Positions 1 to 64,000 of a stretch of DNA of 64,000 bases are shown here, in pieces (the first letter of the stretch is position 1; the number at the start of each line of letters is the position of its first letter). The stretch is from Chelydra serpentina. Lineage: Eukaryota > Chordata > Testudines > Chelydridae. The notes beneath the pieces are model-generated. The model was not told the origin of the DNA. It saw nothing but the letters and a program-made list of their open reading frames with translations, and searched no databases. A program made the position numbers and the translations under genes. The stretch spans positions 20,012 to 84,011 of the forward strand of contig JBAIAC010000576.1 in NCBI GenBank assembly GCA_037349315.1, written 5' to 3'.

Positions 1-429
1 GACACCATGACGCTGGGATGACTGGGTGCATGGGACCGGGCTTTCTGCCGGTCCGTAGTGTGTTCCTACTGCTGATCACGGAACGAGGCTGTGTGCACGT
101 AATGACTCTGTCTCTCTGATTTCTCCTCCAAATGGAAACCACCCGAAAAGGCCCCGATTGTGATATTGCTCAAAGGGCAGCAGTATTTTCACCCTTCTTT
201 TCTGCCAGTCCTAGTCAAAATGTTTTCATTTCATAGGACACATACAGCAACAGACAGCTTCAGGAGAACGTGGGCCTGGGCGGTGCAGGGGCCGGCAGCA
301 ACGCCACCAGCCCTGCTCTGCTCCACCCCGCCTCACCGGCTCCTGGCAGTTCTCAAGAGAGGAGAGAGCAGGAGCTTGGGGGAAGGGGTGGAGTGGGGGC
401 AGGGAGATAGTGGAGGAGGGGCGGGAAGA

Positions 430-690
430 GGTGGGGTGGGGGCAGAGGAGGGGCAGAAAGAGGAGGGATGGGCCGGAGCAGGGGCAGGGGCTTGGAGTAA
501 GGGGTGGAGTGGAGGCAGGGCGGGGGCGGAGCAGGGGCAGGAAGAGGAGGGGTGGGCCGGAGCAGGGGCAGGGGCTTGGAGTAAGGGGTGGAGTGGAGGC
601 AGGGCAGGGGCGGAGCAGGGGCAGGAAGAGGAGGGGCAGGGGTGGAGCAGAGCTGGGGGCTTGGGGGAAGGGGCAGAGTGGGGGCGGGAC
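430..690. repeat. 84-bp GC-rich minisatellite behind the GVIN1-like stop
   Basis: Purine-rich G-strand with a unit recurring at 461, 545 and 629 (period 84 bp), two full copies plus a partial third, embedded in looser GGGGCAGG-type sequence. Because 84 is a multiple of 3, all frames stay open and create spurious proline-rich or glycine-rich ORFs on both strands. It lies in what would be the 3' UTR or flank of the GVIN1-like gene. Confidence 0.8.
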
Positions 691-729
691 AGGGGCAGAT
701 GTGGGGGGGGTCCTGGGCCCCACACCCCC

Positions 730-3700
730 CTAGGGACAGCCCTGCCTGCATGCTGTGAAGCAGCTTATCGCGGTGGGTGGGAGAGAGAGGGAGGTGCTAA
801 TTGGCAGGGTTGCCCTCAAGTGGGAGGCTCTGGGAGCGAGGGAAGCGGGAGCTGCTGAGGTATTTCTGTGGCTCTTTGGCAATGTACAATTGGTACATTC
901 TGGCTCCTTCTCAGACTCAGGTTGGCCACCCTGGCTATAGATGCCCTTTATGCTCTCCAGGGCCTGCTCTTTGGTTATTTTCTGCCAGTCTTCTGGGAGG
1001 TCGGCTGGCTTAGCCTTATACTCACCGGCAAACTTGCCATTAAATTCTTTAAACACAAACTTCCAGTAATCAGAAGCCTCTGCGCTGGGGTCTGGCTGAA
1101 TGCGCCAGTCTGGGTAATGCAGGCGGTAATCTCTGAAGGGAACCAGTTCCCCTTTTGTATCTGAATTGCTAAATGAAGCATTAGACACCACATCAGAGGA
1201 GCACAAGGAACAGTCAAGTGTTTCTGTGAGGTGATCCCTGCGTTGCCTCAGTCCCTGGGGCCGATGTACTGGTGCAAAGTGCTTCGTATGAGTCGGGCCT
1301 TCTGCTTCACAGGGGACTCCACAGAACGGACACTGCTGCCCACAGCCAAACACTTTCTTGAACAGCTCATCCTGGGGCTGCACCTGGAGCTTGGAGAGCT
1401 TCTCCTCTATGTTCACAGCTTTAAATTCTGATGCCAGGTTCAGCTCCAGCTCAGGCAGAGAGTCCCGAATGTCAGCAGAAAACTGGCTGGTATCAGCACT
1501 GGCTGTAAATTGGAAGAGTGTCGTTTCCAAACTGTCTCTGGGGATGACTAGGTCTTTCTGTAACAGCCTGCGAAGGTTTGCTATGAAGTCAGAGACTGTG
1601 CTCGTTCCCCCATCTGCTGACTTCTCTAGCGCTCCTCTGACTTTCTCGATGATGGTGGACAGGATCTCTGCTTCGAGAGCTTCGACACTTTCTCTGTTTC
1701 CATAGTGATCTGAAATGTCTCTCCGTATCTCTGGTTTGACAAAGCTTTCATAGTCGTTAATGTATTTCATGTAGTTGTCAAAGTCCATCTCTTCCAGCAG
1801 CTTCTGCAGCACAGAGAGCTGGAAGGAGGCCCGGCTGCGGTAACAATTAGCCTTCTCACTTCCGGAAAGGTCATCGACTATCCTGATTCCCAGTCTTTTG
1901 TTAACATGTTCTGCCAGGGCAGGTTTGAGACAGAGCTCACAGAAATGCCTGGCTCTCTGCTGGCAGGAATCCTTTTCCAGGTAACGGTTTATAAATGTGG
2001 ACAAATACTGAGATTTCAGTTTTTCCAGCCGTTCCTGAGGATCATTTTCTTTGATAAAATGTTCATGCATCTCCTGGAATGCACGGGCCGCCTCCCCCAA
2101 AATATGAAGTTTCAGCTCAACTTCAAAAGAAACTTTAGTGTGAAGGTTTGGCACATCTTCCTGCTGAAGCCTCTCATTGATCATCTGCAGCAGTTCTCTG
2201 CCATAGGTCTCATCATAGTCCGCTTTGGAACTCACCTTCTCTTTGATATAACGGTGGCACTTGTCCATTAAAGAATGAGCAAGTTTCTCTGCTTTGTGCT
2301 GGTATTCCTCTGTGAATGATTCTCTCATGTCCCTGAAACACGTTAAATCCAAATACTCATTGTCCACAATGAAAGATTTAATCCTGTAACTGCACAAATT
2401 TCCTGCTTCCTGAAGTTCCCACCTGACTGTGCTCCCTCGATTCTCTAGGTCCTTTCTCAGCTGGAAGTCTAGATCTTGGGAAACTTGGCATTTCTGTAAA
2501 CTAATGAGCTTTAACTCAGACACTGCTTCCTTCCACATCGTTTCAAATTCTACTTCCAGTTCCTTCTTGTCCAGTTTAAGTTTTCTTCTCTTGCAATCTT
2601 CCAGAAGGCTGACGACTTTCTTTTCCGTCATTCTCATGTACTCAGCCTGGATATTGTCTATCTTATGCCAGCTTTTTTTAATAAGAATCGCTTTTTCACA
2701 CTTGCTGGTTGAGTAACGTTCAAGTTCTGTCGTCAGGTTCTTTGTGCTTCTGATAAAATCTTCTCTGTACTTTTCTATCAGGTGTCGGTTTTTAGCTCCA
2801 CTTTCAAAGTATTTCTCTAAACACTTCACAATCCTCTCTTCCCCTTGCTGCACTTTTTCCTGCGCCTCCTGTTTTAAGTTACTGGCATCAGGTAGTTCAT
2901 TACATGGGTGGTTCTGAATTGCCGTTTCTTGGTCACATACCCAGAAATGCATCTTCTTGCGGAGCTCCCACTCCCACTCCGAATACCTCAGAGACAACTG
3001 GTTATAGGCCTCAGCTACCAGGCTGTTTCTGAAGCTGAAGATGAAGTTTTCGTGTTTCACAGCGTTCCAGAGATTCTTCACCCACTTGGTAAACCAGGGG
3101 ATGGCCCTGAGGTTTCTGTTAGGTGTCTGGCTTCTCATAAATTCAAGCAAGTATTTCTTTAGCTCATAAACACTCTCACTGTACCCCAGGTTTACTGGAG
3201 CCATGGGTGGGACTCCCTGCCACAGCCCAGGGATGTACCAGTTGTGTTTTTCTGGATCATACGCCATAATATCAGAAAAAATCAGATCCCTGCTTAGTTT
3301 TTCCATCCTCGCTGCAGCTTTGGTCATTTCATTGAGATTTTCCAGGAAATGATTCCTGTCCCTCATGTTTTGTTCATGGGCAGACACGTCACTGACATTC
3401 TGATACACAAACTGGCAGTTGGGTTTGTGCCCTATTACCTTCATCCTGAGAAAGGCGTGGACCACAATTTGCAGAATGTCCTTCATTTCGCTGGTGTTCT
3501 CCATGGCCATGTTAACGATCGTTATGTCGCTTAACCCAATCACCAGTGTGGCCAGCTCATTGTCACGTTCATAACTGTCCTCCAGTTTGGCCAGCTGAGG
3601 GGCTCTCAAGCCTTCTGTGTCTATCACCAGGATAAAGTCACAGCCCAGTTCCTGCTGAAACGTCTCTGCAACTTTAATGAGCGTCATGAAGGCTCCTCGC

Positions 3701-5637
3701 GTACATCGGCTGCTGCTCACTGCCAGCTGCAGGCCGAACATGGTGTTCAGCAGGGTGGATTTGCCGGTGCTCTGCACACCCAGCACTGACAGAACCAGCA
3801 AACTGGACCTTTCCCCCAGCTTGGTATGGAGCTGAGTCAGAACGTCTGTCACCCACTGCAGTGGGACATGGGATGCGTCTCCATCGATGATCTCTAGAGC
3901 AAATCCGCTCAGCATCAGGTCAGCGGCTATGCCTGGGAGATGGGTGAATCGCCTTTGGCTTTGGGCTATTTTGCCTTCCTTACACACTGACTGTTCTGCC
4001 TCATAAAACTGCCCCAACTCCCGCATGAAATGCTCCACCCCTAAGGAACTGGCTGCTATTAATTTATCTAGCTTTGCTAGCTCCTCGGGGCTATAGCCTG
4101 GAGACCTATACATCTCCTTATATTCAGCCCGCAGTTTGGAAAGATTCTCCCTAGCAATGTGATCCAGTCTGAATTTCATCCATTTCAGGAAGTACTGTGT
4201 TTCCACTGGATTGAGCTCTTCTGGTGATGCCTTAAATGTCCCCATCCCGCCCGTGAGATCATGCCCGTTCTGCTGGGTCCGTAACTCCAGCAATTTCTGT
4301 CTCAGCTGAGATTTATAGAGCTCTGTGGGGGTTTCCCCTTGCTGCTTCATTTGACAGAGTTCTCTTTCTCCTTCAGCCAGGTGTTTACATGGGTCCCCTT
4401 GGAGCGTCAGTGCTCTGCTCTTGTACTCTGCAACGTCCTCTATTTCCCCAGTGATTTCGTCTGCTCTCTTTCGCGCTCTCTCACATTCCTCGCAGTCCTC
4501 GTCTACCTGGATTCCTAGTTCACGCGCCGTCACAGCCATGTCCTCTATGCTCACGGCTCTCTGGGGCTGCTTCATCAGGTGTGCTAAGGTGTCCTGCAGC
4601 CTTGTCACAAAGTCTGAATCGTTTGCGGTGTTATCCTTCACAAGCACGTGGGACGGGTTCAGCTTGAGCAGCGGGGCCAGTTCATTGAGGAATCCCCGTG
4701 TATTACTGGTTATAGTACTTCCGGGGTTGAGTATGAAGTAGAATTTTGTTCTCAAGCCCTGCAGTGATGATAGGAGTTTGTATTTTCTCTCACCGATGCA
4801 GTCAGCGAATATGAACACAGCTGAGGAGACCTCTGCCAGAAAGCTGAACTGCAGCCGGTGCAACTCAATGTCTCCTCGCAGGTTGGTAACCGCAATGGGC
4901 TCCTGGAAAGGATCCGAACTCTCCCTCCCACCGGGGAAATACCAGGAGATCTCTACCAACCCCTCTGCGATTGCCCGAGGGACGTTCCCAGACTCCATGT
5001 CCCGATGGACGAAGAAATTGTGCTGCTGCTGGGGGGGGCTGAGGGCCTTGTTAAGGATTTTGGACTTGGACAAGCTGCATCTCCCCAGCCGCACGAAGGA
5101 AAAGGTTGGCACTGACGTGAGCACCAGGTTCTCCTCCTTGAACCCCCGGCTCTCTTGCAAGGAGAGCGGCCTCCACTTCCTCATGATGTCCCGCATGGCC
5201 CACAGCAGGAGCATGCACGTGGGGGTGTCCAGGGCAGGCAGCAGCAGCGGGAGGGCGAATTGGCACATGGACATCTTCAGCAGGATCTCCTGCCGCAGGA
5301 ACGTGTCTGAGCAGCACAGAACGGCGCAGAGCACATCCAGGGGGTTCACGCACACGCTGGGGGCTGGGCTGGTAGGAGGAATAACAGCAAAGGGTTCCTC
5401 CCCGTCCTTGCTGATCCCATGGTCACCTGGAGCAGTCGGTACCAGCCTTGTGCGTCTGGCCATCCCGTTCACAGCCATGACCTTCCTGAGGAAATGCCAC
5501 GGGATCTCCCCTAACGTCCGAGGCTTACTCTCTTCTAACGACTCCTTGTTAATTTCCAGGATGTTGTTCAGCATGAGCTTTCTGCTTTGGTGTCTCTCCA
5601 GTCCCAGGCGCACTAGGAAGTCCTGGAGCGATTTTCC
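730..5637 (-). CDS. GVIN1: Interferon-induced very large GTPase (GVIN1/VLIG-like), large coding exon
   Basis: One uninterrupted reading frame of about 1,635 codons on the minus strand. An acceptor (pyrimidine run then TTTTTGCAG) gives an exon start near 5637; in-frame sequence beyond it reads as intron. The G1/P-loop GVQSTGKST lies at 3780-3754 (about exon residue 620) and the G3 motif DTEG at 3621-3610. Around them is the VLIG-type GTPase core, followed by a long charged, helix-rich C-terminal part typical of VLIG/GVIN proteins. These are cytosolic or nuclear dynamin-superfamily GTPases induced by interferon in mammals. The family commonly keeps nearly the whole coding sequence in one giant exon, as here. 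Mammalian members are about 2,400 residues, so this one is shorter, or an upstream exon with the start codon was not found. The phase-1 acceptor implies such an exon above 5637. The last 60 or so residues before the stop are low-complexity and may be lineage specific. No frameshift or stop interrupts the core. Confidence 0.9.
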   Translation of the reverse strand, partial: GKSLQDFLVRLGLERHQSRKLMLNNILEINKESLEESKPRTLGEIPWHFLRKVMAVNGMARRTRLVPTAPGDHGISKDGEEPFAVIPPTSPAPSVCVNPLDVLCAVLCCSDTFLRQEILLKMSMCQFALPLLLPALDTPTCMLLLWAMRDIMRKWRPLSLQESRGFKEENLVLTSVPTFSFVRLGRCSLSKSKILNKALSPPQQQHNFFVHRDMESGNVPRAIAEGLVEISWYFPGGRESSDPFQEPIAVTNLRGDIELHRLQFSFLAEVSSAVFIFADCIGERKYKLLSSLQGLRTKFYFILNPGSTITSNTRGFLNELAPLLKLNPSHVLVKDNTANDSDFVTRLQDTLAHLMKQPQRAVSIEDMAVTARELGIQVDEDCEECERARKRADEITGEIEDVAEYKSRALTLQGDPCKHLAEGERELCQMKQQGETPTELYKSQLRQKLLELRTQQNGHDLTGGMGTFKASPEELNPVETQYFLKWMKFRLDHIARENLSKLRAEYKEMYRSPGYSPEELAKLDKLIAASSLGVEHFMRELGQFYEAEQSVCKEGKIAQSQRRFTHLPGIAADLMLSGFALEIIDGDASHVPLQWVTDVLTQLHTKLGERSSLLVLSVLGVQSTGKSTLLNTMFGLQLAVSSSRCTRGAFMTLIKVAETFQQELGCDFILVIDTEGLRAPQLAKLEDSYERDNELATLVIGLSDITIVNMAMENTSEMKDILQIVVHAFLRMKVIGHKPNCQFVYQNVSDVSAHEQNMRDRNHFLENLNEMTKAAARMEKLSRDLIFSDIMAYDPEKHNWYIPGLWQGVPPMAPVNLGYSESVYELKKYLLEFMRSQTPNRNLRAIPWFTKWVKNLWNAVKHENFIFSFRNSLVAEAYNQLSLRYSEWEWELRKKMHFWVCDQETAIQNHPCNELPDASNLKQEAQEKVQQGEERIVKCLEKYFESGAKNRHLIEKYREDFIRSTKNLTTELERYSTSKCEKAILIKKSWHKIDNIQAEYMRMTEKKVVSLLEDCKRRKLKLDKKELEVEFETMWKEAVSELKLISLQKCQVSQDLDFQLRKDLENRGSTVRWELQEAGNLCSYRIKSFIVDNEYLDLTCFRDMRESFTEEYQHKAEKLAHSLMDKCHRYIKEKVSSKADYDETYGRELLQMINERLQQEDVPNLHTKVSFEVELKLHILGEAARAFQEMHEHFIKENDPQERLEKLKSQYLSTFINRYLEKDSCQQRARHFCELCLKPALAEHVNKRLGIRIVDDLSGSEKANCYRSRASFQLSVLQKLLEEMDFDNYMKYINDYESFVKPEIRRDISDHYGNRESVEALEAEILSTIIEKVRGALEKSADGGTSTVSDFIANLRRLLQKDLVIPRDSLETTLFQFTASADTSQFSADIRDSLPELELNLASEFKAVNIEEKLSKLQVQPQDELFKKVFGCGQQCPFCGVPCEAEGPTHTKHFAPVHRPQGLRQRRDHLTETLDCSLCSSDVVSNASFSNSDTKGELVPFRDYRLHYPDWRIQPDPSAEASDYWKFVFKEFNGKFAGEYKAKPADLPEDWQKITKEQALESIKGIYSQGGQPESEKEPECTNCTLPKSHRNTSAAPASLAPRASHLRATLPISTSLSLPPTAISCFTACRQGCP

Positions 5638-5869
5638 TGCAAAAAGCAATACACACATTTGTGGTGATGTTTGCATTCTCTGTGTGCCCCTCTCTCGGTA
5701 CACTCAGCTCTGTTCTGCCTTTTGCCAAAGCTATTGATGATCCTGCTCCCAGTGTGACAATGCTTCCTGCTCCTCCTCTCATTTCTAGCTCCCACTGAAT
5801 CAAAGACATTTGCTTATTTTCTCTATGGAAATTCAGTTCTTCCCTGTACAGCAACTTCATGCCTGAGAA

Positions 5870-7770
5870 TTATACCCCTCCTGTCCCCAGTTCCCGTTTA
5901 ATCCAAAACTCTCACGTCCTCCCCTTGGCCTTCTTCCATTTCTGCCTCTGTGTAAAATACTTCTCCAACTTCCACCTGATCTTTCCAGATACCTCGTCCC
6001 TTCCACGGTGAGACAATAGGAGCCCCTAACTGACCTTTGTAGCATTCATTATTTTATACAACTTGATCCAAATATAAGTGTGATGTATTCAGTACAGCGC
6101 ATACTGTCTGCATAATTACATTACAAACTGCAATAAAAATGCTACTTGGGTTGCAAAATCGAGCCCATGCGACTTTCATCCAGCTCCTTGCATTAGGATA
6201 CAGCCTTTAATTACAGGACCACAGACTGGTTTTTCCACAGGTTCCCTGCTTCATTCCATCATGCACAGAATGGAAGCCCAGAGCAGAGTGAAGTGAAGCA
6301 ACTGGCAGTCCGGCATTTCCTAACTTTGAGTGATCGACTTTGTAACCTAATGCCAGGGAGAGCAAAAGGGTGGCCTGGTCTGGTTACAGGAAGGGTAACA
6401 GAACTGGGAGGAGTTCAGAGTATAAGATTTGTCGGTTCTTCTTCACGGGCCTCTGGAGTTCCCACTTGTGGGATCAGGTGCCACGCTGTGGAGCCCTCTT
6501 CAAAGCCATGTCCATAGGGGGGGACAATCAAATGTTCAGTGCCCAAGGCTGTCTAAGCGAGTGCATCCCCCAACCAAGTCAGTTCCTGCTTCATCACCCC
6601 AGAACTGAAGAGACCCCCTGCTGTGTCCATGTTATCCCCCAAAGTCTTTGTGTGCTGTTAGTTTCATAGTTGTTAATAGTTTTACGTTAGGATACACCTA
6701 GGAATCCCCCCTCCCCTCACTTTATTTTCTATTATCTATTTCTGAGCCTTCCGGGTTTGCCCTGGCACCAGAGCCATGCTGGGCCAAGAACCCCTCACAG
6801 CTGTGCATTGTGACCAGCCACACACCACCAACCCCGCCCCCCACCCCGAACTGGACGTGCAGAGCCACGGTCCTCTGCCCAGGGGAGACTCGTTCCCCAG
6901 CTCACTGTGTGGTGTGCAAAGCGTTCACACCCCAGACTCAGCAGGCCTGTCAGCACTGGCTCCAGGCTCACCTCACCGGCTGTGCCTAGCCTGAACAGCC
7001 CTCATCAACATTCGCTCAGCTGTCAACTCCCATCCGGGCTTCAGCACCAGCCTCCTGCCAGGGCTAGAGAGCAGGGTCACCACAGACCCCCTCTAGTGCC
7101 GGGCAAAGAGCTGTGGCCATCAGCACTGACTCGGGGTGGGGTGGGGCTGTGTCTCCTACCTCCTGCTGCTGCATTTCCAGCACCACCTGCCAATATCACC
7201 ATCTCGGGTCCCAACCCCCCAGCTGGCGCTGAGTCTTGTTGCCACACCATCAGCACCAAGCGAGGACCCTGACGCTCATTGACCCTGTCTTTGGACCTTG
7301 GCACCAGTGCCTGGGCGGTGGGGCTGGGGGTTGCGTTAACAAAACCGTGCTGTTATGAGTCGAGCCTAACACCGCCTTACGTTTGGGATGAATGTGAGGA
7401 CGTGCCACAAGGGGGCATCACACACCCTCCTACACACCCGTCTTCCACAAGGGTTGTGTAGCTCAGCACCAGGGAGTGTCTGCTCCCAAGTGTGTGACTG
7501 GACAGAGAAACAAGCTCCCTTTATCTGAACGGATCAGATATGAACAGCTGACGCTTAACCCTTTAGTCCCCTCATTTGAAACCACTGGCGTGTGTGTAGT
7601 CAGCCCCAGCTTAACTCAGTATTTATCTAGAGGTTTAAAATAACACATTAATGAGCAGCGAGGTGGCAAAATTCCTGGATGACCCAAAATTATGTAGGTC
7701 GTCAAGCCCAGAGAAAACAAGGGGCAGCGGGATGGTGGATACACGTCAGTGTAAATAATTTCAAGTTAAA
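5870..7770. other. Intergenic stretch, no gene recognised
   Basis: Between the GVIN1-like gene and the 3' end of the first B7-like gene I see only short ORFs without family resemblance. The missing 5' exon or exons of the GVIN1-like gene should lie here (above 5637 on the minus strand), but I could not identify a start exon. Confidence 0.5.
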
Positions 7771-7776
7771 AAGAGC

Positions 7777-7782
7777 TTTATT
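7777..7782 (-). terminator. Candidate poly(A) signal for the first HHLA2-like gene
   Basis: AATAAA on the minus strand, about 820 bp downstream of the last recognised tail exon and before any other minus-strand gene. It would close a terminal exon that I could not define with confidence. Confidence 0.4.
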
Positions 7783-8601
7783 GAGGAGTAAAAATAAAAT
7801 CACCTTTGTGACCAGTGCTTAACAGAAGCACAGTGGGTTGAATTTGGATGGGTACACAGTGGTGTTCATCTGCTGCTGCTAAGGATGCAAAACAGCCCCA
7901 CTTCTAAACCCCCATTTTCATCATCTCATAACTTTCTGAACCCTTCATTCATCTTTGGGGTGGAAATTGTCCTTGGTCTCTGTCCTGAAGGTGAATTGTA
8001 TAGAAAGTTTGAGCAAACGCTCTTCAGCCATTTTTGAGCTATGGAGGCGTAAGGAAAATGTTTGCTTTTTCCCATTATTAAAATTGTCTGTTTTACCACT
8101 TAAAAAACCCAAACAAAAACATGGCGACAGTAAAACATCTGGAGTTTGAAATCTCAACTTAGCCTAGACAAGCATCAAATTACTTGGTTTGGTGGAGAAA
8201 GAAAGAAATATGGTTCTAAGCTGTTTTAAAAACCTACTACTGAGCCTCCTCAGTGGGCATGTGCTAGCCGAGTTTTAAAGCCACGCTCCCATTATGTCAG
8301 GAGTGCCCGTTTTCTCTGCCCAGGCCTGCTGCATGGCTAGTGTGCGTGTGGGAACCTGCAAACATTGCCTGGGGACCCATTTCAGAGGAAGGTACTCTGG
8401 GACTATTTTCCCCTGTCTTGTTGTTGAGAAAGATTGCCCGGTCTCCCCTCTTTAGTTCATTGCACACGTGGGTGCTGAACGTTTCCGCTCACAGGATACG
8501 ATCAGACAAAGGTTCAGATAGGGACAGCAGACAACTCACTGGGCAGCTTGAGGCTAGTCCCAGTCAGAGAACTACGTAGAATCCAGCGGTGGGACACTTA
8601 C

Positions 8602-9016
8602 CTTCCGACTCATTCTCCAGGGAAACCTCATCCTCTTCACCGTGCTGTTCATGTGGAGCTGAAACCAAGAACATAGCCCTGAGCCAGAGTGTGGTGACCC
8701 GTTGCCGCACCACATGTTACCTGCGCTATTTCATCTTCACGTAAAGAACGAGTCTCAGAATTCAGTGTCAAATACTTACCTCCATGCTCAGGCTCCAGCA
8801 GGACAGTCGTCTCTTCACCGTGCTGTGCACGTGGAGCTGAAACCAAGAACACAAATCTGAGCCACAGTGTGCTGACCCATTGCTGCACAGTGTGTTACAT
8901 GCGCTATTGCATCCTTCATGTGAAGGAGGAGTCACAGAATTCAGCTCTGGGGTATTTACCGTAGTAGCCTGTCTGTAGGCGAACGTCATCTTCTGCAAGG
9001 TAGCATACAGGAGTCG
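8602..9016 (-). repeat. Three tandem ~180-bp units, each holding one 57-bp exon
   Basis: Exon starts at 9016, 8836 and 8658 are 180 and 178 bp apart. Each exon is exactly 57 bp, phase 1-1, and the upstream introns also align (matching stretches such as GTTCTTGGTTTCAG and the CTCAGGNNT region). The last two encode clearly related acidic peptides (APHEQHGEEDE and APRAQHGEETT); the first (ATPVCYLAEDD) is more diverged. This is a local exon duplication extending the cytoplasmic tail in 19-residue steps. Confidence 0.75.
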
Positions 9017-11941
9017 CTGAAATTAAGAGCATAACCCTGAGCCAGAACATGGTAACCCTTTATTGCATGGTACAGTCAGACTGTTACATCCTTCCTGCAA
9101 AGAATGCCTCACAGGCAGCTCATTACTTGTGTTTGCCTGTTCTAACAGCAAACTCTGTAGGCTACAATATTTCCTACAGGTAGCATCTGATTGCAGACCG
9201 TGAAGTGACTGTTTCAGGGAAATTACCTGACTGACTATCCCAGAAGTATGAGGTATCGAAACCTGCCTGCAACTCCTCTTTGAGGGACTCATTAAGGGAT
9301 TGGTCCCCAGTGGGTTCACCTGGCTGCAGTGGGAAGCCTCTGAGAATCTTCTGGAAAAGATCAGGTGTCTTCCCTGCTCGCTAATCCCCAGTGTTCCCCT
9401 TCCAGACTGATGGATAGATCATGTACAAGAAGACGACTTTGTCCTTATTGGTAAATTTGTCTAACAGCACATCCATTAGTCTGAATCCTCTCGCCCTCCC
9501 CTCTTTCTAGACACATTATTAATTCCAACCCTCACATATATCTCCTGGGCGGGTGATGTTGCTCCTAAGGTTACATGGAGGGGAGCACTTGGCTGCCACA
9601 GCTGCTCATCACTGGGCTGCCTACTCCATAGTTTGTTATCCAGACAAATGGATCCCCTGGGAAGAAGAAGAAAAACGTAGCATGGATTAGTTCTCCAATG
9701 CTGTTACCTTTCTGAGAGCTTCGTCTTCTTCTCCGGTACATATAGAATCCAACGCCTACCACAGCCGTTACTGCCACGCCTACGATGGCAAAAATCCAAG
9801 CGTTGCTGCGGCCAGAGCTCTCCGCCTCAGTCTCGTTCTCCCTCATCAAGGCTGCGTTTGGAGAGGTTAAAAGTAAGCAGTTGAGGGCTCAGGATACAGA
9901 CTGTGATCAGATGCTGGACATATGGGATCATTTCGCAATGGGACTGGAAAGACGTTGAGAACTAGATCTCCTGCCAGTGTATAGTCATTCAGGCCTGGCC
10001 TACACTTCAAATTTAGTCAACGCAGCTTCGGCACGCAGGGGTGTGAAAATGCACAGCCCTGAGCACTGCCGTTACGCCGACCTCGGCCCCGTTGTAGATG
10101 ACGTGAGGCTGACGGAAGAATGAGTCCCTCAACCTGGCTACCGTAGCTCGGGGAGATGGAGCTCCTCCAGCGACAGAAAACCCCCCGCCATCGGCACAGC
10201 CTGCGTCTGCACTAGAGGGTTATTCTGAGCTCCAGCACCCTGGAGGTGCCTCCAGTCCCTGTAGCGTGGACGTGGGCTCAGATAGCAACAGGTGGGGAGT
10301 CTCCCGGGGAAGAGAGGACTCTATCACTCACTAGAATGAGCATGGAGTTCCTGACCCGCATGGGAGAGGGAATGGCTCCGTACGGTGTCAAAGTGTAAAA
10401 ACACCTCTTCTCCCAGCAAGCCAGCCTTGATTCCTGACAGCATCAGCTCAGCCCACCAAAGAGAAAAACGGAGTCCCAGGAGCTCCCTGCATCCTGGTTT
10501 TTCCTTCCAGACACAGCCTGCAAACCCCAAGGTGCTGTTTGCTGTGGGACCGAGGTTAAAGTTCCTGCCACAACCTCCCCCTGACACTTTTTAGACAAGC
10601 CACAGTTTGAGCCGGTGCCCAAATGAAACCCTTCCCTGCCTTGCTGTGTGCTGCAGGACAGCTACTACCTTCCACCCCAGAGGTGGCTGCATGTCTGCCG
10701 TGCTCTGTCTACCCCATGTATCAGGGAGGGTGCACCCCAGCGCTGGCCAAGACTGTTACCTGTAACTCTCTCACAGACACTCAAGGTCTGGTTAAAGGGG
10801 GCGTGGATCAGAGTGCAGCAGAAGGTGCTGTCCTCAGGGCCGGTCACCACCAGGCGGCTCTGCACCTCCAACACTCCCTCACTGCTCCGACGAAGTTCTG
10901 CCGGCTCCGACTGGGTCAGCTGGTTCCCGTTCCCATCGTGCCATGTTATTTCAGCCTTGGGATAGCCCCCGCTGGACTTGCACTGCAGGGTCATCTCGCC
11001 CTCCCCCCAGGAAAGGGCCCTGATCTGCGGGGGTTCGTATGGCGCTGAAAAGCAAGATCTCTGGTTAGCCTGTGTGGACCACTGAGGAGTCAAGAGAGCC
11101 CAGGGCCTCCAACTTGATGGAGCCCAATTCACTGCAGGGCTCTGCAGCAGTATCCTCCTGAGACCTCCGAGCGTTGCCTGTTGCTTGCATCGCATCCAGA
11201 CAGCAAAACGGACCCGCTCACCCCACCCGCTCCTGAGGAGCAGCCAATGGTGCCGTCCTTGCTATTAGGAGTCTTGTGGCCTCGGAGAACGGGTGACGGT
11301 GGCTCTTTCTGCAGAGGTCACGCTCCTCTCACAAATGCAGCCCGGAGCATCCTGCAGACCTAGCTAACCCCCCTCTAGTTTCGCTGTACTCGCTGGGCAG
11401 AGCATGGTCCGTTTACCTGATACATGGAGGATGATGCTCCCAATAACCACATCCTGGCTGTTCACTATGATGCACCTGTATTCCCCGCTGTCCGACGGCC
11501 GCACCTGGGTGAGGTTCAGGGAGGCCACCCCCTCGCTGAGCTCTTGGAGAAAGAGCTTCGTCCGACCCTTGAACTCCACCTCCTGGTCCTCCAGCCTGTC
11601 GGCCCCATCATAGTAGCTGTGCACCACGGAGCCCGCCTCGTCTCGGAAGACGTGCCAGTGGATGCGGAGTCTGTTCAGCACAAAGTCTGAGGACAGCTTG
11701 AATCTGCAGCTGAGGGTGACGTCCTCCCCCACTCTGGAGTGGATGTTTGATTTGTCACTCGGCTCTGGGAGAAGGAGAACGTGGTGTTATAGACTCCACA
11801 CACAGCCGTGGGTTTGGTTTTACTTCCCCGCCGGGAATCGCTCTGTCACATGCCACGGCCCCTTGGCCTCCTGGTTTGTAACTCACGTGATCCTGCAGTG
11901 ACACATCCCAGGAGCACAGGAAACCAGACCAATCGTAGCAT
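8602..11941 (-). CDS. HHLA2-like: B7-family membrane protein, HHLA2 (B7-H7)-like, IgV-IgC-TM with repeated small tail exons
   Basis: Exons on the minus strand, all joined in phase 1: signal peptide 11941-11887 (begins MLRLVWFPVLLG), IgV 11764-11417, IgC 11044-10760, TM 9851-9708, then tail exons 9319-9227 (93 bp) and three of 57 bp (9016-8960, 8836-8780, 8658-8602). Every junction has AG/GT consensus. The IgV has the paired cysteines (TLSCRF, EYRCII) and an HSYY-G-D-LE-Q stretch that I recognise from HHLA2. The IgC has QCKSSGGYPKAEITWHDG, typical of B7/butyrophilin C domains. The TM exon carries a hydrophobic segment followed by RRRRR. HHLA2 is a T/NK-cell co-regulatory ligand (known receptors TMIGD2 and KIR3DL3), but human HHLA2 is V-C-V; this copy is V-C. 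Butyrophilin or another B7 member is the alternative. The terminal exon with the stop was not resolved. A possible one starts after a TTACGCCTCCATAG acceptor near 8040, upstream of a poly(A) signal at 7782-7777. Exon 1 to the last 57-bp exon totals about 365 residues. Confidence 0.82.
9993..10278. mobile_element. hAT-type MITE, probable
   Basis: Begins CTGGCCTACACTTCAAA and ends with an imperfect inverse (GTGGACGTGGGCT). The interior has several GACGTNA-type blocks. This resembles the non-autonomous hAT elements common in turtle DNA. It lies in the intron between the IgC and TM exons of the first HHLA2-like gene. The terminal repeats are degenerate and I did not find a clean target duplication. 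Confidence 0.5.
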
Positions 11942-12089
11942 CTGTGGAGGAGGGCACGGGGTGCCCGGAGCCGTTGCTGAATTCCTAAAAGAGAGCGAGT
12001 CGGCTTATAGACACGTTAACCCTTACAGCACTGGGGACAAGAACTGGTCTGCTGCCCTCAGCCAATTACACTGGGCAACTGAAGCGGAG

Positions 12090-12235
12090 GAAATTCATAG
12101 AATCGTAGCAACGTAGGCCCAGAAGGGACCTCGATCGGTCGTATGGTCCCGCCCCCTGCACTGAGGCAGGACTAAGTATTATCTACAATACTTCTGTACA
12201 GGTCCTTCCATTCCCACTCTCCCCCAGACAAGCAC
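12090..12235 (-). mobile_element. CR1 LINE 3' end fragment
   Basis: Reads (reverse) as the conserved CR1 3' end: TTCATAGAATCGTAGCA tail and the CCCCCTGCACTGAGGCAGGACTAAG block. It is about 140 bp, 5'-truncated, just upstream of the first HHLA2-like gene. Confidence 0.8.
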
Positions 12236-12239
12236 CTTG

Positions 12240-14780
12240 CTTTTTAACCCTCACTGGCCCACCCAGCCCCAAGGCAAGACAGTTCCTCCTCTTTCCCCTT
12301 CCAGCATTTGAGAGCGAGCCGGGCTTTGGGAGAGGATGGAGGCAGGCATGGACCCAATTGCTCCACCCTAGTGAGATGCTGCCTCCCCGTCAATTCCCCT
12401 TTGCTTCCCGCCCATCTCCCCTCTTCAGCCTCCAGCTCATTTCCCAGCACCACCATTCCTGCCTGCTGGTGCACTTCTGACCCGCTGCCTTCGGGCCGCC
12501 TTGGCCCGTCTCGTCTCCTGGATGCAGCGCTGATTTCCACACACTCGGAGCCCAATGGCCTTAAAGAAACCCGTTTTGTTCTTTAATTTATGGGGATATT
12601 AGCCCATTTTTAGGTGCCAGGGCCAAAGTCTAAAGAAGACGGGAATATCCCCCTAACAGAGAAAGAGGGATGATTTCACAGGGCCAGATCCTGGGCTGTA
12701 ACTCGGCGTAGCTGCACTGATCTCCGTGGGGCTGTGCCAGGTTACACCAGCCGAAGAGCTGTCCACACTTGCTAGTTTGGGCTGCATTATCTGTGCCTCC
12801 AGAGGTCTCAACGCCATACAGCATTAGACAGTAAGCTAACATCCACAGTTTTTAATATAAAAGATTTTCTTCCCATTCACATTAGTTGTTATGGAGCACG
12901 GATACAGTGTATCATTACAATCCAACTTCTATTTTACTGTTATTAGATCATTTAAAAACAGCACAAAGATGCAGCTATCTGGTAAGTACGGAGCAAAGTG
13001 CTAAGGATAATTACTCTCCTTGTCTAGATAAGACGTTTTATGTCCTGCAGTTACGGTGTACTTTCAGCCACTGGTGCAGAGGAGAGGTCATTACTTACGA
13101 GAACAGCTAGTTAGCAGCTGTGGCAAATATTGCCTATAAAATTCACCAGCCTTCAAAACAGGATAATGATCAGTGGCTAAATACTGAGGAGGAATGTCTA
13201 GCAAGACGGGGACAAACAACCCTTAAATACAATTCACAGTTGACCATTTGTGACCACGCCTGTTACTGTTCAGGTTGCTCTGCTCAGTGGCTCTCAACCT
13301 TTCCAGACGACTGTCCCCCTTTCAGGAGTCTGATTTGTCTTGTCTACCCCCAAGTTTCACCTCACAACTACTACTTGCTTACAAAATCAGACATAAAAAT
13401 ACAAAAGCGTCACAGACACTGTTACCGACTCTCATTTTTACCATATCATTCTAAAAGAAATCAATTGGAATAGAAATATTGTATAGTACCCAGAGCAGTA
13501 TAAATAAGCCATTGTCTGTATGAAATTTTCGTTTGTACGGACTTCACTAGAGCTTGTTATGTCATCGGTTGTAAAACTAGGCCAATATGAAGATGAGCTG
13601 CTGTGCCCCCTGGAAGATCTCTGCTACCCCCAGGGTACACGTACCACTGGCTCAGCTCCCCTTTGCTATCATACTGTTTGATGGGGGATAGTGCAGCCTG
13701 CTTAGTTCCACAGACCTTGTGTCCCGCGGGGGGGAGCCCCCTGCTCTCCATTAGGATCACATGCTTAACTCTGGATCTTAACTAGGATCACACCCTTAAC
13801 TCTCCGTTCCAGACACTTCCAGCCCTGGAGCAGGAAGGGAATGGAGAGGAAATATGGCTACACCAGTGCGAGTCACAGGAGCCAGGCCCTGTATTGTGGC
13901 GATGCACACCACAAGGGGAGAGACGTCAGGCAGAGCAGGTAACATTAACACTGGCATTTCTGAACTCTGAATACTCAACCACCCAACCTTCCCACGTGTA
14001 CATGGGATTTCGGAACAGAGGAGAGGAGGGTTTATGTCAATAACACACGGGAAGTTACTGAACAGAGAGAAACAATAGAACCATCTTTGAGACTGAGCCA
14101 GCAAAGTAGCTCAACCCTGAAACTTTTCTCATCTTTAGGGTGACCATACGTCCCGCTTTGGCTGGGACAGTCCCTTTTTTAAGCCCTGTACCGGCCGTTC
14201 TGACTTATTTGACAAAAGTGGGCATTTCTCCCATTTGCTTTTGTCGACTTGATCAGTTGGGAAGAGCAAACGGGACAAATGGCTGACAGCCCTACGCAGG
14301 GGGCAGGCAGGCAGGGCTTGGGGGAGCAGCAACCCCAGCCTCACAGGGGGGGCAGGCAGGGCTCGGGTGAGTGGTTCGGGCCAGTCCCACCCAGGGGGTG
14401 AGAAGAGGGCTCAGGTCAGCCCCAGACAGTGTCCCATTTCCCATTTGGGAAATATGTTAACCCTACTCAACTTGAATTTCCATCTCCACATCTGTTCCAT
14501 GATCCAAAATATGAAACAAGTGACTTACCTACAGACTGCAGGGTCCTGGGGGGGTAGAGCAGCAGATCTAGTTCCAAAACATGGAGAGCTGCTTTGTATT
14601 CAAACCACTTTATTTCCTTACGCCCTTATAATTAATCATTGACAAAATGTAAAAGTGAAACTACCTTGTAACCTTTAGACTATAGGTATAAATCCTTTGC
14701 CTGCTGATCACTTTTTCATGTACACACTCACAAAAACATGCCAATTTCCCAGCATATATGTAACAAACTTTTGCTATATG
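12240..14780. other. No gene recognised
   Basis: AT-rich to mixed sequence with only short ORFs. I see no exon with family resemblance and no clear repeat structure beyond scattered low-complexity tracts. Confidence 0.4.
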
Positions 14781-14789
14781 AAAACTATA

Positions 14790-16030
14790 TTAATCATACA
14801 ATCATAGAATCATAGGAATGGAAGGGACCTCACGAGGTCATCTAGTCCAGCCCCCTGCACTCAGGGCAGGACTAAGTATTGTCTAGACCATCCCTGACAG
14901 GTGTGTGTCCAAACTGCTCTTAAAAATCCCCAATGACGGAGATTCCAGAACCTCCCTAGGCAATTTATTCCAGTGCTTAACCACCCTGACAGTTAGGAAG
15001 TTTTTCCTAATGTCCCAACTAAACCGCCCTTGCTGCAATTTAAGCCCATTGCTTCTTGTCCTGTCCTCAGAGATTAAGAAAAACAATTCTTCTTCCTCCT
15101 CCTAGTAACAACCATTTACATGCTTGAAAACTGTTATGTCCCCTCTCAGTCTTCTCTTCTCCAGACTAAACAAACCCAGTGTTTTCAATCTTCCCTCATA
15201 GGTCATGTTTTCTAGACCTTTCATCATTTTTGTCGCTCTTCTCTGGACTTTCTCCAATTTGTCCACATCTTTCCTGAAATGTAGAGCCCAGAACTGGACA
15301 CAATACTCCAGTTGAGGCCTAATCAGCGCAGCGTAGAGCGGAAGAATTACTTCTTGTGACTTGCTTACAACACTCCTGCCAGTACAATCCAGAATGATGT
15401 TCGCATTTTTTGCAACAGCGTTACACTGTTGACTCATATTTAGCTTGTGATCCACTATGACCCCCAGATCCTTTTCCGCAGTACTCCTTCCTAGGCCGTC
15501 ATTTCCCATTGTGTGTGTGTGTGCAACTGACTGTTCCTTCCTAAGTGGAGTACTTTGCATTTGTCCTTATTGAATTTCATCCTATTTACTTCAGACCATT
15601 TCTCCAGTTTGTCCAGATCATTTTGAATTTTAATCCTATCCTCCAAAGCACTCGCAACCCCTCCCAGCTTGACATCATCCGCAAACGTTATAAGTGTGCT
15701 CTCTATGCCATTATCTAAATCATTGATGAAGATATTGAACAGAACCAGACCCAGAACTGACCCCTGCGGGACCCCACTCGTTATGCCCTTCCAGCTTGAC
15801 TGTGAATCACTGATAACTACTTTATGGGAATGATTTTCCCACCAGTTATGCACCCACCTTATTGTAGCTCCATCTAGGTTGCATTTCCCTACTTTGTTTA
15901 TGAGAAGGTCATGAGAGACAGTATCAAAAGCCTTACTAAAGTCAAGATATATCACATCTACCGCTTCCCCCTATCCACAAGGCTTGTTGCTCTGTCAAAG
16001 AAAGCTATCAGGTTGGTTTGACAGGATTTG
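14790..16030 (-). mobile_element. CR1 LINE, reverse-transcriptase C-terminal part and 3' end
   Basis: On the minus strand the reading frames carry CR1 RT motifs: YLDFSKAFDTVSH, SGVPQGSVLG and the FADD catalytic motif (as ITFADDVKLGG), then the LEYCVQFW and KVQRRATK region and the HWNKLPREV segment. It ends with the CR1 3' terminus (GATTCTATGATTG-type). Frames are broken in several places, so it is inactive. It is the downstream part of a longer element whose upstream pieces lie at 16.2-17.0 and 18.9-19.5 kb. Confidence 0.9.
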
Positions 16031-16034
16031 TACT

Positions 16035-16190
16035 GTGCTTGGTTGACAATAAACCTGACCTGGTGCCTTCGTACCTTAACAGATCTTGTGATCGTTGGGC
16101 AGTTCGCTCGAGGTCTGCTGTGCTGGTTGTCTGCGCAGAGCTGGGGTGGGACACAGAGAGAACACACATGCAGCCAAACATCTGATGACA
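16035..16190 (+). mobile_element. Truncated LTR fragment inserted in the CR1 LINE
   Basis: Matches the last ~190 bp of the solo LTR at 27194-27952 (shared blocks AATAAACCTG, GTGCCTTCGTACCTTA, TCTGCGCAGAGCTGGGG, ACACGCATGCAGCC). Only the R/U5-like end is present. It separates two CR1 pieces, so it inserted into, or recombined with, the older LINE. Confidence 0.7.
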
Positions 16191-16199
16191 TGTCCAATT

Positions 16200-16995
16200 G
16201 CTACTAACCTATTTGGTGAAAACTGAAACAAAAATGTCATTTTTCCCACATTTTCTGTTATTGCTTTTCCCCCCTCATTGAGTAATGGGCCTACCCTGTC
16301 CTTGGTCTTCCTCTTGCTTCTAATGTATTTATAGTGTTTTCTTGGTACCCTTTATGTCTCTAGCTAGTTTAATCTTGTTTTGTGCCTTGGCCTTTCTAAT
16401 TTTGTCCCTACATACTTGTGTTATTTGTTTATATTCATCCTTTATAATGTGACTGAGTTTCCACTTTTTGTAGGACTTTTTTAAAATTTTTAGATCATTG
16501 AAGATCTCCTGGTTAAGCCAGGGTGGTCTCTTACCATACTTCCTAGCTTTTCTATGCAGTGGGATAGTTTGCTCTTGCGCCCTTAATAATGTCTCTTTGA
16601 AAAACTGCCAATTGTCTTCAATTGTTTTTCCCCTTAGACTTGCTTCCCATGGGATCTTACCTACCAACTCCCTGAATTTGCTAAAGTCTGCCTTCTTGAA
16701 ATCCATTGTCTTTATTGTGCTGTTCTCCCTCCTACCATTCCTTAGAATCATGAACTCTACCATTTCATGATCACTTTCACCCAAGCTGCCTTCCACCTTC
16801 AAATTCTCAACCAGTTCCTCCCTATTTGTCAAAATGAAACCTAGAACAGCCTCTCCCCCGGTAGCTTTCTCCATCTTCTGAAATAAAAAATTGTCTCCAA
16901 TACATTCCAAGAACTTGTTGGATAATCTGTGCCCTGCAGTTGTTACCCCGAGGGGAGTAAGGTAACGCTTCAGAGAGAAAATACTCGAGAAATGG
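16200..16995 (-). mobile_element. CR1 LINE, segment between endonuclease and RT
   Basis: The minus-strand frame has the CR1 linker region: [39 protein letters not shown] and [11 protein letters not shown]. It is continuous in order with the RT fragment below it and the endonuclease fragment above it. Confidence 0.85.
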
Positions 16996-17370
16996 TAGGG
17001 GGGGGCAAGATAAAAAGGAAAGCCCCTTTTCTCAGAAGAGCAGACTCGGCTCCCTTCCGTATCTGTCACCGGTGGATTTAGCTCACAATAAGGGTGTGAT
17101 GTAATAAAAATGAAGAAAAGACAAGGTAATATGGTGCAAACAAAAGCAAGTGTATGAAGGGTAAAGGTACAGAAAACTGGGAAGAATAGGGGGAGAAACA
17201 CAAAACTTAGCCATACAGTGATTCAGTGACTGGCTTTAGGAGCTTGAAGCTCAGACCCACAAAACCTCCCGTGGCGTTCAGAAAACAATACACCAAACCC
17301 CAATACAGAACCCTCTCCTATGATTTCAGGCGCAGTGGACACAGCACACAGGCGCGTGGCCCAGGACCTT

Positions 17371-18448
17371 TGTGATGTTATGAGTATAATATAATATCCC
17401 ATTGAAAGGTGACAGGGCCAGAAAGGGTTAATGAACTCACAGACTGACCCATGGCCGAACTGTAAAGACTGGTTAGGAAGAGATGTAAAGGAACAGAGCT
17501 TTGAAATGCAGCCGGCATTGTTAGAGAGAGAAGAGTAGATGTTTGCTCAGCTCTTGTGATGTAAGCAAACAAGTCTGTTTCTATGGCTATAGCTTTGATT
17601 CAAAGATCAAAAAAAGAGTATTAACATTTAGGAAGATATTTGAGTGAAATAGTATTATTGTCTATGTCTCTTTGAAGATTGTGATAACCTGTGTCTGAAC
17701 TGTGTAATGGATAAATTATCCTGTGCTAATTGCCATGATGTTTGGAAGGACAGTTCAGCCTATTGTTTTTTCAGGCAAAATGGCTGCTGGAAATGTATAA
17801 GAACCCTGGGACATGATCCTTCTTCATCTCAGATCTGCTTTGGGTTTCAAGAAGGGGAAACCCTGAGCCATAAGGATTGAGATCCCCAGTCACTGACTGG
17901 AGTCACCCTGAATATGGACATTAGACTATAACCGATGGACTATTTCTAAAAGGACTTTTGGCAACTACAAGCTCATCTCTGCTATGTACCTGAACCTCGA
18001 GAATTGAATTCAAGTCTGTCTGTATCTTGATCTTTTAACCAACACTCTCTCTCTTTTCTTTTTTAATACATTTTAGTTTAGTTCATAAGAATTGACTGGA
18101 AGCGTGTATTTGGGGTAAGATCTAAGTTATTATTTGACCTGGATTTGGGGCTGATCCTTTGGGATTGGAAGAACCTTTTCTTATATATGATGAATTAAGA
18201 TTTTCAGTAATCACCATCATATCTGACAGTGTGTGTCTGGATGGAGGCCTGAGGTTGGGTACTTTAAGGGAACTGTGTTGTTTGGACTTCTTAGTAACCA
18301 GTGAGGTGCTGTAGAAGCTGTTTTGTGCTGGTTGGTGAATCTAATTATTGGAATATCCACCAGCGTTTGGGGCTTGTTTGCCCCGTTCTGTTTGCAGTTC
18401 ACCCTGATTGAGTGACCTGAGCAGGCTCCCATGGGCAGCACCGTCACA
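17371..18448 (+). mobile_element. Solo LTR (1,078 bp) with 5-bp target duplication
   Basis: Starts TGTGATGTTATGAG and ends GCACCGTCACA (TG...CA), flanked by ACCTT at 17366-17370 and 18449-18453. No internal retroviral genes are present, so this is an LTR left by recombination. Its 3' part is distantly similar to the LTR at 53163-54235 (GGGTAAGATCT, TTTGACCTGG, GGGGCTGATC blocks). It interrupts the CR1 LINE. Confidence 0.8.
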
Positions 18449-18899
18449 ACCTTCCACTCTCCGGCTGATTTAGAGCCGTCGAGGAGACCCCCTGGGGAGT
18501 CCAGACGACTGTTGGATCTCGTCGCTGGCGGGGAGACCCTCTGGGATGATGGACACCAGGTAAGCAGGATGTCCGGCCTCTCCGTCCTCAGCCTCGCCGC
18601 GGGATAGGTGGTACTTCTTCTCTCTAGCTCTGGAGCGTTGGGAAGACCCGAGCGCCGGGCAGGCGCCGAGCAAGATCGTGTCTAGCCTTTTTGGCGGGAA
18701 AAGTGCTGAGGGGATGGAATGTTGGGGCCGGCTCTGGCGGGAAAAGCCGGTTCTGTCCGGTTTGAGCCGGGGGAATCCAGTGTCTTAACTGTACACAAGT
18801 CAGCTTCCAAAGATGGAGTCCAGGGGTCACAGTTCACATACTCCATATTAGAGTCTATTAAAGCCAGTGATTCACTTAACATTACCTCAGAAATACATT

Positions 18900-19485
18900 A
18901 TTAAAACAACTAATGGAACATATTAACAGTACTGATGTTCCTTACTTATTTATACCTAACACAGTGTTATTTTCCCAACAGATGTCTGAGTGGTTGAAGT
19001 CCCTCATCACCACAAAGTCCTGTCCTTTGCATGATTTTGTTAATTGTTTAAAAAAAACATCATCCATCTCTTCTTCCTGGTTAGGTGGGCTGTAGTAGAC
19101 CCCCTACCATGACATCACCCTTGTTTTTTACCCCTTTTATCCTTATCCAGAGACTTTCAACAAGTCTGTCTCCTATTTCCATCTCAATCCCAGTCCAAGC
19201 GTATACATTTCTATGTAAGGCAACAACACCTCCTCCCTTTTCCCCCTGCCTGTCCGTCCTGAGCAAGCTGTATCCTTCTATACCAATATTCCAGTCATGC
19301 GTATTATCCCACCGGGTCTCCATGATGCCAACTATGTCATAGTTGTGTTTATTTACTAGCATTTTGAGTTCTTTCTGCTTATTCCCCATACTTCTCACAT
19401 TAGTATACAGACATCTAAGATACTGATTTGATTTCCCCCCTATATTCTCTCTTGTCTCTCCCTTATCCCTGCTATAACGGCCCAT
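18900..19485 (-). mobile_element. CR1 LINE, endonuclease domain fragment
   Basis: The minus-strand frame begins in the CR1 endonuclease: LYTNVRSMGNKQKEL, DIVGIMETRWD (catalytic Glu region) and GVVALHRN. A frameshift near 19080 is followed by more CR1 sequence (PPNQEEE, then a DFN motif in a different frame). It is likely the 5' part of the same element as 14790-16995, separated by solo LTR insertion. Confidence 0.85.
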
Positions 19486-20039
19486 GGTCCCCCCAGATTC
19501 TGACCCTTCTCCCAGGTCTCCGTGTTTTGGACTTACCTGTGGCCTTTTGCAACACTAATTTTGCAAAGTAAGTTAAGAGATACAAAAGTTAACAGTGTTG
19601 TCTGTGCACTTTGAGCTCTGTCGCCCTGTGTTTATGCACAGTTATGCTACAACTTTTAACTATACAGTAGCATAAAGTTTCTTAAATAATACAGAAGTAA
19701 TGATACAATGTTTTTTCCTGCAACCTTAGATGGTCCACTCCAATGAGCACTTGAAGACAACCAAACCTTTGTTCTGGATGTCTTCGCTGTACAGGCAGAT
19801 GGTGACTCATGCATTAACCTTGACATCTTGTGGTTGCCCCAGCTGATTTTTGGCTTGTCTCGTGCAGGTGTGAGCGCAGTGGATTTGACTGTTGCTGTGA
19901 GACTGGATAGGGGTGATGTTACAATCACACATCACTGCGGTCAGATCTCCCCGCTCCAGGCTAATGTCAGGGCTGGTTGGTTGCTGGGGAATTGGTGACT
20001 TTTTGTATGTTAACATATATGGTAGCATCTGTGACAAAG

Positions 20040-21022
20040 TGGGGGGGTTTCTTGTTGTTTTCACTGGTTTGCACAATGGACAGAGGTGGGGCTTGAGGCT
20101 GGTGATATCAGATGCCCAGCTGGAAGCAGGGGGGCTCGGGACTGGAGGGGGGGCAGGCAGAGCCCACCTGGATGCAGGAGAGACTTAGACGTGCTGAGCG
20201 AGGCCAGGCCTGAGGCCCTGAGAGTGTCCAGTACTGGGTTCAACGCTCAATAATCCCTCCTGTGTTACGCTGGCTGAGAGTCGCTCGGGGCTAGAGAACA
20301 GGGGGCTTTGTTCCCTCTGGGGGTGGAGGCCCTGGGGGCACAGAGTGCGTGGACTCCCCGAGGGGCCCACGGCAAGAGACAGGCGTGCTAAGGCTCAGAG
20401 AGGTGCGGCTCCAGGAGGTGGAGGGGCTGGACCCCCGAGAAGGGCTGTCACACTGAAGGGGCTGTTGGTGTCATTAAGCATACCCCAGGCGGGCCCCAGT
20501 GAACTACAGCACTAAATTCAGCCATAGTAAGAATGGAATCTGAAACAAGCGGTGTTAGCAGTTGCTTACCCTGCTTAAACCGTGTGAATCAACTGGAAGG
20601 CAAAAAAAAACAAACCAAAAAAAAACGAAATAGCAGTTTGACCAGAGCTGCTAACAAGCTGTACTAATTGGTGCAAAGATGACTTCATTGCTTGAATGTA
20701 ATCGCTATGCTTAATGTAAGCTTTGTAATTGTCGTGGGAAGAGGGAGAGCGGGGTGTGGGGGGAATTCAGCTTCAGTAAAGCTATAAAGAGAAACTGCTT
20801 TTTGCTGGTGTGCATGATTTGAGACTTGTCTCCGTGCACCGCTTTGAGATCTCAAATAAAACTTTGTTTGCTTCTCCACCCTGGTGTATTCATTGGAGCG
20901 AAGCACACCGGGCAGCAAACCAACTCTTGTTTGCCTCGGGCCCTTTGGTGCCAGCAACAGAGCTTCCCCCATGGACCGCATGGGGCCAAGAGTGGGCACG
21001 ACCTGGGAGTCCGTGACAGCAT
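20040..21022 (-). mobile_element. LTR-like repeat (family D), interrupted by a nested LTR
   Basis: Reading in reverse from 21022: TGTCACGGACTCCCAGGTCG, CCCTCTTGGCCCC-like and GCGGTCCATGGGGG. The same family then resumes at about 20462 (GACAGCCCTTCTCGGGGGTCC, CCTCCACCTCCTGGAGCCGC) and runs down to 20040. Two other copies lie on the plus strand at 37355 and 51380. The break coincides exactly with the nested LTR at 20463-20959. Confidence 0.7.
20463..20959 (+). mobile_element. Nested solo LTR (497 bp)
   Basis: Bounded by TGTTGGTG and CCAGCAACA, an inverted terminal pair. It contains a TATA-like CTATAAAG, an AATAAAACTTTG poly(A) signal and a U5-like end. It splits the family-D repeat into two pieces. 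I could not confirm a clean target duplication. Confidence 0.7.
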
Positions 21023-21739
21023 CGTTTTAGTTCATTCTTCAGACTCATCGTGTCCAGAGGGATAATCCAAGTGCTACATTTTTTCGAATGAAGTTCAGCT
21101 GGTAGTGCTGAGTCGGCCGTTCAGTCACAATCTCAGCCCTTCACTTCTGAGCCGGCAGGCCTGGGAGCCCGGCGTTAGTGCACTCAAACCAGAACATCGC
21201 TCTGGAGCGGCTTCCTGGGGCTGGGCTGGGAGGGTGAGCGATGGCGGGACTCCTGAGGGACTCACACCCCGTGGCTAGACGGGATCTTGTGGAGGAGGAG
21301 TAACCAGAGGGCACCTTCCACAGAATCCACCAGCAAACGTAACCAGCCTGATTTGGTTCTCATTTATAATCAGCAAAGGATCCTATAGCCAGGCTCTGCC
21401 TGTTGATTTCCTAGTGAATCCTTGCTGAGTGGCTGCATGTCCATCGTTACATTCAGAGACGCTAATTAGAATAATAAAACAAACGCTGAAAACCACAGGC
21501 ACAAAAGATCAGCACTGTTCTGCCTGCCACTCTGCCCCTCTTTCCACCCAGCTGTTACTGCGCTGTCTGATCTCATCCTCCCTGCAGGGCCTCTGTCCGA
21601 GAAAGCCCTTTTGCTCAGTGGTTTGTCTCTGATGTCAGCGGTGAGCTCCTTAAATCTGGCTTTTGACCACATGAAGACGCTGCTGCGCTCTGTCGGGGGG
21701 GGGTTATTCTAACTCTGTTTTGTGTCCAACACAGGTCTG

Positions 21740-22190
21740 GAGAATCCCACCCCGTTCCCTGTATTGAGCCAAATAACGTGTGTTTGACGGAAGCATCTTT
21801 CACAAAGTCATCCAAGAGATGGCGAGCCCAGCACTCCCTGGGGAGTTTGTTCCCATGGTTAAACACCATTGGCACTGGGTTTCTCATGTGAATTTGTCTG
21901 CCCTGCTCCAGGCATTGGTTGTGTTCTGCCTCTCTCTGCTAGAGCGAAGAGCCCTTTAGTACCTGCTATTTTCTCCCCTTGGAAGTGCTTACACACTGCA
22001 ACCAAGTCACCTCCTAACCTTTTTGATAAAACAAACAGATGGAGCTCTTTCAATCTCTCCCGGGCAGGCATTTTCTCCAGCCCTCGAGTAACTTTTGTGG
22101 CTCTTCTCTGCACCCTCTCCAGTTGTTCAGCAGGACCCCAGAACTGGACGCAGCATTCCAGCATCGGTCTCACCACGGTGAAGCTGCAGG
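21740..22190 (-). mobile_element. CR1 LINE fragment
   Basis: The minus-strand frame contains VVRPMLECCVQFWGP, LERVQRRATKVTRGLE and ERLKELHLF, the CR1 RT C-terminal region. It ends about 190 bp upstream of the NKp30-like start codon at 22374, so it may contribute to that gene's promoter region. Confidence 0.85.
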
Positions 22191-22373
22191 TTAGAAATAG
22201 ACAGAAGGTGTTAGACGGACCCAATGTGCGGAGCCCAGAGCACGCTTTGCGGGCTGGGCTGGGCTGGTTTCTAAGGCTCCTCCCTTAGATCAAAACCAAC
22301 AGCCCCATCCTCCTGCAACCAGCACATCCTGAGAGAGATCTCACAGCACACTCCCGCAGCCAGGCTTGCTGAG

Positions 22374-25300
22374 ATGCAACCCCTCCCGTGTTTCTCCATC
22401 CTCCTGCTCGCCGTCTCAGTCAGCTCCCAGGAGAGCGGTAAGTAGGAGACGTTTATTGGAAGGCCAGGACTTGGTCAGCATTTGTATGCCGAATGTGTAT
22501 ATTTATTCCAGGCACTGCAGTAAAGGTGCCAATACAAGACACAGGATTTGTTCGCTGCTGCTTTCAGTGGCTGTGAAAAGAACCATATCAACTGAGCATT
22601 TCTTTCCCGCACAGAGATGGAAAGATGTGTAGTATTTAATCATTGAACAAGAAGTATTAAAGTTTATAAGTTAACTATAAAAAAAACCCTCAGACTATCC
22701 ACTCCATCTCCTTGCGCACACAGGTTGTTCCCTGATGTGCCTTTTCTTACCTATGGGTGACAGCGTAAAGGGCGTATGCGAAGTTTTACTGTCTCTCCGC
22801 TGACGTAGCCAATAAACAGCCCTGAGAATGAACTAGAGAATGACAGCACCACAGTCTGTGTCCCCTTGGAAGATGCTGCTGATTTCTCATCTTCTGGCCA
22901 CTCCAAACTCGCGCTCCTTAGATGTTTCTTCTGTCTGTCATGTTGTGAGCCGCGCTCAGTTCGTCTTTCCCCCTGTTGAAAAGATGGAGGAATGAGTTTC
23001 CATTAGGTTTGGTGTGTTACAAGGAGGACTCAGGGACGGACAGACCAAACAGCAGCAGCAGGGAAACCTCTAAAATCTTAAGAGAAACTTTCTGTGAGAA
23101 GAGTTTTGAGTGACAGGAGCAGCAATTGGGGAAGGCTGTAAAGACTCATCCGTAAAGAGACTGAAGGCTGTCGATAAACAATGGCTGAATCCAGTCCCGC
23201 CACAGTGCTTAGAGATCAGCTAGACCACTCGCTATTCTCTGCGTCTGAGCATTTATAGTGTAATGGTAAATCGTACATACCTCGGAACTCATTCTGGCCC
23301 AGTGGACAAATGGAGAGTAGGTAGTATAGACGTATCAGCACATTTGAGAACATCGTACATTTCCGGAACAGCTTCCTATTGCCACGTTTATTTCTTCATG
23401 GCATTTTTCTGGTTCTTTGTTCAGATTCTTGTTAATAAAAAGGCAGGTTTTAGTAGGTCTCGCAAGAATTTCCACCTCAGCACTCAGTGAGGGCTGCCTT
23501 CCTGCCCCTGAGCTGTTGATATGCCCACTCTTTGCAATACATATGCTTTCAGTGGGACTTGTGCACCTGTATGCACTACGGTCTTTGGAAAGTCTCCCCC
23601 AGCACTAGAAATAAGAAAATAAACTTTGAAAAAGGCTCTTTGGTGTTAAATAGCCACGATCCCAGAATCATCAGCATGCAAAGGCAAGTGGAGCGCCCCT
23701 GATTCTCCGTCCCTTGGAGGCTGTAAATCGCTCCTAGAGCAGATCTCCTAGGGAGATGTCCAAACTTGATTTAAAAATTGCCAGTGATGGAGAATGCACC
23801 ATGACCCGGGGGAAATAGTTCCAGTAGTTAATTAAGTACGTCTTATTTCCAGTCTGAGTTTGCCTAGTGTCAACTTCCAGTCATTGCATCTTGTCCTCTC
23901 GCCATTGGATCTTGGATTGGACTTTGGGGGTTTGGGAGGCTGGGTCTTTGTGCTATTTGCATGTATGTTCTGTACACTGGAAGTTCCTAGTCCCTCTGAG
24001 CCAGCCAGTGCAGACTCTGTTTATTTCACTACTGTGAGACTGGCCATGGCGCTAGCTCCAAACGTGTCAGAGAATCTGTGGCTTGGTTCGTATTTCTCAT
24101 GCTGCTGCCCTTTACTGCAATGTAAATTCTTTTTAAAGTGCACTTTGTGATGGACTTCCCTGGGGTGCCACCTGGAACTGGGGTACCTCTGGCACACCCA
24201 TCTGGGCCCCTCTCACACTGTACGGTTGTGACAAGCTGCAGCCAGCCCCTGGTCCTGCACTCACACAAACCTTTACCTAGGCAGGGACACACCCAGCTGC
24301 AGTTGCATGGAGGTTTCTTGTTATGCTTATTAGAAGCACATGGGATCTTTTCCAGGGAAAAAGGCAATATGCCGCATTTATTGAAAATACAACCGTTAGC
24401 ATATGCATTCAGTTACACAACACACACAAGTCCTGCGATGGTCTTTATAGTTACCAGTCTGTCGTAGCTTGAGTCAATCTAATGGCCAGTTAGATTGAGC
24501 ACGAGTGAGAAGCTGGGCTCTGTCGGTCGCGATCTAATGCTCCGAGGCTTTGCAGGACTGAACCCAGAGTTCCATGGCAGAGCGCCCTGTTCTTATAGTC
24601 CTTTTTCTCCATTGAAGTCTATGGAGTTTGCTGTGTCATTTATGACTGGTTACTCCTTAATTGGTGTGAAGTATCAGAGGGGTAGCCGTGTGAGTCTGGA
24701 GCTGTAGAAGTGACAAAGGGTCCTGTGGCACCTTATAGACTAACAGACGTATTGGAGCATAAGCTTTCGTGGGTGAATCCCCACTTCCTCAGTGTTATCT
24801 TTTGATGTTAACACTCCAAAGCACCTCCAGGGTCATCCTGTCCTGGTTTCAATTTAACCAATTATCTTGTCTTTAGGGGCGCCAGCCTCCACCTCAGGGT
24901 CATCAATCTGCCCTTCCTTCATTATGGATGCGCATTGATGGTTCTCTGCTGTCCTTAAGTCTCTTCACTCTTCCTTCCTTGACCATCTGACTTTAACAAT
25001 GGCCTTTGCACCTTATCTTTTCCTGATGCATACACTCCTCATTCACACAGTCTCTTACAGAGACCTTCAAAGGTAACAAACAGCAACGTTTTATGTTGAG
25101 CAAAAAAGACATTGTAAACTAAACCTTACTGAATCTTGTGACCAAAACAGTTCACATTGGGGCCCGGGCCTTTAACATGCCTCTAATGTCATTAACATAG
25201 ACACACAATACAAGATCCCGTCTCTTACTTACTAAACCTTAAAACAAAAAAATGTATATATTTAACTAAAAGGCCTAATTTGTAATGCATATAGAAAACA

Positions 25301-28300
25301 AGACCCCATAGTAAACATTATAACTTATCCTAAAACAGAGGGTGACTATAATCAGCCATAAGCACTGTTCCCTCTAAGCTGTGCGCGTGTGCGCGCGCAC
25401 ACAGATCCTAAACCCTGCGCACACGGTGAAACACCGCACGCACAAAAATTTGCACAGAAGCACAACAATTTGCATAGAAGAAATTTGTTGCGCACACGGC
25501 CTGTCAAAAATTAGAGGGAACATTGGCCATAAGGACTGTTCTAGTTTATTCCTGCCTTAACATCAGTACGGACGCTGGCAGTCTGTCAGATGAGTTTCTC
25601 CCAATGTCCCAGAGGGTCATTCCTTTCTGCGATTCAAAAAGGGTGGCTGTCAGGATGATCAAATCATACATTAATACATACACCATTATTATAACCATCC
25701 TTTATAACCTCGAATGCAAATATAAAATCCTACTCCTACATTCTCCTCAGCCACTCATGAACTAACAATAGAGAGATTCCAGCCAGCTCACAGCCTAGGA
25801 CCCCACTTCCCCTTTTTATAGCTTCTTCCATGTGGCGGGAAAGAACTTCATTGTCCCAAACAAAGCCCCCAGCACAGTTTGTGGGAAAAATACAAGCACC
25901 AAAATGGAGTCCAATATCACATGATCTAGTCACGTGTCCTTGCCTGCTTTGATGAGTCATGGCAGCCATTACCTGTATTTTGGATGAAGTGTCCACAGGA
26001 AAGCTTAGCAGGTGGGGATACATTTTCCCATAGCCCATTGTCTTGGGTGATGGGCCATTCAGCTTGGGTCTCCCCTTCACAATGTGCTGGCTAGACGGGA
26101 TGGGAACTACCTTGTGGGTGTTACCCAGGAGCAAACACATTTGAAGTACAGATCCATAGTCAATACTCATAACTCCAGATTCAAAAATGATACACACACA
26201 CAAATAGGATAATCCTAGTCAGCCAACCACAACTTTCCCACTCACACCTCACACGGCATGTTTTGTCCAAGCTGCATCACAATTCTATTATAACCATATC
26301 CTGATGATAGTCCATGAGGAATATGGGGTGTAGTGTCACACGCTCCTCCAGCAGAGAGAGGGCATCGCAGGGGCCAGGCACTGTCCGGATACGATGATTG
26401 CTAATAAATGACCAGCAAGATTATCCCACAGCAAGACAGGCTCTATTCTTCAGCTAGATACTGGGCTGATGAAATGCAACCAGGGGACAGCATGGCTGTC
26501 AGGCCTATCAGAACCCTGGGGTCTGAGATCTTGGGGTCAGACACGTAGAGAAGAGAGCTGACATCCTCCTGGGAAATTCCCTTGCCCAGCTGGAAGCTGC
26601 CGCAGTGGTGAGAAATACAGGATTTTAGGATGGGAGGAAGCGTGTCCCATAGACCATCCAGTGACTTCCGGCCTGAACTGCTGCTTCTCAATGGATCTGT
26701 TCAGTGCTGATGGTGGCGTATGTTGCAGGGCAGGAGGGGGTGTATTCTCTCTTTCTCTCCTCCCTGCAGGCGGGTGTCTGAAGCGGATCGGTGGGTTCTC
26801 CGTGCTGCAGCAGCCCCCGTGGGCGGTGAAGGAAGCCGGAGCCTCTGTAGAGATGAACTGCACCCTGGCGCTGCCCCCGGGACACCCCAGACCCAGCAGC
26901 GTCCTCGTCACCTGGCACAGGGGGCTCAGAGGGGACGGGCTGACGGGCACGGGGAAGCTCTCCGAGGTGGAGGAGCTGCGGGGGCGGGTGGAGACGGCCT
27001 GGCTGGAGAACGTCTCTGCCAGCACCCTGCACATCCGCAGCCTGCAGCACAACGACTCGGCCCTCTACCTGTGCCTCTTCGTCGTCTTCCCCTCGGCCCA
27101 GCCCTGCGTCCTCGAGGGCAACGGGACCCGCCTGACGGTGACAGGTACGGCGGGGTCAGCACCGCACAGCAGGATCTGCCGGGGAGAGGGGATTGTAGTA
27201 AGATGAGGCCCAGTATGAGGCCTAAGGCCTGAGCTAAAGTAATGGTCAAGACTTTGCTAACATCAAGCAAAGTTAAGCTGTGAGCCAGAGGCAGGCCCTG
27301 CTCACAGGAGCTGGCAAGGAAAGGGCTGATGTTACACAAACATATTCTGTTGCACAAATATGTATTGGATACCAGAGATATAAACAAATGGCACCAGAAC
27401 ATTCTTATACCATCCACATAGATAACAAGGACAGGGGCAAAAGGGTAATATGATGGAGAGAGTTGTTTTGTCCGAACCAACATGTACAAGGTGAGAGGCG
27501 GCACCTCACCACGTAGAGGGGTTGCACCTTGTTACGTAGAAGGGGTTGTACCTTGTTACGTAGCGGGGTTGCACCTCAACACGTCAGGAGTGTTATGTAA
27601 CTTGTTTGTACCTGTGTATAAGAATGCAGCCCTGGGGCGGTGTCTCTGTCCGGCCTAGGGGACAGTGGAAAGTCCCGCCACTGACTGAGCTGTGTCCATT
27701 GTCAGGGAGCACAAATTCGTAGTATGCCCGGTAGAGTCTAACAGGAACTATCACTGTGCTTCGTTTGACAGTAAACCTGGCCGGGTGCCTTCGTACCTTA
27801 TCAGAGTCTGTGGTCTTTGGGGGGTCTCTCGGGGTCTGCTGTGTCAGCTATCTGCGCAGAGCTGGGGCAGCACACAGAGGGAACACGCATGCAGCCGACT
27901 GAGATCAACATTGAACAGAGCAGAGCAGCACACCGGTAGCCGTCTGACAACAGGGATTAAGTAGCTAATGCAGCCAGCTGGTGGCCTGATACTGCAAGGG
28001 GTTTAAGCCGCCATTGGCAGGGCCCGGAGGAGCTGGGTACACTAGGAACGGCTCTTTCAGATCAAACCCCACCATTATTACTGAAATGTAGGTACGTCGG
28101 GGAGCCCCCTCTGTGGGCACTCTGAAATCAGGTTAGCGTTCATCAGCAAAGCATGAACTACAGCAAAACCCATCTCAGGGGCTCTCAGACGGGGTTACGG
28201 GCATCGCACCAAAGGGTCGCATCCATGTAAGGAAGTTAATTGGTTCAATCGATTGTGCCCAGGGGCCTCGTCAATAACACGTTTAATCCCAGGCTGCCCC

Positions 28301-29865
28301 CAGGCCCGTCCCTACGGTCAAAGCAGGTGCGAAAATTAAACACGTCTAAGTGCTTTGCTGAATTGGCGCCTTACTGACGGGGCAGGTTTTCAAACCCTGT
28401 GTTCCTAGTGCACATTGGGCCATTTAAACATCTGGCCTTGATTGGCAGGCATTATCTCGTGACCTCACCACTCCTGTGACCCCACCCACTCCCAGGAGAG
28501 GAAGTGGCTAGGGCGCTAGCCAAGCACACTGGAGACCCCAATTCAATCCCCAGCTCTGCCACAGACTGCCCGTGTGACTAGGATCAAGTCACTTCACCTC
28601 CCCGGGCCTGAGGTGTCCAGCTGTCCAAGGGGGATAATAGCACCGCCCTGCTTTTCAGGGGGCCCTGCGGATAAACACAGGAAAGTTATGGGGTGCTCAG
28701 ATGTAATGGGGCGGGGGCAGGCTCCACTAAGCGAGCTGACAGCCGAGAGCAAGAAGCAACAACGGCTCTGTGGGATGGTCACTCATGGCACTTGGAGGTT
28801 GTTGTCCTGTGCTTGTGACAGTCTATCCTGTTGCCATAGACATGTCTGACGTCATAAGACACGCTCAGAGACGGGAGGGACCGAAAGCCCAGGTCAAACA
28901 TGCAGGGCAACAAACAGCAAAGAAGCCAGAAACACAAGGGAAGGGGGAATGTTTTAAACAAGGGTTGGTCAGAAAAACCTGTCAAAGCTGTTTGTGAGGG
29001 AAAATTGGGTTCTCAGCTAAATGACATTTTTTTTAAAAGCGTTTTCCACAGAAAATATCCACAATGTTGGATTTCTGGACAAAAGTGGGGTTTTCAATGC
29101 AAAGTTGAATTGTTTTCTGTTCTCATGGAAATCGTCTGTGGGAAGCAGCACACCCATTTGCCAACCTGCTCTGGTTTGAAGCTTTAGCGAGAAGGGCCAT
29201 GAGGGGGTCGCAGGAGTCGCTAGCTGCAATTGAAGGTCACTTGGCCCAGAACGAGCGTAGTTAGTTGAGTAGCTCTTGGAGATGGAGAACACGGCATATT
29301 GGCAAGTGTTGTGTGGTGTGTTATGTACCTCGGGGAAGTGCTGTCTCTGAGTCTGAGCCATCTATACCTCGTGCCACAGAGAAAGCAGGGTCACGTGAGC
29401 AATGTCTGGCCGTCAGCTGCTCTTCCCCCAAAAGAGGACAACACCACCAAATGCTGAGCCTGGGTTTCCCCTTTCCCCTTGTAGGTTTCTCTGCTCGGGG
29501 GAACACGACCCAGATCAGCTCGGAGCACAGGGAGCTGCCTGAGCATCAGTGGACCATCCGGCTGCTGGCGCTGGGAGCGGGGATCGTTCTCACGGCTGCC
29601 GTTGGGCTTTGCCTGCACAGGAGGAGGGGAGGTGAGAGGCAGGAACTAAATCCATAATGCGGCTACCGTTATGAAGCAGCCACCCTTAGTGTTCCTGGTC
29701 AGGGCAGCTCCCTGCGCTTCCATTCCAGTTACACCTCCGGGGGCAGGTGTTCTATGATCAGTGTAACTCCAGACAGGTAGCGGTGTGGCCTGGGGCTATT
29801 TATAGCCATAAGCTGCCATATTTCTGAGCATGAATTCTCACTGCGTTACAGGGACCCCCAAATGA
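22374..29865 (+). CDS. NCR3-like: NKp30 (NCR3)-like activating-type receptor
   Basis: Four exons, all phase 1: signal peptide 22374-22437 (MQPLPCFSILLLAVSVSS), IgV 26770-27144, stalk plus TM 29485-29631, and a last exon 29852-29865 giving G-T-P-K then stop. The total is 199 residues, almost the length of human NKp30 (about 201). The IgV has Cys in MNCTL and YLCLF, the ELRGR and LHIR blocks and a J-like GNGTRLTV end, as in NCR3. There are four Asn sequons, plus an extra Cys pair (near the N-terminus and in the CDR3-like loop) that might form a second disulfide. The TM exon reads HQWTIRLLALGAGIVLTAAV with Arg at the outer end, then HRRR. In NKp30 a TM Arg pairs with CD3-zeta/FcR-gamma, so an activating role is inferred. 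Intron 1 is 4.3 kb and intron 2 holds a solo LTR. Poly(A) signal at 30401. Confidence 0.88.
23690..23905 (-). mobile_element. Degenerate CR1 3' region
   Basis: Reverse reading resembles the CR1 segment upstream of the 3' end (ATTCTCCATCACTGGCAATTT, CCCCCGGGTCATGG, TTGACACTAGGCAAACTCAG blocks). It lies in intron 1 of the activating NKp30-like gene. Confidence 0.65.
24660..24800 (+). repeat. Interspersed SINE-like repeat (copy 1)
   Basis: The block GTAGCCGTGTGAGTCTGGAG ... GTGGCACCTTATAGACTAAC ... GCATAAGCTTTCGTGGGTGA recurs, with variation, at 31765-32000. It is a widespread reptile interspersed repeat; I cannot name its subfamily from sequence alone. Confidence 0.6.
25363..25525. mobile_element. 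hAT MITE (163 bp) with 8-bp target duplication
   Basis: Terminal inverted repeats CACTGTTCCCTCTAA and CAATGTTCCCTCTAA (reverse of the right end; 14 of 15 match). They are flanked by GCCATAAG at 25355-25362 and 25526-25533. An 8-bp duplication and CAnTG ends are the hAT signature. The interior has GCGCACAC-rich inverted segments. It lies in intron 1 of the activating NKp30-like gene. Confidence 0.85.
27194..27952 (+). mobile_element. Solo LTR (759 bp) in intron 2 of the activating NKp30-like gene
   Basis: Begins TGTAGTAAGATGAGG and ends CGTCTGACAACA, flanked by the 5-bp duplication GGGAT (27189-27193 and 27953-27957). It has a TATA-like CTGTGTATAAGAATG, an AGTAAACCTGG poly(A)-like site and a U5-like end. 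It sits 49 bp after the IgV exon. The inhibitory paralogue lacks it at the same place (GGGGATTAGATACC), which fixes the insertion point. A fragment of the same family is at 16035-16190. Confidence 0.88.
28500..28720 (+). mobile_element. MIR/CORE-type SINE
   Basis: Contains the MIR-like sequence CCCAGCTCTGCCACAGACTG, TGTGACTAGGATCAAGTCAC, TTCACCTCCCCGGGCC and GGGGATAATAGCACCGCCCT. It is an ancient tRNA-derived SINE in intron 2 of the activating NKp30-like gene. Confidence 0.75.
28975..29130. repeat. AT-rich interspersed repeat with internal inverted segments
   Basis: Strings of GAAAATT, TTTTCCA and CAAAATG-like words that recur at 30840-31190 and 32220-32640. These are probably copies of one interspersed repeat that I cannot classify. 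Confidence 0.4.
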
Positions 29866-30400
29866 AGCTGGAGAAACCATTTCACAGCCCAGGACTCAGG
29901 AGAACAACCGGAGCAAACTCCTGCCCAGCGGCCAGCTTGGAACCTGCCTGGGTGGCAGCAGATCGTGCGCGGGAATCGGAACATCTTCCAGCTCAGCTCC
30001 TCCCCCTCGCCTTCATGCCAGCAGCAAAGAGCTCTCCTTTGCAAACCCCTCTTGTCACGTGCTTCTGACTGCCCCAGAATCCCTTTCCGGGGGCAGGGAG
30101 AGGCTATGTGACTATCCTGCTGCCCCTTGCAGCTCGGCTGCCTTCGGCTAGGGAGGATGGGGAGAAGCCTCACCTTTTCGTTCTTGCTCCTCTGCCGACA
30201 GTCAGTGCAGCACTCACCTCGCGGATCTCCTCTGTGCCCTCGGCAGCCTTCGCCATTCACATCAGGGCCAGCTCCTTCCATGTAGCGCTGCTTCCGCTTC
30301 TGCTGCGTGGGGAGACATCACAGCCTCAGCAGGGAACGGCTCTCGGATGGCTCTGAATTTTATATGGATTTGTCCAGATTTTATTTTTTGTAAATTGTAT

Positions 30401-30406
30401 AATAAA
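30401..30406 (+). terminator. Poly(A) signal of the activating NKp30-like gene
   Basis: AATAAA about 540 bp downstream of the stop codon at 29865, following a T-rich stretch. It gives a 3' UTR of normal length and is the first good signal downstream. Confidence 0.65.
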
Positions 30407-30839
30407 GTCTGTATTTTTAACAGTGGGCATCAAACAAATACATTTGATTCAGTGCCATGCCTGGCTGTTCTAATTCTTATGAAAGCCACCAATAAAAACA
30501 TGCAAGGTAAGGAAAGTACTGCATAGTTCAAGATAAAAAGTCCTGCTAATCTGGAGTTAAAGCTGAGACCAGGTACTAGCCTGTCTTAGTAATTGAAGTA
30601 TAAACAAATCTTGCCGGGATGTTGTAATTGTCCCCAAACCAAGCAATATAAACTCAGGAAAATCAGAGTTAAAGTTACATTTAAAAGAAATCAAAAATAT
30701 GTTCAGGTATGTCAGTGCCCAGCTAAGGGACCCAAAGAACCGTAACCGGGCCCAGCAGTGACACGCAATCACTACACGATTATTATTAAAGTATTTTTCA
30801 GAAGAGGGAATTTCCATCCAGTGGCTATTTCAACATTTG

Positions 30840-31195
30840 TTTTCATCCCAAATCGGGATAAAAAGTCGAACTATCAGAAAGTGTCATGAAACAAACATCT
30901 CTGAACAATTGTGATTTGGAAATGTTGAAATGAAACGTTTGGTTCTGAACTGGGTTATTCAAACTAGGCCCTTTTGTTTGGAACGGACATTTCGAGTGAC
31001 TGGGACATTTGAAGCTGAAATGTCCGTGTGAAATAAAACGTTCTAAATCAACATTTTGAAATCAAACATTACAGGCAGTTTCTTAGTGAAATGGCACTTG
31101 AGAAAATCGAAACGGTCTGTTGAAATTGACATTTCCCATGAAAAAATTAAATTTTGACAAAACCAGATTTTCCAGTAGGAAAAATCTTCAGTGAA
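30840..31195. repeat. AT-rich interspersed repeat with inverted segments (second copy)
   Basis: Many short words such as GAAATGTTGAAATGAAAC and TTTGACAAAACCAGATTTTC occur in both orientations. Similar sequence is at 28975-29130 and 32220-32640. It lies in the space between the two tail-to-tail NKp30-like genes. Confidence 0.45.
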
Positions 31196-31764
31196 ATATT
31201 TTCTTCTGGCTCTACTGGGGCCCCAGGTTAGAGTAAGCGGATTTTTAAATATATTTCATTTATTTTACATACACCCCACCCCGGTGAGGTCCCTACCGAG
31301 CAGAGCTAGGTCAGTATCCGGGCGTATAGCATTCATGCAGATAGACACTAACCAAACCTTAAACGCAGATCCCACATCAGTAATGGGGTCTGTGTGTAGA
31401 TTTCAGCCAAAGAGCAGAAAGCCAGTTATGCCCCATCCCTGCTCCAGTAACTCAGCCATGGTGCTAATCTGCTGTGGCAATGGGAGGGGGATAATGAATT
31501 ACAGGACTCTGATCAGATCTGCTTGGCTCTAGGGTCTCTGCAGTGCCCTGCCTATTCCACCCCTCTCCCTCTAGGCCGGGAATCATGGTTCATTTCAGCA
31601 GAGATTCGTCTGTGCTAGAACACAGGGAGGGGATGCGCTGGCGGCACTCGGGGGCAGACAAAGCTGATGAGTTTCAGGAGATGGCTGAGTCACGTACTTA
31701 CCTTCCAATAGGATGGCAGAGCAAATATGGACTTGATAAGCAGGAAGAAGAAAATAAGAAAGAA

Positions 31765-32000
31765 AGAAATACCTGTGGCACCTTAGAGACTAACAAATTT
31801 ATTTCAGCATCAGCTTTCGTGGGGTAGAACCCACTTCATCGGATGCATGGAATGGAACATACAGTGGACAGATATTTATACAGTCAGAGAAACATGATAA
31901 GGTGGAAGTGCCTATACCAACCTTAAGAGGCTAATTAATTGAGAGGAACTTTCTTATTTTCTTTTTGCTGACACAGACTACCACGGCTACTACATTGATA
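31765..32000 (+). repeat. Interspersed SINE-like repeat (copy 2)
   Basis: The block GTGGCACCTTAGAGACTAAC ... CATCAGCTTTCGTGGGGTAG ... CACTTCATCGGATGCATGGA ends with ACACAGACTACCACGGCTAC. It is related to 24660-24800. Confidence 0.6.
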
Positions 32001-32219
32001 AGCAGGGTCTCTCGAACCAGCCACGCTATGAATAGATAGATCAGCCAGGCCTTGTGCTGGGAAACGTTGGGTTTATTCACAATTACACACGAATGACAAG
32101 GTTTCATCAAAACAGGAAGAAAACCATAAGGAACTCAAACTAGGAGCAAAGGGAAGGTTTTTACAGGCCAGGGGAACTGCTAGAGCAGTTCAGGAAATGG
32201 AATTTTTCAGCCCACAGGA

Positions 32220-32640
32220 CACTCGGTTGGAACAGAAAAAATCTAACTGTCGAAACGTTGTGTGGAACGAAAAGTCCCCCAAAATTTCAAATCAGAAATG
32301 TTGACATGAAAAATGTCAGCGCTTTTGACAGAAACTAAACATAAATTGTCACTTCGAAATGATATTTCAAAGCTAAGGAACAATTTTTGTTTTATTTTTT
32401 GACATAACTTTTCATTTTGCTTTTTTAAAACCAAAAGTAAACGAGATTTTATGTCAAAACAAAAAGTGTCACTTTGTTCTGAAATGTTGATTCATAAATG
32501 ACAATTTGCATTTTGACATTTCTTGCTGGAAAACTGACATTTTTTCAGCAGAATCAAGATTTTCCCAAGAAAATTTTCAATTTAGACACAACTGTATTTT
32601 TTGGCAGGACAATTTTCCTCATGTAAAATTTCGGTCCTCT
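32220..32640. repeat. AT-rich interspersed repeat with inverted segments (third copy)
   Basis: Same word composition as 30840-31195 (GAAATGTTGACATGAAAAAT, TTTTGACATAACTTTTCATT). It lies downstream of the inhibitory receptor's stop and may be in its 3' UTR or beyond; minus-strand AATAAA-like words occur in it. Confidence 0.4.
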
Positions 32641-33113
32641 CAGGTGATTCGCGTTACGAATAGGTCTCCATGGGATGTGGCAGATCCTTCACCACCTGGC
32701 GTCTAAACCATGGTTGGAGGTGCTCTTTTCAAAGCAGTAAGTGACTTACGTGCATAGACCTGTGCTCCTAAATCACTTAGGTGCAGCCCCACTTGTGCAG
32801 GGTGGGAAGAGTAATTCCTTCCGATGCCGGACTCATGGGGTGAGATTCTCTGGCCTGGGCTAGGCAGGAGGTCAGACTGCCTGGGAACAATGGGCCCCAC
32901 TGGCCTGAACATCTACGAACAAACGGGATTTTGCAACTTAGTTACACCAAGTTTTCCTGCCCCGTGATGGTCATCAAATGTACACGGAGCAGATGCCAAA
33001 GATACAGACAAGCACCCAGCGTAGGAATTGGGCACTAAGATGACAGTAACTACACAGCTATCCCATCTTCCATTTGCTAAAAGCAAGGAAGACAGGGCTC
33101 GGCTGTAGCTGCC

Positions 33114-36100
33114 CTAAGGAAATCCCCCTTGGCTGTCTGCTCTGCCCTTTCGAACCGCAGCGTATTCCGTGTCGGAGGGAGACGTTGCCGGGGAACGTGC
33201 TCTTGTCGTTCTGCTGTGTGTCGGCGGCTGGATGCTGCGATCGATGTATGTGATCTCTTCTGCCGTTATTCGGGAGTTTACCCTCGTCGCTCTGCTCTGA
33301 GTCCGTGGCTGGATACTCAGCTCTGCATACGTGATCTCTTCTCCCTCACTCGGAGACTCCTGCAGCGCGAGGAAATTAGGCTTGGAAAGGCCGAAGCTAC
33401 GCCACCGTGGGATACGGTTGTGCGGCAATACCCATGTGCTGGGCACTACCGCACTGCACTCCTAACAGGACAGCGGGTGTATTGCTGACAAGGACAGCAA
33501 CAAACGTAGCTGAATTCGTGGACTCAACTCACCGTCATCAGCCGAAGGCTGTGACCAGCGGGGTCGCCGGCCCCAGCAAGAGGTGACGTGTGCAGCGCTC
33601 CGGAAGCAAGCCCTGTTTGTGGACAAACGGAAAGGGACCTTGGGCGAAGGAGAAAGAAGCTCCAAAGCCAGGCCGCTCTGCCTGGCCAGACGCAGGTAAC
33701 TGCTTGTCCTGTTACCTTGTCTGGCGTGCTAGGAGCAGCAGCTGTTCTGGAGGTTCACCCAACAATTCAAAAATTAAAGTCTGTTCAAAGCCGAGGCTTA
33801 TCAAGGGGCTGAGCAAGACTCAGGCAAGTGTGAAGGTCTTGTCCCTTAAAGCCAGTTGGGGTTAGCTGAGCAGTTTCAAGGCTCGGACACTATTTTTCAC
33901 ACTCTGTCAGTTCTTAAATGGCTTTTAAAACCCCCAGACTCCCAATTCTCCAGGCTTGCGTCTGGTTTTGTCTAGACGACAGACAGGCGCTTTTTGGGTG
34001 AACAGTGACTTGCCCCTTGACATTTGTGCCGATGCGGTTAACTCCTTTACAGTCACGTGAGCTGATCGTGCGGTAGCCTAGAAATCCGCCCCCTCCCCCG
34101 CTCGTCAGCTTTGACCCGCTAAATTGAGGTCAAAGGCGATAACGTGCATCGATCCAGAGAAAAGGTTCTGGTTCGGTCGGGGTTAGCGAACATGTCTTAC
34201 CTCGGCCTGGCTTTTAGCCTGCACACTCTCTGGGGCAGGGCCTGTCTACGGGTCTATCTGCAGCAGTCTGGAGCCCAGGAGAGCAAGCCCCCAGCGCTCT
34301 AAGAAGAGCTGTGCAGACAGAGCTCTGCACTTGTGGCTCGGGCTGGATCTCAGCCTCTGACCCCAGCTCCCCTCCTTAGGTGCTACTGCAATGACACAAT
34401 TCAGTAATTCCCCAGCTCACCCGCGTTACTATTACCATGTCTGCAGCCGGTGACAGCAAATCACATCAGCAAACTGGATTTCTGAAAGCACCTTTTTCCT
34501 CATCTAGCCAAGGCAGCTTTCGGCTCCCCAGGTCGCAGAGCTAGAGACTGTCATTTCAGCTCCTCACCTGTCCTCCTGAGCACACACAGCAGGAAAGCGC
34601 CCACGAGAATCCCCAGGGCTCCCAGACCCAGGGAAAGAACCTGCCAGTTGGCCAGCGCGCTGTGAGGTGGGCCGGGCCGGGCCGGGCTTCCCGGAGTGGA
34701 GAAACCTGAGAGAGAAACGGGAGGTGCCCACTCAGTGTTAACCTCCCGGAAAAGAAACGAATGACCCTTGAAACGTGTGCAATCGCTCCTGCTGATTTTA
34801 AACTCACTTTACCCTGCTTTGTCTGTCTCCTTATAGCCGGGGAACACAGCGAGGGGCCACCCCGACAGCTGCGCCTCACCAAGGGCAGAGCAAAGCGAGG
34901 GGGAGCTGAGAACAAAGCGTTCTCGATCGAGGGGATCCGGCTGTGGGACACACTTCCAGAGGAGATCAGCCGGAGCCAGACACCTTGAGCAGCTGCTGTG
35001 AAACCTTCCTCTTTGAAAAGGTCTCTCCAATGACGCTCACACCACTGCCACCCCCTTCCACCCTCCAGCGCTACCAAGCCGCCAGCCCCGAGACAGACCA
35101 ATCGCAAAACAAACCAAGACAAGAAAATGAATAAACGGTAAAGAAAAGCCCCAAACCTTCCCCCAAGCAAAGCTTTCCCTCGGATGGGCAGAAGTGCCCG
35201 AGACTTCAGCCGCCCGCTGCGGACGTGGGCCCAAAGCCACCAAGGCGTTTAGGCTCCTAACTTCCAGTGAAATCAAAGGAAGTGAGGTTCCAAGGACCTT
35301 TGCGGATCTGGGCCGTAGCTACTGCTATTGATTTGACATGGCAGATGCCCAGCTCCTGTGGTAGACAGACCGCCAGGGCTAAGGATGGCTTGGCTGTGCC
35401 CTTCCATTACAGTCCCTCCTTTCCAGTGGTTTGTCACCTTCTCTGGCTTTTCCCTTTCAGCTGAAACCTCCCTGGGGATGAATTTAATTTTGAAGGTTCT
35501 GGCAAAAACAAGCAGGAGGTTTTGGGGAGAGCGGCATTTCTCTCTCTGGCAATTGTCTTGTGCCCAGCTCTCCTCTCCTTCTGACACACGGAACCAAGAA
35601 CGGTCCCTGTCCGTGTCTTTGGCGTCGTGCCTTTCTGTGGCCCGGGGCGTGCAGGAGGCTGGACGGGCCCAGCTGGCCCGAACGTGGACCCGTGCGCAGG
35701 CAGGACAGAGCGAGTCCGGCTGCAGCATGAAGGTCTCTGTTGACTAGTGACCCAGCTCGGGGTATCTAATCCCCTCTCCCCGGCAGATCCTGCTGTGCGG
35801 TGCTGACCCCGCCGTACCTGTCACCGTCAGGCGGGTCCCGTTGCCCTCGAGGACGCAGGGCTGGGCCGAGGGGAAGACGACGAAGAGGCACAGGTAGAGG
35901 GCCGAGTCGTTGTGCTGCAGGCTGCGGATGTGCAGGGTGCTGGCAGAGACGTTCTCCAGCCAGGCCGTCTCCACCCGCCCCCGCAGCTCCTCCACCTCGG
36001 AGAGCTTCCCCGTGCCCGCCAGCCCGTCCCCTCTGAGCCCCCTGTGCCAGGTGACGAGGACGCTGCTGGGTCTGGGGTGTCCCGGGGGCAGCGCCAGGGT

Positions 36101-36542
36101 GCAGTTCATCTCTACAGAGGCTCCGGCTTCCTTCACCGCCCACGGGGGCTGCTGCAGCACGGAGAACCCACCGATCCGCTTCAGACACCTGCCTGCAGGG
36201 AGGAGAAGGGAACCTCTAGTTAAGTACTTGTGTGCTCTGGCCCTTCAGCCTGGAGAGCGCCTGGTGCCTCCCTGCAGCCGGGGCAGGGTCTCGCACGCAC
36301 GCACGCAGGCACACAATTCCACACTCACTCACACTCACTGACACACACACACGCTGCCCTACCATTAACGAAGCCTTGGCTGCTGCAGACATGCCGTGCG
36401 TGGAGAATGCCCAGGGTCACGTTAGCAGTAACCGGGCTCACTGACCGGTGACTTGGAGCGAACGCCCCATTGACTTACCCCTGTCCGGGGAGCTGCCCGG
36501 GAGCAGGAGCTGCAGGAGGGACACACACACTAGGAAACGCAT
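33114..36542 (-). CDS. NCR3-like: NKp30 (NCR3)-like inhibitory-type receptor with ITIM/ITSM tail
   Basis: Minus-strand exons: signal peptide 36542-36479 (MRFLVCVSLLQLLLPGSS), IgV 36192-35818, stalk plus TM 34705-34568, tail exon 33612-33533 (80 bp), last exon 33359-33114 with stop. Phases run 1, 1, 1, 0 and sum to 300 codons. The IgV exon is almost identical to that of the plus-strand NKp30-like gene. The stalk is Pro-rich and the TM segment (LANWQVLSLGLGALGILVGA) has no charged residue, unlike the activating copy. The tail carries EEITYAEL (ITIM), a duplicated EEITYIDR (Arg at +3, degenerate) and DTEYAAV (fits the ITSM pattern TxYxxV). Such motifs recruit SHP-1/SHP-2 or SAP-type adaptors, so an inhibitory role is inferred. 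The 80-bp exon is my reconstruction from a CCACAAACAG acceptor and a GACG/GTGAGT donor; its phase fits both neighbours. Other tail exons could exist. Confidence 0.85.
34790..35000 (+). mobile_element. Non-LTR retrotransposon 3' coding remnant
   Basis: A frame reading KAFSIEGIRLWDTLPEEISR resembles the conserved C-terminal end of LINE ORF2 proteins (pattern FS..PRLWN.LP). It is a short remnant on the opposite strand, in the intron between the IgV and TM exons of the inhibitory NKp30-like gene. Confidence 0.5.
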
Positions 36543-37354
36543 CTCAGCCAGGGCTGCTGCTATGAGTCCCCCTCAGCCGCCCCAGGGGCTGGCAGCTTTG
36601 GGGCTGTGTTTTGTACTGGGAGGAGCCTAGAGAGCACACCCCAAGGGACGAGACGACACCGTCCACAGCCCAGACCCAGGGGAGGGAGAGGCTTGGTAGT
36701 CATCCTTTCCATTTCCATCCCCTCTCGAGCCTGACCCACCACAAAGCGCTCTACAGGCTGAACAGACCTGCCTGTGTCGGCTGTATTCACCTTACTCAGC
36801 TCTGACAGGCAGCCACTTCTGGGCTGGAACCCAGCCGTTCTGAACAGCAGAACTGCACAAGTGTTTAAGCTTTTATAGGGATTTTTCACCATCATTATTA
36901 TTAGCATTAACAAAACCTTGTATTTCTGACTCACCTTTATTCCTAACGATCCCAAAGTGCTGGGTGAAGAGGATATGCACAGCAGGGATCCTAGTTTTTC
37001 ATGATAAAAAAAAACCCCAAATTTTCTGATTAAAAAAACATAAAAATCCACATTTTTCTGCAATTAAAGTGAAACACTGAACTTTAGTTTCCCTAGCCAC
37101 AATCTATAGATTGATACCGGCTGAACACAATGTTTTACTGATATACAGCAGAACCCCATTGATCTGAGCCTCCATTATCCAGCTCTCCGTATTAACTGAA
37201 CCACCATCCAGGGGCTGGGGCTGACCACCGCCCGAGCCCCCGCCGCTGTCAGCCCTGGGCAGCTGGTGGTTCGGTGAGTACGGAGAGCCGGATAATGGAG
37301 GCTCAGATAAATGGGGTTCTACTGTATACATTTGTATTTTTTCACAAAATGTAA

Positions 37355-38215
37355 CTGTCCCGGACTCACAGGTCGTGCCCTCTCTTGGCCCCATGCGGTC
37401 CGTGGGGGGGGGGGGGTGCCCCTTTCAGTGAGACAGCCCTTCTCGGGGGTCCACTCTCTCTCGGGGTCCAGCCCCTCCACCTCCTGGAGCCGCACCTCTC
37501 TGAGCCTTAGCACGCCTGTCTCTCGCCGTGGGCCCCTCAGGGAGTCCACGCACTCTGGACCCCCCGGCCTCCACCCCCGAAGGGGACGATGCAGCCCTGT
37601 TCTCTAGCCCAGAGTGACTCTCAGCCAGCGTCAAACTGGGGGGATGATTGAGCGTTGAACACAGCACAGGAACTCTCCGGGCCTCAGGCCTGGCCTCCCT
37701 CAGCCCAGCACATCCAGCTCTCTCCTGTATCCCGGTGGGCTCTGCCTGCTTCCTCTCTCCAGCCCAGAGCCCCCTGCTTCCCAGCTGGGCTGTGGATATC
37801 ACTGGCCCCGAGCCCCACCTCTGTCCATTGTCTTCTCTCCAGGTAAACAGCCCTGCAAACAGGGTTGTCTGGGCCTCTTCTCTGTCTCTGGCCCCCTGCG
37901 GCTGGATTAGGCCCCCGGGCTCCTCTCTTCGCAGCCCATTCTCCTTTCACTGGCCAGGACCGGCTGCGGACTCCTGAGCTGGCTTCCAGGTCACCTGTCG
38001 CTGGGGTCTCCATTCTCCACATCCCTGGCTGGGGTCCCCAGTTCCCTCGCCAGTCCCCTGTAACAACAAACTCCCTCTCCCATCACCTCATTAAGCCCGT
38101 AACACCCAGGGAAACTGAGTCCCACCCCCTTTGCATGCAACCCTAGGAAACCAAGAAACCCCCCATAGGCAACAAGGAAACAGGAAACTCGCCCGTGCCG
38201 TCACAGTAACAACTA
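37355..38215 (+). mobile_element. LTR-like repeat (family D), second copy
   Basis: Begins TGTCCCGGACTCACAGGTCG and contains GACAGCCCTTCTCGGGGGTCC, CCTCCACCTCCTGGAGCCGC and GAGCCTTAGCACGCCTGTCT. It ends near GCCGTCACAGTAACA. The same family is at 20040-21022 (reverse) and 51380-52020. TG...CA ends suggest an LTR; no retroviral genes are seen. Confidence 0.65.
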
Positions 38216-38739
38216 AAGATTGTCTGTAAAAGCGCAAACTCTGTGTATTTCCGTGGCAAACGGATTTCTAGGATCCCTGCACAGAAGTGCAGTTGCCTCT
38301 GGGATGGAGAGCGGCGACCCGATGAACAACAGGCACTCAGCAAAAGGTTTCAGTGTTCGCTTCTGCACATTTTATTTTCGAACCGGCTGTACAGCGGTGG
38401 GAGAGTAGGCATCTACACAACTGCAACCCGCATCAGTTGTCTCCATTCTGCCGTGTTAGTTCCTCTCACTGTTTGGGGGCTCCTTGTCCCCGCCCCTCCC
38501 TTTGGTGTCAGCTATTAAGGGGGACACCTGAGTCTGAGAGAGCCTGAGCCGATTGCTCGGAGACAAGGAGCTGACCTATCTGACATCTCAGTTAACAGAT
38601 ACCAGCTGTTCTGGGCTGGAGGCCGGTCTCGCTGGGGGAGGTTCCCTGTCCTGGGCTATGCAGGAGGCCGAGGTGCATGGATAGACTGTGCCCTTCTGGC
38701 CCTGACAGATGTGACTCCTGGAATCTCGCGGAGGAGCCG

Positions 38740-39260
38740 AGAGGTTCTTTCTCTCTGGTGCGGCCGCTGCTGGAATCCCGTGTCCGGCTCTGGTTCAAGC
38801 AGGGTGTTGATCAGCTGGAGACGGGTCAGAGCAGAGCCATGAGAAGGATTAACGGATCAGACCCCCTGCCTTGTAGTGACAGACTCCAGGAGCTCTGTCT
38901 ATTGGGCTTCACAAAGAGACGGTGACGGGGTGACTTGGTCCCAGCCTGTCAGTAGCTACGTGGGGAACAGAGATTTACTACCGGGCTCGTCACACTAGCA
39001 GAGGCAGGTCTGACGTGATCCAGTGGCTGGAAGTAGAAGCTGGATAAATTCAGGCTGGCAGTAAGGCACATGCTAAACAGTGACAGTAACTAACCACTGG
39101 AACAATTCCCCGGGGCTGTGGAGGATTCTCCGGCCCCGTGCATGTGTAGGTCAGGACTGGCTGCTTGGCTCAACGCTCGGCTCTGGGTGATTGTGGGGGG
39201 GGACGGGGGGTCTCTGGCCTGCACTATACTGGAGGTCAGACCAGATGATCACAGGGCCTT
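38740..39260 (+). mobile_element. Degenerate CR1 LINE 3' region
   Basis: Plus-strand reading follows the CR1 RT C-terminus and 3' UTR: GTGCGGCCGCTGCTGGAATC, a degenerate RR(A)MRRI block, AGACTCCAGGAGCTCTGTCT and, near the end, GGAGGTCAGACCAGATGATC. It is heavily mutated. Confidence 0.7.
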
Positions 39261-39279
39261 GCATGAATCGGTGCACGGC

Positions 39280-40960
39280 AGGACATCAAGGGAGGCGTTG
39301 CCGGGATGCTGGGTTAGCAGCCCGGCCCTGGGGAAAGCGGCGTGGAGATCGGTAATCACTCGCGGGGTGAGGCCCGTACGGTCTCCTCTCTGACAGGCAC
39401 CTGCCCCAGCTCTGCCCCCATGCTGGGGCTGTGGGGTCAGTTCTCAGAGGGGAGGGGGGTGGGACCCCCCCGAGCCACCCTCGGCGCTGGCTGTAGTCGC
39501 TGGCAGCGACGCCCTGCTCAGTCGCGGCTCCCATCTACCGGGGTCCGGGTCCGCGTACTCACAGCGGATGGGGTCGCGCTGGCGAGCCAGAGAGCTGGGG
39601 GCGCCCGTCCAGGCCTGGTGGAGACACAGGCGGGGGGCCAGGCCAGGAAGGGGCGACGCCGACGGAGCGCGAAGTTACTGCTTTCCACTCGGCGTGGTCA
39701 GGGCCGGATACAAGAGCCTCGCTTCTGACATCAGAGCCCTGCCGGGAGGCGCAAACCACGCAGGCCGCGCTCAGAGCGACACGGCCCAGGCGGGCAGCGG
39801 CAGAGCAGGGCCAGCGGCTGCGGGCCCAGGGCAGGGCGGGGGGCTCGGTGGGGGGGGGGGGGACGTGTTCATGGCCTGGGGGGTCACAGCGTGGGGCTTT
39901 GAATTCCGGCTCTCACCTCCCCAGGGGCGCAGGGCGTTTCCCCCGCAGGCTCCCAGCCCAGCGCGGGATTCGGGAGCTGCCCGGCCCATTGCAATTGGAT
40001 TTCCTTGGGGGGGGGGGGGGGTCACGTCTCAGACCACAGTTCAAATAGCCTGGGCTGTACCCCCCGGGGCCCGGGCTGCTGCGGCTCCGTGGCTCCGGTA
40101 CCCGGCTCTGTAGCCAAGGGAGACTCCCCGGCGCAGCACCTCCTGCTGGTCGGCCAGGAATTAGCTGTTCACCAGCCTCGGCGCGCCCTCCGCTGGCCCC
40201 GTGTCCCTCCCGGACCCCGCTGCCCCTTTTCCTGGGGTGCTGCCCCCTGGCAGTGCCCCATTGTCTCCGGGTTCTGCCCCCGGCAGTACCCCACAACCGG
40301 GGTCTCCCCTCCCAGGGGAACCCCCCACCCTCTATCCCCACCTCGCCTCCGTGGCTACGGCCAGTCACCATCCAGCCCCCGCTCCCTGGGGCAGACGCAG
40401 GGTGTCATGGCCACTCATCACCGGCCAGGGGGTCGGACCAGCTGCCTCTGCCTAGCCCCGGGCGGCGAGTTATATGGGCTGGTGGTGCCCGGGCTCCAGG
40501 AATACTCAGGGCAGGGGGGCCCGGCTCCACCAATATTTGGAGCTGGGTCTCTGCCCCGGCCCTGCCTGGAGCAGGCCCCAGCCCCCACCTGCCACCCCCC
40601 AGCCACGCATCCCCCGCCCCGGAGCATCCCTGCCCTATCGAAAGCGGCGTGCGGTTCCCCCTTGCCTGTGTGCACGGCCGGCTGCTCCTAGGGTGTCAAG
40701 AGACCCCGGCAGCAGGCTGAGGAGGGGACACACACGCGCCCCTCCACCACCACGAGGAGGAGACCCTGAGGGGACCCTCACTCACCTGAGCAGCTGCTGG
40801 GGCTTTGGTGAGTGTTTGACCCTGTGATATGCCCCCCCCCTGCCACCGCCCCACGCTGGGCAAGGGGCAGCCCCCACCCCCAGACTGTGCTGCTGCCGGT
40901 GGGGAAAGGGCTGGGGGGGTCCTCCTCTCTGGCCCCAGTCCCGGGGCAGCCTGCCTGCAC
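39280..40960. other. GC-rich stretch, no gene recognised
   Basis: Poly-G and poly-C runs (for example 39850-39860 and 40008-40020) keep long frames open by composition. None of the frames has family resemblance or splice-bounded coding character. Confidence 0.4.
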
Positions 40961-41400
40961 CCCAAACTCATCCCCACCCCAGAGCTCTCACCCCCCCACT
41001 GCACCCTCAACCCTCTACCCCAGCCCCTCCCACACCCCAAACACCTTATCCCCTGTCCCAGCCAGAGCCCTCACCCGCCCCGCACCCCAACCCTCTGCCC
41101 CAGCCCTGAGCCCCCTCCTGCATCATGAACCCCTCAGCCCCACCCCACAGCCCTCACCCCACAGCCCTCCCCTTTGCCATAGCCCTGAGCCTCTCCAACA
41201 CCCCAAACCCCTCATCCCCAGCCACACCCCAAACCCACCTCCCTCCCAGCCCCCCAAACTCCCTCCCAGAGCCTGCACCCCTCTTGCACCCCAATCCCCT
41301 GCCCCACCCCAGGACCTGAACCCCAGACCTCCTCCCCCACCCAAACTCCCTCCCAGAGCCCGGGGCAGGTGGGGGGCAGAGTTGGGGGGGCAGGTTCTGG
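40960..41400. repeat. C-rich degenerate minisatellite
   Basis: Repeated words CCCCAGCCC, CACCCCAAAC and CTCATCCCC with loose periodicity. The long proline-rich frame across it is compositional. Confidence 0.55.
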
Positions 41401-41514
41401 GCACCACCAACATTTCTACAAACCTGCCACCCCTGCCCCAGACGGCACCTTTGCAGCCCCAGTCCCTGTTCTGGTCCTTAACCAGGCTGGAGCTCCCCAG
41501 CTCCTCCTCCCTTT

Positions 41515-41975
41515 GCCCTGCCCTGCCCTGCCCTGCCTTGCCTAGCCCTGCCCTGTCCTGTCCTGCCCTGCCTAGCCCTGTCCTGCCCTGTCCTGTCCTG
41601 CCCTGCCCTGCCTTGCCTAGCCCTGCCTTGCCCTGCCTTGCCTTGCCCTGCCTTGCCTTGCCCTGTCTTGCCTAGCCCTGTCCTGCCCTGCCCTGCCTTG
41701 CCCTGCCCTGTCCTGCCCTGCCTTGCCCTGCCTTGCCTAGCCCTGCCCTGCCCAGCCCAGCCCTGCCCTGCCCTGCCTTGCCCTGCCTTGCCTAGCCCTG
41801 CCTAGCCTAGCCCAGCCCAGCCCTGCCCTGCCTAGCCCTGCCCGGCCCTGCCTTGCCTTGCCTTGCCTAGCCCTGCCCTGCCCTGCCCTGCCCTGCCTTG
41901 CCCAGCCTAGCCTAGCCTAGCCTAGCCTAGCCCGGCCCGGCCCTGCCTTGCCTAGCCCAGCCTAGCCCTGCCTCA
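41515..41975. repeat. CCTGC/CCTAG pentanucleotide satellite (about 460 bp)
   Basis: About 90 units of CCTGC with variants CCTTG, CCTAG, CCTGT and CCCAG, run almost without interruption. This is a pure 5-bp tandem array, prone to length variation. Confidence 0.92.
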
Positions 41976-41999
41976 CAAACCCATCTCTCCCGGGGAGCC

Positions 42000-43140
42000 G
42001 GGTCCCTCTCTCTCAGGAGCTAGAGAGAGACTGCACCTGGCTCCCAGCCCTTGTATAGGGCCAGCTGTGACCTGATTGGGGCGTGGCCCCAGCTGCGGCT
42101 GCTTCCCCCAATCAGCCTTTCCCAGGGGCGGGGTCACTGCCCCATTACAGGCGCCCTGCAGACTCACCCCATATCTCACAGGTCCTGCCCCGCCCCCTCC
42201 TTGCGGTGCCCTGTGACTCCGTTGGGGGTTGGTCCTGCTTTGAGCAAGGGGTTGGACTAGAACCTCCTGAGCTTCTAGGATTCCCGGCCCCACACTGGGG
42301 GGCCCTTTCCATCTGGGGTGTGAGATTACGCGGACAGGGCTGGGTCAGCAATGGTGCATTGGTGCTTCCTAGCCTGGCTGCCCCAGCGGGATCCCCCTGG
42401 GCGTTCGTATCCCCATCACCGGGGGGGACAGGAAGAGCCAGGACACAGGGCAGAGCTAAAGGTCATGGAGGCAAAACCAAACTGCTGTCTGTAATAGCCA
42501 CTCATCACCGGCCAGGGGGTCTCTGCTCTGTTCAGGTTTGTGTACCGGGCCCATCACTGCGGTATCTGGGCACTGGCATATGAGTCCCTGGCTTAACGAG
42601 GGCCTTTCAGCTGAGGGTGACCCCCTGACTGGGGACAGGTTAAGCGCAGTCCTGCTCCCCGTTACTCATACAATAAAGACAACAACACTGATAACAGCAT
42701 GTCACACCCCTGCTTTCGGTACTACAGTGACGTGTAACCCAACACCAGCCAAAGCTGATCACTCGGCGCAACGCCGGGGTCAGGGCCGTACGGTCTGCTG
42801 GGTCCCTAGGCCGAGCAGGTGTGTTCATGTAAATCGAGTTCGCTCCTGCAGTCTCCCCCCCGCCCAGCCCCGCTGTCTGTCGGGGGGAGCCCGCTCGGAC
42901 CCTGCTTACACACTTGACTCAACAGGAGTGTGCTCAGGCTCGGTGTGTGCGTGAGGGAGCTAGCCTGCCAAGGTGTGAGTCCCACGCCCAGGGGGTGAGA
43001 CTTGGCATGTCAGAGGTCCGGTCACCCTCCACAGTCCCCTTGTGAGCGCTTAGATACGGGCCACAGGCCGGCAGCACATGGCCCGGGAGGCCGACCGAGG
43101 GGTGCCTCTGTCCCCTCCATATCCCCACCAAGGATTTAGC
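42000..43140. other. No gene recognised
   Basis: Mixed GC-rich sequence. A short word (CACTCATCACCGGCCAGGGG) is shared with 40414-40433, hinting at dispersed repeat remnants. No supported exon. Confidence 0.4.
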
Positions 43141-43149
43141 TCGTGGCAC

Positions 43150-43290
43150 GGAGAGTCCACTGATAACGTTCGTGGACGATCCCAAGCTGGGAGGGGTTGC
43201 AGATGCTTTGGGGGATCGGATTGAAATTCAAAATGTTCTGGACAAACTGGAGCAATGGCCTGAAGTCAATAGGACAAATGACCTGGGTCA
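43150..43290 (+). mobile_element. CR1 LINE fragment (RT active-site region)
   Basis: The plus-strand frame reads ITFVDDPKLGGVADALGDRI, the CR1 FADD-type active-site region with the motif mutated, followed by DKLEQWPEVNRTN. It is about 140 bp long. Confidence 0.8.
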
Positions 43291-44369
43291 GTGTACGCTC
43301 GCTAATTAGTTCATCGTACCATCGACGGGTAACGGCCCGGCACCAGTCGAGACTCCCCAAGCACGCCCGCCAAAGAGGAAATATCAAAACGAGGTTATCA
43401 ACCAGGGACCGGCCGATTTTACATGAGCCTAAGAGACCCAGGCCCGGCAGTCAGGGCGGGTCACAAAGGGGTAACGCCACAGAGGAATCCCCGAACGTTA
43501 CCAGGCTGATGGCTCTACACGGCTCCCCAGACGCGGCCACGCACGTCCCAGGCTGTCTCCCTTCAGCCTGGGGCCAGCCCCCCAGGTCAGCGCTGGAGCT
43601 TTGTCTTTCCAACGTTCCCGCTGCCAGGGCAGGGACGGGGCTGGAGCGGTGACCAGACACCTTGGCCCCTGTTCATGCCGTGCTGGGTCGCGGGCTCAGG
43701 CCGTTCCCTGGCCCACGTGTGCGGCCCCGCGCCCGGCAGGTGGACAGTGAAGTTCTTGTCTGCCGCTCGCCGAGGAAGCCGTTCACGGTGTGTCGATGCC
43801 GGGGCTCAGTCCCTTGCTGTCGCGGCAGGGCTGGCTGGGGGGCGTTTCCCAGAACCGCAGCGTGTCTCGGTAACAACCCCGTAGCAGAACCTGGCACCCC
43901 CACATGCGGCAACGAGCCGTACATTAGAGCAGGACAATGAGGTTCAGCAGATTATGACTTTCCCAAGGAGCCCTCACACGGCACTGTGTGTACACAACAC
44001 GCCGGCCCCCTATGGCCGTGGGGACTGTGGGTCATGGGGTGTTTCCTGGGGGCCAGCAGGTCCCAGCCTGCCCCTCTGGGATTCTACGGCGAAAGGCTGG
44101 GGTGGGCGGCACGGCCGGTCTGGCTGCTGGGGGGCGGGGTGGGGGGGCAGCAGCGAGACTGATGGGGCCGGGGCCGGAGGTGGGGCTGAGCTGGGGCTGA
44201 GGGGAGCTGTGGGTCTCTAAGAGGGGCAGAGTCGGGGGGAGGGGAGGGGAGGGGGTCTGGTTCCCCCGGGCCTGGGGGCCTTTCCCCAGTCCCGGCTCCT
44301 GGCAGATCCTCCAGCTCAGTGCTCCCAGCCCTGGTGCGTTGCCTCTGGCCCTGCTCCTGGCCAGCAGCC

Positions 44370-45130
44370 GGGCAGCCCCCATGCACCCCCCAGCCCCCCA
44401 GGCCCTCACTGCCTCCCCGGGGCCCCCATGCACCTCCCAGCCCCCCAGGCCCTCACTGCCTCCCCGGGGCCTCCATGCACCCCCCAGCCCCCCAGGCCCT
44501 CACTGCCTCCCCGGGGCCCCCATGCACCCCCCAGCCCCCCAGGCCCTCACTGCCTCCCCAGGGCCTCCATGCACCCCCCAGCCCCCGGCCCTCAGTGTCT
44601 CCCCAGGGCCCCCATGCACCCCCCAGCTCCCCCGGCCCTCACTGCCTCCCCGGGGCCCCCATGCACCCCCCAGCCCCCAGTGCCTCCCCGGGGCCCCCAT
44701 GCACCCCCCCCCGCCAGTATCCTGCTGCATCCCTGGGCTCCCCACCCCCATCACCACAGGCCCCCACTTCCTCCCCTGGCCCCCCACCCACCCCCCCATG
44801 CCAAACTCCCACTGCCTCGCTGGGCCCCCCGGGCCAGACTCCCACTGCCTCCCTGAGCCCCCCACCCAGCCCCCTGGGCCAGACTCCCCCTGCCTCCCTG
44901 GGCCCCCCACCCACCTCCCTGTGCCAGACTCCCACCCGTCCATCCCCCCAAACTGCTGCTTCCTCCCTGAGCCCCCCACCCAGCCCCCCATGCCAAACTC
45001 CCACCCGCCCATCCCCCCAAGCTGCTACTGACTCCTTGGGCCCCCCACCCACCCCCCCATCCCGCACTGTCTCCCCGACCCCATTGCCCCGAGCTCCCTC
45101 GCAGGGCCTCGGACCCCAGGCCTGCCCTGC
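44370..45130. repeat. C-rich minisatellite array
   Basis: 44370-44715 holds about eight copies of a ~45-bp unit built from CCAGGCCCTCACTGCCTCCC and GGGGCCCCCATGCACCCCCC. A second, looser array of CCCACTGCCTCCCTGGGCCC units continues to about 45065. The long frames on both strands across it are compositional. It lies immediately downstream (minus strand) of the exon ending at 45158. Confidence 0.85.
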
Positions 45131-45157
45131 TCCTTGCCGTTTGACCCCGGTGCCCAC

Positions 45158-45569
45158 CTGTAAAGCCCGTCAGCAGCTCGACCCCCCATGGATCCTGCCC
45201 CCCTGGCACTGCCCCAGCCCCCCAGGTGGCCGCCCGGTTCTCCGTGTAGATCACCACGTAGACCACTCCCGGCCGGTGCTCCCCGCGGTGGCTCCCGTTC
45301 AGGCACGTGGGGCAGGCCCCGTACCGGTCGATCAGGCCCCACTCGCTGAACCTGGCCAGGTCTCGGCGCGTCACCCGGCAGCAGTAGACGGCTTCTTTGA
45401 CGAAGGAGGCCTTCCTCTGAGGCCAGTCGGCCGACTTGGGCCCGGTGCTCTGGAGGTAGGCGGACACCGTTTCAGTGTAGCCGATGTAGAAATACTTCGC
45501 TTGGCTCCAGGAGACCTGCTGGATCGTCTCCTCCAGCTGGTCACACGACAGCTCCAAAACCGGCACCAT
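45158..45569 (-). CDS. Unrecognised protein, first coding exon (partial)
   Basis: About 137 codons from an ATG at 45569. The exon probably begins at 45641 (acceptor CTCTCCCGTGCAG, with 72 bp of 5' UTR) and ends at a GGCTTTACAG/GTGGGC donor at 45158. The peptide has non-repetitive, globular-looking composition (begins MVPVLELSCDQLEETIQQ; contains YFYIGYTETVSAYL and YGACPTCLNG) and is unlike the low-complexity frames around it, which supports real coding sequence. Cys-X2-Cys occurs once, which is too little to call a zinc site. I do not recognise the family. Downstream exons were not found; the C-rich minisatellite follows at once. The duplicated promoter-like blocks at 47.2-49.1 kb on the same strand could supply non-coding first exons. 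No function is proposed. Confidence 0.5.
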
Positions 45570-47214
45570 CTTCCGGCCCCTTTGGCCCCGACGATGCCGA
45601 GCTCAGCCCAGGGCCCCACAGCCGGCGCCCGGACCGGCGACCTGCACGGGAGAGACACGTCCCCTCTCAGCCAGGGCTCAGCCCAGCCCACCCCTGAGCG
45701 TGAGCGCCCCGCGGTGATTCAGTGAGCAAGGACAATCCCTGCCGGTGCGAGCAGGGAGCACGGAGTCGGGCGTGCGGCACGGGGGGCGGCGGGGTGGGAA
45801 CACAGCAGTGGAGCTGTTCGGCCCTGGGACCCTCCAGCCCCACCTGACTGTCTGCGCTGCCCTTGTACCCCGGCGAGCCCCAGTCAGCCAGGCCGGCCCC
45901 GGGGGGTCACTGCAGCGCAGACACACACACACACACACCCCCGCCCCCAGTGCTGCATCCTGCCTCCGGCGTCCGCACGGCTCCAGGCGGGGCTCAGGGA
46001 AGCGTCACAGGAAGGATGCGAGGGCGGGAAACCCGCCTGGCAGCCCGAGGCTGAAGGAGCTCGGTGTGTGGAGCCGGGAGGGAGGGTGAGGCCAGGGTGT
46101 GACGTTACACCCCATGTTCTTCAGAGCAATGTTATGATGAGATAATTATGGCTTCTCTCTGCTGCATTTTGTGCAAGAAACGCCCGGGGAGGGGTCACCT
46201 GGTGCTGGAATCCATCAACGACACCTGAGCTCTTCCGCGGAAAGGCGTGGGGACCCCGCGTGAAAACCAGCCAGAGGCAAAAGCTATTTCAGGCAGGGAG
46301 TGACCCTCCTCGGGGCTCTTCTTTTCTCTGCCTCCCCGCCCAAGGCAGGTGCTTGGAAACACCCGAGACACATGGACAAGGGTTGAACCCCGGCGACAGA
46401 GTCCTAGCCTGGGACAGTGAGACCTGCAAGGACGCGCGTCTGGCCTTCAAGAATCTCTGCAGCCAGCCTGCCCGAAATGCCGCTCAGGGTGACACTTTGC
46501 TCCCCGTATCAAGTTTCTTTAGTATGTTAAGCTTAGATTGTGTGTTTTGTTGATTTGCTAGGTGTGACCGAGTGGGGTTTTATTCACCTTGTTATGTTGC
46601 AGGTGAGTCTTGCTGTCCTAGACTAATATGGTGTGTGCCTCAGTTTCCCAGTGTTCTGCCCCAATACTTCAGTGGTGGGAATTGGGGGTGTGACTTTTGC
46701 TGAGGCCCTCGGGGCAGGTGAGGCTGCCCAGGTGTCTGCACCTCACGATGGCCGATGCCCTTTGTAACCTGAGAGCCAGGAGGGGGATGCGACCGGGTGA
46801 GGCTTTGCCAGGGCAAAGACAGGAGGAGGAGCAACGGGTGGGTCAGAGGCCAGGCGGGGGACCCAGGGCAGTCTGCTGTGGGGGACTTGGAGAGTGGGAG
46901 TCCAGGGCGTCTGGCCCGGGATTCCCCCACCATGGGCTTGGCTGAAAGTCACTGGTTTCTGTGCTAACAAGCTCTGTGCTACCCAATAACCCTTCTGCTT
47001 TACCTCACGTCCCACTGCAGAGCTGGGGGGCAGGGCCCTCTGGCTGTTCCCCAAGGGGAAGTGTGCGGTGGGGACAGGGATGCTGGATGCTCGGAGGTCA
47101 GACCCAGGAAGGCCGAAGCCAAGGAGGGTTTTTGCCCTGGACAGTGAGCCCCGAGGGGAGTCCCGCTAGCTGGGAGCCAGTGCCAGACGCATTCACCTGA
47201 GAAATAAGGCACAA

Positions 47215-47665
47215 AGATTCAGCGGAGAAGGAACTAGCCAGGGACCGGTTCACTGGGGCTGGGGCAGATTCTCCCTCGCTCGCCGGCTCGGGAAACACCG
47301 CTCAAGCCCAGTCGGGAGCGATGGGCTGGGGCAGGAATCGCTGGGGCAGAGTCTCCGGCCTGGGTCCCGCAGGAGCTCAGACGGGACGGGCCCCATGGGC
47401 CCCGCTGGCCTTGGCGTCTGTGAAACTCCTGTCTTTGCCCAGGACAAACACCAGCTCTCCCCTCCCCGTGCCCCGGCCCAGCTACACCCCCCCGAGACCC
47501 CTGGCAGCCCCCAGCTCTGACCCCGTCCCCCGCCCGGACTCACCCAGCCCGGGAGGAGCCGTGTCAGCGCCGGGACCCGTTCCCCGCTCCCAGCACCCAG
47601 CTTTAACACACTCCGGGGCCCCGCCCCGCCGGGGATCAGCGACGCTTTGTTTGCACACGGGGCGG
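47215..47665 (-). promoter_or_regulatory. Promoter-like block with candidate non-coding first exon, copy A
   Basis: GC-rich with GC boxes (GGCGGGGCGGGGC, reverse), a TTAAAG near 47600 and a GGCTGG/GTGAGTCC splice-donor match near 47545 on the minus strand. The whole block is duplicated at 48745-49145. It lies about 2 kb upstream of the coding exon at 45569, same strand. Promoter function is inferred from these elements only. Confidence 0.35.
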
Positions 47666-48154
47666 GTCTGTGTCAGGTGCGTTGGCTGAACGACGACAGA
47701 CCTGTTCCTCCGGTGTTTTGGGGTGTTCTCCTGAGTGGGGCGCGAGGCCCAGCAGTGACGTCACGCCCACCTTTTACACTGCCGGCCATGACGAAGAAAC
47801 GCCAGCTCGCTTTCCAAAGGCCGCCCTGTGTGGCTGACCATCCTGCTGGCTGCATCGCTCCCAGCGGGGGGTGGCTGGGGAGCCCTGCGGGGACGGAGGC
47901 CTGGGGAGCCAGAGGGCGAGTCGCCCGGCTGGAGAAGTGAGCCCGGCCCAGCTCAGCCAGAGGTGGCTGCCGAGATCACTGGGGAGATGGGCTGGGCGGG
48001 GGGCCTGGCTGGCCTGAGGGGCGGTGGGCCTCTGTGCCGTGGGGAGAGCCGCTCCCCAGCCGCAGGGACACTGTGGCTGGCTCTCTCCACACCTGTCCGG
48101 GGGGATGGTGGTTCGGGGCAAAGCTGGGAAGCTGCCGCAAGCCACCCGGATGTG

Positions 48155-48605
48155 TGGAGTGCCACTCGTTATGGGGACAAATGGTTATGAAAACCAATGC
48201 CCCGGTAAAAGGAAAAAGGTTCTCCTGATCCCAAAGGACCAAGCCCCAGAGCCAGGTCAATATACAAATCAGATCTTACCCACAAATCACGCTGTTGCCA
48301 ATCCTTTAGAATCTAAAATCTAAAGGTTTATTCATGAAATGAAAAAGGTCTAGGTGAGAGCTAGAATTGGTTAAAAGGAATCAATTCCATACAGTGATGG
48401 CAAAGTTCTTGGTTCAGGCTAGTAGCAGAGATGGAAGAAGCTGCAGGTTCAAATCAAGTCTCTGGAACATCCCCAGCTGGGATGGGTCGTTCAGTCCTTT
48501 GTTCAGAGCTTCCGTTTGTAGCAAAGTCCCTCCAGAGGTCAGAAGCAGGAAAGAAGACAAGATGGAGATGAGGCATCAGCCTTTTCTAGTCTCTTGCCAT
48601 GTGGT
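48155..48605 (-). mobile_element. LTR fragment (same family as 53163-54235)
   Basis: Reverse complement of the 3' half of the LTR at 53163-54235: shared GTTATGGGGACAAATGGTTA, CCTTTAGAATCTAAAATCTA and CATACAGTGATGGCAAAGTT. Both ends are truncated. It sits between the two promoter-like duplicates. Confidence 0.8.
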
Positions 48606-48744
48606 CTCTGCTTTCGTTGTCCCAAGGACAAGCTATCCGCGGGGAGGAGATTTCGGGGAGCCGGGGGCTGCTCCCCCCGGCCGACAGCGGCAGAGCGAGG
48701 GCCCTGGCTGGGCGCCGGCGCCAGTCGCGTTCACATGAGGAAAA

Positions 48745-49145
48745 AGGAGCCGGTGTTCAGCGGGGCAGGGATGAGCCAGGGACCGGCTCGCTGGGGCGGG
48801 GGCGGCGTCTCCCTCGCTCGCCGGCTCGGGAAACACCGCTCGAGCCCAGCCGGGAGCAATGGGCTGGGGCAGGAATCGCTGGGGAGAGTCTCTGGCCTGG
48901 GTCCCGCAGGAGCTCAGACGGGACGGGCTCCACGGGCCCCGCTGGCCTTGAGGTCTGTGAAACTCGCGTCTTTGCCCAGGACAAACACCAGCTCTCCCCT
49001 CCCCGTGCCCCGGCCCAGCTTCCCCCCTGCCCCGAGACCCCTGGCAGCCCCCAGCTCTGACCCCGTCCCCCGCCCGGACTCACCCAGCCACGGGAGGTGA
49101 GCGCCGTGACCCGTTCCCTGCTCCCAGCGCCCAGCTTTAAAACAC
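48745..49145 (-). promoter_or_regulatory. Promoter-like block with candidate non-coding first exon, copy B
   Basis: About 400 bp strongly similar to copy A over long runs (for example CTCGCTCGCCGGCTCGGGAA and GACAAACACCAGCTCTCCCC). It has a better TATA-like TTTTAAAG near 49137 and the same GGCTGG/GTGAGTCC donor near 49085 on the minus strand. The duplication spacing is about 1.5 kb, and an LTR fragment lies between the copies. Confidence 0.35.
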
Positions 49146-49149
49146 GCCG

Positions 49150-51370
49150 GGGCCCCGCCCTGCCGGGGAATCCCAGCTGCTTGCGGTGACGTGGGTCTGT
49201 GCCAGCCGCCTTTCCCGAACGTTACACAGACGCAGCCCAGCTGGGGGTGCCCTGTTCCTCTCCGGGAACCACCACTGCCGCCGGCAGCAATCTCCCCAGG
49301 GCAGGGACTCCGCGCTTTGACCCCACGCGCTAGCAGATCCGCCGGCTGCCAGAGGAAACCAAACCCCCCGGCGAGGAACAGGGAGGGGAACGGGCCAGAA
49401 ACCGTTCCCAGCTGGGGTGAGTGGGGATCGCTGCAGCGTGTCCATGGGGCCAGACCCCCAGCTGGGACCTGGTGCCGGGAGCTGAGCCGGCCCAGGGCAG
49501 AGCTGGGGAGAGGAGCCCTGGGGCAATAACGGGCCCTACAAAGGCGCCGTCCGCGAGCAGCAGCCGCGAGACGCGGGAGATCGGAGAGTGGCCCAGGCAC
49601 CTCGCACGGCCCCGTGCAAAGGGGCAGGGGGGGGGGGGCTGAGTCAGGGCACGCAGACAGGCCTCCCAAGGGCCGTGTGGGGAGCGTGGGGGGCCGGAAA
49701 CCAGTGACCCCGAATGGGGTGTGAGACCTTAGGTGGAATTGGAGCAGAAGTAAGGAGGGGACGGGCTGGGCTGGGGTCCCCCGTCACGTCCCGGGGCCTT
49801 CGTCGTCCTGATCCTGAGACGTCCCAACCAGCCCAGGCCAGCGCGTGGCCCCCCGACGACATTGGCGCCTCCGCTGGCCCCCAAACCCGGCCGGGGGGGA
49901 GAATGTGTGTGTCCCCCCCATGTCCTTTTCCTCCCCCGGCTTCGTTCGTCTTTGCCTCTCCTGCCCCCTCTGGGCGCTGGCCAGGGCTCCGGGGGCCGGG
50001 CCCGTGTGTCTCCAGCCGGCGAGTGACCGGCAGAGCCAGACGCTGCGTTTTCCCGCTGGGCCGCTCGCCGGGTGCGTCCCTCCTGCCCGCTAGGACAGGG
50101 GCTCGGACCCCACAGCACCAGCAGAGCGGCAGCTGCAGCCCCACGGTGCCCCCGGCCAGAGGCGCCGACTTTAGTCGTGCTCTGCACTCACCAATTGTCC
50201 CCCATGGGTGCTCCAGCCCTGGAGCACCCACGGAGTCGGCGCCTATGCCCCCGGCTTCGCCAGTCTCCAAAAGGCCGGATCTCACCATTCACACGACCAG
50301 CTCCGAGCTGCGGCTCCTCCCCACCCCCCGTCTGAGCCGGTCCCACCCGCGGTCCCCCCCCACCTCTCTCCTGTACCGGGGCCCAGGGACAGTGGGACGG
50401 TGACTCACGGCTCGTCCGTCTCACGCAGGGTCCGGGGCGCCCAGCGCTGTCCCGACCGAGGGCTCTGGATCCCGAACCCGACCGTGTGCCGGGCCGGGAC
50501 ACGTCGCGCTGACATTCGCTCTTCCCACACAATTCACACGACAGCCCCTGGGTCCGTGCTGCCCACCCCCCCTCTCCGTGGAGGGCAGCAGGGAGACCCT
50601 GGAGCCGTGGGCACCCCCCAGCATCCCTCTGGGGCGCCCGTGCCCGGCTCTCTGGCCTGACGAGCAGCCTGCAGGGGGAGGGGGTTGGGAGCTGCCCAGC
50701 TGAGGGGGAGCCGAGGGGGAGCCTGGCTGCAGGCAGGGCGAGGGGCCGGGGTTTTCCCCCAGTTCTGGCTTGTCCCGAAACGCTCCCTCCCCTAGTGGGC
50801 CCCGGGACAGCGATGGAGCCGCTGCTTCCCGGCTGTAGGGCCGAGGGCAGGTCCAGCGACCAGAGCCCGAGTGATGCCGTGCCGCGAGCAAACCGCCCAA
50901 GAAACGAGCGGCCCTCGCTGGCGTGAACCGGCTGTCCCGGCTCCGGTATCGCCCCTCCGGGGTCAAGTGAACCGGCTGTTTGCAGGGGCCGGCAGAAAGG
51001 GCTAAACTCAGGGGTTTGCTCCCCAGGTCCTTTGTCTGTCTGTGGGTCTCTGGAGGAGCCGGCTGGGACCAGGGGACACATATCCGCTGCAAAGGCTGAG
51101 AACTGAGCCGCTCATTAGCATCCCCTGGCCCTAGGGGTGAAGGGCCCGACCGCTCCCCAGCGACACAGACACAGTTCACCACAGTCAGTCCTTCCCCGGG
51201 GTTTGCTCAGGGTCCCCCAGGCTCTCGCCCGCCCAGGCCTGGGCTCCAAGCAGCCGCGTCTCACCCCTCCCTGCCCCCTCGCCAGCTGCATTCCCACCCG
51301 GCAGGGGCCAGGGTCGCTCTGCCCGTACCTGCAGCCAGTCCAGAGGCTCTGCTCCGCGTGGTGCGAGCTC
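49150..51370. other. GC-rich stretch, no gene recognised
   Basis: Long frames occur on both strands because stop codons are rare at this composition. I see no domain resemblance, no phase-consistent splice set and no repeat I can name. Confidence 0.4.
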
Positions 51371-51379
51371 CCGTCCCGC

Positions 51380-52020
51380 CTGTCCCGGACTCACAGGTGG
51401 TGCCCTCTCTTGGCCCCGTACGGTCCCTGGGGGGAACCCCTTTCAGTGAGACAGCCCTTCTCGGGGGGGCCACTCTCTCTCGGGGTTCAGCCCCTCCACC
51501 CCCTGGAGCCGCACCTCTCTGAGCCTTAGCACGCCTGTCTCTCGCCGTGGGCCCCTCGGGGAGTCCCCTCGCTCTGTGCCCCCAGGGCCTCCACCCCCAG
51601 AGGGAACAAAGCCCCCTGTTCTCTAGCCCCGAGCGACTCTCAGCCAGCGTAACACAGGAGGGTTTATTGAGCATCTGAACCCAGCACAGGAAACTCTCCG
51701 GGCCTCAGGCCTCTGCCTGCCCTCCCGCCCCTCCAGCCCCGAGCCCCCCTGCTGCCGAGCCGGACATCTGATATCACCAGCCCCAAACCCCCCCTCTGTC
51801 CATTGTCTTCTGTCCAGGTAAACAGGGTCGCCTGGGCCCCCTCTCCCCTCTTCTGTCCTCTGGCCCCTCTGCTGGGAACCGGCTGGTCAGGTCACCGGGC
51901 TCCTCTCTCGGCAGCCCATTGTCCTCCCACTGGCCAGAACCGGCCGTGACTCCTGAGCTGGGCCTCCGGTCACCAGTCGCTGGGGGTCTCCATTCTCCAG
52001 GCCTTTGGGAGTCGGGCGCT
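51380..52020 (+). mobile_element. LTR-like repeat (family D), third copy
   Basis: Begins TGTCCCGGACTCACAGGTGG and contains AGACAGCCCTTCTCGGGGGG, GAGCCTTAGCACGCCTGTCT and CTCTCAGCCAGCGTAACACA, matching the 37355 and 20040 copies. Confidence 0.65.
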
Positions 52021-52254
52021 GATCACCATCCAATGTGAAACCCTGATGGGACGCCGGGGGGGGGGGGGGGCAGCGTTAGCCAGACCGGGTCCCACTGACC
52101 CGCCAACAGTTTCAGCAAACAGATTTTCCCAGCCAGGTAACACATTCCTTTCAACGGAAACTTTTGCTTCTAAAAATTCAATGTCAGGGTTTGGGGGCGG
52201 GGGGGCGGGGGAGGGGTGGTGCCCTTGCTGCTACCAACGGGGAAGCAGAGCTAG

Positions 52255-52400
52255 ATGAGAAGCAGCGTTGCCTAGCCGGTTGAGCGCTGGACGGCGACAC
52301 CCCTCCGTGACTCAGTTTCCCCGCCTGTAGGATGAGGGTACTGACACCGAGGGATGGAAAGCGCTAGGCGGCAGCGTTATCGGCTCTGAGGTGGCCGGGT
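52255..52400 (+). mobile_element. Possible tRNA-derived SINE remnant (MIR-like)
   Basis: GTTGCCTAGCCGGTTGAGCG resembles a tRNA-type box A region, followed by GTGACTCAGTTTCCCCGCCT and GTAGGATGAGGGTA as in MIR-type SINEs. It is short and degenerate. Confidence 0.5.
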
Positions 52401-52808
52401 TGCCCCTGAGACAGACCCGGACTGAGCCTTGCAATAAAACGCAAGAAGCCTAAGTCACTTGGGCCCAGTCTCAGCCCAGGCCTGGGGCGGGGAGGGGGGG
52501 GCGGAGCAGCGCCAGCCAGCGGTGAGTGACGAACCTGGGCCTGGCCTGGGCTAGCGGCCTCAGGCCCGGGGAACAGAGCCCGTCATCACACGCAAGGCGT
52601 GGCAGCTTGTGGGGTCTGCTCACCCCCAGGACGTGGGGGGGGGGACGGGCCAGGGACCGGTGACGGCTGGAGACGAGACCGTTTGGACCTGTTGGAGGCC
52701 GGAGGGTCTGGCCCAGCCTCCCACGGGAGCGGGGCCGGGCGGGAATCCGGCTGGGCGGTGGCTTCGCAGGGCCCGGGGCAGGGGTCTCACGGAGCCGCCC
52801 CCCGGCTG

Positions 52809-55800
52809 TCACTCACCTTCGGCGGGGATGCGCGGCAGCCCCCAGGAGATCAGCACCATGCACACGAGGGTCACGAGCGCCAGCGTCACGAGAGCCGTCG
52901 GCCACCCGGGGACTCGCTGCTCCAACGCCCGCAGCCGGGACTCCAGCGCTGCCGTGGGGGAGAGAGGGGAGGGGGTGACACGGGCTGTGGCTGAACCCAG
53001 AGCCAGGGGGCCCCCAGCCCACCCAGGAGCCGGACGGCCTGCAGACCCCGGCCCCAGCCGCGCGGACGTGCCCCTCTCTCTGGATCCAGCCTCCAGAGCC
53101 CAGACGCCCAGGTGATGGGCACGGCCCCCCGAGCTCTGCCGCTCGGACGGCTCTTGAGGGGGTGTGACGTTATTGACATAATCTGGAACTGTAGAGATTG
53201 TTGCAACCACTGTTCTATATCTGCAGCAAATATTGTACAAAGGTTGTCGTGTGAGGTGTCTACGGGAAGGTTGTGGTTGGCTGGTTGTGATTATGCTGCC
53301 TGTATGTGTGTATCAGTTTTGGAGTTGAAGTTATGAATATTGGCTGTACACTGTCTGTATTTCAAACTTGTGCTGTGCTTCTGGGACCCCAGACAAGTTG
53401 GTGTCAGCTCTGCCCAGCCTGCTGGATGGCCCATTAAGGACCATCAGCGATACAAGTGACCCATTGAGAGACGGCAGACACGCCTTGTGTCTCAGCAAGA
53501 CATGCAGGGACCTGCCCATGTGACTCCAGACTCCATTTTGCTGTAATTTTCCACAGTAAGGACAAAGAGGTGTCTTTACACCTGGGAGAGACTATAAAAG
53601 GCTGATGCCTCATCTCCATCTTGTCTTCAATCCTGCTTCTTACCTCTGGAGGGACTTTGCTACAAACGTAAGCTCTGAACAAAGGACTGAAGGACCCATC
53701 CCAGCTGGGGATGTTCCAGAGACTTGATTTGAACCTGCAGCTTCTTCCATCTCTGCTACTAGCCTGAACCAAGAACTTTGCCGTTACTGTATGGAATTGA
53801 TTCCTTTTAACCAATTCTAGCTCTCACCTAGACCTTTTTCCTTTTATGAATAAACCTTTAGATTTTAGATTCTAAAGGATTGGCAACAGCATGATTTGTG
53901 GGTAAGATCTGATTTGTATATTGACCTGGGTCTGGGGCTTGGTCATTTGGGATCGAGAGAACCTTTTTCCTTTTACTGGGGCATTGGTTTTCATAACCAT
54001 TTGTCCCCATAACGAGTGGCACTGGCGGTGAGACTGGGAAACTGGAGTGTCTAGGGGAATTGCTTGTGTGACTTGTGGTTAGCCAGTGGGGTAAAACCAA
54101 AGTCTCCTCTGTCTGGCTGGTTTGGTGCCTTAGAGGTGGAAAAACCCCAGTCTCAGGCTGTAACTGCCCTGCTTGAAGCAATTTGTCCTTTATTGACACC
54201 CTCAGTTGGGTCCCTCCAGAACCAGCATGGTTACAGGGGGTGTCCCCAGTGGCAGCCCCGGGTGGCCACCCACCGAGCAGTGGAAGGGGGCGCGGGGGAA
54301 GGGGGCTCTTGCCCCGTAGCGCTGACACCCGCCCACGTCCGCCCCCGGGGATTGTGGGTAGCGTCCCGGCCCCGCTCACCTGTGAGGGTCTCGCAGACGC
54401 TCATGTTCTGTTGCAGGGGCGGGTGGCTCAGGGAGCAGCAGACGGACCCCCCGGGGCGGGGCGTCAGCCACAGGTCGCTCCGCACCTCCAAGGTCCCCTG
54501 GCTGCTCCTCTGCGGCTCCGCCGGCTCGGCCTGGCTCAGCCAGGTCCCGTCCCCGTCGTGCCACGTGATCTCGGGCTCGGGGTAACCCCCCGCGGAGCGG
54601 CACTCCAGGGCCACCTGCCCCCCAGCCCGGGAGAGCATGGCGAGCTGAGGGGGCTCGTATGGGGCTGTGAAAGGAGAGAAGGGGGGGTGAGGCCTGCTGC
54701 CCCCTAACCACAGACAGGGCTGAGGCTGGGTGTATTGCCAGGCTCGGCCCTCGACAGCCCCCCTGCCCCGGCGCCCCCCACTCATGACATCTTACACCAT
54801 GAGACACGGGGGTCCGACCCGTCCTTGGGACAGGGGCTTGGAACGAGCTCCCGCCCGTCCCGCTCCCCAGGGAGCCGGCTCACCGCCCGGGGGACAGGAC
54901 ACATGGCAGCCGGGAGGAAACGCTGGGACGATCAGGCTGAATGCGACACAGTCGCTGGGGCGGCGCGTTTCGATCTCTGAGCCGGGGCGCTTTCCCGTCC
55001 ATGTCAGCGGGGGCCGCGTCTCTCCCCAGCTCTCTGGGGAGCGTCGCTTCCCACTGCCCAAGCCGGGCGTTGATCCGTTGGCGGGGTCAGAGAAGAGCCC
55101 CGGGGAGGAGGAACGGATCAGAAACCTGCCCTCGAGCGAGAGACTCCAGGAGCTCCGGCCCCTTCGCTCTACAGACCCCCCACGGGCAGCGTGGCGCCAG
55201 ACAGGCCCGGCGCGCCGCGGTTACCGGCCACGCGCAGGATGAGGTCCATGCTGTCAGCATCCCGGCCCTCCAGCAGGAAGCAGCGGTAGGTGCCGCTGTC
55301 CGAGGGGCGCACGCCGGCCAGGCTCAGGGCCACCACCCCCTGGCGGATCCCCTGCAGGAGAAGCTGCGTCCGGCCCCTGAACGCCTCGGCCTGGTCTGCC
55401 AGCCGGTCGGCCCCCGCATAGTAGCTGTGCACCACGGAGCCCCCCGCCGGCCCCCCCAGGAGGTGCCAGTACACGTGCAGGTGACGCGGGTCGGGCTCCG
55501 GGAGCGCTCGGGCCCTGCACTCCAGCGTGACGTCCTGGCCAGCCCGGGCCCAGAGCTGGGGGCCGTCGCTCGCCTGAGGGGCCGTGTCTGCTGGTGAGAC
55601 AAAGACGGGGGAGTTACCGGGTATCCAAGTACCTGGGGGACCCTCCTGGACAACCTCCCGCACACAACGCAGCTGTGTCACGGCACCAGCCCCAGCCCCT
55701 CCCCGGAGCTCAGGAGCCGCACACGTGGGTAACAGCCTACTGCTGCCGCCAGCGGGCGAAGGACACATGCGAGGATACATACACTCAGAGGTGGTGAGGT

Positions 55801-56025
55801 GCCCAGATGCTCTGGTGATGGGCGCCAGATAAGCACCTTAGACAGCAGTTCACGGAGTCCCTGCCTTCAGGGCAGTCCCGCTGTTGGGCCTGATGGCATC
55901 ATTAGCCAGCCCCCCCCCCCCCAACCCAGTGCCCGAGAAACAACCTCGTGGGTTCCCCGCGGGGACTCACCCAGTCCTGCGGCGACGCTTCCCAGCAGCG
56001 CTAGCCAGCAAGCCAGCCGCAGCAT
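52809..56025 (-). CDS. HHLA2-like: Second B7-family, HHLA2-like V-C membrane protein
   Basis: Minus-strand exons, all phase 1: signal peptide 56025-55971 (MLRLACWLALLGSVAAG), IgV 55590-55225, IgC 54664-54380, TM 52948-52817. Exon 1 (55 bp) and the IgC exon (285 bp) have exactly the same sizes as in the gene at 8.6-11.9 kb. The IgV keeps TLECRA/YRCFL cysteines and the HSYY-G-D-L-Q stretch; the IgC has LECRSAGGYPEPEITWHDG. The TM exon is unrelated in sequence to the first gene: an LESRLRALEQR helix, then VTLALVTLVCMVLISWG. Past 52817 the frame stops three codons later (at 52809), so the protein either ends there with almost no tail (about 281 residues) or splices at GTGAGT to exons I could not find. 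A solo LTR sits in the IgC-TM intron. It is a likely cell-surface co-regulatory ligand by family; the true receptor is unknown. Confidence 0.82.
53163..54235 (+). mobile_element. Solo LTR (1,073 bp) with GGGGG target duplication
   Basis: Starts TGTGACGTTATTGACATAAT and ends CCAGCATGGTTACA, flanked by GGGGG at 53158-53162 and 54236-54240. It contains a TATA-like CTATAAAAG and TGAATAAACC poly(A)-like words. No internal genes. It is inserted in the IgC-TM intron of the second HHLA2-like gene in the opposite orientation to that gene. Partial relatives: 48155-48605 and 56344-57385. Confidence 0.85.
55070..55180 (+). mobile_element. Short CR1 remnant
   Basis: Contains GAGAGACTCCAGGAGCTCCG, matching the CR1 ERLQEL region also seen at 38880. 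It lies in the intron between the IgV and IgC exons of the second HHLA2-like gene. Confidence 0.5.
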
Positions 56026-56343
56026 CTCCGTGGGCAGGGAGCGGCTCTTCCTAGCCCCTAGAGACCCAGAGCCGCTCAGGCCAGCCGGCCCGGCCTCCCA
56101 CGCAGCCCTGGCCGGAGAATCCCCTCAGCGGGTCACCAACCCGGCCCAGGGCGTCCCCTCCGGGCGGTGTAGCGAGCTCTGGGCTGGAAGTGCAAGTGAT
56201 CACTTTGAGAGTCGGGAGTGGGCTCGGGCAGCTTGTACTGAGCTCGCTGCGTGTGTCTGCACCGATCCCCTGGGCATGGCCACCCCTTGGGAGACGGGGG
56301 GCAGGAGCATTGACGTCCCCCAGGACAGGGGGCCCAGGCAAGG

Positions 56344-57385
56344 TGTAACGATGCTGGTTCTGGCGGGACCCAACTAAGACTGTCAATTCAGGACAAATTG
56401 CTCCAAGCAGGGCAGTTACAGCCCAGGCTGGGGGGTTTTCCACCTCTAAGGCACCAAACCAGCCAGACAGAGGAGACTTTGGTTTTACCCCCCTGGCTAA
56501 CCACAAGTCACCCCTAGCAATCCCCTTAGCCCAGGTCTACACTAACCCCCCCTGTCGAACTAAGATACGCAACTTCAGCTACGTTAATAACGTTAATAAC
56601 GTCGCTGAAGTCGAAGTCTCTTAGTTCGAACTTACCAGGGGTCCACACGCGGCGCGCAGGCCCCCCCCCCCCCCCCCCCCCCCCCCGTCGACGCTGCCTG
56701 CTCCATTCGCAGAGCTGGGTTACCAGCGTCGACGGGGAGCACTTCCTGGTTCGATTTATCGATAAATCGAACCCAGAACATCGATCCCGCGCCTCCGACC
56801 GGACGCGTAAGTATAGACACACCCCAGTTTCCCAGTATCACCACCAGTGCCCCTCGTTATGTTCTCCAGAGACTTGATTTGAACCTGCAGCTTATTCCAT
56901 CTCTGCTACAAGCCTGAACCAAGAACTTTGCCGTTACTGTGTGTAATTGATTCCATTTAACCAATTCTAGCTCTCACCTAGACCTTTTTCATTTCATGAA
57001 TAAACCTTTAGATTTTAGATTCTAAAGGATTGGCAACAGCGTGATTTGTGGGTAAGATCTGACTTGTATATTGACCTGGGTCTGGGGCTTGGTCCATTGG
57101 GATCGAGAGAACCTGTTTTCTTTTACTGGGGCATTGGTTTTCATAACCATTTGTCCCCATAACGAGTGGCACAGGTGGTGAGACTGGGAAACTGGATGGT
57201 CTAAGGGAATTGCTTGTGTGACTTGTGGTTAGCCAGTGGGGTAAAACCAAAGTCTCCTCTGTCTGGCTGGTTTGGTGCCTTAGAGGTGGAAAAACCCCAG
57301 TCTCAGGCTGTAACTGCCCTGCTTGGAGCAATTTGTCCTGAATTGACACCCTCAGTTGGGTCCTGCCAGAACCAGCATCATTACA
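56344..57385. mobile_element. Inverted pair of LTR 3' halves, with a MITE inside
   Basis: Left arm (reverse) starts TGTAACGATGCTGGTTCTGG at 56344; right arm (forward) ends CCAGAACCAGCATCATTACA at 57385. Both are the 3' part of the LTR family at 53163. The arms meet near 56862, where sequence switches from the reverse copy (CCACCAGTGCCCCTCGTTATG) to the forward one (TTCTCCAGAGACTTGATTTG). The left arm is split by the MITE at 56532-56822. It lies just upstream of the second HHLA2-like gene. Confidence 0.75.
56532..56822. mobile_element. Palindromic MITE (hAT-like)
   Basis: Left end CAGGTCTACACTAA and right end GTATAGACACACC are approximate inverses. The interior has GTCGAACTAAGATACGCAAC and GACTTCGACT-type inverted segments, GTCGACG repeated in both halves and an uninterrupted run of C at 56661-56687. 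It interrupts the reversed LTR arm. Confidence 0.7.
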
Positions 57386-57734
57386 GGAGTATGGGGGAGG
57401 GGATGCTGGGCTGTGAAGGGATGGGGGGGATCTGTGTGGGTTGGGGCACTAGGGAGTGGGGGTTCTGTGTGGGGGGTGCTGGGCAGTTGTGGTGGGGCTG
57501 TGGGCAGGGGTGGGGTTGTGCAGGGCGCTGTGCATTTGTGGGTGGGTCGGCGGGGGACTCTGGCCATAGGCAGTCGGGGGCTGTGTGGTGCGGTATGGGC
57601 CCGCCCCCGAGGGGAAGGGACACGCTGGCAGCACAGGGCCGGGCAGGCCAGTGTGCGTCTGGCAACTGCCCGGTTTGTAACTAGTGCCCTGCACTGGGCT
57701 GGGCGGAGCGGGGCCACCCCTGCCATGCCAGGCC

Positions 57735-57825
57735 CCTGGCCGGCCCCTCGCTCTGGAGATCACACACACACACACACACCCCACACCATGCCCCATTGCC
57801 CCTGGCCAGCCCCTCGCTCTGGAGA

Positions 57826-57867
<42 letters not shown>

Positions 57868-58735
57868 CACACCATGCCCCATTGCCCCTGGCCGGCCCCT
57901 CGCTCTGGAGATCACACACACACACACACACACACACACACCACACCATGCCCCATTGCCCCTGGCCGGCCCCTCGCTCTGGAGATCACACACACACACA
58001 CACCCCACACCATGCCCCATTGCCCCTGGCCAGCCCCTTGCTCTGGAGATCACACACACACAAACACACACACACACACCCCACACCATGCCCCATTGCC
58101 CCTGGCAGGCCACTCGCTCTGGAGATCACACACACACACACACACCCCACACCATGCCCCATTGCCCCTGGCCAGCCCCTCGCTCTGGAGATCACACACA
58201 CACAAACACACACACCCCACACCATGCCCCATTGCCCCTGGCCGACCCCTTGCTCTGGAGATCACACACACACACAAACACACACACACACCCCACAGCA
58301 TGCCCTATGCCCCTGGCCAGCCCCTCGCTCTGGAGATCACACACACACACACACACCCCACACCATGCCCCATTGCCCCTGGCCGGCCCCTCGCTCTGGA
58401 GATCACACACACACAAACACACACATCCCACACCATGCCCCATTGCCCCTGGCCAGCCCCTCGCTCTGGAGATCACACACACAAACACACACACCTCACA
58501 CCATGCCCCATTGCCCCTGGCCTGCCCCTCGCTCTGGAGATCACACACACACAAACACACACACACACACCCCACACCATGCCCCATTGCCCCTGGCCAG
58601 CCCCTCGCTCTGGAGATCACACACACACACCCCACACCATGCCCCATTGCCCCTGGCCTGCCCCTCGCTCTGGAGATCACACACACACACACACACCCCA
58701 CACACACACCCCACACCATGTCCCATTGCCTCCAT
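57735..58735. repeat. Compound (CA)n minisatellite, 14 units
   Basis: A ~45-bp conserved module (CACACCATGCCCCATTGCCC, then CTGGCCNGCCCCTCGCTCTG, GAGATC) alternates with (CA)n blocks of varying length, some with an AAACACAC interruption. I count 14 modules. All three forward frames stay open through the array, giving His/Thr-rich ORFs that are not genes. Confidence 0.95.
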
Positions 58736-58799
58736 GGGGGCCCACAAATGTGTTTGGCACCAGGCCCACAAAAGCGTAGCCCGGCCCTGCTTCCTCCAT

Positions 58800-59700
58800 C
58801 GAGACGAACGTTTAAAGTGCTTAACAGTGATAGTTTTTCGCGACCGACCATCGAAAGAAGCGATTTCAGTTACGATCCGCAGAAACGCGACACCCTGAGC
58901 GAGCCGGGTCCGGCACCGTGAGAACGAGGCTGCCGGGGTCCTGCCAGGCCCGCTGTTAACGGGGCTGCTGCCGATCGCGAGGGGGCCTTGGCCCAGCCAG
59001 GTTCCTGCCTCACCCCCTGTTCCCCACCAGCCTCGGCCTGGGCTTCCCGGAGACGCCCCCGGCCGGAGGGGGACGCGGCCCCGAGACTCCAGCCCAGGCA
59101 GGCGGGGGAAGTGACACCGAGGACAGGGGAATTCCCGGGGCTTGGCTGGCCGGGGCGCGGTGGCCGCACAGAGCTAGCGGGGCAAGCCGGGGGCACAGGC
59201 CCCCCGGGACCGACAGGGGCTGGGGGCTGACACCCCCCGGCTCAGCGCAGACACGGGGAAGCTCCGGCCCTGGCTGGAGCAAAGTGCAGGCGGGGCTGGT
59301 TCGCAGAGCTGGGTGAGGGACGCGCCGGACAGAACAAATCCCAACGCCCCCACGCGTGGCCCAACCCGGGCGCCGGAGCAGCTCACCTGGGAGAAAGGCA
59401 GGGCCTGCCCCGGAGCCAGTCTCCGCCTTCGGGGCAAAACTGCAGGGAACCCCAAGAGCCGTTTCCTTGCAAAGAGGGAGAACAAACCCTGTAGCTCCCG
59501 GCCCGGCCCTGCTTCTTATGACACATGGCCATGGAATGAGGAAACAGGAAATGTAAGCGGGGAACAGTCCTGCTCTTGTGGGGAACTTTCCTCGTCTCTG
59601 CACACCCCGGTGAAATGGGCTAGCGGAAGGATCTCAGTCCTCGCTCCCACCTCCTTTACCCCAGAGGCCTCCCTGCCCTCGAGGACTCCCCTTGCACTCT
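58800..59700. other. GC-rich stretch, no gene recognised
   Basis: Only compositional ORFs on both strands. No domain resemblance or repeat identified. Confidence 0.35.
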
Positions 59701-60690
59701 CCTGTCTGGCAGAGTCCTCGTAACCCCAACAAGGCTGGGCCCAGGATTCCTGGGGGGCTCGACCCCCAACCTTGCTGTGGTCACCTAGGTCAGGGGCTAG
59801 GGTGTCCCCACTCCGGGGTACTCTCTCTGTACAGGATGCTTCCCTGACCCACTGATCACTGCATACAATTCAAAGCAAATGCAAAATATGTCATTAACAA
59901 TTAATTGTTTAACAGGAATAAGGAGACATGGGAAAGGCTAATGAAAACACATCACCCGGCTCTGTGGCAGGGAACATCACAACAGTGGCTCTGCAACGTC
60001 AGGGCAGGTCAGTCTGTTCCTGTGCAAGTCCCAGGCTCCTTCTCAGGCCCTGGCTGTGCTGCAGGGACGCTGCTTGGACACTTGCTCTGGCAGTGGCCAC
60101 TCGCTCGCAGGCTCTGGGTGGCAGGACCCTTCTTCCCAGCGTTGCCCCAGCCCTGTCGGAGTTTAGATCCCCCTGCAAGTCTGGCCTGCAGGGCCCCTTG
60201 GCTGAGGCCTCTCCCTGTGCTGGGCCCACTGCCCAGGGTCCCCCTCGCTCTCCCCAGCTGCTCCCCGCACCCGGCTCCGGACTGCTCCAGCCCCAGCTCC
60301 ACCCTCTGCCTCAGCTCCAGCTCCTCTGCCCCAGCATGGCTGCTGCTGCTCTGCCTCCAGCCCCCTGGGCTGCTGCCCTGGCCCCTCTGGCTCTGGCTGC
60401 TGCAGCTTCTCCCCCCAGGGCAGGTCTGTCTCCCTGGGCTGTGCCCTGGCCCAGCTCAGCTCTGGCCTCTGCCCTCTCCTCAGCTCGGCCCCCTCCCTCT
60501 GACTCCGGCAACTCCAGCTCACACGGAGGATGGGATCCACCCTGGCCTCCTGACTCCCTGATTCGCCTGCCGCCCTGTCAATCAGGCTGACCTGGAGCAT
60601 TGGCCTCTCCCCATTGCCCCTGGGGACTGTCAGTCCCATCGACCCGCCCCCTTTTGGTACTGGGAGCTCTGAACCTTAGCAAGGGGATAA
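59700..60690. repeat. Possible old LTR or interspersed repeat
   Basis: An AT-rich head (59860-59920) is followed by a C/T-rich body with CAGCTCC, CTGCCC and GCTGCT words and a 220-codon Leu/Pro-rich frame. The frame has no start context or domain, and the body reads like repeat sequence. The family is not identified. Confidence 0.3.
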
Positions 60691-61219
60691 CAGTCCCCTC
60701 ACACAGAGATACAACGTGCAATCATTTCTGTCAATTTCCGCTGCATCCACTGGAGCCGGCGTCGGGGGGAGGGAAGGTTGGAGAGAAGCGGAAACGGGGC
60801 AGGGCCCTTCCGGGACTCCCCGGATCTCGGCCGGATTCTCTGCTTTGGTCCCGGATGGGTAGGGAGACAATCTGGGAACGTGACCCCAACAGGCTCAGAA
60901 CAAGCCCCCCCTTCCCCTGGTCAGACCTGCTCCAGGCGCGGGAGAATGAGCCTGCCCAGAAGCCAGGGTGATGGGCTCTGCTGCCTCAGGAGCCTTCACG
61001 ACTCGCCCTCTCCTGGCCAGCGCTCTGCAAAGCCGTGCAGCTTTTCCTGCCACAGGGGGGGGGGCTCCACAGAAATCCCCGATTCCCAGAGACCGTTCAC
61101 CTGCGGGGCACCCGCTCTGCCAGCCGGCCGTGGGAGAGGGCAGGGTCAGACCGCGGGTGCTGGCACCGGGCCAGTGCCATCCGGGGCTGCATGAAGAGGG
61201 GGGGCTCTCGCGTAGGGGG

Positions 61220-61735
61220 ATTTTCCCGCTGGATTCGGCCCTGGTGCGGCCGCTGCTCAGATCCCGGGTCCGGTCCTGGCGCCCGCCAGCCCTGAGGATG
61301 TCGCTCCATGGGAGAGGGCGCAGAGGAGAGCCGGGAGCGTGAGGAAAGGAGCAGACAACCTGCCTTCGGGTGACTGGAGTCCAGGACTCGCGCTGTGTAG
61401 CTGAACAACGCGACGGCGAAGGCAGGTCCCAGTCTGGACGTAGCTGCGCGGGGAGCAGACGTGCGATCGTGGGCTCGTCAGTCCAGCAGAGACAGTGGAA
61501 CAGGGGCCCGCGGCTGGAAGCTGAAGCCAGCCTGGCAATAAGGCGCGAGTTAGTAACCGTGAGAGTCGTTAACCACAGGCCCATTTCCCCAGGGGCGCGG
61601 TGGATTCTCCATCCCGGACAGATTTCCAGCCCAGGCTGTGTTGCTAAAAGCTCTGGGAATTATCGGGGGCCATTCTCTGGCCCGGGTCAGACGAGATGAG
61701 CCCAGTTCGCAGCACCTTTTCCTAAACAGCTTCTT
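61220..61735 (+). mobile_element. Degenerate CR1 LINE 3' region
   Basis: Plus-strand frame reads ALVRPLLRSRVRSW (the CR1 LxRPxLEYxVxFW region), later VTVRVVNHRPISPGARWILH. The DNA ends with GGGTCAGACGAGATGAGCCC near the CR1 3' end. Confidence 0.65.
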
Positions 61736-62164
61736 GTGTGAACTTTCCCCCGAGTTTATTCTTTTTAGAAAGGGGGGGTTACAAAAATCCCCTCAAAAAC
61801 CAAAACATGTCGACGTTTCCTGGCTGCCGACAAGCTTTCGTTTCCTTTGCCCCGAAGCGAGTGTTCGCTCCGCTCGGCCAGCGACCCAGAGAGGCGTGTG
61901 GCCCCTCGCAGCCCAGCGAGCTCACACCCTGCCTGGCAATTCCCGGCGTTTAGCGCTGCCCCTTCCGGACGCCTTCACATATGGGGACGACAAGGCCCGA
62001 GCCCCGTTGGCCAAGGCCAGCGACGCCACACAAGGGGCCGGCAAACGGCCAAGGGAAGTTAACCTGGAGAGCGCCTGAGCCATTTCCCGGGCGAGCGGTG
62101 CTCAGAGCGAGACGCGAGGACGGAGATCTGCAGATATCCAAGCCAGCTGGGACAGAACAAGAAG

Positions 62165-62430
62165 CAATGGGCATAAACTGCAGCAAGGGAGGTTTGGGTT
62201 GGACATTAGGAAAAAGTTCCTAACTGTCAGGGTGGTTAAACACTGGACTAAACTGCCCAGGGCGGTTGTGGAATCTCCATCTCTGGGGATATTTAAGAGC
62301 AGGTTAGATAAATGTCTATCCGGGATGGGCTAGACAGTAATTGGTCCTGCCATGAGGGCAGGGGGCTGGACTCGATGACCTCTCGAGGTCCCTTCCAGCC
62401 CTAGAATCTATGAATCTATGAATCGCGAGC
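62165..62430 (+). mobile_element. CR1 LINE 3' end, well preserved
   Basis: GGTTTGGGTTGGACATTAGG, TTCCTAACTGTCAGGGTGGT, TTAAGAGCAGGTTAGATAAA, CTGGACTCGATGACCTCTCG and the tail ATCTATGAATCTATGAATCG are the CR1 3' end in forward orientation. Confidence 0.92.
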
Positions 62431-62960
62431 CGAGTTAGGGGGGCGGCGCCAGCAGGCGTCCTGGGGGGCTCACGAGATAAGCCTGCGCGGGAGTGTCCAG
62501 TCTCGGGAGACTCTCTGAATTGTGTGGTTTGATGATGCACATTCTTCGTGGGGGGAGCTCTCACCAGGCACAGAGCAGTTTGCTCTGCCTCAGTCTCTCT
62601 ATGCAGTGACAGATCTGGGGACGTTGTTCCCCCCCGGGAAGCAGGCATAGGTGCTGGGGCTGCCATCTAACACAGGCCTTTGCCTGCATGCTGTTTCCGA
62701 CCACCTCTGCTCCAGGGCTGGTGGACACAGCATAAATAAACCAGTTGCACTTAGAATATACCCAGATTCCACGTCACTGATTTCTCCTCCAAACAGGAAA
62801 CCCACCCTCACAGTCCTGACACCTGAAGCTGCGCAGTAGCGGAGCTGGGGGGGCAAGGGGGAGAGGCAGCACTGGTGTCAGAGGTGGGATACCAGTGTCA
62901 GAGGACAACAACAGCCGACCAGTGGGTGCTGTAGCAATTAATAACCCTGCTGAGAAGGTT

Positions 62961-63689
62961 ACTCCTGGAGGAATTTATGCGCCAAAAAATTAAAAATTCT
63001 GCACACAATATTTCAAAATTCTGCATATTATATTTGCCAAAATAACAGTCTAATCACACCCATTTCAATTATTTTGGTAATTTATTTCAAAATACCTGTC
63101 AGCAAGTATGTCTGTAACAATACAGACAATGGAAAAGATTCAGGAAATGTTTTTTGGTCAGATTCCTTACTAGGCAGATTAATACAGAGCTGAGTAATAA
63201 TTCATGTAAACTACCATACGGAACCGTATTTCTCGCCCCCCCTCAGACGCAGCTTGTGGGAGTCAGGGGTAACGGAGGAGCTGAGGGAGAGGGAGGGAGC
63301 CTGGGTGTGAACATGGAGGGTTGCTGGGTGTGGGTGTGAGAAGTAGGGAACAGGGTTTTTTGATGGAGGGGATTGTCAGGGACGCCTCCCCCATGCAGGC
63401 CCTGGCTGACCCCAAGCCCATCCCATTCAGTCAGGCACATCGGCGCCGACCCCCCCGTGCCTCCGGCCCCGCCCCCACTCCACCCCTTCCAGGAAGGCAG
63501 CCGCTTCTCTTCCCTAGCACAGCTGGGGCTGACCCAGGACCAGCTGCTCTGTTCTGCGGCCACAGCGGCCCCTAGTGGGCAAAAGGTGGAACCGCAGCAA
63601 CTTTCCAGCAGAAGTTATTTTCTGCGGTGAAAAAAAATGACGCGCAGCACATGAATTATGCGCGCGGTGGCGCAGAACTCCCCAGGAGT
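62961..63689. mobile_element. Non-autonomous hAT element (729 bp)
   Basis: Ends ACTCCTGG and CCAGGAGT, with longer imperfect inverse similarity (TTTATGCGCC versus TCTGCGCCAC). Flanked by AGAAGGTT (62953-62960) and AGAAGGTG (63690-63697), an 8-bp duplication with one mismatch. No transposase frame. It lies just downstream of the third NKp30-like TM exon. Confidence 0.85.
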
Positions 63690-63830
63690 AGAAGGTGACA
63701 GGGCAGGGGGGATCCCGGGTTGAAAGTGCCATTTCCGCTCTGAACGAGGCTCCTTTCAGCCCAGCAGAAACGATTCGAGCTCCCAAAGCAGCCGAGTGCA
63801 GCAGGCGTCATTCCCGGTTCTCCCTTCCCC

Positions 63831-63980
63831 ATCTCCTGCGCAGGCAAAGGACAACGGCAGCCGTGAGAACGATTCCTGCTCCCAGGGCCGGCAGCCGGAT
63901 GGTCCAGTGATGTGGGGGCAGCTCGGGCTGGGTTGTGTTCGCCTGCAGACCCGGCCAGGTCGTGTTCTGAGCAGAGGGAC
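63831..63980 (-). CDS. NCR3-like: Third NKp30-like gene, stalk and TM exon only (continues past window)
   Basis: Acceptor CTCTCTCAG then a phase-1 exon start at 63980. It encodes a stalk with two Asn sequons and PHHWTIRLPALGAGIVLTAAV, then LRRRW, closely matching the activating receptor's TM exon including the TM Arg. Signal peptide and IgV exons would lie beyond 64000. At the position of the paralogue's donor (GGGGAG/GTGAGA) this copy has TGGGGAAGGGAGAA, so the GT is gone. Read-through gives R-E-N-R-E then a TGA stop (63816-63814). The gene is therefore either a read-through short-tail form or a decaying copy. Confidence 0.7.
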
Positions 63981-64000
63981 CTGAGAGAGACAGACGCACC

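Follow-up and report, generated by a model that had tools for sequence, protein, structure and literature searches.

The window analysed here, a 64,000-nucleotide stretch from Chelydra serpentina, contains two adjacent, convergent receptor genes, both inside 22374-36542. The question that they raise is whether they encode the activating and inhibitory members of one receptor pair and, if so, to which family that pair belongs. The original prediction assigned both genes to NKp30 (NCR3). The exons of the activating-type gene (ACT) are as follows.

22374..22437, plus strand: ACT exon 1, leader, 64 bp; GT donor, ends in phase 1
26770..27144, plus strand: ACT exon 2, IgV, 375 bp; AG/GT sites, ends in phase 1; V-set domain at 8.8e-09 (Pfam)
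29485..29631, plus strand: ACT exon 3, stalk and transmembrane (TM) segment with Arg (WTIRLLALG), 147 bp; AG/GT sites, ends in phase 1
29852..29865, plus strand: candidate ACT exon 4 (GTPK and a stop), splice-possible; unused in the homologous models compared

The exon and splice-site check bore out the predicted 64-bp signal exon, 375-bp IgV exon and stalk-TM exon, all in phase 1, as well as the TM Arg, which is the fourth residue counting from the Trp at the start of the TM segment. The ACT donor site is intact (GTGAGA), and the IgV domain has a J-like end, GNGTRLTV, the counterpart of which in human NKp30 is GNGTRLVV. The predicted four-residue last exon is possible by splicing, but in the two homologous models of ACT length the TM exon is read through, to end in ..GGERQELNP in Mauremys P0001 and in ..GGERQEQNP in Dermochelys P0002. 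An open reading frame for such a read-through is present in the window, with a stop at 29655-29657. A signalling motif is absent from both possible ends (exon 4 or read-through), each of which is a tentative 3' end of ACT.

The inhibitory-type gene (INH) lies on the opposite strand.

36479..36542, minus strand: INH exon 1, leader, 64 bp; agrees with ACT exon 1 at 42/64 positions
35818..36192, minus strand: INH exon 2, IgV, 375 bp; agrees with ACT exon 2 at 373/375 positions
34568..34705, minus strand: INH exon 3, stalk and TM segment without Arg, 138 bp; from splice sites and TM comparison
33533..33612, minus strand: INH exon 4, cytoplasmic, 80 bp, phase 1 to 0; residues shared with Chelydra P0005
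33114..33359, minus strand: INH exon 5, tail with ITYAEL (ITIM), TEYAAV (ITSM) and stop, 246 bp; from motif scan and Chelydra P0005

Here too the predicted ITIM/ITSM tail and the lack of the ACT charge in the TM segment were found, the former as ITYAEL and TEYAAV and the latter as the absence of Arg from exon 3. INH, like ACT, splices cleanly, and the description of the exons as all in phase 1 holds for the first three only, because exon 4 runs from phase 1 to 0. The Chelydra serpentina model P0005 differs from the window INH at 3 of 277 aligned residues and has the same tail, which is also found in protein models from Chrysemys, Dermochelys, Mauremys, Natator and Emydura. When the tail was shuffled, an ITIM and an ITSM occurred together in 19 of 20,000 sequences, as against 1,776 of 20,000 for an ITIM alone. 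A degenerate ITYIDR sits between the two motifs.

The INH tail also contains an internal duplication (EEITYAELSIQP.. and EEITYIDRSIQP.., within 33114-33359, minus strand), the second copy of which fits an ITIM in none of the seven INH sequences; in Emydura the tyrosine is gone from this copy. The Emydura INH further has a Glu directly behind the Trp with which the TM segment starts.

A search with the ACT protein gave 12 homologues and a profile search 18 (among the best 7,997 candidates scored), and in both cases all were from turtles. For species other than that of the window, the sequences compared are automatic protein models. The TM Arg is present in all five ACT sequences and, at the same place, in none of the seven INH sequences; conversely, ITIM and ITSM are present together in 7/7 INH and 0/5 ACT. 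In a tree of the stalk/TM region (54 columns), ACT and INH are set apart at 100/100. The same type of pair is present in protein models of Mauremys, Dermochelys and Natator. The Platysternon ACT model P0004 continues into the antisense of INH exons 4 and 3 (76% and 86%), and ACT and INH therefore converge in that genus too. INH is also present in Emydura, a pleurodire.

A feature of the pair that the original prediction did not point out is the high identity of the IgV exons, which differ at 2 of 375 bp; both mismatches are nonsynonymous and none is synonymous. Because ACT and INH are convergent, these exons form inverted repeats, the arms of which extend slightly beyond the exons.

26756..27194, plus strand: 439-bp block common with INH, 2 mismatches, first inverted-repeat arm
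35768..36206, minus strand: 439-bp block common with ACT, second inverted-repeat arm; spacer of 8,573 bp

The identity begins 14 bp 5' of the IgV exon and ends 50 bp 3' of it, and beyond these points falls at once to chance level. The leader regions share 70% over 88 bp surrounding the leader exons, and the stalk/TM exons are diverged, with only short traces of likeness. ACT and INH are old paralogues in which the IgV exon has lately been overwritten, gene conversion being the best fit.

The features characteristic of paired receptors, namely like ectodomains, opposed ends, close linkage and a concerted binding exon, were all found in the sequence. It is likely that the two genes belong to a family of turtle receptors of the VJ type with a single IgV domain and form an activating/inhibitory pair in which the IgV domains are kept alike by conversion. 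The paired-receptor part of the original prediction finds support in the sequence, in the near-identical IgV domains, the opposed ends, the adjacent convergent genes and the repetition of this arrangement in turtles. ACT would use its TM Arg to pair with an ITAM adaptor such as FcR-gamma or CD3-zeta, and INH would recruit SHP-1/SHP-2 through the ITIM and ITSM. The TM Arg of NKp30 pairs with CD3-zeta/FcR-gamma (PMC6514059, in the part available). Both turtle receptors would bind one common ligand, so a pathogen using INH would also meet ACT, and conversion would stop a pathogen adapted to INH from evading ACT.

A further member of the family, as well as other genes, is present in the window.

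730-5703, minus strand: URGCP-type GTPase, 1,657-aa open frame (8.2e-194)
10665-11786, minus strand: B7/butyrophilin-type gene with V and C2-type domains; best solved relative B7-H3 (CD276), then butyrophilins
15491-15970, minus strand: reverse transcriptase open reading frame (RVT_1, 8.1e-22)
45156-45569, minus strand: open reading frame with 80% identity to Platysternon P0012 across 138 aa; in that Platysternon model it is joined by splicing to a family IgV exon
54231-55837, minus strand: B7/butyrophilin-type gene with V and C2-type domains; best solved relative B7-H3 (CD276), then butyrophilins
63808..63980, minus strand: stalk/TM exon with TM Arg of a third family member, the IgV of which lies beyond the window; matches the ACT TM exon at 83% across 114 bp

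The exon at 63808-63980 is related to Chelonia P0011, Chrysemys P0015 and Emydura P0017 (named CD8-beta-like). A divergent paralogue from Terrapene triunguis, P0016, has a TM core without Arg and gave the top score of the family with a profile of mammalian NCR3 (26.8 bits). For the open reading frame at 45156-45569, no Pfam family and no PDB match were found. The two B7-like genes flank the ACT/INH pair, and by proximity alone the proteins that they encode are candidate ligands of it.

If the Arg of ACT, which lies near the outer membrane edge, had no partner, ACT would be a non-signalling decoy that only mimics the binding domain of INH. The position of the Arg close to the opening Trp would suit this reading, but the residue is retained in all five ACT sequences, in a recombinant Chelonia model (described below) and in the third paralogues P0011, P0015 and P0017. 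Moreover, FcR-gamma-coupled receptors have a TM Arg placed much like that of ACT. For turtles, CEACAM1-like decoys with a single IgV domain and read-through of the TM exon have been proposed (PMC13278318, available portion), and a decoy role of ACT is nonetheless unlikely.

The assignment to NKp30 fared less well than the pairing. ACT has the NKp30-type layout of a single IgV domain, a TM Arg and a short tail, and INH, with its ITIM and ITSM, does not. The exon layout does not diagnose NCR3, because a 64-bp leader exon, a single IgV exon and phase 1 are widespread among IgSF genes. In a profile built from 33 of 120 listed mammalian NCR3 proteins, the window receptor scored 20.7 bits and 17 turtle family sequences 13.8-26.8 bits, below PDB chains of amphioxus IgVJ-C2 (34.4), CTLA-4 (33.0) and TCR alpha (31.9). 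In the opposite direction, the turtle profile gave 37.1 bits for the best of the 120 listed mammalian NCR3 proteins and 24.7 for the human ectodomain, as compared with 45.7 down to 31.5 bits for the 60 best PDB chains (antibodies and TCRs). Other V-set families thus outscored the turtle receptor with the NCR3 profile, and the best of them outscored NCR3 with the turtle profile; the turtle IgV is no nearer to NCR3, as represented by mammalian NCR3 only, than to these families. No protein named NCR3 occurred among the matches of the turtle profile (7,997 candidates scored). Among the matches listed in a comparison of IgV folds were TCR, antibody, VNAR and CTLA-4 chains, with TCR, antibody and VNAR about equal. 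The MHC class III neighbours of NCR3 include AIF1, LST1 and TNF, none of which was found among 13 window sequences scanned with Pfam.

It could be argued that the locus is the turtle NCR3, with an ITIM/ITSM tail acquired by one of two copies after duplication of NKp30. The J-like GNGTRLTV end of ACT together with its layout, the pairwise identity of ~30% between the turtle family and mammalian NCR3, and the 37.1-bit match would fit such an origin, but the higher scores of other families and the lack of any protein named NCR3 among the profile matches make it quite unlikely. In addition, the available part of a koala study lists NCR3 from automatic annotation for alligator, turtle and python (PMC4608214), and therefore a separate turtle NCR3 gene may exist. 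The NKp30 label is not supported by these sequence comparisons; a deep relation between the turtle pair and NCR3 is possible.

The reading of ACT and INH as a pair with a converted binding exon was examined further across the four turtles with both genes in hand. Within a species, the ACT and INH IgV domains, compared over 117 residues, are identical in Natator, differ at 1 residue each in the window and in Mauremys, and differ at 4 in Dermochelys. Between genera, domains of the same type differ at 5-14 (ACT) and 8-17 (INH) of 117 residues, a range of 5-17 that leaves aside Chelydra INH versus the window (1) and the Chelonia recombinant versus Natator (2). The contrast is unequally wide, because Mauremys INH and Platysternon ACT, of different type and genus, differ by 4 residues. 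In the IgV tree, a single ACT clade and a single INH clade were rejected, with p-AU of 5.5e-10 and 1.6e-6, respectively (the identical Natator rows being left free in the constraints). The tree recovered three of the four species pairs (Mauremys at 94/90, Dermochelys at 96/96 and Natator as identical sequences). The window pair was not recovered, because one residue ties the window INH to the Chelydra INH, which it joins at 87/82. For the other turtles, we infer conversion from protein models, which carry no synonymous sites.

The common block in the window is only 439 bp long, as might be expected also from a single copying of the IgV exon in each lineage with no continuing exchange. This is very unlikely, since the within-species likeness of four genera would require several separate copying events, in practice the same as conversion. 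Still less probable is an assembly artefact, in which the IgV copies were made alike, or one of them was created, by a collapse or misjoin at the repeat. High-identity inverted repeats are hard to assemble, and the Chelonia recombinant could be such a misjoin, but the copies in the window have distinct flanks and 2 differences, and the same pattern is present in independent assemblies. A local assembly error could inflate the IgV identity of 99.5%. Finally, although reptile CEACAMs show the same evolutionary pattern (PMC13278318, in the part available), there is next to no chance that the pair are turtle CEACAM1-like genes (single IgV, ITIM/ITSM, converted N exons), as judged by scores of no more than 5.0 bits over 17 family sequences against the CEACAM1 N domain (human CEACAM1 only) and by the intact GTGAGA donor of ACT, which is mutated in those CEACAM genes.

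The converted pair has counterparts elsewhere. Like ACT and INH, Siglec-11 and Siglec-16 of primates are inhibitory and activating partners with conversion of the ligand-binding exon in all primates studied, and conversion keeps their ligand preference alike (PMC5701461, in the portion available). Unlike the turtle pair, with one VJ-type IgV domain and convergent genes, they are primate sialic-acid lectins. CEACAMs of Xenopus, reptiles and mammals share with the pair a conversion limited to the N exon, opposite orientation and an ITIM/ITSM partner (PMC5112662 and the preprint PMC13278318, each as available in part). In these sources intrachromosomal conversion is tied to opposite gene orientation and, in PMC5112662, is argued to keep the activating copy matched against pathogens. 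The activating CEACAM partners carry ITAM-type tails, whereas ACT has a TM Arg instead. Turtle single-IgV CEACAM1-like genes have N exons that are 96.2-99.2% alike and, unlike the convergent ACT and INH, lie in the same orientation as CEACAM1 (PMC13278318, same portion). NITRs of bony fish, likened here by description alone, resemble the pair in having a V domain that ends in a J or J-like sequence and in occurring both as ITIM forms and as activating forms with a positive TM charge, and GNGTRLTV of ACT fits the NITR-type J motif FGXGTXLX(V/L) (PMC2442602, available text). They differ in their large families, a frequent second I domain and highly divergent V domains. The turtle pair is best read as a paired-receptor system of its own with a converted binding exon, and not as NKp30. 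In the MHC class III region of Xenopus, Ohta et al. reportedly described in 2006 V-type IgSF genes, some with and some without an ITIM.

Both membrane/tail ends of the pair lie between the inverted IgV exons, 8.6 kb apart. A crossover at these repeats would invert the interval and swap the ACT and INH ends, leaving the binding domain unchanged. After the inversion, the leader and promoter of INH would drive an activating receptor and those of ACT an inhibitory one. The Chelonia mydas model P0014 (LOC122466140) combines an INH-type leader and the common IgV with the stalk/TM and 3' flank of ACT. Its leader matches Natator INH at 82/92 aa and Natator ACT at 22/37, and its stalk/TM and 3' flank match Natator ACT at 83/86 aa and Natator INH at 41/153. 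Both Natator models are unswapped, and the reciprocal junction, with an ACT leader and an INH end, was not seen among the models compared. P0014 may stem from a real inversion or from misassembly at the repeat, either of which would produce this model. In mammals, inversions between CEACAM clusters of opposite orientation are known; the available part of that account describes no polarity swap within one pair (PMC2832619). The idea that the locus is a genetic switch of receptor polarity, with inversion alleles segregating through crossover at the IgV repeats, is tentative and must be considered doubtful. If it were true, a single crossover could reverse whether a given promoter drives an activating or an inhibitory signal.

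The protein models compared bear names such as uncharacterized, unnamed, Ig-like or CD8-beta-like, or plainly wrong ones, and an NKp30 label would mislead. A turtle family of paired receptors is well supported at the level of sequence. Turtles would gain a compact activating/inhibitory receptor pair, the inhibitory form of which is found in cryptodires and in a pleurodire, and in which homogenisation is limited to the binding exon. The pattern known from Siglecs and CEACAMs would reappear in a receptor with no detectable sequence kinship to CEACAM1, and therefore the ideas on the shaping of paired receptors by pathogens would become testable across turtles.
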